The notes under the pieces were generated by a model. The model was not told the DNA's origin and did not search any database. It saw only the letters and a list, made by a program, of their open reading frames with translations. From Takashimella koratensis (taxonomy: Eukaryota > Basidiomycota > Tremellomycetes > Trichosporonales > Tetragoniomycetaceae): a stretch of DNA of 64,000 nt. The position numbers and the translations under genes were made by a program. This document shows, piece by piece, positions 1 through 64,000 of this stretch. Position 1 is the first letter of the stretch; the number at the start of each line of letters is the position of its first letter. The stretch covers positions 1,607,486 through 1,671,485 of the forward strand of contig BCKT01000001.1 in the NCBI GenBank assembly GCA_003116875.1, read 5' to 3'.

Positions 1-2
1 CC

Positions 3-242
3 CCAACGCCGTCGACGGCAGCGAGCAGTGCAGGGCCAGAGACACCGCCAATGGCGTCCCCGCTGAGCCCGTTCGCCACTCGTCCGTCAAGGATCATTGC
101 GGTCACCGCGCTCGGAAGCGAGTCAGAGAAGAGGAGGGGACTGGTAGAGTGTGGGATCGATGATTGGTTGGTCAAGCCTTGCGCAAAGGCGACAATCACG
201 AAGGTGGTTGAAGAGGCAAGGCTCGAATTGTTGAGCCCGTGA
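3..242 (+). CDS. Response-regulator receiver domain, 3' end of a gene (partial)
   Basis: The frame is open from the left edge to TGA at 240-242, so only the last ~79 codons are in the window. The segment IIAVTAL, then about 20 residues later DDWLVKP, is the signature of the last third of a receiver (REC) domain: the T/S after beta-4 and the invariant Lys after beta-5 (the K of LVKP), which contacts the phospho-aspartate. Only about 15 residues follow, so the REC domain is C-terminal, as in hybrid histidine kinases and some Ssk1/Skn7-type regulators. The Pro/Ser/Thr-rich stretch before IIAV is either the loop upstream of beta-4 or an insertion typical of fungal regulators. The phospho-acceptor Asp lies outside the window, so kinase and stand-alone regulator cannot be told apart. 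Confidence 0.75.
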   Translation, partial: PTPSTAASSAGPETPPMASPLSPFATRPSRIIAVTALGSESEKRRGLVECGIDDWLVKPCAKATITKVVEEARLELLSP

Positions 243-589
243 GAAGGCCGGGGTAGGGGAAGGGGAGCGGCGGCTGGACCGTAACTCGATAATGATGTGG
301 GCACCTTGAGGCTAGCCGTGATTGATTCTGATTCAAATGCTTCATGTCGTGTGGCTTTGTCTCTGCTTTGCTTTCTTCTTTTCGGGCTTTTAGGTGTGAA
401 GTAATGTAGGTAGGAAGGGATCGATTGTATGCCCGATGAGCTTGAGGCTCGATGTATGTCTCTGTACCTCTTTTGTAAATAGGTGGAAGACGATGTGGAA
501 TATGCAACGAATGATGGGATACATGCAGTCTCATAACATTGCTACCTCCCCTTTCTTCATCGGCGCAATGGCAAGTACTTTACATTATA
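243..589. other. Convergent 3' intergenic space
   Basis: This lies between the response-regulator stop and the stop of the minus-strand gene. It is T-rich and probably holds both 3' UTRs. I see no further gene. Confidence 0.5.
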
Positions 590-1791
590 TCATCTAAAGC
601 GCTGGCTGAGATAACTAAAATTGATCGCGTACTTTAACCCCAATTCCTTTTCCTCCAACTCATCTACCCATTCCTCATTACTAGCCGAGTTTATAAGGTT
701 CATCTCGTCCTTGAGTCGCTTCATCGGAAAACCCGGGATATGGATTTTGTATTTGGTTTCCTGGACGAAGAGTTCGCTGACAGAGACGTGAATAGGAGAC
801 GGCGTGTTGGGTGGAGTTGCCTTATCGTCATAGTTGATGGTGACTCCGAACATGTAAGTTGTCGGCGCATGAGCCCCACCCCGATTCGACATACTGACTT
901 GGACCACACGTCGAGCTTCGTCTGCCACGAAAGCTCGAAAGGTGATAATCTTGCGAGAAGACCAATCGCTGTCTTTTTCAGAACTCAATGAACTTGCTTG
1001 ATCCGCGCGCTCGTCCGTCGTAGCTGCCTCAAAATGCTGCTGCTCTTCGGACCAAACTAGATGTTGAGTGTTTGACGGATTGATGTTGACGACGGACATC
1101 GACTGGACGTTCTGAGGGTTTTCAGGAGCGAAAACCAGCCTCAAGCTGAATCCGTCTGTTTCATCAGCATAGTAAATGGAAAAGGATGTGTTACATACAA
1201 ATCTTCTTGTTGGTCATCAGGTCAATCTCGAATACCATCTTTGCCATTACAGTGGTTGGAGAAGCGTTTGGAATCGCAGGAGTTGTGTCCGTAGCGGGAG
1301 TGAGAAAAGCATCAGGAGTTGTAGTGGTGTGAGTATGGGAGACATGAGTAGACGGGGCGGAAGGAGTTGGGGCCTCGGACCTGAATGATGTTGCAAGGAG
1401 CCTGAAAGATATTTTTTTGGAGGAAGGCTGCAGGAGTTGACCGACAGCTGAGAATGGCGGTCAATACTAGGGTCAGGAGAAGTGTTGACTTCAATACTCA
1501 CGCCGAGACAAGAACGTCTGTAAGAGCAGATCTCAGCAAAGTCTACTCCTGTTGAGCTTGTCTGAAAATGACACCTACTGCCGCTCCACTCAAGCTCAAC
1601 CTCCCTCCAAGTATATTCATCGCCGCTTCTTCATTTGGCAGCTCTGCATAATCGTCAAGCTCTTCTTCCATGACTATTGGATGCGGATCTCGGAGAGACA
1701 TATCGGCAAGGTCGGCCCCGATCTCACTCAGAGAGAGTGCTTGGTTATCGTAGTCGTCGATGATACTGGCAGGAAGATGTATCGGCTGCAT
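590..1791 (-). CDS. Unrecognised protein, intact member of local family A (copy A1)
   Basis: Four exons fit in phase: 1791-1579, 1517-1502 (16 nt), 1447-1199 and 1155-590, giving 347 aa. The start is the first ATG in the N-terminal frame. Residues 1-71 form an acidic module ending in ELPNEEAAMN and GGRLSLS. A Thr/Pro-rich linker follows, then a ~200-residue domain starting MVFEIDL with NPSNTQH, a W-S-E-E-Q motif, VSMSNRGG and a C-terminal LGLKYAI...LSQRFR. The same domain recurs at 2740-3683 and 8152-9134, so this is a local multicopy family. The N-terminal module recurs in the neighbouring phosphorylase-like gene at 7020. No signal peptide or membrane segment is seen. I recognise no known domain and assign no function. 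The exon phases and paralogy make it a credible gene. Confidence 0.6.
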
Positions 1792-2739
1792 GACTGGGGC
1801 TGGGGGTCGGTGGTATGTGATCGGTAGTCTGTGGTATGCAGTCCGCAATCTGTGGTTTGTAGTCTGTAGTCTGTGGGCTGTGCTCTGTGATCGGCGGTCC
1901 TTAGTGAGTGTTCGGTCTGGGTGGTCAGTTGTTGGTGGTCGGGAGTAGTCAGAGGTAGAGGCAAGTGCTCAATTCATCACCGCCGTTGGCCGAACCTACT
2001 CTGGGGAGAAAAGCAGAGAAACAACGTGGTAAAGGAGAGGCGAACGAAGGGCGCAACTTGCATTTCTTGCGCCCAAAATTCTCAGTCCGGCCATCATTGC
2101 GGCCATCAAAGCCTCAATTTCTCCTGTCCTGCCCTTTCCTTTGGAGAGTTCCCTACTCATTCGGCCCCCGACTGGAGCACGCAATACACACGGCTCCTTC
2201 CCTACCGCCCAGTCCGCCATTAAAGAAGCACACATCCATATGAGGAGAAGACAGAGAGGAGGAATAAGAGGGAGGAGGTAAGGGAGCTTCGAGCTACGGC
2301 GGACGTGACTTTTAAAGGCTGTGGAGAGTAAGAGGATGGATAGGAGACCGGGGGATACGACGAGAGGAAAAAAGACGCAGCACGCGACACTGCTACTCAG
2401 ACCCATGGCTGTGATAAGGGACCCCCCCCCCCCCCTCTTTTTATACGTTTAATCATTGCGTCTTTGTGTCCCTTGATGGCAGAAAAGGAGGTGGGGGAGG
2501 AAAGTAAGTCAGAGCCACTCGGGACGCACAGGCCCTCTTTAGCCGGCGGCCGACAAGGAAGGGATCTGATGCAACCCAATTCTCTTCACCCTCTGCATCA
2601 TCGTCCCTTCTCTCCCATCGGTAACAAAATGCCAACGACCAGGTATGTCAAGGACAAGATACGTAGGTGTACCAACATCCACTCAGGCTAGAGAGGATGT
2701 GCGGAGTTCAGCAGGGAAAATGCTGATCTTCACCCCCAG
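1792..2739. other. Gene-free stretch with TG-rich imperfect repeats and a C14 tract
   Basis: Positions about 1800-1930 are imperfect repeats of a GTCTGTGG/GTAGTCTGT-like unit directly upstream of the A1 start. C14 occurs at 2422-2435. The true 5' exon of copy A2 may lie near 2630-2655, where an ATG is followed by a GTATGT donor, but its phase does not fit. No other gene is supported. Confidence 0.5.
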
Positions 2740-3683
2740 CTGTCGGTATCCCTCTGCCATCCCAACCGCTCGCAAAAGTATCAGTCAGCGTCCTAGGCAT
2801 TTCATTTGAGCCCAGCCCAGTAACTCCTACTGCGGCGGCTCTTCCGACTCCCACCACCCATGCAAACCCAATGTTTTCTACCCCTGCTACAGCACCTTCA
2901 GCCTTCGTCACCGCTGCGGCTACACATACAACGGCAACGATGCCCACGATGACTTCGAAACCAAAACCCGCGACTGTCAAGGCCACGGCGAACATGATAT
3001 TCAAGATCAACCTAACGAAGAAAGAGGTCTGTACGTACCTTGCAACGATCCACCATGCTCACGGAATAGACAGCTTCAGCCTGCAGCTTGTCTTGTCTCC
3101 TAAGGAGCCTTCCAGCAACGATTCAATGTTCATACACTATATCAACCCAGATCTGCCCCAGCATTGGTCTTGGAACGAAGGGAAGCAAAGTCACAAGACG
3201 ATTAAGAAGCTCGAACCGCGTCTCAAATTCGCACCATTGGGGATCGATTTCAAATTCGGTACCTTCGGCCGTGAAACCAATGGCGAGTTACTTTCTGAGA
3301 AATGGGTTCATTTGCATTCCTTCTCCGATGACAAGGATCGACGTATCGTCAATGTGACTTTGGCCAATCGTGGTGCACCCTTGTAACCGGAGGTCTACAT
3401 GGTTGGGGTTACGATGAGATACAGCGCTCAGTTGGCGACGACCGTTACGTTTATTCCCTTCTACGTCACGCTCAAGGATGTCTTGGTCCTGGAGAGGACA
3501 GTTGCCGGGAAATTCGGTATTCAACGTAGCGCAGCGAAGAAGGCAAACAAGGAGCATCTTGTAGAACAGGCGAGTGATGACGAGGTGATAAAGTTGATGA
3601 AGAAATTGGGCAAGCAGGAACTGGGATTAAACTACGCGATCGCTTGCGATGGCGATCTTAGCCAGAGGTTTCGTATAAGGTAG
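2740..3683 (+). pseudogene. Family A copy A2, interrupted by an in-frame stop
   Basis: Two exons can be placed from paralogy: one opening after the acceptor at 2739 (after it, CT-GTC-GGT as in A1) up to 3031, and 3070-3683, joined across a 38-nt intron in the same phase as in A1 and A3. The protein repeats the family layout: Thr/Pro/Ala-rich linker, MIFKINL, a W-N-E-G-K-Q motif, VTLANRGAP, YMVGVT and a C-terminal LGLNYAI...LSQRFR. A TAA at 3384-3386 falls inside the conserved NRGAP...YMVGVT segment, where A1 and A3 read through, and the same frame stays open to 3681. No start exon joins in phase. It is therefore probably a pseudogene, or a truncated protein ending at 3386. Confidence 0.6.
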
Positions 3684-3746
3684 AAGCAAAAGGTTGCATA
3701 TGACGGGGGTATGGAAGGGGTTTCGCGCTTGATCAAGTAAGGGATT

Positions 3747-4663
3747 TTACATGCATATACAGCACCATCTCCTCGCGCTTTTCTCCTCCGTGGCGGCAAC
3801 CGTTGCTTGTGGGTTCCTTAACGTGAGTTGTTCGGCCGGGATGTCCAGTCCGACAACGCCGTTCCCGTGTTGAGGCTGCGCAAAGATCGCGAATGTCGCA
3901 TGTGTAAGTAGAAGCACTGGATCTCGCCAGATTCTTGGTGCTTACCCAATCGTCTCGCACGCTCAGTCTTCCTTCGGCCAAACCCACTCCTGGTTTCTGG
4001 TGCGCGACTTTGGAGCGAAAGTCCGCATTACCGTCGTAGAGCACTTTCGGGTGGTTCCTGAGGTGCATTGGCCGGCGGCCTCCTAAGTTTGTCGTGATGT
4101 ACTGGGTGTCTTCTACTGTGTGATGGTCCAAGATAGGCTGAAACCCAACGAGCCTGCGTCAATCAAATGATCAGGGCACACTCAACCCCACTTACCTGTT
4201 GGACCGGCTGCATGTCCCTCGAAACAGCTTCCGTGAACGTGTCGTTGCACCCAATTCGACCGTCGGTGCTCTCTAGATTGCTCCCGCGGACTGCAGGTTC
4301 ACCAAGCGCATTATCAGCTGAAGCTGCAGCTGGGAAAGCTGGAGTATCCGAAATACTGGCGCCGGCGTCGCCCTGATTTGAAATTTCAGGACCAGGAACG
4401 TCCTCAGTGACTTCGGTGACGTCCTCAGTGACCTCGGCGACGTTTCCATCAGCCTCAGTGACGTCCTCATCAACCTGGGCTGCGTCCTCACTGACCTCGG
4501 TGACGTTTCCATCAACCTCGGTGAATTGCTGTTCGACTTGATTTACGTCTTCATTGACCTCGGTGACGTTGTCATTAACGTCGGTGAAGTCTTCAACGAC
4601 CTCGGTCGTATTGTCCCAGTTTTGATCCGCTTGGTCGTCTGGAAACTGATCTGAATCCATCAT
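3747..4663 (-). CDS. Acidic repeat protein with a possible CaaX terminus, unrecognised
   Basis: Three exons join in phase 0: 4663-4196, 4137-3946 and 3875-3747, giving 262 aa. The start is the tandem ATG at 4663; the frame is open further 5' but has no ATG there. Residues about 20-90 are dominated by imperfect 7-10 residue repeats of the type T-E-V-x-E-D / D-V-T-E-V, rich in Asp, Glu, Val and Thr. The second and third exons are mixed-composition and recall no family. The protein ends R-R-W-C-C-I-C-M. A Cys four from the end preceded by basic residues resembles a farnesylation box, although the second aliphatic position is Cys. It lies tail-to-tail with copy A2. Function unknown. Confidence 0.5.
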
Positions 4664-4986
4664 ATGTTTTAGTAAGAGATGGAGAGTTGATGGGAACGAA
4701 GATGAAGACCGGTGAAGGTTTTTGAACGCGGTGTGGAGCGTGGAAGTAAACCATGTTTCAATCAAGCTCAGCGACTCAAGATAGCCTTTTGCTTTTGTGC
4801 GTACTTTTTGTACCACAGTGGATTACTCAACCGCCTGCCTCCTGGCAGACATGCTGACTGCGAGTGAAGTAGAGCAGGGGAATGCATCGCATTAAGCCAA
4901 GGTGTTCAACATTACCTCACCCCAAGATAGAAGTGGCGGGCAGGCTCATAAAGACATCGGGACATTGAAGTATTATTTCGTAGTAT
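4664..4986. other. Intergenic space without a visible gene
   Basis: This lies between the acidic-repeat gene start and the end of the phosphorylase-like gene. No coding signal is seen on either strand. Confidence 0.4.
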
Positions 4987-7510
4987 TCAGCTCGTCTGCA
5001 CCAGAAACTCTTCCCACGTTATATATCTGACCAAATGCAACCTGTCGTCCATAATGCGACATTGGACTTGTTGCTTGAAGGCGATATAAACGTCTTCGGG
5101 ATTTTCGAAAGATGTGAAAAGGGAAACGATATCAGGTAGATGATAGAAAATCCCTTCTTTGACGTGAACAACCATGTCGTTCTCAAACGGTACCTGCCAA
5201 AAGGCAGACATGTCAATGCGTACTCTCACTTCCGTCGAACCTGCTCCCCCTCGTAGTCGTACAGGTAGTTGCTTACCTCCATGGTGTAGTCTTGGATCCC
5301 TCGTTCTTTGAACCTAGCTCGAGTGTCGGAAAACCATTTCAGATCGTGCTTGTCGTCATTATTGTGTATTGGAGGCTCGACGATCAACAGACCAATCATG
5401 TTTGAAGCCCAGTATATCTTAGGCTACAAGGGCCATTGGTCATCAGCATGACGAGGTGAGGTTTGATTCCACGCACGGTATCATCGACGGTAGGGAATCT
5501 GAGGGACAGAAACCCGTCTTCCGCTTCGAGCTGCTTCCAATTGATTAACAGTCGGCGGACTATGCTATCGACGTATATGTTGGCGGCTGCGACTCCGGGC
5601 TCGTTGTGTACTGCCAGCCATCGTCAGCAAACCGATAATTGAACCTGTTTGGAGATAACTTACTACCTCCAAGGACGTAGCTCCCATGATCATTCACCCA
5701 TTGGATATATGTTGAGATTGCCTCTGGAAGACCATCAAGGCAATTTCGAGGCTCCTTCAACCAGGTCCGACGGACCGCTTGACCGGATACTGCCATGATC
5801 GCTCCGAGACAAGTGACTTCAAGGTAGAGGCACACCTGAAAGAATGTGCTACTGAACATCTCGCGAGCAAGAGAAGGAAAGGGCGCCTTTGAGGTACCGT
5901 CAGCCTCGGCACCGCTACAGGTCAACGCTTACAGAGAATGAGCGCCCGAGCTTGTCATGAGCTGCTTTGACTTTGTGGTAGTTGATCGACGGGGGTCCGG
6001 AAAGGAAGCAACCCTCATGCCAAGTCTCTTTTTTCGATTGCTCGGCAAAGTCTCGAAGGCGTTCAAGGTTGGAATAGAGTGATCCGAGAACGATGTGTCT
6101 CCTTGAGGCTCGGAAGGACGCCCTTGTGTCACGGGAAATTTCATGAAGCTTTCGAGACTCTCCGTCGCCCATTTCTGATGGCCGTCTTCCTGGGTAGGAA
6201 GTGTGCGGCCACCGAAAATCACATGCCCGATTGGTATCCTGCAGAGGTCAGCTTAATTCGCAATGTGAAGCCATTGTTTACTCACCGTGAGTTTGTAGTA
6301 AGGCACTTTCCGGCGAGAAGAACCCGCTTGGGCTTGAGCGTTACCAAGAGTTCAGTGCATCGAATAGAGAACGACTGGGTGTGCTGTGCTTCGCAGCTGA
6401 CGACATAAAACCCGAAATCCTCAACGGGAGTCTTGCGGGGACGCAGAAAGAAGGCAAAGTTCTTGAGGCCATGAACGTCGTCCCATCGGACATTTTCATA
6501 CTCGTCTGACGTACTTCCATTTGGCACCGATTGCCCCCGATCTGAGATGCGAGCTCCGAGGTATTCAGCCTCTTCCATCGAGGCCGTCACGATACATAGT
6601 GGGATGGACTCAAGATATTCCGGCTTGTCGACGGAGGTTGTGAATGCCTTTGAACGTAGCAGGTTTTCGGTGGCCGGGTATTGGAAGATCCCTTTGCGCT
6701 TAGACATCAACGCGCCTCCATGAGACCTGGACGGCCGTCGCTGTGGAGCTGATAGGTTTGGAGTCTGCGCAACTGCTCCATTCCCGTTTGTATGACCATT
6801 GGTGTGGCCCTTGTTGAGACCGTTTTTTCCGTGGCCATCGCTGTGATCTTTGCTGTGGCTATTGTTATGCTCGTCGTTGCGACGGGCGCCGGGTTCCTTC
6901 GAAAAACGAGCCTTTGCCGCAGAAGACTTGGTAAATAAACAAATCTATATCCACTCAGACTGTTCACATGACACTTACTAAGATGTCGGATAGGCTGATT
7001 TTCCCTTCGAGTAGATCCTAGGCGGTCGCTTCATCCGGCAACTCCACATGACCATCGAGGTCTTCGTTGAAGATTACTTGCCTACCTTCTTTGCGATCGA
7101 CTGATGTTTGCTCTCGGTCGATCTCTGTCCCGGCTCCATCCAGTCGAAAGTCTCTCGAAGCGCCGCCACTTGCATTCGGGAGCTGACTCGGGTGTCCTTT
7201 GTCAATAGTCTGTCGTTAGCGGTTGCAGCGGAAACGCCTGACGAACCTGTTGGCTTGATTCATTGACAGTAGCAACTCCCCCCACTTGCGTTCGGAGGTC
7301 CTCAGCGGCGACTTGTTTGGCGTAACCGTCAGAAATAACGCCACCCTCGCCGCTCGGAAAAGGATGGGCCACATTCACGGGGGTTTGGTCATTGATTTTG
7401 GGATTACCAGCCATAGTGTCGCTCGTTGTTGACTGCTGAGAAGCAGGATTGGCGTCGAGTACTCCCTCGACTCTTGTACCAAGTTGGTCTTGCTGCTGTT
7501 CTGCTTGCAT
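4987..7510 (-). pseudogene. Nucleoside-phosphorylase-like (Pfs/PNP fold) protein, probably inactivated
   Basis: Eight exons fit by phase: 7510-7247, 7209-6979, 6926-6286, 6238-5933, 5886-5667, 5610-5477, 5423-5277 and 5193-4987. The start is ATG 7510. The order is a polar N-terminus, an acidic module VELPDEATA...EGKISLS shared with gene A1, a His/Gly/Asn-rich linker, then about 450 residues beginning IVTASMEEAEYLGA, with KPKRVLLAGKC and IGHVIFGGRTL. This spacing recalls MTA/SAH nucleosidase and purine-phosphorylase folds (beta-1 plus Met-Glu-Glu, then V-x-x-x-G), an inference made by eye. Two lesions are visible: a TAG at 7018-7020 where A1 has a sense codon, and exon 4 begins in one frame but joins exon 5 only in another, implying a frameshift near 6110-6170. 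The regular downstream splicing suggests recent decay; a short protein ending at the TAG is the alternative. Confidence 0.5.
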
Positions 7511-8151
7511 GTCGTCGCTGGCAAGTAGATAGGGGGGAAGCGAGTCGAGTTGTCTTATGGAGATGAAAGCAACGAATTCAAACCTGGGGTGGGGAAGTCC
7601 ACGTCTTCCATTCTTCTCGCACGGTCATCCAGTCCACCAATGAAATTGCGATGTTACACAGCTTGTCCGTGCGTCCCTTCGAAGGACATTCAATCTCGTG
7701 ACTAGGTCTGAGCTCAAGTGGTTTTGGTTTGAGAGGGAAGGAGGCTCCCAACTGTTATTGGATCTCATTTGAAGGACTCTTTAACCGAGTTGGCCGACAA
7801 AGGAGGTCTTCGATTACCCTCATAGATTTCCATTCCAGCAATCAGAAGGCGAACCTCATACAAAGCGTGTATGATTACCTTGGAAGGGCTGAGATGCTCC
7901 TAACTGAGCCTCGCTTAAAGTTAAAGGGCGTCCAAAAAGAAATCCGGAAGGAGCGCCGATATTGGTCACTGGATGAACTCTGAAGGAAGTCTCGTTTCTG
8001 CTCGAGACAAGCTGCTGCGCTAATTTCTTACGCAAAGCTTCTCAGAAACCGGCCATGTCCCACGGGATGCGTCTCGGTGTGTTATAAGGAGAGCTGGGTT
8101 TGACCTAAGCAGAGGTCAGTCTTCACCCGCTCTTCTCACATCCCTAGCAAA
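7511..8151. other. Gene-free divergent promoter region
   Basis: The start of the phosphorylase-like gene and the start of copy A3 point away from each other here. An open frame at 7729-7983 (+) lacks an ATG and any recognisable motif, so I do not call it. Confidence 0.4.
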
Positions 8152-9134
8152 ATGAGTTCTTCAACCGTCAATCTAAACCCAAGGCGTACGTCAAAGATTG
8201 AACGCTCGAGAGAAAGGCTCAAGTTGCCAGCCATTGGTCGACCTCTGCTAGGACAAGAGAACAAGAAAATCATGATTTCCGTCATCGCTACGTCATATAA
8301 GCGAAAGGCGCGAAACGCCGAGGAAAACGGGACATCGCCCCAAACGATTTCGTAGGCTCGGTCTTGGAAAGAATCGGGATTCCCACCCCTCACTCCGTTC
8401 CCACTCCTCTTCCCACCCCCATCACTCCCGCGCCGCTTCCAACAGCACGGATTGTCTTCGAAATTAACTTGAATACCCAGAAACCCGTTGGTATGTGTAC
8501 TTGGGCGAGGAAGTCGAACTGACCAAATAGACGGTTTCATGTTTCGCTTGACGTTCACTCCCGAAGAGTCTGAAAGCATCAAGTCAATGTCGGTTTGTAT
8601 GATAAATCCCCGAATACCTCAACAACGGGCTTGGGATGAAGGGAAGCAGCACTATGAATCAACGCTATCCATAGAACCGTCCGTTAGCGTTGCACAGACC
8701 AACGTCAGAGTCGGTTCGTACACTCAGAAAAAGGACGGCGATGCGCCACAGACGAAATGGGTACACTTCCATGCCCTTCCGGTGGGTGAGACTCAGCGAG
8801 TCATCGAAGTGAGTCTGTCGAACCGCGGCGCACCCACCATCCCGACTACGTACTTCGTCGGAGTCACCCTAAAAACTACGACCATCACTCAACGGTTACG
8901 GAAACCCCAGTCCCGTTTTTCGTCTCGCATAGCGACGTGATAGTCATAGAGAACAAGATACAGTTGTTCTACAAACGTATTCCGGGGAAAAGAATCGTTG
9001 AGAGGAAGACCTTGATAAACTCGGCTTGTAGAGAACAGTGGGTGGACGAGTTGGAGGACAAGGTACTGGGTTTGGTGGACGCGATCTCTGAATCTGGACT
9101 TGGTCGGTACTTCGTAGAAGTCAGAAATGCATGA
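8152..9134 (+). pseudogene. Family A copy A3, with a homopolymer frameshift
   Basis: Exons 8152-8185, 8356-8490 and 8531 onward join in phase 1, with the same intron position as in A1 and A2 before the GF-x-x-x-L motif. The start is ATG 8152. The product has a Pro/Thr linker, IVFEINL, NPRIPQQ followed by a W-D-E-G-K-Q motif, VSLSNRGAP and YFVGVTL. At the A5 run 8871-8875 the family match moves to the next frame (YDHHSTVTETP, then KRIPGKR and LINSA-x-x-EQWVDELE), which stays open to 9134. Restoring register would need one extra A, so a 1-base deletion in an A6 run is likely. The literal frame stops at 8938-8940. Sequencing error is possible. Function unknown. Confidence 0.55.
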
Positions 9135-9386
9135 GAAAAGCTACAGCTATGAGATGCGGGTAGTCTTGCGACGGCCACACAGAATCAGGAATTGTCCCTA
9201 TAAACTTGTCCCAGACCTGTCTGTCGAAGGATGTGCGCGCGCCAACCAAAGTCGCTTAGTCGCAAGTTTAGTACATACCAACTCTGCTGTTGGGTTTATC
9301 GGATGGATTGGGTCGTTGCCTAAGTTGGGGTTGCAATAAAGTCGAATATTCCCTTCAACTTCGCTTCATTATGCAAACCATCCACC

Positions 9387-11914
9387 ATGGCTGACGCGGG
9401 CCCTAGCAACACCTCCAACGCGCTCATTCCCCGACCGGGACCCGCACCCAAGCTCCTGGAGGGGCCCAAGGTCGGCCAGAGGAGCTTGTATCAGCAACAA
9501 GTACTGGACGTGAGTCCCCTCGTCGCTTTCCTCCCATTTGCCACCCGCTTCCCGCTGACCCATCGCAGGAGGACACTTATACCGACGCCCTGTCTCATAT
9601 CATCTCGCGAGACTTCTTTCCCAACCTTCCTCACCTGCACGCAACGAACGACTACCTCACAGCACTGGCGACGAATGACCCAGAGCTGCTGTCGTCCTCG
9701 ATCCGGAAGCTGGCAAGGATCGCGCAAGAGAAGGAGGAGCGAAGGGAGGGTGGGAGCGGGCAGGACAAGGGGAAGGGGAAAGGCAGGGAGAGGGAGAGTA
9801 ACGACGAAGAGGATGCGAGAAGGAGGGACTGGGAGATGACGGGAACCCCGTATATCTCGATGCCAGGAAGAGGGAGGGCAGGGGTGGGGAGGACTCCATT
9901 GGGCGCGAGAGGATGGGAGACGCCGTCGGTGCGGGGGCCGGGATCGACCCGGCGGCGGCCTGCCGAGGCCGAAGACGTATATGACTTTCTCGACGGAGAC
10001 GATGATGAGAGTGTAGGACCCAGTGGAAAACGGCAGCGAGGAGCAGCACCGAAGCCCGCTCCTAAACGGGTTCGGGACGACCTCTCGCTCGATGCGTTTC
10101 AGCGCAATTACACATCCGAGGACAACGCGTCGTTTGCGCAGATTGTGGATACCGAGAACGAGCGGCGCAAGGAGGAGCGATGGGGCTGGGCATGGGAGGT
10201 TGAACGCCGGGCCGAGGCGAGGCGGATCGATGGAGAGACGAAGAGGAAGTTGTTGTTGGATGCCGCGACGGGAGGTGGGTGGAGGGTCGATGGGAATGGG
10301 AGAAGGCTGATTGGGGCGCTCGATGAGGGTGGGAGTGATCGAGCAGAGGGAGAGGCATGGAAGGAGAGAAGAGCGATCACGAATGGTCTTGCGGTGGATG
10401 GAACGAAAGGGGGAGAGAGGAAGTTGATAGGTGGGAGGGAAGGAGGAGCGAGTGGGAGTGGGGAGCCGACTGGATCTTCGACAGCTCTCGTGTCGACGTC
10501 TGGTCAATCGTCATCCGCAACCGCACTCGTCAAAGTCGACGCAGCAAGCTCTGCATCCGCCCTCCCTCCTTCGCGAATCGAAGAGCAGACTCTTCCCTCC
10601 GACCACCCGCTCTCTCGCGCACTCGTCTCCGCAGGACTTCCTCCGACCGCCCTCGTATCTACGGAAGACGGGGCGATCGTGCCCCAAGCCGAAGTGGCGG
10701 GTGGACTCGATGGCGCCGGGGAAGGGAGAGGCAGGGGTGAGGCGGAGAGGCAGATAAGGATGGAGATCGAGAAGAGGGTGATGAACGACGAGGAGGAGCG
10801 AGCGAGGGAGCATTTGGCGTATGATGGAACTGGCGCCGACCAATGGCCATACAAGGTGAGTGCAGCTTCATCCATATCCAACCCCCAAGCTAACCCCATG
10901 TGCAGATGATGAACAACCTCATGTTTCCGCCCGACGCATACACGAAACCCTACCCGACCGCTCCACGGACGGCCGCCGCCGCTGCAGCGGCCATGGAGAA
11001 GATCAGGCAAGCACCTCCGCAGATTTCGCATTCAAACACCCGAATGCCCGATGAAGAAGAAGGCGGAGGGAGCGGGAGTCGGGCAGGGAGTAGGCGAGGT
11101 AGCAGTCCCGCTCGAAGTTGGGTTGATGCAGCGGTCAAGGGGACACCATGTGAGTGAACGTGTCCAATCCTGGACATCTGTGCATGGTCTATTTAACTTG
11201 CCTGCAAAGTAGAGACTCCGACTGAATAGCCGCTGACTCCCAGCAGACAGACCTGGCGGTGGATCCGACGACATGCCGACGGTTGACTCGTATCCACTCG
11301 TCGCGACCAATCCGTCCCCCGCTCCCGAGGATCTCCCAGCACTCATGACGTGGGGAACTCTACTTGCCACCCCTCGAGCACTCGACGACTCTGGTGACCC
11401 TCTCGACCTCGACGGGCCGTCGTTCCGCATGCCGGAGAACAAGCGACGAGATGAAATTGGTCGGAGACTAGGGAACAAGGCGAGCCGATCGATCTCGGAT
11501 CGCCAGAAGGGTTTCACACCGCGACCCGCACCGTCGACGCCCTCGTTGTCGGACGCGCTCAGGGCGGCAGCGGACCGAACAAAACGAGGCGACGGTAGTG
11601 TCAGAGGGAGCATGGCCCCGCCGTCGACCCGTGGGGTCGGGGCAGGTGGAGCCACGCCCAAAAGGCAGGACGCGTTGACTCCCGCTGCTAGGAGCTTGCT
11701 CGACAGGAGTTTGGGAAGAACACCGAAAGTAGGCGGAGGTGGTGGAGGGTTGGGAGCAGCTTTAGGTGCCAGTGCGAGGGCGAGAGGGGCGGCAATGGAG
11801 AAAGGGGCTGGGTGGGGGAGAGGGACTGCGCGTGGGAGCGGAGGAGAGGCTAGCGGTGCTCGTGGGAAACCGACCAGCGCGATGTCATGGACCCCAAGCC
11901 CGTCGCATCGATGA
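9387..11914 (+). CDS. ESS2: ESS2/DGCR14-family nuclear splicing factor
   Basis: Four exons are separated by introns at 9510-9568, 10856-10905 and 11150 to 11243 or 11246; the start is ATG 9387. The N-terminus reads R-S-L-Y-Q-Q-Q-V-L-D then EDTYTDALSHII-x-RDFFP, the hallmark opening of the Es2 family (DGCR14/ESS2 in animals, Bis1 in fission yeast), which associates with spliceosomal C complex. LSLDAFQRNYTSEDNASF is the second conserved block. After intron 2, N-N-L-M-F-P-P-D, and after intron 3, MTWGTLLATPRAL, match the conserved C-terminal half. The last ~120 residues are Gly/Arg/Ser-rich. Long polar insertions make this copy bigger than animal orthologs. Intron 3 ends in CAGCAG at 11241-11246, a tandem acceptor giving proteins that differ by one codon. 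Confidence 0.9.
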
Positions 11915-12310
11915 GGTGGCAGTTGGGCGACTTGTTAGTCACGAGTCATGCGCCATTATTTAATGATCAGTAACCATGATGAATGATGGAGCATTGATCA
12001 ACGTCAACAACGCAACCAACCCAAGGAGCTGCGACCAGAGATTAGATACCTTTCAACCAAAGCAATTCTCGAGTTGGGGATGGCCGGAACGAGCAGTCTA
12101 GCGAATGCGAACATGACTGCGTGGGTGTCGGACAACGAGATGGACGGTTGCAGCTTGTTTCCGTACCGTCTCTGAAGGAGAGGTCTGTGCGTGAACAGGG
12201 GGAAGTGAGATGGACTTGTGCAACCAGGATGGGGGACGAGTAGATGGTCGAGTCAAAGGTAAGGTAGCGAGGGGTCAACGTTGAATGACAGCCACCACCA
12301 TCTCTTCGTG

Positions 12311-12347
<37 letters not shown>

Positions 12348-12487
12348 CGATCGTCCACAACTACCATATCAATCTTGTCACTTGGCCAGTCTTCGCAGTA
12401 CCTTGAAGCTGGATAGGCCGTCTTGAGCTCCCACCTCCCGATTCTGAGCACCTTTTGATACCCATACAGCCATCCCAGCCGCTCATC
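11915..12487. other. Intergenic region with a CAA microsatellite
   Basis: This contains the ESS2 3' UTR, the (CAA)n tract and the pyrimidine-rich leader of the next gene. No further coding region is supported. Confidence 0.4.
12311..12346. repeat. (CAA)n trinucleotide repeat, about 12 units
   Basis: An uninterrupted AAC/CAA tract sits about 140 bp before the next ATG. It lies in probable 5' leader or promoter sequence and is a candidate length-polymorphic site. Confidence 0.9.
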
Positions 12488-14631
12488 ATGACCACTACCA
12501 CTCAACGCGCATCGTTCCTCTCCACTTCCTCCCAAAACACCACTACATCTTCCACGACCTACCCCTCGACGCTCTCCTCGCTCCCACCCTCTGCGCTTGG
12601 TCTCACCGACTCGCCGTCCCAGCTGGCTCGTCTTCAACTCCAGGCACAGACACAAGCTACCAAACAAGGACCCGACACTGCTCTCCTCTCCCGCCGGCTG
12701 CACAAGGACGGCTCATTCACCCCCCTCTCTCAAACCCAGCAACTGTTATCCACTACGGCAGGAGCGAAGGCCGGCCGTCCTGTGTCGCAGAGCAACCTCC
12801 GCGCGTCTTTCACCGCCGCCGAACTGAACCGACACAACCAAGCACTCTCTCACTCGCACTCGCAGCAGGCTCTCGCGACTGGCCAGGTATCGCCGTCCAA
12901 GGTTCAGGCAATCGTGAAGGACTGGGCAGCAAAGACCACCCCGCAGGCGGATAGGATCATCACTCGACGCCCCGTTCGACTGGAGCAGCCCGAGTCTCCG
13001 ACCGCAGGAAGACAAGCGGCTCGACCTGCCTCGGTCACAGCCAGACCTGACCAGCTCGCCAATCGGCCGGAGGCAACGTTAAGGCAGCAAGTGTCAACTT
13101 CTAGCCTGTCAAGCTTCAGGACGGCAACGACTGATACGTCAAAGTCTACCCCTCCGCCAACGACTCCGACCAATGGTGCCCCTTCTCCTCCCGTCGCACC
13201 GAACAACACCCCGGTGGCAAGGGAGCGACGTAACCCAATCACCGCGGAACCGAAACCTGCTTCGACAACTCCTCAGAAGAGTGCATCTGGCACCTCGACC
13301 CCCGTGGTCACCGTCCACTCCGACCCTCGAGCCGTCGCTGTCCCCCGCCGTCCGCAGTCTTCCAAACAGCCGATGAAAGACCGCCTCGTCCCTCAGTCTT
13401 CAACCACTGGTACCATTGCAGCTAGACCCGCCCCAGTCCAGACAGACACCCGCATCGCAGACGAATGGGAGCTCGAACTGCGAAAGGGTGTTGAGCAGCT
13501 CAGGCTCAGCCCGGGGCCGGAACAGGGAGGGCAGAGCGATGTCGCGAGGAGGCGAGCAATGGACGAGATGTGGGAGCAAGCTGGGGCATGGGATATGGGC
13601 AAGGATGCGGCGCGTGAGGCTGAGGACCGAGTAAGGCGAGAGACAATGAGAGAGATCGGTGAGTTCGGAAACATCTCGACCAGAAGGCCAAGCTGATTGA
13701 ATGTGGCATCGCACAGCTCGTCCTCCGAACCTCCCTCGCATGCCGATCCGCGCGGCGCCGAGTGGCGTAACGTCTATCCACATCGGCGTTCGCCCTCGTT
13801 TGCATCCGTCTCGTGCTAACGAATCGCTTGCGCGCAACCAGCCCGACCTCGAGCTCCCCCTCCCCCTCTTCTCGCCCGACCCGACAACAATCGACCTCCC
13901 GGGAGCGACCGGTGTCGACAGCACCGTCCGAGGCAGTTACAATACGCGATACGACGGGGCGTTGGCAGACAAGGCGAAGGCAGAGTATGAGTTGTGGCTC
14001 TCGCGCAAGGAGGAGAGGGAAGGCGGGGTGGCAGGAGGCGAAGAGTACCGCGCGGGCGAGTGGGAGCCGAAAAATCGAGCCGTCGCGCGACCTGGAGCTG
14101 TCGAAGGGATTGCTCACTCGGATCTTTTCCAGGAGAGAGCCCAGGAGAGAGCTCAAGCTTCGTCCATGGCAGCAGGTGGGCAGCAACAACACTCTCTTGG
14201 TCAGCCGAATCCGACATCTCTCGACGCCTGGGCCGCAGCTGCGGCTGGAGGACAGAACCCTGCGGCGTATGGGTATCTGATGGGGTACGAAGGTTACGGC
14301 GAGGGAGCTCAAGGGTTTGATCCGAGGATGTACGGCTTTTGGGACCCAGCAGCGTACTGGTGGGCGATGCAGCAGGCTCAAGCGCAGGGAATGCCGACAG
14401 ACGGTACTGAGACCGGCGACCCATCCGCCCAAGAGTGAGTGTGGCGCAGGTGGCAGGCCTTCAGATATCCGGGTATCGCGCTGACAGTGACACGCGTTTG
14501 ACAATCTACACAGCAAAGGTAAAGGTCGCGCAGACCACCTCGCCTCCGACGTTCCCGACAAACTGTCTCGAAAAATTTCGGCCCAGGATCTTTCGCCGGA
14601 CTCGGCGTCCTTTGGAGGGTTTGATCCGTAA
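12488..14631 (+). CDS. Large low-complexity protein, unrecognised
   Basis: ATG 12488 opens a Ser/Thr/Gln-rich N-terminal region. Two introns fit in phase: 13659-13716 (phase 1) and 14435-14513 (phase 2). The final exon reaches TAA 14629-14631. About 665 aa. Residues 1-330 are largely disordered-looking. A short ordered island, about 395-450, contains D-E-M-W-E-Q-A and acidic/basic helices, and a second has Y-E-L-W-L-S-R-K-E-E-R. Near the C-terminus is a Tyr/Trp/Ala-rich segment, F-W-D-P-A-A-Y-W-W-A-M-Q-Q. I recognise no domain. The sequence around the stop (CC-GTAAGT) could also be a donor, so the gene may instead continue into the Gly/Met-rich frame at 14946. Confidence 0.65.
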
Positions 14632-14945
14632 GTGACCTCCTTTCCCCTCTTGCATGGCTTCACGACAACTCCACCCCTTTGTCAAGTCTCCACAGCTTCT
14701 TCTCCTTTCTTCCAAATGCGGTCCTTCACGAGCTGGCCACACAGCTTGTGGTCGTCATTGTCCGCCGCTCGTCGCTATGCTCCACTTCATTCCCCTTTAT
14801 CCCGTTCTCGCTCCACTTGGCCGTGTCAGCTTTTCTGTGATTCTTATCTTTTCTCGCCGCTACCATCCCCACACTTCATCTCATTTCTCTTCACTTCCTC
14901 AAACACAAGTCCTTGTCCACGTGACCCTACCCCTCGCTACCCACC
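14632..14945. other. CT-rich stretch: long intron or 5' leader
   Basis: This is strongly pyrimidine-rich on the plus strand, with no coding signal. It may be the leader of the frame starting at 14946 or an intron of the preceding gene. Confidence 0.4.
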
Positions 14946-15569
14946 ATGTTCGGCACATCACCACCGATGAACCCCGCTGCGCTGCAGGGGATGGGGTACC
15001 CACAACCTCAGGGGATGATGATGCCTTCTCCTACAGCATATGGTGGAGTAGGGTTCGGACTCAGTGGGGTTGGTCCTATGGGACCTAGCCTGGGGATGGG
15101 CGGGATGGGTGCCGGGATGGGTGCCGGGATGGGTGCTGGCGGTATGAGAGGATTGGGAGGCATGGGTAGTATGGGTAAGGGGGGTATGGGGGGTATGGGA
15201 GGTTTGCCCATGGGGTCCTTGGGGGGGTTGGGCCTGGGTGGGGGACAGGCGATGCCTGGAATGGGTGCGATGGGGATGGGGATGGGGAGCCCAGGTGGCA
15301 TGGGCATGGGCATGGGTGCGCTAGGAGGCATGGGAGGTATGCTCGGGATGGGCGCCGGAATGGGCGGTGGGGTCGGCATGAACGCCGGAGCTGGCTTCGG
15401 CAGCCTCGCAAGTCCACTCGCCAGAGGCGGTACAGGGTATGCGCGATTTCCAACTCTTCCTCCTTCCTCCTCCTTCCCTGGCTATGAAGTTTCTCCCCTC
15501 ACCATCTGTCAAAGCGACTCTTCTTTTACCTGCCTCTCCCTCTCAACCACCTGCCGACCCCGGTCGTAA
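14946..15569 (+). CDS. Gly/Met-rich low-complexity reading frame
   Basis: The frame starts at ATG 14946 (CCACC before it) and runs 207 codons. Residues 25-150 are near-continuous GMG/GMGMG repeats, with Gly and Met making most of the segment. The 3' end is uncertain: a GTATGC donor follows GGTG at about 15437 and the next ~130 bases are CT-rich like an intron, so the last ~45 codons may not be coding. The same GM-rich style returns at 16503-16630, so the two may be exons of one gene. No function can be assigned. Gly/Met-rich tracts of this sort occur in RNA-binding and condensate-forming proteins, which is only an analogy. Confidence 0.45.
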   Translation: MFGTSPPMNPAALQGMGYPQPQGMMMPSPTAYGGVGFGLSGVGPMGPSLGMGGMGAGMGAGMGAGGMRGLGGMGSMGKGGMGGMGGLPMGSLGGLGLGGGQAMPGMGAMGMGMGSPGGMGMGMGALGGMGGMLGMGAGMGGGVGMNAGAGFGSLASPLARGGTGYARFPTLPPSSSFPGYEVSPLTICQSDSSFTCLSLSTTCRPRS

Positions 15570-16300
15570 GATGGCGATAGCGCGGTATTCCAGATACTTG
15601 GTGTGGACTTGGAAAATCCCATCAACGCGCGTCATCACTCTCCTTTCTTCTGTTCACCTCCCATCGGCCGACCGCGGTGCTCGGTGGAATTGGCCTTCCA
15701 GTCGGTCATGGCGTGATGTTCCGAGCCGCTTTCTGTCGGCTCCTCGGGCCCCGCGCCATGGCGGGCGGAGCAAGTCGCTAGCTAAGCGACGTTTTGTGAT
15801 GTGCTCTCTCAATTTCACACACCGCTAGACCGGGGTTGTGAAAGGAGCGACCACCTCCCCCCGCATTGACCCGCGCAGTGGGGCATTTTGGGGGTCGGTC
15901 AGTCTGATCCCTTCCTATGTCCTCTTGTCTCACTTCGCCTCCCCACCCCTGTCCCCACACTAGCTGGGCGTATTGCCAAAATCGCAATGACTCCAAGCAA
16001 GGCAGTGTGGGTCTCCAGGTTGGGAGTTGTGCTCGTCCTTTGCCTCATCTGCCCCAAAGTCGAGCTTACTCTCTGTCTCTTATATACCTACCCCTCTCTC
16101 TGTCTTTTGCCCACTTCCCCATCGTCTGCGGCTATACTTCAACGCATTGATACCTGTGCTAACAACAGTCGTCTTGCCCCTCTATCCTCGTCTCTCGCAA
16201 CCCCCCAATACACCTACGATCTCGACAACCCCATCACGAACATTGTCCCTCCCGTCCACCATTTCGCCACTCGACGCTGCCCTCCGATCGTGGAATTCGC
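15570..16300. other. Non-coding stretch with promoter-like features
   Basis: TATATA occurs at 16081-16086, followed by a long CT-rich leader. No convincing reading frame is present. It is either a promoter for the downstream gene or an unusually long intron. Confidence 0.4.
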
Positions 16301-17063
16301 ATGAAACGGCGCAATTCTCAACCTGCACCAACAACGACTACTGACAATCACCCACCGCCACCAACGCACCACTCGAAACCCTCTCAACCGCGATCTCACC
16401 GCCGCCACTCGATTGCTCCTTCGACACATACCGTTCCGCCTTCGATCACTCCACCTTCGACATCGCCTCCGCTCTTCGCACCTCCTTCCCCTCTCTCCAA
16501 CATGCACGCACATAGCGCGATGATGGCTGGGTATCCGTACCAGATGATGGGGTACCCTGGGATGGGCGGAGCTGCTGGTGGTGGAGGGTACAACCCGTAC
16601 ATGAACATGGGCATGGGGATGATGCCCCAGGACCCGAGGATGATGGCTGCCGCTGCGGCCGCGCACCAAGGTCAAGTCGGTGACGACGGCGGTCTCAAGC
16701 CCTTCGACGCGGGGAAAATGAAGCAAAGTCGCATGGGCCACTACGGCTACCTCGAGGGCAGAGGTGAGTGTCGGAGTTCATCTGCACCAAAGGAGAGTCA
16801 AGTAGTACATTTTGCTGACAGCAATGGATCTAATTACCACCACTGCCACGGCAACGACGCCACGATCAGAACTCGCCGGGCCTCCCGTTGGTCACCTGCC
16901 CGCTGGCGTGCCACCGCAGATGTCGAAAGGACCCGCCGCGCCGTCTACGCCAACGAGGCCAGGACCAACCCCACTCAGCGCGTCTGGAAGTACCGGAGGA
17001 TCTGGTGCAGGCTGGGGCGACCAGCGCGGCATGCCCACCGCCCGCTACGACGGAGGTTGGTAG
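16301..17063 (+). CDS. Small Gly/Met/Pro-rich protein, unrecognised
   Basis: Two exons join in phase 1 across an intron at about 16764-16823 (GTGAGT...GACAG); the stop is TAG 17061-17063. The first ATG is 16301. A second at 16503, preceded by a CT-rich run, may be the real start, because residues 1-67 are only Pro/Ser/Thr/His. From 16503 the protein has Y-P-Y-Q-M-M-G-Y-P-G-M, N-M-G-M-G-M-M-P-Q, an Ala run, G-G-L-K-P-F-D-A-G, then a Pro-rich C-terminus ending RGMPTARYDGGW. There is no recognised domain. The GM composition matches the frame at 14946, so a single gene with a long intron is possible. Confidence 0.5.
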
Positions 17064-17366
17064 ATTCCCCCTTGAGCCCCTCTCCCCCAGAAGCGAGTAG
17101 CTTAATTGACACGCAGGCTCACTTTGGTATTGAAACACCGACTCAAAAACGAATACAATCCCGATACATCGTACCCGTACCCGCTCCTATCGTATCTTGT
17201 CCCCTCTCCGCGTTTTCCGCTATCGATTGTGCACAATACTTCCCCAATAAACATGACGTTGTCGAATGAACCTGTTGCGTAACGATCTCGCTCTTCGTCG
17301 TCCGCACTGATCCTCACCATCCTTGCTGATTCTCATCTAATCTTCTCGTCTCTCCGGTCTCCTCTC
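17064..17366. other. Convergent 3' space
   Basis: This lies between the preceding stop and the small minus-strand frame. It is AT-richer than the flanks and probably holds 3' UTRs. Nothing else is seen. Confidence 0.35.
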
Positions 17367-17702
17367 TTAATCGTCAATAGCATCCAACGCGGTCCGGTAC
17401 GTCCAAGCCGACATGGACACTCCGTACCCGCGGACGAAGAGCGGGAGCATGGCGCATTCGCGAACGAGGTACATCAACGGCGAAGCGGTCATCAGCGGAG
17501 ACGGAACAATGCGACAACGTCCCTTCCGCGAAGGGCAGATCTGACATCGGGACATGCGCGCCACACAATGGGACGGGGAGGTTTGGACCGTCTTGATGAG
17601 TTGTTCTGGGTTGATGTCTATCCGAGGACCACGGTCCGCGGGTGCCTTGCTGGATCTCCCCTTCTTCTGTTCCCTGAGGTTGGCGGTAATTTGCGGCGCC
17701 AT
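17367..17702 (-). CDS. Small hypothetical protein, weak support
   Basis: A single 111-codon frame begins at ATG 17702 with MAPQITANLREQKKGR, followed by D-I-N-P-E-Q-L-I-K-T-V and a Cys-containing middle (C-x5-C, C-x2-C) and a mixed hydrophobic C-terminus. The first half looks like a real soluble protein (charged, helix-forming), while the second half is equally consistent with a chance frame. A competing frame overlaps at 17374-17727. No family is recognised and no intron is evident. I keep it because it starts with a good ATG in an otherwise empty convergent interval. Confidence 0.3.
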   Translation of the reverse strand: MAPQITANLREQKKGRSSKAPADRGPRIDINPEQLIKTVQTSPSHCVARMSRCQICPSRKGRCRIVPSPLMTASPLMYLVRECAMLPLFVRGYGVSMSAWTYRTALDAIDD

Positions 17703-18555
17703 CGTGATGTTTGTAGAAACAATGCATATCGAGTCAAGATCCCGCAGGCTTGAAGGCTTCTCCCTTCTCTCCCCCTCTTTCGACAGGGCTGACTGACTGA
17801 CGACTCTCCGGATTTGAGGCCTCCCCTTAGTTTCCCCCTCCAGCCGTCACACAAGATGTCAGAAAAACAGGAGCGACAGCATACGTGGCCGCTGCAGTCT
17901 TTCGCTGCTCGCTTCATTGCCTTCCGATTGTAGCGACCCGGATGTAGCTTGGATAACGGGGCCTCTCTCCCTCCACAGTCTTTCAAGCGCCCCAGTGGCT
18001 TGGCACTATTCCCTGTATAGCCCCCCGGTCTGNCCCCCTCTACCTCCCTGCAACCCCCGCCGCTCGCCCCGCTTCTTGCCGGACCCATCCCTCCTCTTCA
18101 TCCTCCTGCGGTTAGCCTCCACAGCCAAATCGTCACAAATGAGGCTTTGAACCCTATCCCCATATCAGGGTTTTCTCCGGGCCGCAGAGCGGGGGGTGGG
18201 AGGAGACCCCGGGCCGCCGGCGCCACATTCCCACCCTCTCCCCACGCGCCCCAGTTTAGACCCACCTTGGACCGCGGGTTACCGACACATGCCTCTCACG
18301 TTGACCACAAGAGTACGTACGCTGGAGCACATGCCTGGAGAACCCGAGAATCCGGATGTATCCAGAGGAAAGAGAAGCACTTGAAACTGCAGAAACGAGA
18401 TATAAAGAATTCCTCCCCCCCCTCTCTTATAGCCTCAATTCCCTTTCCCCGTCTTCCACCATTCTGCTTTGACCATCGGACCACCTATTGACTACCAATC
18501 ACTGCTCATTATCTATACTGCACGCTTCACACATTATCAACTCCGAACCGTCGCG
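17703..18555. other. Promoter and leader of the MFS gene; contains one ambiguous base
   Basis: This is C-rich sequence with an N at 18033. A TATA-like box lies near the 3' end at 18401. No gene is supported. Confidence 0.5.
18401..18408 (+). promoter_or_regulatory. TATA-like box of the MFS gene
   Basis: TATAAAGA lies 148 bp before the ATG and is followed by a C/T-rich tract, the usual arrangement for a fungal core promoter. Confidence 0.45.
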
Positions 18556-20483
18556 ATGAACGCGGACCAGATCACAGCTCCCGGGGAGCGCAAGGAAGAG
18601 CCCCAGCACGTCGAGGTCGACAAGGCGGAGGCCGGTGTCGGCTCGGGCCACATCAAGCAGCAGCACGCCGACCTCTACGCCGAGGCGCTTGAGAAGTACG
18701 GCGCCGAGGGGTCCATCGACCCGGCTGTGGAGAAGAGGCTCAAGCGCAAGCTCGACATGAGGTGCGTTATCTCCGACCTTGAGTCTCGGAGCATAGTATT
18801 CCGAACCGTGAAGTGTGCATGCTTCGAACGTGGCGCCTGACAGTTGCATCTCTAGAATCATTCCTTTGCTCGGCATTTGCTACTTCTTCTACTACGTCGA
18901 CAAGACAACCCTCTCCTACGCTGCCATCTTCGGGATCAAGACCGATCTTAACTTGCAGGGCACGCAGTACTCGTGGTTGTCCTCGTAAGTACTCTCGCCT
19001 AGCAAGATTTTCGTTGCGCTCAACTGATCATCCGCAGCATCTTCTACTTTGGATGGCTCGGGTGGGCGATCCCTTCCAACTTGATCATCCAGCGCCTCCC
19101 GCCCGCCTACTACCTCGGCGCCAACATCTTCATGTGGGGTGTCCTCCTCATGGCCCAAGCTGCCGTGCACAACTTTGCCTCGATCGCCGCCCTCCGCGTT
19201 CTCTCTGGTGCTGCTGAAGCCATCGCCGACCCGGCATTCATGTTGATCACTTCCATGTTTTACGTTCGTGAGGAGCAGCCATCGCGTATCAGCATGTGGT
19301 ACGCTTTCAACGGCTTTGGCGTGGCTGGTGGCGGTCTTATCGGCTATGGTATCGGGAACATCAAGGGTGCGCTTCAGTCGTGGAGATACGAATTTATCAT
19401 CGTTGGTGCCGCTTGTGCGCTTTGGGGTATCGCCATGGCGTTCCTCTTGCCCAACTCTCCTGTGACTTTCCGAGGTTTCACATACGACGAGAAGCTCGTC
19501 ATGATCGCCCGTATGAGAAGGAATCAGACGGGTATCGAACAGCGATCCATCTCATGGGAACAGGTGATCGAGGCCTTGACCGACTACAAGACTGTGAGTA
19601 GTGAAGAGACCTTGAATCACACGTTGAAACTGACTCTCTTTCTTATAACAGTTCATGTTTTTCATGTTGGGACTTGTGGGGAACATCCCGAACGGTGGAA
19701 TTTCCAACTTTAGCACCCGTAAGTCGCTTGCTCTCACTCCTTCACTCTCTTGCTAACTCTCTCAGTCGTCATTCAGGGCCTTGGATTTAACACTCTCAAC
19801 ACTGCGCTTCTTGGTATCCCCCAGGGCGTTCTTGTCGTCATTTGGATCGGTCTCGGTGCTATCATCAACGAGCGTCTCCCGAAGAACAGCCGCACTATTG
19901 TCTGTGCTTTGTTCATGCTCCCGACCATTGCCGGTGCCCTCGGTTTCCTCCTTGCCCCTACCAACGCCTACGTCGGCCGCCTCATCTGTTTGTGAGTCGC
20001 CATTCCTGCTTTGACCTTGTATCTAACCACTGACAAACTTATTAGCTACTTGACGGGCTCGTACCAGTCTTCTTTCGTGCTCTGCTTGTCTTTGATTACC
20101 TCCAACACCGGTGGTCAGACCAAGAAGATGATTGTTTCCGGTATGATCTGGCTCGGTGCCTGTGTCGGTAACATTGCCGGCCCATTCTTCTACAAAACCG
20201 ACCAGGCACCAGGCTACCACCTCGGTATCGGCTCTATCCTCGTCTGCAACTGCATTGAATTCGCCCTGTTCTTCGCGTTCCGATTTGCATTCATCTGGGA
20301 GAACAAGCGCAAGGAGAGGTTACGTGGGAACGCTGAACCCACCGAGGAGCAACTCAACGAGACTGCGTTTGCGAACTTGACCGACAAGCAGAACCCCAAG
20401 TGAGTTCATAGGAGACAGCAAGCAAAAAGAAAAACAAGGCAACAGCTGACAACCGACACTTCAGCTTCGTCTACGTCTACTAA
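18556..20483 (+). CDS. MFS anion:cation symporter, allantoate/Dal5-type permease
   Basis: Seven exons join in phase; introns are 18762-18855, 18985-19037, 19594-19651, 19719-19765, 19992-20045 and 20400-20464. The start is ATG 18556. The short last exon supplies F-V-Y-V-Y after D-K-Q-N-P-N, the usual terminus of this family. A hydrophilic N-terminus of ~70 residues precedes twelve likely membrane helices. The family marks are Y-x-D-K-x-x-L-S-Y-A in TM1, GTQYSWLSSIFYFGW around TM2, GAAEAIADP in TM4, MWYAFNGFG-x-x-GGG in TM5, P-x-S-P and a long central loop, and N-T-G-G-x-T-K-K in TM10. Relatives (Dal5, Tna1, Vht1) import allantoate, nicotinate or other carboxylates with protons at the plasma membrane; the substrate here cannot be read from sequence. 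Confidence 0.9.
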
Positions 20484-20950
20484 AGGTTTTAGAACATAGA
20501 ACATAGAGACAGGGATACAAATGTCGTAAGAATACAGAATTCGTAGGCATGCATAGATCACTTGATGTATGGAATGAAGGCAGTGGGTGATACAACACAG
20601 AGAAACACAGAGAATCAGCTTGATATGAATATTGAGGGTCCCTCGCTGCAGAAATGACATGGCTGTAGCCCGCCGTGATGGCAAAGCTAGTCCAAAGTTC
20701 TCCGCAACCCAATCTTCAGATCATCTTCAACGGTGACTTGGGCATCATCTGTCAGAAGAGTGACGATTTTGTTGAGTGACGATGTATGTGAAAGGCTAAT
20801 TATATTGCATAGAAGTGGAGAATGGGTCCTATATTGTCCACGTTTTAGGGTTGAGTAACAAGTGTCCGTGTGTAACTCGAGAAAAGTAAAGAGGGTATCA
20901 AATGGGTATCGCAGAGGATGACAGGAGAATATGAGGTGGAGAAGAGACCA
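20484..20950. other. Convergent 3' intergenic space
   Basis: This is AT-rich 3' UTR sequence of the permease and of the minus-strand phytase-like gene. No gene is seen. Confidence 0.4.
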
Positions 20951-23900
20951 CTAGCTGTTGGGGACGGTGTAAGGGATGGTGACACGCCAGACAAGAGCCT
21001 GGTTGTCAAGGGTGTAGCCGTAAGGGTCGACGTAAGAAGCGCCGGCCTCGTAGCCGTTGATGGAGATGAAGTCGTTGTCCGAGAACGAGAAGAGGAAGTA
21101 GTCGTTCGGGTAAGCGGCGTCGCCGACCGAAGCGAGGGCGCTAGACTCCCACTTGGAGTTGATGAGGGTCTCGTTGAAAGTGCCGTCGTTGTGAAGACCG
21201 AAGCGGTTGAGCTGAGTGTCGTCGATCATGTCGACGAACTCGGTGGGGACGGCAGGGGTGATGGACGAAAGGAGGGTGCCACCGGGGGCAACGGGAGTGT
21301 ACGAGGTGGTGTACACGGTGTTGGCAATGTCGGTAGCGCCAGAGGTGCTGATGAGCATGAAGTCCTTGTGCTTCGAGTCCTGGTCGGTGTCGCCGTTGGC
21401 CTTGCCGTCACGAGAGAGGATCATGAAGGTGTTGTCGTTGATGTACTTCATGTCCGAGGCGGCGAGAGTCTTGCCCTTGCCGTTGGTGACCGGGAGGGTG
21501 ATGACGTACGAGTTCTTGAGGACGGGGCTCGACGGGTTGGAGATGTCGTATGCAAGCATACGGGTGTACTGGCCCTTGTCACCGGCGGCGTCGCAGTCCT
21601 GGGTCAGAGCCGACTGGAGGAGAGCGTAGAGCATGGTGCCCGAGGGGTTGGTGGTGAGACCCTCGAAACCCTGGTTCTGCTGGCGACCACCAGTGGGGGC
21701 AGTCGCGCAGTTGGCGCAGAAGTAGAGCGAGCCGTTGAGGACCGGGAGGAAAGCGGTGGGAGGGACAATGGTAGACATGAGAGTGCCCGACGCGCTGTAA
21801 CGGTAGATGTAAGGTCCGTATTCGTCCGAGACCCAAACGGAGCCGTCAGGGGTGATGGCGAGACCCTCGGCATCAGTCGAAACGTGGTTGTACGAGTTCG
21901 ACGCGATGGGGAGGTGGGTAGTTCCAGAGTCGTTGCGGTATGAGGTAGCGTCAAGACCGGTGGTAGCGACGCCGTTCGAGTCGTAGTAGAGGACCTCGGA
22001 GTTGTACGAAAGCGGGAAGGTTTGGGCAGCGGCCTTGAAGTAGTCAAGGTTCGCAGCGCCGTAGTAAGGGTTAAGAGTGAAGTCAAGGAGCAAGTGACGA
22101 GCGACGTAGTCTGTGGTGGACACAGTGTTGTGACCGCGGTCGGGCTGCACCATCATCTGTCCGGTGTACGAGGTCGAGTTCACCTTGTTGAAAGACACAA
22201 GGCGGATGGCGGAGCCGATACCACCAATGGTCTCGCCGCGAGAGTCACGTGCGTCACCCGAGATGAATCCAAAGCCGACGAGACCCTTGTTGATGAAGGT
22301 AGCACCGTTGAATGAAGCCGAAGAGGCGTAAGCGGCGAGGGGCTCGGTGAGGGTAGCAGAGGCCGAAGCGCTGGCCGATGAAGAGCTCGCGGAACTCGTG
22401 GAGTTGGCGGAGGCGGAGATCGTCGAGTTCGCAGAGAACGACGAGGACACCGACTTGGACGCAGACGCCGATGACGAGGACGCGGAGGCAGTGATCGAAA
22501 CAGAGACAGACGAGGAGCCCGACTTGCTGCCAGAAGAGGTGCTCGAGACGACCGATGAGAGAGAGGCAGAGGCGGAGATGGTGGAGGAAGCCGAGAGCGA
22601 GGAGGAGCCGCTCTTGCTCGCGGAGGATGAGGAGACCGAGCCCGACGAAGAAGCCACCGAGGAGACCGAAGAAGGGGCGGCAGACGAGGCGCTCGAGGCC
22701 TTGCTGGTGGACGAAGAGGCGGAGACGAACGCAACCGACGAAGAAGAGGCGACCGAAGCGCTGGAGACGCTGGAAGCCGACGACGAAGATGCCTTAGAAG
22801 CGGAGACAGAGCTTGCAGCCGACGACGACGACGCGGGGGCGACTGACGACGAAGACGAGACTGGCGCGGCGCTCGAGGAGGAAGCCGGTTTGGAGGCCGA
22901 GCTAGAGATGGCGGCAGCGGAGGAAGAGGAAGCGGCGGGAGAAGCAGAGCTCGAGGCGGCAGCAGGGGTGGAGCTCGTTGAGGCCTTGGAAGCGGAGCTG
23001 GCCGAAGCGGCAGCAGCGGAAGACGACGACTGCGCCGCGGGGGCAGACGAGCCGGCAACGACCGAGCTAGACGAGGCCGCCTTGGAAATTGAAGAGGTCG
23101 AGGAGGTGGAGGAAGCTGCCACGGGGGAGGAGGAAGCAGCGACTGGGGTCGAAACAGCCGCGGCAGAAGAAGCCGGGGTGGCGGAAGAAGTCGCCTTAGC
23201 CGAGGAGGCGGCGGCGGGGCTGCTCACGGCGGCGGGAGAGCTGACAGCAGCCGGAGACGAGACCGCAGCCGGGGAAGAGGAGGCCGGGGCAGACGAGACG
23301 ACAACAGGGGAGGAGCTGGGAGTAGTAGACGCAACGACCGGGGTAGTGGTGGCACCACCCGAACCGCCCGAGCCGCCCGAACCGCCACCGACAGTGACAG
23401 TGACGGTCTGGGTAACGACCTGGGGAGCCGAGACGTAGAAGCAAGCAACACCGATGAGGTCGTCAAGGGTGAGGGTAACGTTCTCCATGAAGATGGAGAT
23501 GTTGAAGTTCTGGCGCTGGACGACGGGAACCTGGAGGTTGATGGTCTCGGGCTCGACGAAAACGTAGGTGCAGACCTCGTTGGCGGCATCGGGGATGAGT
23601 GCCGGGAGGGTGTGGTTAGCGAAGGTGGTGGTCGAGTTGCTGAGGGTGTAGCCGCTGCCGGGAGTGACGGAGACGGTGGATCCAGAGGCAGCCGAGACAA
23701 GGGTGGTGGTGTTGGTCACGTTGTTCTGAGGAGTGTAAGCGGTTGCGGACGGGTAGGGAAGCATGAGACCTACAGAGGTGATGGTGATCGAGGTGAAGGT
23801 GTCGTCGCGAGCGAAGAGCTGGGCGAGCGACGGCTCGAGGTGGACATCGGTGCGCTTGACAGCCTGTGAGAGATGAACATGGTGATGATGGACAATGACA

Positions 23901-24189
23901 ATTTGAAAAAAAAAACGATTGTTTATCGTCAGCGTTTTGATTGTGCCTGGCGAAGAAGCCGGTGGACCGAAGGATCCGAGAAGTCCGGGTGGGGATTGGA
24001 ACTGGGAAGGGTGATGATGATGGGTGATGTTCAACTCACGTCGTCCTCGGAGATCACCGATCGGTGAGCGAGCTGGCGGCCCTCAATAGAGTGAGCGACC
24101 GAGCCCTCGGCGCCTCCGCGGGTGCGGAGCGACGGACGGGCGACAGCGAGCGCCGCAACGAGCGCAGTGGAGAGGACGTGGGTGAGCAT
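20951..24189 (-). CDS. Secreted phytase-esterase-like protein with a long Ser/Ala stalk
   Basis: Two exons, 24189-24040 and 23863-20951, join in phase 0 and give 1,020 aa. The N-terminus MLTHVLSTALVAALAVARP is a clear signal peptide. Residues ~50-250 are a Thr/Val/Asn-rich domain with many N-x-S/T sites. Residues ~250-550 are almost only Ser, Ala, Val and Pro, mucin-like and surely O-glycosylated. The C-terminal ~470 residues match the esterase-like phytase domain (PF13449 type): GLVGFGFISGDARDS, Q-P-D-R-G-H-N, D-A-E-G-L-A-I-T-P-D-G-S-V-W-V-S-D-E-Y-G-P, NQGFEGLTT and N-D-N-T-F-M-I-L-S-R-D. That beta-propeller family is often secreted or wall-bound; activity on phytate is not established for fungal members. 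No terminal GPI signal is visible. Long frames on the opposite strand across the stalk are shadows. Confidence 0.85.
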
Positions 24190-27100
24190 AGGGGGAGGAG
24201 AGTAAGGGGTAGGTCGGGGTGTAGTTATAAAGTGAGTGAGTGTGGGTCCCGAACGATTTTGGGTTTTTTGGTGGTTATGGAAGGTAAAGAGAGACTGTGG
24301 TCGGTATGGGATCGACTGAAGAGAAAGAAGAAGAAAAGAGGGGGGGAGAGGAGTTGATATATGGTAACCACCAAACCACCAGACCTTCGTCCGTCCATCG
24401 GTCCGTCCGTGGGTCCGGCTCAAGAATGCAGAAAGAAGCAAGTGGACAAGAAAAAAAGAGGACCAAATATATCCACCTCTGACTCTTCCCCTCCGGCTCG
24501 GTACCTGCTGCCATGAGCCGAGAGGAGAGAGACTCAGCGGTGACCTGGAGGAGAAAGGGGTAAAGCGAGGTGGAAATCCGCCAACCGTCCGATCTCACAA
24601 TGACCAGCCTGACTCGGGGGGTCGCAAACGCCAGGGGCAGGGGGCAACCGCCGGGGCAAGCGCCCAGAGGAAATACCTGTAGATCGAGGGGTAGGCTGAG
24701 GGTTGAGGAGAAAGGTACATAAGGCTGTGGAGGTAGGCGATGAGCAGATACGGCAACTATCGACCGGGGTCTGTCCTGACGCCATCGAAGCAAGCCTTCC
24801 AGATGCAGGGCGAGGGACGTGTGAGCAACCTCTGACGCCGGCCACATTCCAAGCTCTCAGAGACACGATCCAGGGGCGACGAGACGATCAAGGGGCTCGT
24901 CAGAAAGTGGTTCCTTTACTTTGTTTACCCAAACCCTCTAGGCTATTACACCATGCCGAAGTGCTCCGGTTTTTCTTTGTCGTCGTTTTTTTATCGCTGC
25001 TATTTGCTGCTACGCCCGATCTCTTGGCGAGCTGCGGCATTCCTCTGCTCTTCTCGACCCCTAAGAGTTCTGGTCTGAGCGCCCCTTTTTCACGTGTGTT
25101 GCAATCGATTCCTCTTCGGCCGGGCGGGGAACCAGGCCTCTCGCTGCAACGGCCACATGTCTCCTTGAAGTGGCAAGAAGGAAATCTGGAGGACGGCTTC
25201 ATGCTGTCAGAGGCGGTGGATGAAGGATCAGGTTGACAGGGTGCTCTCGCCTTCGTCCACAGGGACTGGCAGGTGGCCCACAAGCAAACCAGTCTCTGAA
25301 ATCGCAGACTGCAAGAGGGAGTTTTCGAGCCGACTGTGTGTGCCTGTGCCGTCGACGCTCGGTGTGGTGGCCAACAAGAGCTGGGCGTGGGGTTTGTTTT
25401 TGGCTGCTATTTTCCTTTTGGGTTAGTTCCTGAACTTTTCATTATGGCTCGGTGTGTTTCGAGTGACTCTGGCCGCTGGTTGGTCAATCGGCCGTTTCGT
25501 CGTCACCGATACCCTGGATCGAAGAGAACGAACGTGCATCTCGGTAGGCGATACCAGCAAATAACCGCTCGCAACCCGTGTTGGTCCCAGGTATTGGGAT
25601 CGAATAACCTGTCATTTCCTCTGTCCGGACCCTGTCGATTAACAACCACCAGGCTATAGGTACCCCCTTTTCGACTACGCAGGACAACGGATGGACGAGC
25701 AAGGGGAGTGCCGGCATAAACGTGGTCGGAAGCAGCAGAAAGTTTTTCCTGCAAGCGTAAAGCGGTGTGAGGGTTTGAGAGGGTTATGGCTGTTGAGGGG
25801 CGGCGTGATCTGAATCAACATGTCTTGCTAGACGAGCAATGTCAACAATGGATACTCTGTTCGGCAAAACTGCTTCTTGAGACGACGTTGGCCTTGTCCA
25901 TCCCATGCGACATCCAGGCTGCACATGAAGGTATGGAGGAATCGACGCTACTTGACCGACTGCGCGCACCAGAGTCAACACGTCAATGGCGTTCGCCTTG
26001 ACTTGCTTCATGCGATGCCACGATATGACCGCTGTTTACCTGATGGTCACCGTTTGCCATTGTTGTTTACATTTCTACTTCTTTGTACCGGCTTCACGTT
26101 TGTCGGCATTGCCAACGGAAATCAAAAGGCACCGGTTTGGGCCGACCCTTCTGCCCAGGTCAACACCCCGGAAAACATACATCAATAAAAATGAGGAGCC
26201 TTGGCAAGCCCCAAACTCGCCCCTGAGGCTTTGGGAGGCCGCCATAAGATCTTATCAAGTCTGGCCATCCACTGGGTGAGCTGAATGGAAGTAATGGGCA
26301 CGTTTGTCGTCTTCGGAAGTGGTGGCCGGACAAAATGGTGCATCACAGGGCGAGGTAGCAAAGGCCATGACGGCAAAGTACAATATGTAGCATGAGGACG
26401 AGGGGTCAGTGTAAGGAACGGCCGATATATCCGCTACGCCAGCTAGACTGGTTTCGAAACGCACGCTCCAACTCGGTCTTGAAACATGAACTCTACGGGG
26501 GAGCTGAAGTACACCGCTGTTTTTGCCCGCACCTGTCACGCTCCCCCGAGAGCGTCTGTGGAAGCTTGTACGGTATGCAAAAGCGACAGTATATGGCATC
26601 TTGCGATACCGTGCGGTTCATGCTGAATCGACCCGGATGACGGCAGAATGTGACTCTGTGTACCGACCCATCGGACAAGGACAAGGAGGGTCACACAAGG
26701 GGACTCACCACATTCCCCGTTGTCAGACCCTACGTCCGCAGTTTTCACGGCGACCTGACTGAACTCTCTTCCGACCGGCGACTGTCCCCTTCGACATCAC
26801 TTGTTGTAACACAGTACATGCGGCGTCCTAACATATCTCAGGACAAGCTATGCCTGCCTCCGTCGACCCGGTCACCTAACTGCTACTACAGTATATGTGA
26901 GGATACGCCCCAACCGATTAACCGATAACAAGAGGACAAGTTGACAAGAAAATGTGCGTTCTGTCCATAAGAAAAAGTACAGTATCGCTCAGAAATGGAG
27001 TTCAAAGAGTTGAGTTTACAAAGCTGGTTTTGGGATTTGACCCATCGCCTAAATCCTGATTTCCATTGACTTGGGGTATCACTTACAAGTACTCGTACAC

Positions 27101-27258
27101 TACACAGACCTACGTTCACAACAAAAGTGACTACACGCACAGACCAACGACAGCAGGGAAGGGGGAAAGCTCTTGTCTCTAAAGAAAGGGAAAATGACCT
27201 TCTGACTTCTGCACCACTCAGTTTCGCACTCAGCTCTGCTCTTAACCCTTGAACCTGC
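24190..27258. other. Gene-poor 3-kb stretch
   Basis: Only short frames without ATG, introns or motifs are seen on either strand, and no tRNA or transposon signature was recognised. The left part is the promoter of the phytase-like gene and the right part is the 3' side of the BCAS3-like gene. It could host an unrecognised non-coding RNA or a decayed element. Confidence 0.4.
24224..24232 (-). promoter_or_regulatory. TATA-like box of the phytase-like gene
   Basis: Read on the minus strand as CTTTATAAC, it lies about 35-43 bp before ATG 24189, which would imply a very short 5' leader. Confidence 0.35.
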
Positions 27259-30200
27259 TCAAGCGGCGTACTGTTTCGCCAACATCTTCTGCCTCAGTTC
27301 CCACCTCGCCCTATCCTCCTCTTCCTCATCCATCACACCTAACACCAGATCATCTGGCCCTCCATCCTCCTCAACAGCGCGGCGATACTCTTCTTCCCAT
27401 CCCTCGCCCCAGCCTTCGTCGGGATTGTTACCTCCATCGGAACTAGTCTGTAGCATCGCACTAGAACGAGACGAGACGTCTTCGGAGCCGACGTCCGCAT
27501 CGGCATCGAGTTCAGCCATGAGGTCAGCCGATAGTCCGGTCACGTGGTGCGCGGTGACTGTGGTGCCAAGATGCTCGTGATTCTCAGTACCGGGTGTAAC
27601 GCCACCGTCAGCCGCGTCGTCTCGGGACGGGAAGACAGTGCCTTCTTCGAACGAGAGGTTGTTCCCGGCCGCCTCGCTGGCGCGTCGCTTCATACGCGAG
27701 TGCTGCTGTCGCACGTATTCACGCCGGACACGGTCCACGCCTTCACCGAGGCCAGCCACAGCGTGTCGGATGGGGACAGTGGTCCACCTCGGGCGGCTAG
27801 GATAGCCATTAGGCAGGTGAGGCAGCTGCGCTTCCGGTCGGGCCTCGATGATCGAGTGGAGCGCAAAGGACAGAGGTTCGTCAAACGACTGAATGTCGGG
27901 TGACGTCGGGCGTGCTTCTACTTCGTGTCGGAAGATGAGACGGCCAGTCCGTGCTTCTCGGTCGAGCACTGACTCCGGCGTGTACTCGTCTGTAGGGATG
28001 GCGGAGAAGAAGTCGATCTGTCGGGAGAGGTAGATGGGTCCAGGGAGAATACGGGGGTTCGAGCTGTGTGTCTGGATCTCGGCATGCGCGAGGGTGAGCG
28101 ATCGGTTTGTGGTTCGTCGGTTGCCAGACTCGAGCGAAGGCCGACTAGGCTGGAACTCTTCGTTGGGCGTATCAAGCAGCGCAACGACACCGTCGCCTGA
28201 TGGGATGCTCCACCGCGCCTTTACAGCATGCTCCACTGAGAGATCCGAGTCACGTACCAGACCCGCGCGCTCCTTCATCATCTCCGTCAAGTTGCTTCTC
28301 CTCTTCACGGTCCCGTTCTCTCCACTCGACACGCCATTCGGTGTCTGGGCCGAGATCGCCATTCCCGCCTTCGAGTCCGGGACAACCGCGTGTGACGATA
28401 ACCTGGCGAGCTCGACCTGGCGCAGACCGAGGCGGAAAACGGCGATGTCTGTGCACACGATCCCGCGAGCGAGTGGGTGCGCGCGGAGGGCGGCAAAGGT
28501 CGCCACAGCGTGGGCAACGGTGCTGTTTGACGGTCGATCGTGGATGCTGAGATCGTCGACACTGGTGACGGATTTGAGTGGTCGGAGGCGGCTGACTGGG
28601 TTGACAATTGTAGAGAGTGGGAAGAGCTGGGTTTGATTGCACACGCGCGTTGAGACATGTGTAGCTGCGGATGGTGTTCCTCCGTACGGGCAGACCGCGA
28701 AGATGTCTAAAAGAAGTAGTCAGCGGGAGTTGACCAATCCTCAACCGAGTCACTCACGAACTGTCCCCTTGCCAGTGCCCACGGCGATCCAACGCGCATC
28801 GTCTGACCAAGTGACTGAACAAACGTCTGCCGCAGTGTTTCCCCTCCTCAGCTCGTACAGATGCCACACTTCTCCTCTTCTCTGGTGCGAACGCGCCTCG
28901 TCCATACGAGACCTGGGGGTGAGCCTGTCCCTCTTCGCCGATCCACGAGAGCCGAGAATCGCGATGCCAGCTGCTGGTCGCAACTCGAGCACATGGAATG
29001 ATCTTCCATCCGCGGGTGCGGCAAACAGATGAGTACCGGTCGGAGAGAACGTGAGCCGCACGACAGACTGGTCATGGGCCTCGGAGCGACGATGCCGTGA
29101 GCCGTAACTACCAGACTTGGAGTGCTCGGCGGACAGTGGGGACATGAGGGTATGAGCTGGTGGAAGTCGGAAGTGCGCGACGACCGCAGGCTCGATGATG
29201 ACGTCTCCTTCGTCCTCTTTGGCAGCGCGCGACTGTCTGCGATGCTTGTGCTTGGTCGATCGTCGTCGAGGGAATAAATCAAGGACCTTGATCCACCGCC
29301 CATCGCTCAGAGCTGTCATTCCAATTGAAGAGTCCTCGAACGAGTCATCCTCCTCAACTGACCTCGGCTCGCTCTCTTCGCTCTCGACCAGCTCCTCGTC
29401 GTCTGACAGCCCTCGCCCACTCTCAGCTGGCGCGCTCCGTGCCAGTCGAGTACCGCTCGCTCGCCCTGCCGCGCGGACGCCCATCTTTAGGCCGGCCCAG
29501 ACACCGCGGGCCACGCCTCCGCCGATCTCTGCTGCGGACGTGAGGAGGGCCGCTTGGGTGGTCGACTGGTTTGGAGAGCCCAGTGGGCTGTCGCTCGACG
29601 TCGCCTCACGAGGTGAGCGAGCACGCCCGGACGCGCCGGTGACGATAGAGCCCAAGCCGTCGGCGCCGGGCGTCGAAGCCGGCTCATTGGTGGCGAGAGC
29701 GAGAAGACGGCCGGAAAGATCCATGACCGGGAGGAAGGTTCGAGGATCGCACGGCAGGTGCGCCATCGGTGCGTGAGATGGTAGGAACGTAGTAGAGTTG
29801 ATTACATAGATTGATGGGGTGGGATGAGATGTCATCTAGACGTTTAATTAGCACTCGTCTGTCATGAAGCTGTGAGCAAACTCACGATGGCCAGTGCCCG
29901 AGGTGACGCGACGATCGATGCAGCCAAGCCAACACCTAGATCAATTCGCCTGATCGCCTGACCAGAATGAAGGTCGATGAATACAATAGCAAGATGGCCA
30001 TGCCCTACTGGTCGCTTCACTGCGATACTCGTACTGACGTCAGATACGTTCTGATGTGACCAGAACTCACACTGCAGCGACAATCAACTTGCCAGCCGAC
30101 GAGCCAGACGACTTGTCGAGAATCCGTGCAGACAGAACGCGCTCATTCTGATACTCGGTGACAGGAGTTACACCAATGAGTGCCGACTTGACGGCATCGT

Positions 30201-30899
30201 CGGCGTACACGACCTTGGGAACCGACACGACTTCTTCAGGCGCAGGGAAAGTTTCGGGGACATGAGGGTCGTCTGGGATTGCACCAGGTTGGAAGACAAA
30301 GGTCTGCAGCGCATGACCAAGTGACGAAGTTAGAAGAACGCGACTGAGGATGGAGGCGACGGGGCGAGTCGTCAGCGCTAGCAAGGAGAAGGGATCAATC
30401 GTGCTCACCTCTTGCCCTGACCGTCACCGAGATCGGCATCTTGCCACTCGGCCCATGTAGTATAGTTTGATATACGAGATGGGCCTGCCTCGGCGTGGCC
30501 ATTGGGCTGCTTGGGAGGCGAAAGCGGGAGGAAACCCTTAATTGATGAAATGCCAGAGATGGATGGTAGATTCGATAGGAGAGGGGAGAGGATTGACGCA
30601 TTAGAATCGCTGAGAAACGTGTAGCGTCAGCTTTGATCGAGTTCGAAGGTGCAACACTCTTGAGGAGTACTTACTCAACACTCAGCACTGCAAGATCGGG
30701 ACGTGTCAGCTTGGAGCGAACGCCGGTGACGCCGGTGAATGAGATAGAGATGAGAGGGGACGAGAGGAGGATCACGATCGGGTCACTCACGAACACCCGT
30801 GCGCACTGAGCCGCCTGCAGCCTTGCCGCCGCTACCTGCTGCCTCGCTATCCCGCTGTCGCTGTCTCCGTTGCCGTCCGACATTGTCGTGCGGGTGCAT
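27259..30899 (-). CDS. BCAS3-type WD40 beta-propeller protein
   Basis: The start is ATG 30899. Seven or more exons fit in phase: 30899-30791, a 13-nt microexon 30687-30675, 30609-30409, 30343 to about 30069, one ending near 29886, 29835 to about 28756, then ~28695-27259. Family marks are R-V-L-L-T-S-S-L-G-H-A-L-Q-T-F-V-F and G-H-L-A-I-V-F-I-D-L-H-S-G-Q in the N-terminal blades, V-W-A-G-L-K-M-G, and S-D-D-A-R-W-I-A-V-G-T-G-K-G-T-V followed by C-P-Y-G-G-T-P, the classic BCAS3 core, then a BCAS3-domain tail that ends in acidic, disordered sequence. In animals BCAS3 binds PHAF1 at autophagosome formation sites and affects cytoskeletal polarity. A similar phosphoinositide-linked role here is inferred. 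About 1,000 aa with long charged insertions. Confidence 0.75.
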
Positions 30900-32150
30900 C
30901 AAAGAAGCGTTGGCGGGGTGACCCGAGGGGGTGCTAGCTAGCTGACGCGAGCGCGCGAGCAGGCAGGGTGGTCTGGTTGGGAGGGGTGGATGGTGAGGGG
31001 CTGGGGAGGGATGATTGGGTGGATAGGGTAGGTGTAGGATGGGGATCCGGGGTAAGAAAGCGAGGTGGGGTAGATGCGGATGGAGTGGATTCAAAGGCCA
31101 GAGAGTGAAGTGGGGATGGGGTGGGAAGCAGGGGAAGGGGAGCAAGTGCGGGAGCGCAGGAGCGGGTTGGTAGAGATACGGGTAGGGAGAATGTCCAAGC
31201 CGAGGGTACTACGGCGCACGGTGTACTACGGATGCAGCGGTGCCTGCCTGTGCTGCGTCCCGAGTCGATGATGGTGGGAGATGCGATGTTGCGATGTATC
31301 CGATGTGGGGAGGAACCGGTGGGGAGATGGGGTGGGTGTTGGGGTGGTGGGAGCTGGGAAGTGGGAGGTGGGAGGTGTGAAGAGGAGGGGAGATAGCGAG
31401 CAATTGAGATACGAGTCGAGATAGAGGCAGGCGAAAGAGAGCAAAGAGAGCAACAACGCGTGCGTATTACCCGGTGGCGTAAACGTAATGTGAATCCTAC
31501 AGGTCCCATCGAATATGCCAGCGAGTCATAATAACACGACTAGATGCCTCATCCACAGCATCACAAGCACAAACACAAGCACAAGCACAAGCACAAGCAC
31601 AAGCACAAGCACAAGCACAAGCACTGCCATCGGCACCGAGTCCATCCATGCTCGGCGGTTGCTAGCCCCTTGCCCCGTTGATGCCCCGGTCGGCTGACTA
31701 TCCACGTCATGTCGCCACCCAGCCGGTGCTCGGCTCGGTCGCGGTCGTCTCACCCCCAAAGTGGCAACGCGGAAACAGCGACGGGTGTGAACTCGACTCG
31801 ACACGGTGGCGAGTGGCAAGGTGGCAGGGGCCGGTAACCAGTGACAACAGCACCTGGCAGGGCACCCTTGTTAGTCCTTGGGCCGATCCTGCATCTCGCA
31901 TGCCTTGTCGTACCAAACATTCTCGCAAGGTTGCTAGAGCTCATCTGACCTGTTAAGATCCGGGTTCCACGGTGCCGAGTTCCGAGTCAATCACCCCATC
32001 CTCAATGTGGCTGACGTAATCCTCCTCCCGATTTGGTGCGAACTACAGAACCATCCATTGCCATGCTAGAAGAATACAATGAAACCCAGAAGAGAAGAGA
32101 AAATGACTACGTTTTACAAGATGAAGGCAATGAAGGCGAGAAGCATCGCA
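30900..32150. other. Gene-free region between BCAS3-like gene and the secreted-protein array
   Basis: GGTGGG-rich leader sequence lies at 30950-31400, then a hexanucleotide repeat. No gene is supported on either strand. Confidence 0.45.
31566..31622. repeat. (ACAAGC)n hexanucleotide repeat, about 9 units
   Basis: Tandem ACAAGC with one ACAAAC variant at the left end lies in intergenic sequence just outside the array. Confidence 0.9.
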
Positions 32151-32742
32151 TCACTTGGGAACGACCTTGGCTGGCTTGTACTGGCGGGCGGCGATCACAC
32201 GTTCTGCCTTGGTGAGAGTGCGGCGAACCTTGTAGTTACGCTTGAACTGGCCGGATTGTTGCGTACCTCCACAAGTCTCGGGAGCCGTCTGATTGCGATG
32301 TTTCAACCAGGTTTACCGTATCTGTCAGCAACCATTTCCTTCCTCGCTTTGCGGAAAGTTGAGACTAACCTGCGGACAGGAGGTACCGGGGAAGTATGAT
32401 TTCGAGGTCCCATCAGCTGCGTAGTACTGGCAGAGGCCGCTATTGCCATTGCAGGTGTACCTGAAGTCGATTGAGTCAGATCCTCCTAACAGTCGCAAAC
32501 GCATCGATGAGATTGCCGACTCATTCGAGGACGTACCTGCAGTTGTAATTTGAATCAACTGAGTCAAAGGTGCAGGAATCCCCGTCGAAAGTGACCTGAG
32601 AGGCGTCGGGACACGAGTAATAACAGGTGACGCCATTAGATACTGTGCTTCGCTTGCCATTGGTCTGCGTGCCCGTCGTCGCTTGCACGGCGGTGCTGAA
32701 AGTGGCGAGGGCGATGAGAGCGGTGGAGAAGTTGATGAGCAT
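32151..32742 (-). CDS. Small secreted cysteine-rich protein, array copy 1
   Basis: Exons 32742-32537, 32460-32370 and 32288-32151 give 144 aa. MLINFSTALIALATFSTAVQA is a clean signal peptide split here as a ~20-residue leader. N-G-K-R at 28-31 is a dibasic (Kex2-type) site. The core holds eight Cys with spacing C-x3-C-x12-C-x10-C-x3-C-x6-C-x17-C-x7-C; the last is in T-C-G-G-T. Q-F-K-R follows, another dibasic site, and then a basic tail N-Y-K-V-R-R-T-L-T-K-A-E-R with R-Q-Y-K-P-A-K-V. Intron 1 falls two bases after the fourth Cys codon (phase 2) and intron 2 after C-P-Q (phase 0), as in all eight copies. Expected products are a disulfide-rich mature protein and a released tail. Function unknown. 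Confidence 0.85.
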
Positions 32743-32893
32743 TATGCTGGGTCGGCAAACATCAGCGCGAGCAGAAGAGACCGCGAGACGACTTGATACA
32801 CTGGAAAGGCGCGGATGCTGGTTTGTTGCAGATTCCCATCTTAAATGTTTGCATCTCAAGGGTGCCCACACGGTGAGCAAACAGCCCATTACG

Positions 32894-32902
32894 GTACAGT
32901 AC
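32894..32902. promoter_or_regulatory. GTACWGTAC motif copy
   Basis: GTACAGTAC lies 152 bp upstream of copy 1; a perfect 12-bp palindrome TACTGTACAGTA sits 33 bp further out at 32935-32946. Confidence 0.4.
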
Positions 32903-33139
32903 ACAGTTCGGACGTACACAATACCCAGTCCGCCTACTGTACAGTATTTACCCTCGCCAAGGATAACCAGCGCCACCATAGAGCCTTGGCTAAGCATCCT
33001 GTCTCAATGAGTGAACCAAATTTGGGCCTGAGCACGAGGGGGAGGGCGAGAAACACTACTTGGAGAAGATGGGCGGTCACTCTCGGTACCCTTATCCAGG
33101 AGAATGGTTTCGGTGTCTGTCGCTGAAACTGTGCTGTTT

Positions 33140-33148
33140 GTACAGTAC
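33140..33148. promoter_or_regulatory. GTACWGTAC motif copy
   Basis: GTACAGTAC, 398 bp upstream of copy 1. Confidence 0.4.
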
Positions 33149-33266
33149 CCATGCACATTGAAATCCAACCCATGGAACAGCCCTTGCGCCCATGACCGGA
33201 CGTCCCTTTCAAAATGATCCGTCTAGAGTTCCGCTCTGGCACCTCCGTCCTCATCTCCGGAGAAAA

Positions 33267-33327
33267 CCCTTGCACCAACTGATGCTTGATGTCAGGGCCC
33301 AATTCCAAAACAACAGTCCATCCGACG
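33267..33327. repeat. Conserved array upstream element, copy E1
   Basis: It reads CTTGCACCAACTGATGCTTG, then TGTCAGGGCC and, after ~20 bases, CATCCGACG. It lies 525 bp before the start of copy 1 and matches elements before copies 2-5, 7 and 8. Confidence 0.6.
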
Positions 33328-33469
33328 TTCCCAATTGACCCGATTGCCCAAGCTCCAGGCAGTTGTTTGCATTGTGCCTTTAGACTTGAGCACATCGACT
33401 CGCATCTGGACACGATGTTCAAGTAGGAGGGCGTACAAAACAGTGCCACGGTATGATTGTCCGAACCAA

Positions 33470-33478
33470 GTACAGTAC
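33470..33478. promoter_or_regulatory. GTACWGTAC motif copy
   Basis: GTACAGTAC, 728 bp upstream of copy 1 and 165 bp past the stop of copy 2's neighbour space. Confidence 0.35.
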
Positions 33479-33642
33479 ACGCCCAGATGTGACTTCGACA
33501 ACGAGGGCCCAATGCAACGAACTGAATGGGCATGTCAAGCATCCTCCCGTCCACCGTTGTAAATGAAACAATATACCCAAAGGAAACCTAGAATAACAGA
33601 AGAGACGTCCATAGCAATAAATGACAGACACCAAACAACTCA

Positions 33643-34227
33643 TCATTGACTACCGGCAACCTTGGCCGGTTTGTACTGGCGAGCAGCGATGATGCGTTCG
33701 GCGGCAGTCAAAGTACGCCGCTGTTTCCAGTCACGTTTAAATTGCTGGTTACTTTGTGTTCCACCGCAAGTTTCGGTGGTGGTCTGTTGATGGTGCATTT
33801 TGAGCAGGTTTTCGAGCTCTGTCAGCAAACATTCCACGTTTTGCCGCAGAGGGGAGAATCTCACCTGGGGGCAGTTAGCACCGATGAATCCTGATGTCAA
33901 AGTCCCGTCGCCTGTGTTGTACTGGCACGAGACGATCGTACCGCCACTGCATTCGTACCTGACGGGGTCAGTCTCAGCCGGCGAAGGGGTTGATGGGAGC
34001 GTCAATCTAAGCACAACTTACGTGCAGTCGCCCGCGGAGGTCTGGGAATAAGCGCTGCATCCACTCCCGTTAAAGGTGATTGTTGAGAGGGCGGGGCAGT
34101 TGAAATAACAGTTGACTCCGTTGGACGTTGTGCTTCGCTTCCCATTGGTGTTCGTCGCCGGAGCGGCTTGAACAGTGGAGCCAAGGGCGACAAGCGCGAC
34201 GAGGGCCGCCGACAGATTGAGGAGCAT
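33643..34227 (-). CDS. Small secreted cysteine-rich protein, array copy 2
   Basis: Exons 34227-34022, 33958-33865 and 33783-33643 give 146 aa. The signal peptide MLLNLSAALVALVALGSTVQA is followed by N-G-K-R-S-T. The core cysteines are spaced x3, x12, x10, x3, x7, x17, x7. The third exon carries T-C-G-G-T, Q-Q-F-K-R and a tail with Q-R-R-T-L-T-A-A-E-R and R-Q-Y-K-P-A-K-V. It differs from copy 1 mainly in the loops between cysteines (for example the S-G-G-T-I-V-S loop), while the signal peptide, dibasic sites and tail are nearly fixed. All eight Cys are present, so it is probably functional. Confidence 0.85.
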
Positions 34228-35173
34228 GTCAACAAACGATAGTCGGAGCAGAAGATGCCGCAAAGTGCTTAGGGAGTTGGTTAAAGAGATGTAGCGGGTG
34301 AATGAAGAAGGGTCAGTTAAACATCAACAACTCGGTCAGTTACGCCGCGAGCTACCAGCCTCCGAGTTTGTTTGTGGAAGCTGGGTAAGCGTCGTGAATG
34401 TTGTGCTCCGGACATGCTCAAGCTGGCTGGGGATCGCCTGTGCCACCATGGGAAGCCCCCAGGCAACTAGTCTCATCGACAGGACAAGAACTCTATACTT
34501 GAACACGACGAGGACCAAAGACTTATTTTGGGCACGTCAACGAAAATCCTGAAGGAGGCGTGTGAGTTCAGGAGTGTGTGAGTGTTCAGGATGGTGTCCG
34601 TGCTCGTTGCTCATGTCATCCCATGTAATCTGCGTCCCATCCATCGGAATCGGTTTGACTCCACACATCGGACAAGGTCAATGATCCTGAAAGATATGGA
34701 GAAAAAGCTTGCACCCCCTGATGCTTGTTGTCAGGGACGCTACAAACAAATAGTTCATCCGATGATCCCAAAGTCATTTTGCCCGACATGGCAATTGTCA
34801 ACCCCGCGAAGCTCCGGTACTGTGGACACTGCGCCTACTGTCTTTGTTTCAGAGAGCCCAGGCATTGAATGCATGAGCTATAGCGTCTGCAGCCCAAGTG
34901 TTGCCGGGATGGGCTTCGTCGATATCGCCCAGAGGTGACCGCGATCTTTCTGAAGGCAAACCTTAAAGAAGGGGCGCCACAATTTGAAGAATATCACTCA
35001 GCGCACGCGCAAAATTTGACTTTGACAATCAAAACACGACGACGGCATGAGTGTGTCCAGCACCGACACATTCGTCGTTGTAGGTGAAAGGACATTCCAT
35101 TATACCCAAAGGAGAACCAGGACCAAAGAGACGAGAGATAGTGGAGAATGAGAGAAACGAGACCGCCGTTCCA
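34228..35173. other. Promoter space of array copy 2
   Basis: No gene. It contains upstream element E2. A GTACTGT half-motif lies near 34816. Confidence 0.45.
34706..34764. repeat. Conserved array upstream element, copy E2
   Basis: It reads CTTGCACCCCCTGATGCTTG, TGTCAGGG and CATCCGATG, and lies 479 bp before copy 2. Confidence 0.6.
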
Positions 35174-35743
35174 CTATTGACTAGCCGAGACCTTGGCTGG
35201 CTTGTACTGGCGTTCGGCAATGAGGCGCTCGGCGGCGGTGAGAGTACGCCGTTGTTTGCCATCACGCTTAAACTGATTGGTACCTTGGGTGCCACCACAG
35301 GTCGCTGCCCCTGCTACCTGTGATCATGAAGTGGAGCATAGTTGCGGTCTTGATCAGCGCTGGCCTTATTGTGGTTGGGGAGGGCGAAAGACTCACTGGT
35401 GGACAGACGGTAGCCGTACCACTACTTGACAAGGTCCCGTCGGTGGTGCTGTAGATGCATTGCGTGGCCGCTTCACACTGGTAACTGCAGAAGTGTGAGT
35501 TTGATTCTATCCACGTAGCCACGTCACTGAAAGAGGCGTTGAACTTGACAAGGCGTTACAACTTACAGCCTGCGGTTGTTTGGAAAATGAAACCGCCGCA
35601 GGCTACGCCGCCATAAGTGACTTGTGAGAAGTCCGGACACGTGAAATAACAAGTGACGCCGTTGGAGATGGTGCTTCGCTTGCCCTCCGTGTACGAGGCG
35701 GGGTTGCCAGGGTAAAAAGAGTAGTGGCGAGGTTGACAAACAT
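35174..35743 (-). pseudogene. Array copy 3, frameshifted in the signal-peptide exon
   Basis: Exons 35743-35563, 35484-35397 and 35317-35174 keep the family splice positions. ATG 35743 begins MFVNLATTLFTLAT, but the dibasic site and core (Y-T-E-G-K-R-S-T, then S-N-G-V-T-C) are in another frame. The ATG-to-GKR distance is 59 nt against 84 nt in copy 4, a 25-nt deletion that removes the end of the hydrophobic region and the cleavage site. No ATG precedes the core in its own frame. The first intron uses a weak GTTGTA donor. Downstream, all eight Cys, K-R, R-R and the Q-Y-K-P-A-K-V tail are intact, so the loss looks recent. An unseen upstream exon is the alternative. Confidence 0.65.
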
Positions 35744-36862
35744 CGTGCTGGGACAACAGAGGGTAGCTCGAATGGAGGAAAGTGTAGGACCACTTGTAGA
35801 GAGTAAGTCAGTTGAGAGTTGGGGCGAGATTGCAATTGCTGAACATATACAGCGATTATTCATGCCTATTTAAGGGCGCAACATCTTGGCTGTTGAACAG
35901 CCCCGGCTCTCTTCTCGCCGTTTCCGATGGAATGTCTGCTTTTGCTTGTTGTTTTAGCTAAAGGAGGCCAGTTCATCCCCCAGTTTACCTTCACGTTCCA
36001 CTCTGCGCTTTCCCAACTGATGATCGCCCTCACCATGGGTTGTCCACCACGCACCATGTCTCACTCATCGAGTCAACCGAAAAGCGAAGCGATGGACCGG
36101 TTCATAGCAACTTCGATGGTGAAGGCGATTGATAGGAAGGGCACAGCCACGGCGCTTGTGCCCGTTGCTTTCAACGGTCGCGTCAAAGTCCCATCCATTG
36201 GGTTTACAGCATGACACCGGACGGTCCTCAATTGATTGTTCGTCCTACCAGTCCGGCCTAGCCAAAATCCAGTCTTGGTGACGATACACAATACTAAATT
36301 GCGGGAAAACCGGGAAAAACCCTTGCACCAACAGACGCTCGCTGGCCGTCAGGGCTAACTTAAAAAAGATATGGTATATCCGACAATCCAGTCCCATGCG
36401 ATGCCCAACTTCTTCAAGGCAGTTGTTACTGGTCTTCGGTTCTTCAAGCACGCAAGGCACACTTCAGAGGAAAGAGCATATGCATGAGCAGTAGCTGCCC
36501 GGAATGCTTGGGCGTTCCTGGCTGGGTGTTGTCTACGTGGGACTCTAGGGCCGGACATCGACCAGCGTGTCGAATGCAGACACAACAATGCTCACTTTGG
36601 GGACGGAAAGCGAATCCACCTCACGATAACTAGTACGACATCCAACCGACCCGTCGCCATAGGGAGCCAAAGTGCAAATCACATCTCTCAGTACAGGTAC
36701 AAAAGAAATGTGAAAACAGGTTCAGAGTGACGGGGTAAACCGGAGCAGGTCACTACGGACCACTCACGCATCCTATGAAGAGAACAAAACGCCCAGAAGA
36801 AGATACATCCCAAGGGGAGAAAAGTGGAGCGGAGACCCGGTGGCAGGCAATTGGAGGGGCGT
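35744..36862. other. Promoter space of array copy 3
   Basis: No gene. It contains upstream element E3. Confidence 0.45.
36320..36384. repeat. Conserved array upstream element, copy E3
   Basis: It reads CTTGCACCAACAGACGCT, then GTCAGGGC and ATCCGACA, and lies 577 bp before copy 3. Confidence 0.55.
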
Positions 36863-37464
36863 CTACTCAGCGACCTTGGCTGGCTTGTACTGGCGTTCGG
36901 CAATGATGCGTTCCGCATCGGTGAGCTCGTGACGAGCGATATTGTCTCGCTTGAACTGGGTAGGACCCTGGCTCCCACCGCAAGTCATGGAGGTTTGCTG
37001 ATTACAGTTAACGTTGATAGGGGATTGACATGTTTTCCATACGTCAGCGAGGTGTCGCAGTAGGTAAAGCGTGAAGCGCTTGAGGTACGTACCGCTGGGC
37101 AAACGATTGGCCCGTTAGTAGAGGTGAATGCGCCGGTCCCGACGTTGTACTGGCAAGTCTCCATGAACCCGCCGCAGAAGTACCTAGAAAAAGGAACAGG
37201 CTTCAGTTGCAACTCAGACAGGTATCTGAAGACAATGTCATTGATTTGATCTACTTACATGCAGCCGCCATTACCACCAGACATGAGACTCGAACAGGGG
37301 GTTCCGCTGTAGGTAACCGCGCTGGGATCGGGGCAGTTGTAGTAGCAGGTGACGCCGTTAGATACCGTGCTTCGCTTGCCCTGTGTGTACGTCGCCGGGA
37401 CGGCTTGAACGGCGGTATAGCAAGTGGCGAGAGCGACAAGGACAGTAGAGATGTTGACGATCAT
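36863..37464 (-). CDS. Small secreted cysteine-rich protein, array copy 4
   Basis: Exons 37464-37259, 37183-37093 and 36997-36863 give 143 aa. The signal peptide MIVNISTVLVALATCYTAVQA precedes P-A-T-Y-T-Q-G-K-R-S-T. The Cys spacing is x3, x12, x10, x3, x6, x17, x7. The second Cys-loop is Gly-rich (M-S-G-G-N-G-G-C). After Q-F-K-R the tail is D-N-I-A-R-H-E-L-T-D-A-E-R and R-Q-Y-K-P-A-K-V, so the R-R pair seen in most copies is R-H here. It ends three residues earlier than copies 2 and 3. Eight core Cys are intact; there is one extra Cys in the signal peptide. Confidence 0.85.
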
Positions 37465-38549
37465 GTTGATGGACTGCAAGAAGGTGCTGCTGCGTTGAAG
37501 AAAGGGAGAGAACTGCGAACAAGAGCGACTAGGATATATGAAGTGTCGGAAGAGAAAGGGTTGAGGACCGGTTCGGGGTAGGCAACGCAGAAGTTTGTTT
37601 ATGTACGTTGCCATCGACTCATCCTCGTTGCTTGGTCAGTCTGCTGCAGCGCGTTGCTCTCCCTTGTAGGCTGAACACGCAGTAGGTCTTCTGGACGAGA
37701 CGTTGCGTTTCATGAGTACGACTTCATATCGCCAGTTGGGAAGCGCAGTCTCCGTCAGCGTGGAACAGCATTTTGAAAAGGTTCATAACCTGCCCTTCAA
37801 GCAGAAGGCACTGGTAAGGGATGGTGTTTTCTCATGGTGCCAACCCCCAAGTCGGTCGTTCCGTTGGATACGGATTCCCATCCATCGAGATCGCCACTGT
37901 CCAGCCAAGTTGAGCCGGTCAGGCACAATAACATTCGGGACACGCTTGTAGCCAACCGATGCTCATCCCGTGCTTACCTAACATCAGGGCCCTTCCGTAA
38001 GGTCCCAATTGATCCGACCCCTGGACGGAAAGTTGTTTACGCTCTCCGAATCCGCAGAGTTGGCCTGTGCGTTGTGCTTGATTCGCAGGGAATAAATTCA
38101 GGAGCTGCATCTGATCTACTTCAGTCGCCCAAGGCAAAGTTTTTATGGGACTCGCATGGGCAAGCTCCACATCTATTCAGTAACGATGTGGCCGCGTCCG
38201 TGCCGGGGAAAATCGGCCAAGCAGTCAACAACGCATCAGGTTTCTCTCTCCCTATCGTTAACAACCTCCGAGTCCCGATACGACGTGATTGTGAGACCGC
38301 CATGTTGATGACAGCGCGGTGCACTATTGAGTCATATCGGGAAACGAGAAGAAAAGAAGAGGCCATGTACAGTGTTTGCTACTCGGTATACCGCAAACGT
38401 CGCCCCGACACCGATGTTAAGATCTCCACGACCAAGTCGAGCACCTGCACATGCATTGATCTGTGAGATAAAACCATATGCCCAAAAGGAACAAAGTGAT
38501 ACCAAAGAGACGTGAATCGCAAAGCAACGAGAGCAACCATTATGTGCAC
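37465..38549. other. Promoter space of array copy 4
   Basis: No gene. It contains upstream element E4. Confidence 0.45.
37943..38018. repeat. Conserved array upstream element, copy E4
   Basis: It reads CTTGTAGCCAACCGATGCT, then ACATCAGGGCCC and GATCCGACC, with a ~12-base insertion relative to E1. It lies 479 bp before copy 4. Confidence 0.55.
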
Positions 38550-38920
38550 TCATTGACTATGGGCCACCTTGGCGGGCTTGTACTGGCGCTCGGCAATGAT
38601 CCGCTCGGCTTTGTTGAGAGTGCGTCGCGCCTTGTAGGTACGCTTGAATTGGTTGCCGGCTTGGGTGCCTCCGCAAGTCTCGGAGGCTGCCTGTTCATCA
38701 TCATTCGCGATCGATTGAATGACATCGGTATCACACATCAGCGATGTGTTCAGTGCGTTGACAGGGGAATCATCAAGGGGACTCACGGCCGGGCAAACGA
38801 TACCTCCTGAACCCCTAGCGAACGCGCCGCTCCCCACGTCGTAGGAACAATACTCCGTGTTGCCGTTGCAGGTGTACCTGAGGAAGGTGGATGAGTCAAC
38901 AATAAACTCGATGCCAGGAG

Positions 38921-39010
<90 letters not shown>

Positions 39011-39364
39011 AAGGGGTGCGGCGCAGTGTAGAAGCTCAAAGGCAGACCAGAGACTGGGCACTGTGTGGCTTGCCTCCCTCCTACGTCTATCCCTAGCAAA
39101 ACCCAACTCCGTCGCCAGCTATGGCATGGTAACAAAGGACGTCGGTGGGACTTACTGGAAGCTGCCTGCTGATGGAGAGTTGGCGATATAACTCTGACAG
39201 GGATTGCCTCCGTACGACACTTGTTGGGGGGTAGGGCAGGCGTAATAACAGGTAACTCCGTTGGATGTCGTGCTTCGCTTCCCTTTGGTGTTAGTAGCCG
39301 GGGAGGCTTGTACGGCGCTGAGAGCTGCGAGCGCCATGAGAGCCGTGGAGACGTTGACGAGCAT
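38550..39364 (-). CDS. Small secreted cysteine-rich protein, array copy 5 (one core Cys lost)
   Basis: Exons 39364-39156, 38877-38787 and 38690-38550 give 146 aa. The signal peptide MLVNVSTALMALAALSAVQA is one residue shorter than its siblings', followed by N-T-K-G-K-R-S-T. The fourth core cysteine, just before intron 1 in every other copy, is Phe here (TTC for TGC), leaving seven core Cys and one unpaired. The tail is K-A-R-R-T-L-N-K-A-E-R with R-Q-Y-K-P-A-K-V and ends A-H-S-Q. Intron 1 is 278 nt instead of about 75-80 and contains 76 consecutive G on the plus strand (C on the transcribed RNA). Splicing of that intron may be impaired. The frame is otherwise intact. Confidence 0.75.
38934..39009. 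repeat. Poly(G)76 homopolymer inside an intron
   Basis: Seventy-six consecutive G on the plus strand lie wholly inside intron 1 of array copy 5. The true length is uncertain, since such runs assemble poorly. Large open frames across it (poly-Gly or poly-Pro) are artefacts. Confidence 0.9.
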
Positions 39365-39861
39365 AGTGGTGGATGACTGCTGACGGAGAGGAGCACAGAA
39401 TACGTGTGTAGCTCGGGGAGAAAAAGATGTGGAGAGTGGTTGGATGTGCATATGTATGAACTTTCGGTTTTGTGTCTGACGAGGATGTAGATCTGGTGAT
39501 CAGTCCTCTCCTCTCCACCGGCCGCCCCAGGAGAGAAAATTGTGGGGCGGATGGGCTGAGACGTCGAGGTCGAGGGCGTGTTTGCATGAAAACGAGTTCG
39601 AAGTCGTGTGCTGTGCTTTTGGAGAGACTCGCTGGGCATGTGCTGTCCTTCGGTAAAGGCGGGGGCGCATTCTATTTGCGGTCACCCTTCAGAGGATGCC
39701 CTGGGCTCTCTCTTTCTCCGTACATCTCCTTCATCTTGATGAGAGATCGACGTATGGTGACAGCTCGTTAGAATGATCTTGTCAGTAGGAAATCCAGTTT
39801 CAGCCAAGAGCCATCAATTTACCAGAATCGTCTGTGACCCAACGCCTTCAGGCACATCCTT

Positions 39862-39900
39862 CAATGCTTACGTTCAGGGGCCAAGATTTCGAGCCATCCG
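39862..39900. repeat. Conserved array upstream element, diverged copy E5
   Basis: It retains ATGCTTACGTTCAGGGGCC and GCCATCCG in the order of E1, lacks the CTTGCACC part, and lies 498 bp before copy 5. Confidence 0.4.
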
Positions 39901-40362
39901 AAGCTCCCGATTGCTTCAACGCCCGCGCTGCAGTGATACAGTAGCGTGCCATCCAGGTGAGTCTGGGGGACTCGCCTGTCGGCCCTCATCGATCAACTAT
40001 GTTGTCCTACAGCGACTCTGAGTCTCGTGGTTCAAGAGAAGGGGGAGTGATGAGCCGATCAAGGCACCGTTTTGCGGCTGCCGCGCCCGAGTTGACGTAA
40101 CGTCAATCTTTGCTCACGTCAGAGTTACTCCTAGCCTTGTACATGTATATGTAGCAACCCTGTCACCTCTCAGGATGGGGGCGATGATTTGAACCTACAT
40201 AACACTTGCGTTGTCCAATTACATAAACAGCAAGCTTGGTTTTGGGTTTTCGATGTGCTCAGGGCAAGTTAGAAATATCAAGTCGCACAACGTATGAACG
40301 TACAAATACCGAGGTTGTGTCGACCCAAATTCAGCCGATTGAGAACATGCAATGCAGGTTCG

Positions 40363-40371
40363 GTACAGTAC
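40363..40371. promoter_or_regulatory. GTACWGTAC motif copy
   Basis: GTACAGTAC, about 1.0 kb upstream of copy 5. Confidence 0.35.
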
Positions 40372-40627
40372 GTCTGGTCCAAAACGTCCACCTCTCATAC
40401 ACAATCACTAAGCCCCATGTTGGCCCGGCGCTGGCTTCCTCTTCTTCGAGTCGGTCTTGACCAGCTTTCCATCTCTCCCCAGTACGTCACATTTTCAAAC
40501 ATGCCGAAAGTGGATACATTTGCTTCCATGGTACAGCCAGATGGTGGCTGATGGGGCAAAACATCTCGAGGCATTTACAAACCCTGGAATATCCGACCTC
40601 CGAAACAGGTGTGCGGGTTATGGCACA

Positions 40628-40636
40628 GTACAGTAC
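40628..40636. promoter_or_regulatory. GTACWGTAC motif copy
   Basis: GTACAGTAC within CACAGTACAGTAC, 73 bp past the stop of copy 6. Confidence 0.35.
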
Positions 40637-40708
40637 ATAATTTTAAGCTGAAACCAGCTGAACGGCTACAGATGGTCCGTGAATGGGGTTGAAGGTGTTC
40701 GGCGATAG

Positions 40709-41305
40709 CTATAACCCATGATATTCGCGCTTGACTAGTTTGTGCTTGGATTCACGTGCAGGCATGACGTTATCCAATGGCGCAAGGGAGCGCTTTCGTT
40801 GCTTGAAGTTTCGTCTAAATGGGTTGGTCTGTCGTGATCCACCGCAACTCTCTGCGGCCGCCTGTTTCGAATCGCGCGATCAGTGTCAAGCTTGAGACTG
40901 GGAAGTTGTCGCGGAGGGACGACCAGGACTCACGGTCGGACAAGTAGTACCAGTTGAGGAAAAGGACAATGAACCATCAAGAGGACTGTATGCGCAGGTC
41001 GCGGTGGTAGTATTGCCCGAGCAGATATAACTAAATCAAGATCAGAAAGCGGCGGTGGGGAGCTGTATTCGGTACGGTGACGCCAAAGGCACTTACTCGC
41101 AATCCCCAGTCGAAGAGTCCGCTATCAAGCTGGCGCACCGCTGTCCTTGATAGGTGACGCTGGATGGCTCTGGACATGTAAAGTAACAGGTGTCGTTGCT
41201 GCTGGACGTGATTCTTCTTTTACCGGGTGAGTAAGTCGCGGGTATCGCGTGGACGGAGGTCCCCAGTACCAATAATGCGATGAGGAAGCCGAACCGGACA
41301 AGCAT
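40709..41305 (-). CDS. Small secreted cysteine-rich protein, array copy 6 (divergent tail)
   Basis: Exons 41305-41097, 41030-40934 and 40861-40709 give 152 aa, the longest copy. The signal peptide is MLVRFGFLIALLVLGTSVHA, then Y-S-P-G-K-R-R-I; all other copies have K-R-S-T. The Cys spacing is x3, x12, x11, x3, x8, x17, x7, with all eight present. The second dibasic site is N-P-F-R-R, and the tail is rewritten: Q-R-K-R-S-L-A-P-L-D and E-S-K-H-K-L-V-K-R-E-Y-H-G-L, without Q-Y-K-P-A-K-V. It still carries dibasic pairs, including a third K-R near the end. It is the most divergent member and has three GTACWGTAC motifs in its upstream 450 bp. Confidence 0.8.
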
Positions 41306-41536
41306 GGTCTGTCGTAGCCAAAGATGGACTTCGGAATCACGAGTATGGGGAGATCGATGCGTGAACAAGCTTGTGCTCTGAAGTTCAAGTATTTGAGTCT
41401 GCACACGACGACCGCGGCAAACAGACCTGTCACAATCAGAAGGAAGGACCCCATTTCCCTGCCCTCGTAACTGATGGAGACGCTTACACTGGCGTGGGTG
41501 TTTAAAACGAGGGGACACGCCCACGCCCTTGTGCAT

Positions 41537-41545
41537 GTACTGTAC
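41537..41545. promoter_or_regulatory. GTACWGTAC motif copy
   Basis: GTACTGTAC, 232 bp upstream of copy 6. Confidence 0.4.
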
Positions 41546-41671
41546 ATTCCTCACCATCTTAGCAAAGCGAAAGGAGGCGGTGCGAAGCCCTCGCTACATA
41601 ACAATCTGGCTCGACAGGTTGCCTAAACACATTCCCTGGAACCCTGCTCGTTTCCCACCCCTCGTTTTGGC

Positions 41672-41680
41672 GTACAGTAC
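41672..41680. promoter_or_regulatory. GTACWGTAC motif copy
   Basis: GTACAGTAC, 367 bp upstream of copy 6. Confidence 0.4.
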
Positions 41681-41752
41681 CGTATTTGCGGCCCGGTAGG
41701 TGATATGGTTTTCCCTGCACATGCAGCTTGCAGTCGAGACGCCCTACCGTTT

Positions 41753-41761
41753 GTACTGTAC
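41753..41761. promoter_or_regulatory. GTACWGTAC motif copy
   Basis: GTACTGTAC, 448 bp upstream of copy 6. Confidence 0.4.
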
Positions 41762-42205
41762 GATGGACTGTGCCCGTCGTAGGTTCTGACCACAACAACA
41801 TCGTCTTTGCGGTGCTTTACTGATTCCGGCAAGGCACTTCAAGAGGCGTCAAGCCTTTCCGTCGCCTCGTGTCGTTGCTCAGGAAGGGTGACAGTCCAGG
41901 TGTCAGCCAATGCCCTTTTTCAGGGACCCGCCGTTGGTGCCTGCCCCTGTGTGATTCCGTTGACAAACAACCTTGAACCCAACCCATGGCCACAATTTTC
42001 CGGCGCAGTTTGGCAAGGGGCCATGGCGGAAATTGGGGGAGCAGCAAACAACGCCCGATGCCGGTCCTTTCCCGTGTATGAGTACACTGGAGACCAATCT
42101 CTCATGGTGATCGCTTGGAACTTCAGCATGCCACCGCTTGTTCCCTTCGGAATGATATCATGCGAAGTTTCTTCCAGCATCTCCGAGCTGCGGATTGCTG
42201 GGGAG

Positions 42206-42226
42206 CCCCCCCCCCCCCCCCCCCCC
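42206..42226. repeat. Poly(C)21 homopolymer
   Basis: Twenty-one consecutive C on the plus strand, intergenic between copies 6 and 7. Confidence 0.9.
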
Positions 42227-42526
42227 TTCCGGAACTGCGTCCACTCAAACGGATCGAGAGACAGTCGCAGAAGTCACAGACTGGGTGACGCTGACCAGAT
42301 CTCCCAGAGGCTACAATGAGACAAACGCTTTCCTCATTTTGGCTGCCCGGAGGATGGATGTGACGCTCAAGGGTATGGTGGACAACTGCCGGCCACAGGC
42401 TGCGACCCAGATCAAAGATCATCCATCGCTGTACGGAAGAGAACCATGTGCCCAGAAGAGACAATAGAAATTGATTCAAAGAGAAGAGGAACCTGAATAG
42501 ATAACAGGTGTCGACGCGTGCCGTGT

Positions 42527-43105
42527 CTATGGAATCGCCTTGGCGGGCTTGAACTGGCGCTCAGCAATGACGCGCTCCGCCTCCGTGAGATCGCGTTGCA
42601 CCTTGTCACGCTTGAACTCGCCGGTACCACCGCTTCCACCGCACGTCATTGCCGCAGTCTGTTTGCCGATCATCGTCGTTGTTATTATATTTCATTATTT
42701 TCACGGCGGGGATTTTCTGGACTCACGGCTGGGCATGACGAGGAAGAAGATCCTGTCAATTGACCGGTCTGTGTGTTGTACGTACAGCCTCCGTTTAGAA
42801 AATTGCAGGTGTACCTGTGTCATGAAGTGGTTGAGTGAGCTCTTGCCGATAGAACCTGTGCGACATTTGCGACAGGGAGTGCAAGAAGATTGTATGACTT
42901 ACACACAAGTACCACCAGTGTTTGAGAGCAAAACCGAGCACGATTCTCCACTAGCAGTGACCATGCTGGGTGATGGGCATTGGTAGTAACAGGTGACACC
43001 GTTCGACACGGTGCTCCGTTTTCCCTCAGTATGAGTAGGAGCAGCTTGGACAGCGGTGCCCAGGGCGAGGGCGACGGCGAATAGAGTGGACAGATTGGCG
43101 AGCAT
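42527..43105 (-). CDS. Small secreted cysteine-rich protein, array copy 7
   Basis: Exons 43105-42903, 42814-42727 and 42658-42527 give 140 aa. The signal peptide MLANLSTLFAVALALGTAVQA is followed by P-T-H-T-E-G-K-R-S-T. The Cys spacing is x3, x12, x10, x3, x6, x16, x7; the sixth loop has a Ser run (G-S-S-S-S-S-C). The third exon reads M-T-C-G-G-S, G-E-F-K-R and a tail with Q-R-D-L-T-E-A-E-R and R-Q-F-K-P-A-K-A. Its leader is close to copy 8 (M-L-A-N-L-S-T-L, P-T-H-T-E), pointing to a late duplication of that pair. All eight Cys are present. Confidence 0.85.
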
Positions 43106-43676
43106 GTCAGGATGGGCTTCGGGGGATGGCGATCGTGGTAGGAGGTGAAGAAAGGTGGAGAGGAAGAGAAAACAATAGCAGGAGTGATTGTGGGGTATGA
43201 AAAGCTGGGGACAGGTAGGATGGCCTCCAACGCATCAAGACGCTTGTTTGTTTGTGAGCTCCAGACCAGCCCGTCCGTTGAATATTTTAGCATCCATAAG
43301 GCTAATTGGCGAAGTACCTTAGGGGATGTTATCCTGAACAAGCTTGTATCAACCGACGCAGCAATCAGGGCGGGCGGGGTATTCAGTCAGTTTCGGGTTT
43401 TAGGGTGTTGAGGGCCGACCATTCTCGCGGACCACTTTGAAGTTTCTCATCCAATGAAACAAAGTTAACGAGGCGTTTTGGACGACTCTGAAGCGCTCCT
43501 TTGCGGCTTGACTTGTTTACCGCATGAATTACATACCGACCGAGGAGAAGGTGCCATTCAATGACCTTTACTGTGCATCGCGATCTGGAGAACAAGTGCC
43601 CAAAAGAAAAAATAGAGTAATTTACGGAAGCAGAAGTGCTATGCGAGCAGATGACCAGTGTCCTGGAGTGTACCGT
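43106..43676. other. Promoter space of array copy 7
   Basis: No gene. It contains upstream element E7. Confidence 0.45.
43333..43370. repeat. Conserved array upstream element, copy E7
   Basis: It reads CTGAACAAGCTTGTATCAAC, then CGACGCAGCAATCAGGG, and lies 228 bp before copy 7. It is nearly identical to E8 and a shorter relative of E1. Confidence 0.55.
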
Positions 43677-44295
43677 CTACGCAACGACTTTTGCCGGCTT
43701 GAACTGGCGGTCGGCGATGATACGTTCAGCCCTAGTAAGAGAGCGTCGAACTTTGTAGTCTCGCTTGAACTCCTGGGAACCCGGACTGGCAGCACCACTG
43801 CAATCCATGGTGGTCGTCTGTTTCCGATGGATGTCAATTCATTGCGTACATTGTTGTCCCCCATCAACCAAGGGTTATGAGTGATACTTGCTGTACTCAC
43901 AGAGGGGCAACCCATGCCCGTGTCAGCCGAAGAAAGTGTGTCGTCTGCCGCGTTGTACGTGCAGCTGGTTGTAACTCCTGCGCAGTCGTACCTGCGTCAA
44001 GGGAACATGTGAGCATTCGCTACAGTGATGTACAACAGATAGACACCTTCAAGAGACAAACCAAGTAAATGGAAGAGCTCCGCACAACTTACGAGCAAAC
44101 ACCTCCGGTGCTTGAAATGAATGAAGCGCACTCTTGACCGTAATAGCCAAAGGAATCGACAGTGGGACATTTGAAGTAACAGTTGATGCCGTTAGACGTG
44201 GTACTTCGTTTGACCTCGGTATGAGTAGGAGCAGCTTGAACAGCAGCTCCGAGCGTGACGAGGGTGACAAGAAGGGTCGAGAGGTTCGCGAGCAT
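43677..44295 (-). CDS. Small secreted cysteine-rich protein, array copy 8
   Basis: Exons 44295-44093, 43991-43901 and 43817-43677 give 144 aa. The signal peptide MLANLSTLLVTLVTLGAAVQA is followed by H-T-E-V-K-R-S-T (Val where others have Gly before K-R). The Cys spacing is x3, x12, x10, x3, x6, x17, x7; the final Cys sits in M-D-C-S-G-A instead of T-C-G-G. The second dibasic site is Q-E-F-K-R and the tail has V-R-R-S-L-T-R-A-E-R and R-Q-F-K-P-A-K-V. All eight Cys are intact. It is the upstream-most copy and borders the SNG1-type gene. Confidence 0.85.
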
Positions 44296-44985
44296 GGTGT
44301 ATAGAATTGTAAGGAGGAACGAGAATGTTATGGGATAAAAGCGAGCGGACGAGAAGGGAAGGGACCAAAAGGTCTAGAGTTTTAAAGCAAGCCATGACCC
44401 AGAGGGGTGCTTTCGACCTGAAGACGGAGACAACATGTTTGTTTGTGTTCTCTATAAAGGCAAGCCTCTCGCTTCCTTGGCAGTGCTGGTTTGCTCGAGG
44501 ATGATTTTGGAAGATGTCCACTTTATCCATAGGCACAGGCACTGCGGCTTTCCCTGAACAAGCTTGTTCCATCCGACGCAGCATCCAGAGCTCGGTGATT
44601 TGGGAACCGATCTCTGCGCGGAAAAGTGATCAGGATGTCCGATTTACCCACACCTTGAGTCCCAACTGACGACTTCGTAAGCTTTCACCCGATGAGCCAA
44701 TGTCTAGGAGGCTTAAGTGAAAGAACTCTGCGCCGAAGTTGTCTCGTGTAGTGTACAGTTTTCCTGCTGTACCCGGTGTTGGGTTGCACTCTGGCCCCGA
44801 AACAGGTTGACGCATCGGACGTAACTGTTAGAACCTACCGGGGGTGGGCGATAGGCTTGGCAGGCACCCAATGTCTCAGCCTTCAGAATTGCTCCGTGCA
44901 TACTGCGGACACACCCTGCCGGCTGTCGAAGTCCTTTGCGCTACACACCGCATTCTATCTGCCAATCCCGCTGCCAATAGCCTCC
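44296..44985. other. Promoter space of array copy 8
   Basis: No gene. It contains element E8 and imperfect GTACAG/CTGTAC half-sites near 44755-44773. Confidence 0.45.
44553..44590. repeat. Conserved array upstream element, copy E8
   Basis: It reads CTGAACAAGCTTGTTCCATC, then CGACGCAGCATCCAG, and lies 258 bp before copy 8. Confidence 0.55.
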
Positions 44986-47038
44986 TCAAGGCTGCGTGCG
45001 ATCCCTTCTCTCTTGCTCCTGCTTCGCTGCCGCCGCTTTGGCCTGTGTCCGATCCATGTTCCATCGTTCAAACGCGAGGGCGAGTGGGAAACAGATACAC
45101 TCAACTCCGATGATAGCGAAGAGGACCCCGAAATGGAGTCCGAGCCGGTGCGTCAAGTTGGTCCCATACGTAATGATCTTGTACGCCTGGAAAAGTGTTA
45201 AATGCATGTACGGGTTTAAAATGACGTACCTCAATGTTGTGGTAGAAAGGCATCGCGCGGAGGAGCCGATAGAAACGATTCATTAATTCGATTGGGAAGA
45301 ACGACGATGCTAGAGGTGAGTTTTTGGATCAACCGTTTTAGACTCTTACAGATATTCACTGTAATGCCATCGTCAGCTTGAAGAACACTCTACAGAGCTA
45401 ATTCTCGGCCAGAGAAGACTTACAAATAATCCACAGAATGAGGAAAAACGGTAGGTTCATAGGTCCCACCAGAGCTGTCACGGTCTCCATCGCCCATCCT
45501 GCTGCCCAAATAGTGACGAAGTTGAGTGCCCAGAGCGCTGGGAACCCTCCTCGGCCAAGAACATTCTCCATCGGGATTTGCCAGGCGCGTTCGATAGTGG
45601 TGAATGCCAGCGACATCCAGAAGTAGCAGAAGATTGGCCAGGCGAGGCGGATCTTGAGCATGCTGGGGAAGCGGAGTTTGCCGGCGAGACCGGTACGGAG
45701 TCTGCCCTGTGCGGCGTAGAGAGCAACTAGAACTGGCTCAGCGAGGACTCGACAGGCGGATGAGGGAGAGTGACTCACTGCAGAAGGCGAAGATGACAAA
45801 GTAGATGAGGCCTGCCTCCATTGGCGCTGAGCAAGACGAAGAGACAAGTTAGCGATCAATCTATTGAGATGTGGGTTTACCCAACAAATATACTCACCTG
45901 CTCCCGCCCACTGGTTGTTCTCGATCGGCCGCACGTCAAACTGGGTGTACCCAAACCCGACCCCGATTGCCTGAGGCACCTGCGCTGCCAATTCCAGTGC
46001 GGTCTGGTTCCCCTGAAAGCTGCTCACAAAGCTCTGCAACGCGTTCGTGCGTGCCGTCGCTAGCGGGTTCGCAATGAACTCGCCGAGGATTGGGATGAAA
46101 TACAGCAAGACAACCTGGTAGAACCTTGCAGAGCTGTAGTAGAATCCCATCGCGCCAGTGGGGTCGTAGCTCGCGTCACCAGTAGTCAAGGCCGTCTGCC
46201 ACGCTGTCGTTGCGTTCGCATTGACAACTAGGGCGGCCCAACATCGCTGCGCCACAATATCTGCCCGCACATCGGCCAGTCCGTTTGGGTAGTCCGAGGG
46301 CGAACGGACGGTCCAGCTCACGTGAGGAACGGAGTTGGGGAGAGCGTTCTCGTATCCCGCTTGTTGGATAAGGGGAGAGTTGAGGAAAGCGGAAGAGGAT
46401 TCGTCCAAGGGAATGAGGAAGAAATTGAGTTTGGGGAAGAAATCTTCGATCAGGTAGGTCGATCCCCAGAACAAACTAAGACACGCCCAGACCCAGAGCG
46501 CCATGAGGAGGAAGACAAGCCCAAGAACCTGGATCACTCGTCAGTTCGATCTGGGAGTGCAAAACCAGTGGAGTTGAGGTATCTAGCAGAGATGCAGCAC
46601 GTGGGGAACGGTGCAAGCTAACGAGGAACTTACTTTCAACGCCTGGCCGCGTTGCTTCTTGACCTGCGGGTGATAGAAATGATACTTGTCCTGCTCCTGC
46701 ACCTTGCTGGCCGCCGCGCCTTCAGCCGCCGCCGCTCCGGCCCCTGTCTTTGCCCCTACTCCATCCTTCTTTCCCTCCCTCTCCGAAGCCCGCGTCTCCT
46801 CATGCTCCTCCTGAACGCTACCAACGCCCGCTGAGCCGGCGGTACCGTTTCCGTTTCCGTTCCCGTTAACATCAGTCGCCGTCTTCGCCGAGGCTTTGGG
46901 GCTCCCACCGTCGCCATGCGTGGAGTCGCGGACGGTATCTTCCGAACGCGTGCGGTTCCCGATCGTATTTGTAGCTGTGTCGCGAGAGCCAGCGATATCG
47001 CTAAGCGGTGCGCCCAAGGTTGGAATTTCTCCTGTCAT
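44986..47038 (-). CDS. SNG1/DUF3533-family membrane protein, copy a
   Basis: ATG 47038 is the first Met; the cytosolic N-terminus (~135 aa) is Asn/Gly/Ala/Glu-rich and disordered. After an intron comes VLGLVFLLMALWVWACLSLFW, the first membrane helix, then an extracytosolic domain with V-N-A-N-A-T-T-A-W and Y-D-P-T-G-A-M, S-A-R-F-Y, and a C-terminal bundle of about five helices after several introns. The last exon ends ~45233-44986 with a basic/Gln-rich tail. This layout is that of yeast Sng1 and relatives (DUF3533), plasma-membrane proteins linked to nitrosoguanidine resistance and phospholipid asymmetry. It faces copy b head-to-head across 893 bp. The substrate or partner is unknown. Confidence 0.8.
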
Positions 47039-47931
47039 GTTGTTGGCGAAAACTCGAATGGTTGCGTTAATTGGAGTTCTACTGTGCGGTACGAAAAGTT
47101 GGGCCACTAAACTAGTGCTGGAACCTCGGACGATCGATTTCGGCGCCTCACTGTACCTGATTCCAGAGGTTGAGATCGGCGCGGCTATCCCTGGAAACGG
47201 CGGTCGCGTTGAAGGCTGTTCGGATGGCGTGCAAAAGAGGACAAGTAAACGCGAACAGCCTGGTATGCATGGTAATTTACATATCTCTTCCATCCCCATC
47301 CTCTAACAAATCTAGCTTGGTGCATCGGCTTACCGGCGGAGCGATGGGTGTTGTCTCATTACCTAGTCGTTTGACGTCACCGAAAATAGCACAATCGACT
47401 CCGTGGGCCGTCCTTTTGGGCTGACTGATCCTTAGATCCCACCAATAATCTTCCTCTCCTCCACCTTCCACGTTTTCTCCCTGTCCGAGCCTCCACTGTC
47501 CTCGGCAACCGTAACGGCGACTGCTCACATGATGCCATTACGGACATGCCGTCTCGGCACGCACGCTGTCATTAGCGTGTCCGGAGCCTACGTAGGCATG
47601 TGGGCCCGGGGCAGGAGCCCCTCCGCCCCTGCGCCCCATGCACTCCCGGTTCTAGATGATCTACGCCGGTGGACGACGGTCAGAGCTCTGACATCACGGG
47701 TGAATGGCGACTGACTAGAAATGGGAAGAAAAATAGCACAAGCCAACTAATCAACCATTCGTCCCCCTGCATACACATCTTCGACTGCTAAGACTGCAAG
47801 ACCGCTAGACCGTGTCATCTCGAGAGGAACACTTTTCGTCCGTCCCCTCATCGTATACCGAAAGCATCGGTCTAGTCTTAGGAGAGATCGACAGTGAGAC
47901 GCCGAAGCGAAGATTCAGCCTCCAGCTAAAG
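47039..47931. other. Divergent promoter shared by the two SNG1-type genes
   Basis: No gene is supported. A single 893-bp space serves two opposite starts, so common regulation of the pair is plausible. Confidence 0.45.
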
Positions 47932-49769
47932 ATGTCGACCAAGTACTCGATATTCGCGCGGCAAGGGCCCGATGGATCGCCGCGATATGGGTTTTGGGCG
48001 CCCGAGCTCGCCCAGGCTCGCAAGGGGTGGTTCAAGCTCGTCTTCATGGTGAGTCTTGTCCAAATCTAACGTGACCTCCTTCAACGATCACTGACTAAGT
48101 TCCAAACATAGACGCTGGGCCTGGTCATCATCGCCATGTTTGCTCTCTTGGCATGTTATTTTGGGAGTTACTAGTGAGTCCCTACCAGCCTCTACTCGGC
48201 CGCCCATACTGACACTACCCCTCAGCGATCAGATCTCCCGCGCTTCCCACTTCTCCATCGATGTACTGGACCTCGACTCTGCGGCCTCTCCGTCGGGCTC
48301 CGTTGCGCACCCGGCTATCCTTGGTCCCGCGATTCGATCCGCTATCGTTACGGACCAGACCACCGCTCCACATCTGGGGTGGTACATCGCCGACAACGCG
48401 ACTATCCGCGAATTTCAGCTGGTTCCAGGTGGACAAGGGATCGTGCCGTTCGACTATGCCTCGCGTAGGGTGTTGAACCAGGACGTGTGGGGGGTGTTGA
48501 TCGTCAATGCGAACGCGACTAGCGGGACATGGAACGCTCTCACATCGGGTGCAGAGTGGGACCGTGAGTGTTGCATTGCACTATTGCCTCTCACAATCTT
48601 CCACAATGACTGGACTGCTGACTAGGCACATGCAGCTACTGGTGCGCTCACGTTCATCTACGAAGAGGCTCGCAACTTTTACGGTACCGACCAATACGTC
48701 TCCCGCCTCGCCTTGGGTCTGATGACCAGTGCCGGCTCATCAGCATCTACCACACTCGCTTCCCAGGTCCTCGCGCTCTCTAACGCTTCCGCCGTCATCA
48801 CCTCCGCCATCTCGTCAGGTGCGCTGATCGGCTCATTCAGCAACAACATGCACAATTTACGTCCATTTGATGAGCTCGCCGGAATCGCGGCGACGACCGT
48901 CGGAACCATCTACCTCATCATCTTCACTTTCCTTATCTCGGTCTCGTGGAATACCCGAGGACTCAAGTACATCCAGGAGAGCCTCACGCTCAGTTCTGAG
49001 GTCGCTGTCAAAGTTGGGATCCCGCCGCTCTTGTACTTCTGGCTCTCGTTGAACTACTCGCTCGTCAGTCTCGCTTTCAAGGTTACGTTCAATCGATACT
49101 TTGGACGAGTCGGTTTCGTCATCTATTGGATGAGTAATTGGGTCGGGATGACCGCCTTGGGGTTGGTCATGGAGACAGCGTTCCTTTGGTTTGGTGAGTG
49201 ACAAATTTTGGAGCGAGGAGAGTGTTCTGACAACATGTCTAGGTCCCTTTTTCCCGTTCTTCCTTGTCTTCTGGGTCATTCTCAACGTATCCGTTGCCTT
49301 CCTGGAGTAAGTGCCTTCGGACAAGTGATCAGGACGCGGGCGAAATGTCGGGATTCATTTGGAGGCCCTTGGACAAGTCATCAGAAGATGAGCTAAAAGT
49401 CGAGACTGGCCTAATGGACAAGGAGGCAGGGGAAACCGCTTCGTTCAATATTGTACTGACACTTCTCGTCCAGCATCTCCGACATGCAGACGTTCTATCG
49501 ATATGGCTTCATCACTCCAGTATGGAACATCGGTGAGTCATTTGTTCATACAGGACGTAGATCACTCACTGACTATCTCAATCTCCGCAGTGGACACGAG
49601 CAAGGCAATCATTTTCGGGACGAAAAATCATTTGCCTCAGAATTTCCTGGTTTCAATAGGCTGGATCGTGGTCTGGGCAGCTCTCTTATGCGGGACGGTC
49701 GTGTACCAGCGGAAGAAGAAGGAGGCGGCGAAGTTGCGTGAACAGACGGAGCAGTCGGAGAAACGATAG
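47932..49769 (+). CDS. SNG1/DUF3533-family membrane protein, copy b
   Basis: The start is ATG 47932; the frame upstream is open but lacks an ATG. Introns are 48049-48111, about 48175-48225, one after E-W-D, and several short ones after 49190. Order: a short cytosolic segment with R-Y-G-F-W-A-P-E-L, TM1 LGLVIIAMFALLACYF, an outside domain with I-V-N-A-N-A-T-S-G-T-W and (across an intron) D-P-T-G-A-L-T-F, a Ser/Ala-rich middle, then the multi-helix half with V-G-I-P-P-L-L-Y-F-W-L-S-L-N-Y-S and N-R-Y-F-G-R-V-G-F, ending in a Lys/Glu tail. It matches copy a motif by motif but lacks its long disordered N-terminus. Probably about 460 aa. Confidence 0.8.
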
Positions 49770-49924
49770 ATCGGGAGACAATCAACGGCGTTGACTGAAA
49801 CCGCGCGGGGCTAGGAGCTGGCTAGATTGATGTAAATGCATATAATGTACACTACCATTACAACAGGAGCTGCAGCAGCGCCCAGAAAAGATTAGCTCAA
49901 TGCTGATCCCAAGAAGATTGAGAA

Positions 49925-50611
49925 ACTAGTTGTTCGTAGACGTTTGGTTACCGCAATTGAGACACTAGAAGGAGTTCAGCTTTGTCTGAGAATCAAGGAG
50001 CTGGATTTTGACTCACCGTGTAGAAGATGGTACTTCCTTCGTCTGCGGAGCGAAGTTGCATCTCTTTGTAGCTGAGACCGATGTGACCGCACTTGTCGCA
50101 CTTTTCTTGTGCCTAAGGACGGGGGACGCTCAGTGTTAGCACTTCCAGGCCCAGTGATCACGGAGCTTCGTTCAATTGGGGATATGAAGCGGAGAAAGCA
50201 CTCACCACTGGGTCTCTGTTCTTCGCTGCCTCTCCGCCCTTGACGGTGTTCTGCACGAGCGCACGTTTGCTCTTCAATGGGGAAGGGAATGCGTTGGGGC
50301 TAGAATACGTCTTGGTCGGGAGGTTCTCGTATGCTGATGGGAGGCGGTCGATGGAACAAAGTCACAAGTAATTCTGATGTGAGCTTCGTCCACGAGCTAG
50401 CAGAAGACAACCAGGCAAGGCGACCAAGAGCGAGGGTGAGAGAAGAGAGCCAGGAGCCAGACGTACATGAAGCTGGCTCTTTCCGGCCGCACTGGTGACA
50501 CTCAATCTCGTCCTGGTCCTCACGCGGGAGGTCGAGCAACGTCCCGCACGCTGGGCAGAACAAGAGCGACCCGATCCTCTGCGCTCGCGATGCTGCGGTC
50601 ACCGATGCCAT
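49925..50611 (-). CDS. RPA12: RNA polymerase I subunit A12 (TFIIS-like zinc ribbons)
   Basis: Start ATG 50611; four exons join in phase, the last reading C-L-N-C-G-N-Q after an intron placed between T and C. The N-terminal ribbon is [10 protein letters not shown] with C-H-Q-C-G-R. The C-terminal ribbon is C-D-K-C-G-H then [15 protein letters not shown]...C, including the catalytic acidic S-A-D-E loop that stimulates RNA cleavage in polymerase I, with the closing C-x2-C. About 125 aa, as usual. It is needed for rDNA transcription, cleavage and termination in the nucleolus. It is head-to-head with SEC24, 340 bp apart. Confidence 0.95.
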
Positions 50612-50951
50612 CGTAGTTGTGGGTGAAGGGTATGGGTATGGTGGTAGGTATACTTGGAGACAGGCTGGAGATTGAAAAATCTTTGAAACTGGCTGCCGGT
50701 GGAGGTGGACCACAAAAACAAGCGGCTCCTATCAGGGGGGTGGAAATAAAATGTGGCGGTATCAAATGCCACGTCATTCTCTCTTGGCTGTCATCGATCG
50801 CTCGACTTCGACGTGTCTCTCTCCTCTTGATGTCCTCTCACCACCACCACCACCACCACCACCACCACCACCACCCTCACCCACATCACTCTCACCTACT
50901 CTTCACCACCGCAGCTAGCGCCCTCGCCTCTTACTCTCTTCGCGCCGCACC
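50612..50951. other. RPA12-SEC24 divergent promoter
   Basis: A compact bidirectional promoter. The SEC24 side holds the CAC repeat. Confidence 0.5.
50839..50875. repeat. (CAC)n trinucleotide repeat, about 12 units
   Basis: An uninterrupted CAC tract lies in the 5' leader of SEC24, about 76 bp before the ATG. Confidence 0.9.
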
Positions 50952-53900
50952 ATGCCGCCGAGGTCCCGCTATGCTGTCGACCCCTCGCTCACTGCGCCGT
51001 CGCAGCCGCAGCAGGCTCGTGGCCAGGACCAGGGACCCAACTTCGGCCAAGAACCCCAGTACTTCCAGCCGAGCCAGTACCAGCAACAAGGCGGTGGGCA
51101 ACCCGGCGCTGGAGGGGGATACCAACAGGGATATCAACAAGGATACCAACAACAGCCCTATGTGAACCCAGCAGGGCCGCAGCTGCATCAGGTAGATGAC
51201 CGGAGGGAAGCGGCGCCTACAGGTCCTTACGCGCCGACGACCTCGGGGATCCAAACGCAGTACCCACATCAACAAGCGCAGCATCAGCAACCCGCGCAGG
51301 CCCCACACGAAACTGTCCACCCGTCCTACTACCCGCCCGCAAATCATATCCCTCCCCCACCGCACTCGGCAGGCTCGTCAGTCGGTGGACCCAGGATCCA
51401 GATCGATCCCAGTGCTATGCCGAACCCCATCGAGACGCAGGAACTGGATCAGAACCTGTACGATGCCGAGGACTTTCAGAGTTGTGACACTAAGGGGCTC
51501 ATACCCCTTGGTGTGACTGACTGGCGCGGGATCGACCAAGGTGGGTGAGAAAGGAGATTGGGAGGATGGCCGAGCTGGTGTTGGCGTTCAGGCGTGCTAC
51601 CTGCACGCGACTTTGTTGTCTGACTAGTGTTGTGTGAGGAGAGGGACAAAGTGGATAGATCAATACTGATCCCATAATCTTAGGCAACTCCCTGCCGCGC
51701 TACATCCGACCCACGCTCCCCGTCATCCCTTCCACGTCCCAGCTACTCGACACCACCGCCCTCCCCTTCGCGTTGCTAGTCCAACCTTTCGCACCGTCAC
51801 GCTACGATGAGGCGCCGATCCCGCTCGTCTCTAATTGGGTCACGGGCGAGAGCGCTTTCGACAACCCACGTGCAGAGGGAGAAGATTGCGGCCCGCCTAG
51901 GTGTGACAAGTGCAGAGGGTACATCAATGCTTGGGTAAAATGGATCGATGGTGGGCGCCGATGGATGTGTAACCTCTGTGGCAACCATAACCCGGGTAAG
52001 CATCTTGCCCTGACGTAGAAACGTTGAGAGTTACTGACAGGCTTCAGTCCCCGACGCCTACTTCTCCCACCTCTCTCCCACGGGCCAGCGGATGGACCAC
52101 GAATCTCGACCCGAGTTGCTGCATGGGACCGTCGACTTCCCTGTGCCTGCGATGTACTGGGCGGAGCAGCCTCCACCCAACGGTTCATTGATCGATATCG
52201 CTCCCGACACATCTGCTGCCAATTTAGCAGCTGCCGGAGACGCACTCGCCACCACCGGCGCGGACCTGCTTGGCGCCCTTCAATCCAGCCTGGGCCAGAC
52301 ACCGTCACGCGGACCCAGCCCTGCCATGCAGCAGAAACCCCGGCAAGCAGGGGGCGCTGATGCACCACGGCTGCGTCGACCCCAACCCCTCGGCCGTGTG
52401 TTCGTGATTGACTCGACCGCGCCGAGCGTCCAGAGGGGGATTGTCCGTGAGGTGTGTGAGGGGATCAAGAAGGCGTTGTACGGGACGGGTGCATCGGAGG
52501 AAGAGGACGAGGGGATTGCGCCTGGTCAGAAGGTCGGAATTGTCACGATCGGCGAGACTGTTGGATTCTGGGATCTCTCGGTGGGTTAATTGATTGGGAG
52601 GATGAACACATCAACTCATTGGTGTTTTCTTAGCCTGCTTTGCCGACACCGTCGTTATTGGTTGTTTCTGACCTGGATGACATGTTCTGCCCTATGGCAA
52701 GCGGGTTCTTGGTTGACCCACTAGAGGCAAGGTGAGTCGGCAACTGAGAAGCCACGTGCTAATCGGAACAGAACCAATGTCGAGGGGCTCCTCGATAGGT
52801 TGCCAGAGATGTTGGCAATGCAGCCTGATGGAACCCGATGTGCGATCGGTGCGGGCCTCAAAGGCGCACTCGTTGGCTTGGTGAGTGAAGTCACAGGTGG
52901 CGCAAGACCAAAGCTGACTGTTTCAGCGGTCAACGGGCGGACAAATATCCTTGTTCCTCTCTGGCCTCCCAATCTACGGCCCTGGCAAACTCACTCCGCG
53001 CGACGACCAGGCCATCTACGGGACGGACAAGGAGCGATCTCTGTTCTCAGCGAGCGATCCCACATGGCGCTCTCTCGCCGATGAAGCCGCCGAGTGCGGC
53101 GTGGGCGTCAACACCTTCCTCTTCCCTGAGCAGTACACTGATGTCGCATCGGTCGGGGCACCTTCCGGTGTGTCCGGAGGGGACATCTTCTTCCACCCGC
53201 GATTCGACCCCGTGCGCGACCGCGAGACGCTGCACGACGAGATCCGGCGCATTGTGGTCCGTGAGACAGTGTACAACGCGACGGTCCGTGTCCGGTGCTC
53301 CAATGGCCTGCGCGTCGCCGACCACTTGGGCTCGTATTACCAGCGTTCGATGACAGATCTCGAGTTTGGAGTGATTGACGAGAGCAAAGCGTTTGCCGCG
53401 GTCTTGAAGCACGACGGGACACGCCTCGACGATCGACAGCAGGTATACGTGCAGATCGCGGTCTTGTATACCTCGGCCGACGGACAACGGCGCGTTCGAT
53501 GCCTCAACGTCTGTTACTCCGTCAGCAGCCTGATCGGGAACGTTTTCCGTTTCGCCGACCTAGACGCAAGCGTGGCGGTGTTCCTGAAAGACGCAGTCTC
53601 TCAGATGACTCAGAAGAGTCTCCGGGATATTCGCAAGTCGTTGAACGAGCGGGCGATTCGGATTCTCGCTTCGTATCGCCGCCACTGTGCGACCGCTGTC
53701 AAAATGGGTCAACTGATTCTCCCCGAGGCCTTCAAGCTCCTCCCGCTCTACACTCTGTCAATGCAGAAGAGCAAACCTCTCAAGGGTGGGAACGTCACCT
53801 CGGACGTGAGAGTACACTACATGCGATCCCTCAAGTCGTTGTCGGTACCCAATATCATGATGTTGCTGTACCCGCGGGTCTTGGCGGTTCATGATTTGAC

Positions 53901-54599
53901 AGAGACCGCTGGATTCCCGGCAGCCAATGGGAGACTCAGCTTGCCGAGGTTCATGCGGGCGACGCACGCGTTCATGGTCGCCGAGGGCGCTTATTTGATG
54001 TGTGAGTTGGGATCGCTTGAACTGATGGAGCGCATGATGAAATGGCGCTGACATTTGGATTTAGGTAACGGAGAAAGTGCAATGCTATGGCTGGGCGCGG
54101 CAGTGTCGCCAAAAATTACCGACGACTTGTACGGCGTCGACGCGTTACAAGATATCGACATTCGTATGGTGCGTAGGCAATGGCTGTTTTATCCTGGCCT
54201 CAATCATCGAGAGGAATAGCTGCTGACTCAGATCCCGGTACCAATTCGCAGACTCGCATGCCTAAACTCCCAACCCTGCTCTCGACTCAGATTCGGAACA
54301 TCCTCACGCACCTCGAGCGTATCGCCGGTCACTCGCTTGCTGTCCTTATTGTTCGACAGAACATGGACGGTCTCGAGATTGAGTTTGCCAATCAGCTCGT
54401 GGAGGACAGTAACAATGACGCAATGAGCTATGCCGATCGTGAGTGTTTTACAGTCATAGCTCTGGGGCGGGTTTGCGAATTGGGATGAGGAAGCTGATGC
54501 TGATACGTGGTGATAGACTTGATGACGGTACATCGCGCGATCACGGACGATATGAGCGGGAAGAGCAGTGGGGAAGGGTGGAAGGCGCCATGGTCGTAA
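50952..54599 (+). CDS. SEC24: SEC24, COPII coat cargo-binding subunit
   Basis: ATG 50952 opens a Gln/Pro/Tyr/Gly-rich N-terminus of ~195 residues, followed by introns at about 51541-51683, 51995-52047, 52580-52633, 52731-52771, 52880-52924, 54002-54063, 54169-54231 and 54440-54516. After P-R-Y-I-R-P-T-L-P-V-I-P comes the zinc finger P-P-R-C-D-K-C-R-G-Y-I-N-A-W with W-M-C-N-L-C-G-N-H-N, the trunk domain (G-R-V-F-V-I-D, D-D-L-x-D-M-F-C-P), beta-sandwich, helical and gelsolin segments (I-R-N-I-L-T-H-L-E-R), ending G-W-K-A-P-W-S. About 1,000 residues. It selects cargo at ER exit sites together with Sec23. The last exon was placed by phase and ends at TAA 54597-54599. Confidence 0.93.
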
Positions 54600-54939
54600 T
54601 GGCCGTGAAGCAGAGGTGGGGATGATCAGAGAAGTCTAGGAGGGGCTCAGCAGTGGGGAGTCTGTAAGGGCCAAGAGAGATCACGAAGAGATACGTCTGA
54701 TGTAATGCGGGATTCAGGTATATATTTTCAATACGATTACCATCGGAAATGGCATGGGTTGTGATCCACATCTCTTATTTTAACCGTCTAGAATGAAAGC
54801 GAGAGACCTCCCACAAGGTTGCTCTGGGTGAAAGATCTCAAGACCAAACTGTTTGTCGATACCTTCTCATACAATGTTAGGTAACCAAGTTACCGCGTGA
54901 TTTGAAGAGTCACGTCTTCTACAACCCTTTCGTCACTGT
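54600..54939. other. Convergent 3' space
   Basis: Probable 3' UTRs of SEC24 and the methyltransferase gene. No gene is seen. Confidence 0.4.
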
Positions 54940-56359
54940 TCACGGCTTCTTCTTAATCATCATCAAGACAAGCGGCCATCCAACTTCAAACTCCTTGCCC
55001 TCTTCCAACCCCTTCACGCCGTCCTCTTCCAATCCCTTCTTGACCTTGGCCAGTAACCTGTCTACGATATCCCCATCCTCGCTTGCTCCGCCTTTCCGGA
55101 GCGCCGCATCGTCAGGGTATCGCTCGTGGTACGCGTGTAAGCTCGACCAGGTGCGAAAGTACCCTTCGAGCGCGGAGAGCGTCATTGTTTTCCTGAGTAG
55201 CCACTGGCTCGGTTCAGAGGTCAACGAGGAGTGCGCGTCGGACTTTAGTCGAACAGCAGTAGTAGAGTCCCATCCGCCGCTGTTGTCCCCAATCAGGGTG
55301 TCAGGGAGAGCCGGTGCTAGCTCGGAGATAGTCGAGGACACCGAGTGGCCCCCGCCCTCGACAAGCGGGGGTAACGTCGACAAGTCGATAAGAGAAGAGG
55401 TACCGGATGTAGGGGGAACAGGAACGGGGAACGGGGTTCGGTCGAGAAGACCTTCGACGATCGACCGGCCAGGCTGAGACCAGAAAGGACCCAAAGCGGT
55501 GGAGGAGGAAGAATGGGTAGTGACTAGGTGGTTGAGGTGCGGGTGGGAAGGGAAAAGCATCTCCGCATAGCCCTGGAATGGTATCAGCGGTGAGGTCAAG
55601 GCAAGGGAACAGATGAAGGCTGCTTACGATAAATGCAACGGTCCCACCTCGGCGGACAGAGTGGGTGAGCTCTGCCCATGCCTTGGGGTAGTCAAACCAG
55701 TGTGCCGCTTGACCTGAGGTGCTGAGTCAGACACGATGATAGTTTAGTGAGTGACCAAGGTGACCGTCCACCGACTCCACGAACTTCGCGTCTCCGACCA
55801 CCACTAGGTCCAAGTGTAGATAGCGTTCAGATACCAGACTCACCAGCAACGACCAAGTCCACTCCATCTTCCCCTTGGCCCACTCCAACGCTTACTAGAT
55901 CCTCCACGGACCCGACCTTGTACTCCACTCTCCCCGCGGTCCCCTTCTCCGGTTGGAGACCGATATCGACCATCTTCTTCGCCGGGTCGACACCGAGCAC
56001 GTGCTGGAATCGCTTGGACAGCTCGAGAGCGATAAACCCCGGTCCGCAGCCGATATCGAGCGCGCGGTCGAACCGGCCCCCCGAGGAGGCTGCGGAGGAT
56101 GGAGAGTGGGGGAGGGAGTGGTATGTGTAGATGATATCGTACAGCCGCGCCGGGTAGCTCCTACGCGACCAAGGGGGTGAGATCAGTGTTAGAGTCGAGC
56201 TGGGTTCGGAGCAAGGAGCAAGAGAAGAGCAAGAGGGTAAAGAAAAGAGGAGGGGGGAGGAGGGGTGGAAGAATGGGTAGTGATGAAGGGGGACAAGACG
56301 TACGGGCGACAGGCGAGATATCCCGCGACGTCGAAAGTAGCTCTTGCGAATTGAGACAT
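54940..56359 (-). CDS. SAM-dependent methyltransferase, TMT1/CRG1-like
   Basis: ATG 56359; four exons. The opening F-A-R-A-T-F-D-V-A-G-Y-L-A-C-R and, across an intron, S-Y-P-A-R-L-Y-D-I-I match the N-terminal helix of the fungal trans-aconitate methyltransferase group. Motif I is A-L-D-I-G-C-G-P-G-F, with V-L-G-V-D as the acidic beta-2 end and V-D-L-V-V-A-G then, after the next intron, Q-A-A-H-W-F-D as the post-motif region. The C-terminal half (~220 aa) is the variable cap, with L-R-K-T-M-T-L-S-A-L-E-G-Y-F-R-T-W-S-S. Expected to be cytosolic. The acceptor could be a small carboxylic acid or a lipid-like compound such as cantharidin for Crg1; the substrate cannot be read from sequence. Confidence 0.85.
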
Positions 56360-56841
56360 GGTTGAAGTCAATCTTCCAGGTGTTGAATCGGTTGTTGTTC
56401 CAAGCGATACGCCCTATTCGCACTATCTTTTTTCAAAAGACATGGACCTATTTAGGTTTTATACACATATACACAGTGTGCTAGTGCCCAGCCCTCCAGT
56501 CTCGCTGCGTTGCAAGACACCGTGCGTGATGACTGATGGGTCGTCGGCTGTCGGCGGTGAGGGACCGACTGAGAGATAGGAATCGAAAACAACTCACCGT
56601 CATTTGCCACATCCTTTGGGCTCGGTATCTATCATTAGCCCTGGGTGATCGGACCTACGGACCCGACTCATCGGCCGATTAACAGCGACCATCTCGACCA
56701 CTTTATGATTCGGTCTTAGTCGGTTCAACCATCCTTCATCCACTATCCAGCCTTCATCTCTCTCCAACTCACCCACCTACCTCATCCACCCCTCCACTCT
56801 TTACCCCCGACTCCCCCACCTCCACATCCCGGTCACGCGCA
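56360..56841. other. Divergent promoter region
   Basis: The region has CT-rich leader toward 56842. No gene is supported. Confidence 0.4.
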
Positions 56842-57617
56842 ATGGGAAAGGGCGACCGCCAGTTCTCTGCTGGGCTGACTTACGTTGCGCAGAAACCCGC
56901 GTTCCTCGCAAACTTTGGTCAACCCACGCCTGCGCCCTCGGACCGCGCTTCGGGGTCGTCGTCGCGAGGTGGGCGAGGTGGAGATAGTGGGCGCGAGCCG
57001 TTGCCTGAGCGACCAAGGGACGGACGGTGGGCTGGCGGGAGTGACGATGAGGGAAAAGCAGGCGAGGCAGGGGAAGATGACGAAGATGAGGACGAGTGGA
57101 GTCAGATGTATGGAGGTGACGATGGCCCACAGATTGTTGTGCTCAAAGAGGGCAGGCATCTGACTGCGGATGACCTGAAACGCGAGCGGCGGAGAGGTGA
57201 GTAGGATCTTTACTTGGGCTTTCGCTAAGCCGATGAGGCCTTGTATCCCACTCTAATGTTGTTGCTGATTCGTTCCTGGCCTACTCAATCGCATTCACTC
57301 GTCAACCAACAGCCGCTGGCAAGCCCTCCGAGTCGCCTCCGCCCGCGTCGACTGCACCGGCATCCACATCCACAGCTCCCGCACCACCATCATCAACGTC
57401 AACACCTCCGACCGGGCAGGGATCGACCAAGCTGAACCCTACGATTCCCCGGCCAAACGCGGCGTCGGCGAAACGCAAGCTCGTGGGTGGATCAGCGGAC
57501 GAGGTGGGCGAGGGGGAGGGGAAGAAAGATAAAGAGAAGGGAAAGGGAGGGAGTAAGAAGAAAAAAGTCGCGACAAAGGGGCTGCTGAGCTTTGATGAGG
57601 CCGAGGGGGACAGTTGA
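56842..57617 (+). CDS. DUF4604 / KIAA1143-like protein
   Basis: Two exons with a phase-1 junction (intron from about 57199 to 57311); about 220 aa. The N-terminus L-T-Y-V-A-Q-K-P-A-F-L-A-N-F and the block D-G-P-Q-I-V-V-L-K-E-G-R-H-L-T, preceded by an acidic D-E-D-E-D-E-W stretch, correspond to the DUF4604 family (human KIAA1143: Y-V-x-P-x-x-P-x-F-L then P-Q-V-V-V-L). The second exon is Pro/Ser/Thr-rich and ends with a Lys-rich segment and G-L-L-S-F-D-E, the usual terminus in fungal members. Nuclear localisation is likely from the lysine clusters. The molecular role of the family is unknown. Confidence 0.8.
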
Positions 57618-57950
57618 TTCGGATGAGGGAGGTTGATAGCTAGCCAAGACGAGCGAGGAACCGCTCGTTAGTAGCTGTTTAGCAAAGACAAGGGAGGGAT
57701 CGTATCTCCTGTACATTAGAGCCAAGCATACATATAGCAATCAGACTGCACAACCAAGATGCATGCGCATGACCATGTTCGAGGCTGCATTGGAGCCGGG
57801 CGGCTCGAGTGCTTAGCTGTTTGGCTGCTGCTGTCATCGTCATGTCATCCAAAACCTCCACCGAGAATTTCAGTTTACAACTTTTCCGACCACCTCATTA
57901 CTGTTCTCTTCACCCCACCCGATCTCAACCTCGGTCTCACTCTCGCAACG
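57618..57950. other. Intergenic space
   Basis: This holds a 3' UTR and the promoter of the next gene. Nothing else is seen. Confidence 0.35.
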
Positions 57951-59349
57951 ATGCGAGTCTCTCTACCCGTTTCCTCCCGGGTCCTGCGACCTTCTTCCGT
58001 CTCCCTTTCCGCTGTCTCCCGTACTTCATTCCCACGCCCAAACCTTCACCCCTCTTCCCCGTTCGCCCCTTCTTTCTCGACCCAAATCCAGACCCGATCT
58101 TACGCCGCCAAACCATCCCTCGATAGTAGTGCAGCCGCCGGTGGGCCCCAGGCTCCGGCAGAGTACTGTGCTGCCCTTGTTCGTCGGCTAGATCCCGAGG
58201 CATGGTTGTGTAGTTATTTCTGGCCAAGGAGGGAGAGGGATTGGTGGCTTGCCTGGCGAGCGTTCAACGTGAGTACAAATCAGGAAGAGGATCGGCTGTA
58301 TGATCGCGATCAACTTTGATCATAGATCGTGTACAGCTGTAGTTCAGCGTAGATCAAGTCGACGAGGCTAACACTTCTCCATGAACCAGCTTGAGCTTCA
58401 CTTGATCTCAACGACAATCACACAACCTGCTCTCGCGGCGATCCGGTTCCAATTCTGGCGCGACGCCTTGTCCAACATCTTCGCCTCGGGTTCAAGCCAG
58501 GCGAGCAGTAACAACGGAGTCGACGGTGTTTCTCGGATTCCTCAGCATCCTGTGGCTGTCGCGTTGGCCGAAGTGCGCAGGAGTCGGCCAGTGCAAAAGT
58601 ATTACCTCTCCCAGATGATTGATATTCGCGTGAGTCGGGGTGATGTCGATCTTGTCAAGAGCAAGGAGAAGGCATGCGTAGGCGGTGTTGGTAGTTCCCC
58701 GAGGTGAAGCTGATCGCTGACTATATCCCTTTTCATTAACGATGGATGACCATTCGATTAACTTTCACTCTCATCCAACTCCCGTACTCAGGCCAAAACA
58801 CTATCTTTACCCCCTTCCTCCCCTACGCTCGAATCTCACCTTTCCACCTACTCCCCACTAGCCTCTGCGCTCCTCCTCGGCCCTCTCCCTCTTCTCCTCC
58901 CGTCTTCCGACCCGGGGACCTCGCACATCTCGCACACCCTCTCTCACCTCTCTCACCTACTCACCACTGTCTCTCTCCTCCGCTCCCTGCCTCCTCTCGT
59001 TGCGAAACGGCAATCCAACATCCCGTCCGACGTTGCCGCAGCCCACGGAGTAGTGGAGGAAGACTTGTTTCGCAATTACGGGGCAGCAAAGGGGATCAAG
59101 GACGCGTGTCTCCAGATTGGAACAAGAGGGATGGACGAGCTCATCACGGCTAGAAGAGATCTAAAAGGGACGGAAGGGAAAGTCGTACCTGAACAGGCAA
59201 TGCCATTGTTCTTGGCAGCCGTACCGGCCGAACAGTGGTTGAAGAGACTGGAGAAAGTAGACTTTGATGTCTTCCATCCAGATCTACAGAAGCACGATTG
59301 GAGATTAGCTCCAACGATTTGGTGGCAGTATCGCTCGGGCAAGCTGTAG
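57951..59349 (+). CDS. NDUFAF6-like complex I assembly factor (squalene/phytoene synthase fold)
   Basis: ATG 57951; three exons with introns about 58269-58389 and 58630-58791. The first ~50 residues are Arg/Ser/Val-rich without acids, a mitochondrial presequence. Then C-A-A-L-V-R-R-L-D-P-E-A-W-L-C and W-W-L-A-W-R-A-F-N, and after intron 1 L-A-A-I-R-F-Q-F-W-R-D-A-L, typical of the prenyl-synthase-like family of NDUFAF6; H-P-V-A-V-A-L follows. Exon 3 gives the A-K-T-L-S-L-P segment, helices L-L-L-G-P-L-P-L-L-L and V-V-E-E-D-L-F-R-N-Y-G, then L-P-L-F-type P-L-F-L-A-A-V-P-A-E-Q-W-L. Synthase-type Asp-rich motifs are absent, as in NDUFAF6, so catalysis is not expected. It probably acts in early assembly of complex I in the matrix. 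Confidence 0.8.
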
Positions 59350-59868
59350 TGAGCCACGCAGGAGAGATCCATGTGTGAAGAGATTCTGAAGAGCGAGAGA
59401 GAAGTAGAAGACCATCGAAGCCAAGATAATATTGATACTCATCACGTAGACATCTCATTTCCACTCCAAGCATCCATCATAACATGTTAAAAGTCTTTAC
59501 CACAAGATCTGAAGTACGCGGTTCGCGCCGGCATTTGACTTGCTTAGTTGTCGACGAACCCCAAAGTTTCCCATCAAGCCTCCCCCTGTGCCTCAACACC
59601 TGACATTTGGCGCCATGCATACTCAACGGCCGTGAGCCTCTCTACATACCTAATGCTCGAATATATCTGCCGCTTCTTTTGTACTCAAGCAGCCGTCTCT
59701 ACACTGCTGCAGCTACACATGAAAACAGGCATTCTCGTCCCAACCACGTTCACTTATTCCCACCTTTCCCTTTCCTCGCCACGTGTTGACAATTCCTGGC
59801 CCACTTGCTATCCCCGCAACGTAGTTCACCGCCTCCAACCACCGACTCACAACCCTACTTGCCACCCA
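59350..59868. other. Convergent 3' space
   Basis: 3' UTRs of the complex I factor and RAE1. No coding region is supported. Confidence 0.4.
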
Positions 59869-61560
59869 CTACTTCTTCTTCTTCAGCACCTCCTCGACCT
59901 TGACGAGGTGCAGCATAATTTTAGTCGGGTTGCTCCCTTGCGGCGGAGCACCTTGGTATCCCTTTGACCAATCGTAGCTAAGCGCGTAGGCGAGAATCTC
60001 GTGGTTGGGGCTAAACGAGGACGATACAATCGGTTGACCAAAGATCATTGGGCGCGCGTCCGTGTCACCGTTGTTAAGCTCCTTTGGCGTGAACACTGAA
60101 TTGAAGAAAATGAGATCAGCATAGCCATGTGATTTTGCCACATCGTCGCGTTTAGAATCATGGACAGCTACTCACTCTTCACTTTTGTTCGTGCGAGACC
60201 GTCCCAGAAGGTCATGCTGCCATCTCCTCCTGCCGTGCAAAACGTGCCCTGAACCTTGTGGAAGGTGATCGAGTGAATTGGGAAAACATTTTGCGAGCCT
60301 GAGATGGCGGGTGTATCTGGCATTGTGCCAGGGGGGATATCCACACGGTGGCACTTGAACGAGAAACCTTTCCTATAAGCAAATGATGCGTCAGCCTTTG
60401 AATACGGGCTTGCCAAGCTGTGTGCGTACTTTGGGTCATCGACGTATCTGAAAAGAGAGGACGATTAGCGGATACTCGATTGTGACGAAATACCACTTTG
60501 TGAACCGATACTCACTGGAATCCTACTCGGCCCTCGGTACTGCCGATGGCGTAGCCCTCGGCGCCGATACACGGAGGGAAGCACGAAATCACCCTCGTCT
60601 GCCACTTGAGACTCGACTCCTCACTCTGTTGCCACGTCGTTAGTCATGACCCAACGTCCTTTTCACAGGCTGATCCGCGATTAGTACTTACCGGCAAGGT
60701 AGACCCCGTGGCTGGAGGATCCAACAAGTTGAGTCGGTAGATTCTCCTGTCTGCGGTCGCGATGATCAAGTTTTTCTCACTCGAGTCCATGGCGTAGACA
60801 CGCTCACTCAAGGGGTACGCGACGACTGGCTGCGGCGTGTCTGATGGCGCCGAGTTGTAATTCCAAATCTACATCAAACATCAGCCTCGCTGCTGATTCG
60901 AATCGCGCTGACATCTCAGAGCAACTCACCTTGACCATCCTGTCCCATCCACCGCTCGCGAGGAAAGGCTGGCCGTTGATCGTGACACAGGCGAGACACT
61001 TGACAGGCTGGTCGTGCATCCCGACTCGTCGCTTGTTTTGCGTCGTCCACTCCCATTGGAAAATCTGGTTGTCGCATCCCGCAGTGAACAGAAATTGTCC
61101 GTCCTGCATAGGTTTGGGTCGGGTTTGAGAAGAGATTTCATGAGATTTCCTACGTCAGTAGATGCCGAAAAGGTGAAGGGGGAAAGTGAATTTGGGACTC
61201 ACTCTAGACCAGCAAATGTCGAGTATTGGCATGGGCTTGGCATCATCGTGTCTCAGCTCTGCACGCGGAGTAGAGTCTCCAGTCGGGCTAATTTCGTACA
61301 ATCGCACCTATCCAGGGCATCATCAGCTTGGTCCCCACAAATCGACTGGCAACAGACTCTCCCTTCAGACCTCAACAATGTCCAGAGAGTTGCGAAATAG
61401 CATGTTGAGATGACGAGTGAGGAAGACGACTTACACTTCCTGACCAGCTTGCGACGGCGAGGATGTTGGCCGTTGGGTGGAAAAGGAGTTTGGAGACCGA
61501 GTCGGTAGGCGGGTTGGGGACCTCAATATCCTTCTGCGCAGGCCGAAAGCTGGTGAGCAT
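59869..61560 (-). CDS. RAE1: RAE1/Gle2 mRNA-export WD40 protein
   Basis: ATG 61560; at least seven exons. Blade 1 has S-K-L-L-F-H-P-T-A-N-I-L-A-V-A-S-W-S-G-S-V-R, then D-G-Q-F-L-F-T-A-G-C-D-N-Q, G-M-H-D-Q-P-V-K-C, F-L-A-S-G-G-W-D-R-M-V-K-I-W, a blade with D-S-S-E-K-N-L-I-I-A-T-A-D-R-R-I-Y, the E-G-R-V-G-F-Q-Y-V-D segment, F-S-F-K-C-H-R and H-S-I-T-F-H-K-V-Q-G-T-F-C-T-A-G-G-D-G-S-M-T-F-W-D, and a last blade with S-S-F-S-P-N-H-E-I-L-A-Y-A-L-S-Y-D-W-S-K-G-Y. This is the Rae1/Gle2 pattern and distinguishes it from Bub3 (which lacks the final K-G-Y). It binds Nup98-type GLEBS motifs at the pore and works in poly(A) RNA export. About 370 aa, normal length. Confidence 0.92.
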
Positions 61561-61958
61561 GGCGGCGGAGGTTTAGGGAGGGAGGGCTCAGGAAGGGAAG
61601 GGTGAGATTGAACGCTGTTTTGCGCGCGTCTTGTCACGCGTTTGTGGTGAGGGGTCGAAGGCAGGAAGCGGGGAGCGGGGAGCGGGGAGCGGGGAGCGGA
61701 GAGTGGTTTGGGAGAAGAACGGCGGCGACGAGGAGCAGTGGAATGGCGGGGCTGAGGGGGATGGAGAGCGGTTGGACAGAGGTGATGGCGACGAGGAGGT
61801 GAGGTGAGATGAGGTGAGTTTGCGCGAAATATAGACGGGAGACGGGTTTGCGCGACCGTGGGAATGTGAAATCAGATCCCTTGTATTTTTTCAATGTCGC
61901 CCTCGATTCCTTGTTGTTGCATCATCCTAACCTAGCACTCTACACCACCACTACCACC
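61561..61958. other. RAE1-HGH1 divergent promoter with a short tandem repeat
   Basis: A compact bidirectional promoter; no gene is seen. Confidence 0.45.
61667..61701. repeat. AGCGGGG heptamer tandem repeat
   Basis: About four perfect AGCGGGG units plus one variant lie in the RAE1-HGH1 promoter. Confidence 0.8.
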
Positions 61959-63924
61959 ATGTCCTCCTTGACCGAGCTATTCGAGTTCCTCTCCTCTCCC
62001 AACCCTACCGCGCGCCAAATTGCGCTCCAGAACCTCATCGGCCATACCGCCAAGAACGCCGCGCAGCGAGGGATCTTCATCCCTTCTTCGTTTGCAGGTA
62101 CAAGTGCCGGTGGAGGTGGGTTGCTTTCGGGCAAGCGGAAAGAGGGACAAGAGAGCGATGAGGTTAAAGTTAAGGCGATCAAAGATCTCGCACTTTTGTG
62201 TCGAGACCAAGCGGTCAGTGAAGGAATACAGAGATCAAGTCGTTGGTACTAATGCTGATAAGAGAATAGATCATTGCACATGACGCTCTGTCAGCGTTGA
62301 TCAACCTCTCGGACAACTTGTCTGTCGCCCGACACCTCATGGACGAGGAGTACCTCGTCTGGCTTGTCTCATACACCGCTGTGAGTGTTGCTTCCTTCTG
62401 CTACCAGTTCACCGGAATCCTCACCTACACTTTTCCCTCACCCCCTTTTACTCTAGCTGACTCCACTTAGAACGCCTCTTCCCCGCTCTCCCCACTCACA
62501 TCGATGCTCCTCTCCAACCTAACCTCTCACCCTTCACTCCTCCCCACAGTCGCGTCACTCACCATCCCTATCGTCCCTCTTCCTCTATCTAAACACTACC
62601 CGCCTTACTTCCTCCCGGCATCGGCTTCGGCGAGCTCCCCGACCCACCCAGACTTCCGGGAACCGAGCGTGCTCCCGCCCAACGCAGAGGCAGGGCAGGA
62701 GCCCGAGCGACAGGTCGAGGGCTTGAGAGCGCTCGTGCAAGCTTTCGAGGATGGAGCGGCAGAAGGAGTCAGGGATGGAAATGGCAAGCGGAAAGGAGAG
62801 TGTCACTTCCTCGCGTCAGTCTTTGCCAACGTTTCCATGGTGAGTGAAGCGGGGCTGCATGTCGCAGATGAGAACGAGGTCGGCATTCATCAAGTCGTCG
62901 ATGTCTCCGAGATATGGGAAAGACGATACTAATACGATCCAGCTCCCCGCGACAAGAGGACTGCTCTTGACCCCACGACCACCGTTCCCTGCTCCATCGA
63001 GCGAGCACACAGACAACGACGAGCCCCTGTTATCCAAGATTGTCGTGTACACCGAACACCCGGACACTATCCGTCGTGGCGGAGCACTGGGCTGCATTAA
63101 GAACTGCGCGATGGACAGGGGCAGCATGGCCTGGCTTCTCACGAGTGAACGTGAGTTGATGTGACAGGAGGAGCAGGCAAGAACGTCACCTCAGAGATAC
63201 TGCTACAAAGCGAGGCAATGAAAGAGACTGAAAGAAGACCGTTTGCTGATGGTGTATTGCACAATATACAGACGACCGAGTGCGTTTGCCGTCTGACACA
63301 TCGAGAGTCGTCAAGGGGGTTGACGTCCTGCCATGGGTCCTGAGCCCTCTCATGGGTCCAGAGGAGTACGATATGGACGTGAGTGGGAAGGAGGGCTGCT
63401 CTATGGACCAGGGGCCAGAGATGTGGTGGCGGCTTGGCTGACTTGTGTGGGTCATCAGGAGATGGAGACGTTACCGCCCACGCTGCAGTTCTTGCCCCCT
63501 ACAAAGAAGAGGGAGCAAGATACGGTCCTGCGTATGATGTGTGTGGAGATTTTATTACTCTTATCGACGAGTGAGTCCTCCTTTCAGCCGTGTCGTCCTC
63601 TCCTCTTCCTTCTCCCTTTCCATGATACACTCCAATCATCCTAATGTAGATCAAGATTCACTTTCTGACGCATTTTATTCAGCGTTCACGGGTCGAGAGA
63701 CTTTGCGAAACCGCGGATCTTATTACGTTGTCCGTGAAGCGCACAAAGTCGAGACCGATCAGCAAATCAAGGACGCCATTGAGCGTCTTGTCTCCCTTAT
63801 CCAGGGAGAGGAGGGACACGAGACCAAGGCGGATCACGTGGAGGAGCTGGTCTCAAAAGCTGCAGTGGCGGTAGCCGAGCCAGAGGCTAAGATTGACGAC
63901 GAGACGGATGTCTTTGAGGTGTAG
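61959..63924 (+). CDS. HGH1: HGH1 (FAM203), eEF2-folding cochaperone
   Basis: ATG 61959; eight or so exons with introns near 62213-62270, 62380-62470, 62838-62941, 63149-63270, 63377-63457 and 63570-63683. N-terminus S-L-T-E-L-F-E-F-L-S-S-P-N-P-T-A-R, then armadillo-like repeats: A-L-S-A-L-I-N-L-S-D, C-H-F-L-A-S-V-F-A-N-V-S, R-R-G-G-A-L-G-C-I-K-N-C-A, L-P-W-V-L-S-P-L-M-G-P-E-E-Y, and near the end T-G-R-E-T-L-R-N-R-G-S-Y-Y-V-V-R-E-A-H-K, which is diagnostic of HGH1. In yeast Hgh1 works with the TRiC chaperonin on eEF2. The stop is TAG just after V-F-E-V. About 390 aa. Confidence 0.92.
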
Positions 63925-64000
63925 AGGGTTTACAGTGAGATTGGTCTAGATACTATATCTGTATCAGGATCTAAAGCATCACTTCTATGCCATTTGTCTG

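Follow-up and report, generated by a model that had tools for sequence, protein, structure and literature searches.

Tandem genes for small cysteine-core precursors with two predicted Kex2 sites and a conserved C-terminal tail in Takashimella koratensis

Many small secreted proteins of fungi are orphans that offer no handle on their maturation. A 64,000-nucleotide stretch of the Takashimella koratensis genome, hereafter the window, poses this question in repeated form. Here, eight minus-strand genes at 32151-44295 encode relatives in which a cysteine core lies between two dibasic sites and is followed by a tail, and it may be asked what such a precursor would become and what the tail would do. 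Described below are complete models for 21 genes and one more distantly related protein, which together mark the points at which precursors of this kind are expected to be cut.

Gene array and models

The array of eight related genes is real and, as the sequence-only reading had it, all eight lie on the same strand. Start-to-start spacing, put there at 1.2-1.9 kb, was measured at 1485, 1516, 1721, 1900, 1941, 1800, and 1190 bases. Because 14 more copies occur in the genome and a profile of the array matches a Kwoniella protein, the array is beyond chance. Its members are as follows.

Copy 1: 32151..32742, minus strand; exons 32742-32537, 32460-32370, and 32288-32151 (stop); 144 aa; eight core cysteines; spliced and aligned
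Copy 2: 33643..34227, minus strand; exons 34227-34022, 33958-33865, and 33783-33643; 146 aa; eight core cysteines; core without Lys or Arg
Copy 3: 35174..35743, minus strand; signal-like ATG at 35743; core from 35684, exons to 35174
Copy 4: 36863..37464, minus strand; exons 37464-37259, 37183-37093, and 36997-36863; 143 aa; eight core cysteines; third-ranked splice model, which keeps Cys8
Copy 5: 38550..39364, minus strand; exons 39364-39156, 38877-38787, and 38690-38550; 146 aa; seven core cysteines; fourth-ranked splice model
Copy 6: 40709..41305, minus strand; exons 41305-41097, 41030-40934, and 40861-40709; 152 aa; eight core cysteines; R-R second site
Copy 7: 42527..43105, minus strand; exons 43105-42903, 42814-42727, and 42658-42527; 140 aa; eight core cysteines
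Copy 8: 43677..44295, minus strand; exons 44295-44093, 43991-43901, and 43817-43677; 144 aa; eight core cysteines

After splicing, all copies other than copy 3 yield full precursors, seven in number and 140 to 152 amino acids long. Each carries the two introns at fixed positions that had been described, intron 1 in phase 2 after Cys4 (in copy 5, after the place of Cys4) and intron 2 in phase 0 after C-P-x (7/7); the phases were not imposed in the modeling. For copies 1, 2, 6, 7, and 8, the splice filter demanded eight cysteines and the family spacing, which left one model each for copies 1, 2, 7, and 8, while the best of four was taken for copy 6. For copies 4 and 5, the third- and fourth-ranked models, respectively, one point under the top, were preferred, since in these the frame around Cys8 is that of the family; in copy 5 the chosen model has the same number of cysteines as the top-ranked one.

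The shared layout stands, but the picture of eight uniform genes does not, as it breaks down at the frame of copy 3, Cys4 of copy 5, and the tail of copy 6; six of the eight copies are complete with eight core cysteines. In copy 3, the frame of the start codon never joins that of the core, the core frame has no ATG in the 41 codons upstream, back to a stop, and intron 1 depends on a weak donor, GTAACG. This copy looks like a broken one or an assembly fault; it was left unmended and stands outside the modeled own copies counted below. Copy 5 has Phe in place of Cys4, leaving seven core cysteines, and its intron 1, at 278 bases, holds a run of 86 G (38924-39009).

Further copies and a distant relative

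The array belongs to a larger family spread through the genome. Searches with its copies recovered 14 further copies at seven other genomic places, for 22 in all, a count that leaves aside a weak match at C12:495829 (E 0.06). Matches at C1:2078583 and C3:815238 were dropped, as no gene of the family form was found there on reading. Word-based searching across 5.8 billion proteins returned one relative, the uncharacterized L201_003179 (P0001) of Kwoniella dendrophila CBS 6074, which is 29% identical to copy 2 and which a profile of the seven array copies matches at E 2.2e-13. The Kwoniella protein has in common with the array family a secreted leader, the C-YY-x-CP start of the core, the C-x-Y and C-P blocks, a second site (KKR), and RQFK in the tail, but differs in having six core cysteines (without Cys3 and Cys5), QAR at the first site, and a longer tail, of 57 residues. 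The family tree is weakly supported, with 2 of 19 inner branches starred; the array copies do not form one clade in it, and it gives no order of six- and eight-cysteine forms.

Sequences between the genes

One short sequence, picked by eye, recurs between genes of the array.

32894, 33140, 33470, 40363, 40628, 41537, 41672, and 41753 (32894..41761): eight copies of GTACAGTAC, between genes

The window holds no other copies beyond these eight, and the sequence is a possible control element for part of the array. A control element shared upstream of all copies was considered and rejected: a 28-base stretch of copy 1 rises above its shuffles in copies 1-3 only, and in none of the remaining 19 upstream stretches, of which 14 are unlinked. 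Since it is confined to copies 1-3, this stretch is read as left over from recent duplication. Across the 22 upstream stretches, shared k-mers are hardly distinguishable from those of shuffles, and scanning the window for Rfam families and tRNAs gave no matches.

The cysteine core

The cysteine spacing proposed earlier holds in the six complete eight-cysteine array copies once two gaps are narrowed (x6-8 before the sixth cysteine and x7 before the last), giving C-x3-C-x12-C-x10/11-C-x3-C-x6-8-C-x16/17-C-x7-C; it does not extend to copy 5, with its seven cysteines. The cores are nearly devoid of Lys and Arg (30 of 1824 residues, with none at all in 8 of 21 cores), compared with 4.1 to 12.7% Lys plus Arg for seven other ORFs in the window, and their net charge is -1 to -7 in 20 of the 21 own copies, the exception being that of copy C15, at +2. 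Cys3 and Cys5 are jointly missing from 5 of the 22 alignment rows, whereas Cys3 alone is missing from one and Cys5 alone from none (Fisher p 2.3e-4, ignoring kinship). This joint loss suggests a Cys3-Cys5 disulfide. Mean pairwise core identity among the 21 own copies is 0.37 (0.32 without the cysteines), and core pN/pS is 0.62. A single-sequence structure prediction of the Kwoniella relative, with a mean pLDDT too low for use (42.9), shows no more than faint signs of four strands (residues 61-94).

The family had gone unrecognized on first reading, and profile and sequence searches of Pfam and the PDB likewise found no characterized family. Pfam gave no convincing match, the 22-row profile had no sequence match in the PDB, and a 7-row profile had two weak PDB matches (E 0.21 and 0.52). 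Judged by these searches, nothing named in the libraries covered resembles the array family, and among the papers listed by word searches no title or abstract opening describes it. Hydrophobins have eight cysteines, including two Cys-Cys doublets; adjacent cysteines occur in none of 23 spacing lists, and no hydrophobin profile was matched by the 22 members in Pfam at E<=1. The eight-cysteine CFEM profile is also absent among the Pfam matches of the 22 members at E<=1. CS-alpha-beta defensins combine C-x3-C with a C-x-C pairing motif; the former is present here, and the latter occurs in 0 of 23 spacing lists.

Dibasic sites and the C-terminal tail

All seven full array copies carry the sites said to bracket the core, K-R on its N-terminal side and [KR]-R on its C-terminal side, and both sites keep constant places in the 21 modeled own copies, where the first is KR throughout (21/21) and the second is FKR in 19 and FRR in 2. 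When the Kwoniella relative is included, [KR]-R falls at one alignment column in 22 of 22 rows. One Kex2-type locus was found in the genome (C9:420646-420941; P-domain PF01483). Within the 22 cores, one dibasic pair is observed against 0.5 expected from the scarcity of Lys and Arg, and there is thus no separate evidence for site avoidance. An aliphatic residue at P4 is described as preferred by Kex2 (PMC8528282); most copies have contexts without it, which counts against the maturation proposed below.

Beyond the second site, the tails are 26.6% Lys/Arg (21 tails, 628 residues). The claim that they are basic applies to most copies, as the net charge is above zero in all but one of the 21 own copies; copy 4 is at -1 and copy 7 at just +1. 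The R-Q-[YF]-K-P-A-K signature assigned to all eight is missing from copy 6, whose diverged tail also lacks RQ[FYW]; what does hold, in 20 of 21 own copies, is the motif [LM][TSN]xx[EQ][KRQ]xIxxRQ[FYW], which the Kwoniella tail matches at its end only. Past RQ[FYW], the residues differ in length and sequence. Mean pairwise identity among the 21 own copies is 0.44 for the tail versus 0.35 for signal plus pro-piece, but within the seven array copies the tail is not the better conserved (0.54 versus 0.57). All 15 genomic matches to a tail query are family loci, and 7 of the 22 known copies were missed. As copy 6 keeps an intact core without the tail motif, either the tail is not an absolute requirement or this copy is decaying.

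Proposed maturation and alternatives

We propose that every gene encodes a secreted pre-pro-protein, from which signal peptidase would take off the leader. Kex2 would cut after K-R, so that a short N-terminal pro-piece is lost, and again after [KR]-R near the C terminus. Kex1-type trimming, which takes off the terminal basic pair after a Kex2 cut, would follow. The main product would be a protein of ~80-105 residues, rich in Ser, Thr, Gly, and Tyr, mostly acidic, almost without Lys/Arg, and with three or four disulfides, and it would act outside the cell; the diversification of the core over 22 copies suggests variable targets. The tail (20-53 residues, mostly basic) would most likely be a second pro-segment that aids core folding or sorting and is shed on secretion. 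To this reading, a secreted disulfide protein freed by Kex2 from two pro-segments with the basic C-terminal one probably an escort, we give slightly less than an even chance. A wider version, which we hold to be somewhat unlikely, treats the arrangement as a format in which a sequence-specific basic tail would act in cis as escort or silencer of an acidic, near Lys/Arg-free core and be shed by Kex2; the tail would then mark a lineage-patchy superfamily, with the core free to diversify into six- and eight-cysteine forms.

Alternatively, the tail could be the active product, with RQ[FYW] peptides secreted as intercellular signals and the cysteine core serving as carrier or second product. Such a role would agree with a motif that all but one of the 21 own copies retain while cores average 37% identity and with extra basic positions before [LM][TSN] (read by eye, a pair ending in Arg in 11 of 21 tails and a single Arg in 8), which could release a peptide of roughly 18-27 residues. 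We nevertheless consider it unlikely, since there is a single tail per precursor, where peptide precursors often contain repeats, since the core is also constrained, judging from its kept cysteines and pN/pS, and since length and sequence vary after RQ[FYW]. Basidiomycete lipopeptide pheromones, moreover, end in a CaaX box; the 21 tails contain no cysteine and hence no CaaX, so that the pheromone-like tail once suggested is not supported in its basidiomycete sense. An effector or antifungal role, put forward with it, may still apply. That the second site stays uncut, leaving a basic tail to anchor an acidic, rigid core to the cell wall or other polyanions, would suit the Lys/Arg content of the tails and the length of the Kwoniella one, but appears improbable given that every row aligns a [KR]-R here and that two array tails have a net charge of -1 and +1. 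A cationic amphipathic antimicrobial helix freed by Kex2 draws on tails that are basic in most copies, alanine-rich, and about 25 residues long. However, at 100 degrees the hydrophobic moment fails to exceed that of shuffles in any of 21 rows (20 own copies and Kwoniella, copy 6 left out; shuffle fractions 0.24-0.96), and the tails of copies 4 and 7 carry little net charge, making a membrane-active tail extremely unlikely.

A further alternative concerns the core. KP6-type killer toxins are small, eight-cysteine, Kex2-processed secreted proteins, and in cysteine number, size, and predicted Kex2 sites the array family resembles KP6 alpha. The core may be a divergent member of such a known fold, a KP6-like killer or effector, for example, that is invisible to sequence searches, and expanded effector families with structural but not sequence similarity to known ones are reported (PMC9632046). 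Against this stand the lack of a convincing Pfam match or of a PDB match to the 22-row profile and the pLDDT of the modeled relative, and we judge it distinctly unlikely.

Comparison with known precursors

Family-wide data suggest one disulfide and point to a conserved tail. If, as we favor, the tail is an escort, then fungal Kex2 pro-segments can be C-terminal and conserved, and such a tail would be usable as a signature for related families that are missed by core sequence alone. Kex2-type sites release parts of the precursor in Rep1-type smut repeat proteins and RiPP precursors (PMC8528282). The array family shares such sites but, unlike those precursors, has a single cysteine core, without repeats, and a single tail. 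A KEP/Rep1 repeat precursor was accordingly rejected, as two sites flank one core and no repeat is seen by eye in the alignment. K2PP effectors (e.g., SnTox3 and SIX1/4/6) are defined by an N-terminal pro-domain (PMC8528282). With these, the array family has in common a signal peptide, a pro-piece ending in a predicted Kex2 motif (KR, 21/21), and a small, predicted secreted product. It differs from K2PP effectors in its short N-terminal piece and in the conserved, mostly basic segment that follows a second, C-terminal site.

The array and its gene models

The Takashimella koratensis genome that holds the array comprises 25.1 Mb in 24 contigs, and the window corresponds to C1:1607486-1671485. 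Splicing of the array genes, numbered copies 1 to 8 from the low-coordinate end, was modeled by enumeration of GT-AG introns.

32151-44295, minus strand: eight-gene array

In these splice models, seven of the eight genes yield complete precursors of 140-152 aa, each with a leader (signal peptides were assigned by eye), a short pro-piece ending in K-R, a core of 84-89 residues (with the [KR]-R site counted in), and a tail of 26-33 residues. The sequence-only reading had described eight uniform eight-cysteine genes with a tail. There are indeed eight minus-strand genes, but copy 3 has its start codon in a different frame from its core, copy 5 lacks Cys4, and copy 6 lacks the tail motif. This leaves, out of the eight, six complete genes encoding all eight core cysteines, five of them with an RQ[FYW] tail as well. 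The two fixed introns of that reading recur in all seven models, intron 1 in phase 2 following Cys4 (or, in copy 5, the position where Cys4 would stand), and intron 2 in phase 0 after C-P-x. Phases were left free here, and eight cysteines in the family spacing were demanded for copies 1, 2, 6, 7, and 8; for copies 4 and 5, models one point below the best were chosen to suit the family, and Cys8 of copy 4 depends on that choice.

Several other features of the window were observed. GTACAGTAC, a motif chosen by eye, occurs eight times in the window, all within the array (32894-41761; 0.15 expected by shuffles), and 402 times genome-wide versus 242 for a reversed control. Among 100 places listed (C1, C2, and part of C3), no other 10-kb stretch has more than four, and the seven other family loci, when read, held none in five cases and one in two. 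A 28-base stretch lies upstream of copies 1 to 3 only (33270-33297, 34709-34736, and 36323-36350, with 28, 25, and 20 of 28 bases matching) and is likely a trace of recent duplication. The only single-base runs of ≥15 in the window, both possible weak points of the assembly, are 86 G (38924-39009, within the first intron of copy 5) and 21 C (42206-42226). Two DUF3533 (PF12051) open reading frames (ORFs) on opposite strands adjoin the array (45398-46540 and 48626-49201), and an intronless 1043-aa ORF (20951-24082) combines a long Ser/Ala-rich stretch with a Phytase-like (PF13449) domain. Similar ORFs at 590-1213, 2727-3386, and 8473-8940 form a second small dispersed family, recognized by eye from a D-[GS]-F close to L-x-L-x-[FL]-x-P, with no Pfam match at E ≤ 0.01.

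Family members within and outside the genome

Searching the genome with copy 2, and then with diverged copies, gave 14 more copies at seven places outside the window, for a total of at least 22 copies at eight places; these counts are lower bounds.

Family loci outside the window (genome search)
C1:492-494k: three copies
C2:1535-1543k: five tandem copies
C2:1814k: family locus
C13:912k: family locus
C15:336k: family locus
C16:285k: family locus
C18:269k and 272k: two copies

With phases free and key peptide strings required, intron phases 2 and 0 were found in the copies C13, C18a, C18b, C1c, and C2F (named by contig); in the other nine of the 14 they were imposed and are hence assumed. Among equal or near-equal splice sets the family-fitting one was taken, which was not the top-scoring set for C2A, C16, C2F, and C1c (the Cys8 of C1c depends on the model chosen) and which decided a tie for C18b. 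The C13 model, with a weak donor and acceptor, is the sole one for that copy with all eight cysteines, and some family models contain very short introns of 32-35 bases.

The family had gone unrecognized in the sequence-only reading, which called for a profile search. Against 5.8 billion proteins (7992 candidates sharing most words scored), the profile of seven window copies found one protein, the uncharacterized L201_003179 of Kwoniella dendrophila CBS 6074 (E = 2.2e-13), which retains CYYxCP, CxYN, C-P, KKR, and RQFK. This kinship is in keeping with a basidiomycete genome. Searched back against the genome, it matched nine places, all family loci (best E = 8.3e-5), while a protein search with it returned only itself (146 candidates). 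A profile of 22 members (the 21 modeled own copies plus the Kwoniella protein) again recovered that protein alone among 3483 candidates, with an E-value that is not independent, as the protein is part of the profile. These searches cover predicted proteins sharing short exact words, so unannotated genomes fall outside them. In Pfam, five families match one of the 22 members each at E ≤ 1, the best being TSR (E = 0.008); among PDB chains, the 22-row profile has no match at E ≤ 10 and the seven-row profile has two weak ones (E = 0.21 and 0.52).

Cysteines, predicted cut sites, and tail

Cys3 and Cys5 are both present in 16 of the 22 members and both absent in five (C2F, C15, C18a, C18b, and Kwoniella); C1c lacks Cys3 only, and none lacks Cys5 only (Fisher p = 2.3e-4 for joint absence, kinship ignored). 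C15, C18a, and C18b form one tree group (93/87, not starred), and C2F, C18a, and C18b have a cysteine one or two positions off the Cys7 column. The joint absence suggests a Cys3-Cys5 bond that may have been gained on, or lost from, a six-cysteine frame.

Both dibasic sites proposed for the array extend to all 21 modeled own copies, the first being KR throughout and the second FKR in 19 and FRR in two. Between them, the cores contain 30 Lys/Arg in 1824 residues, with zero in eight of 21, while Lys/Arg make up 26.6% of the tails (628 residues); seven other window ORFs, a rough control with one likely secreted protein (4.1%), range from 4.1 to 12.7%. A mature core nearly free of Lys/Arg would be expected to withstand trypsin-like proteases.

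Of the 21 own copies, 20 carry the tail motif [LM][TSN]xx[EQ][KRQ]xIxxRQ[FYW]; in the Kwoniella protein, only the end of the motif is matched by the tail. A composite tail query matched 15 places, all in the family, and missed seven known copies, so a tail on another protein could have escaped it. The tail appears to accompany the core, none having been found apart, and to be sequence-specific, more than merely basic. An amphipathic helix in the tail did not stand out beyond shuffles.

Conservation across the 21 own copies is 0.44 for the tail, 0.37 for the core, and 0.35 for leader plus pro-piece; across the seven window copies it is 0.57 for the leader, 0.54 for the tail, and 0.44 for the core. 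The pN/pS ratios (leader, 0.43; core, 0.62; tail, 0.52; 21 pairs, synonymous sites near saturation) point to constraint that is weakest on the core, and positive selection is not claimed.

Proposed maturation and role

One Kex2-type locus was found in the genome, its putative identity as Kex2 coming from the P-domain and a reading of adjacent ORFs. Together with this locus, the two sites, the charge split, the cysteines, the tail, and the conservation of the precursor parts lead us to infer that the precursor would be cut twice in the late secretory path. The family's expansion and divergence would be compatible with interactions of the mature core with partners that vary, for example competitors or hosts. 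For the tail, we favor a putative role as an escort of the core, because the pro-segments of several fungal effectors proved necessary for proper folding when these proteins were produced in a heterologous host (PMC8528282).
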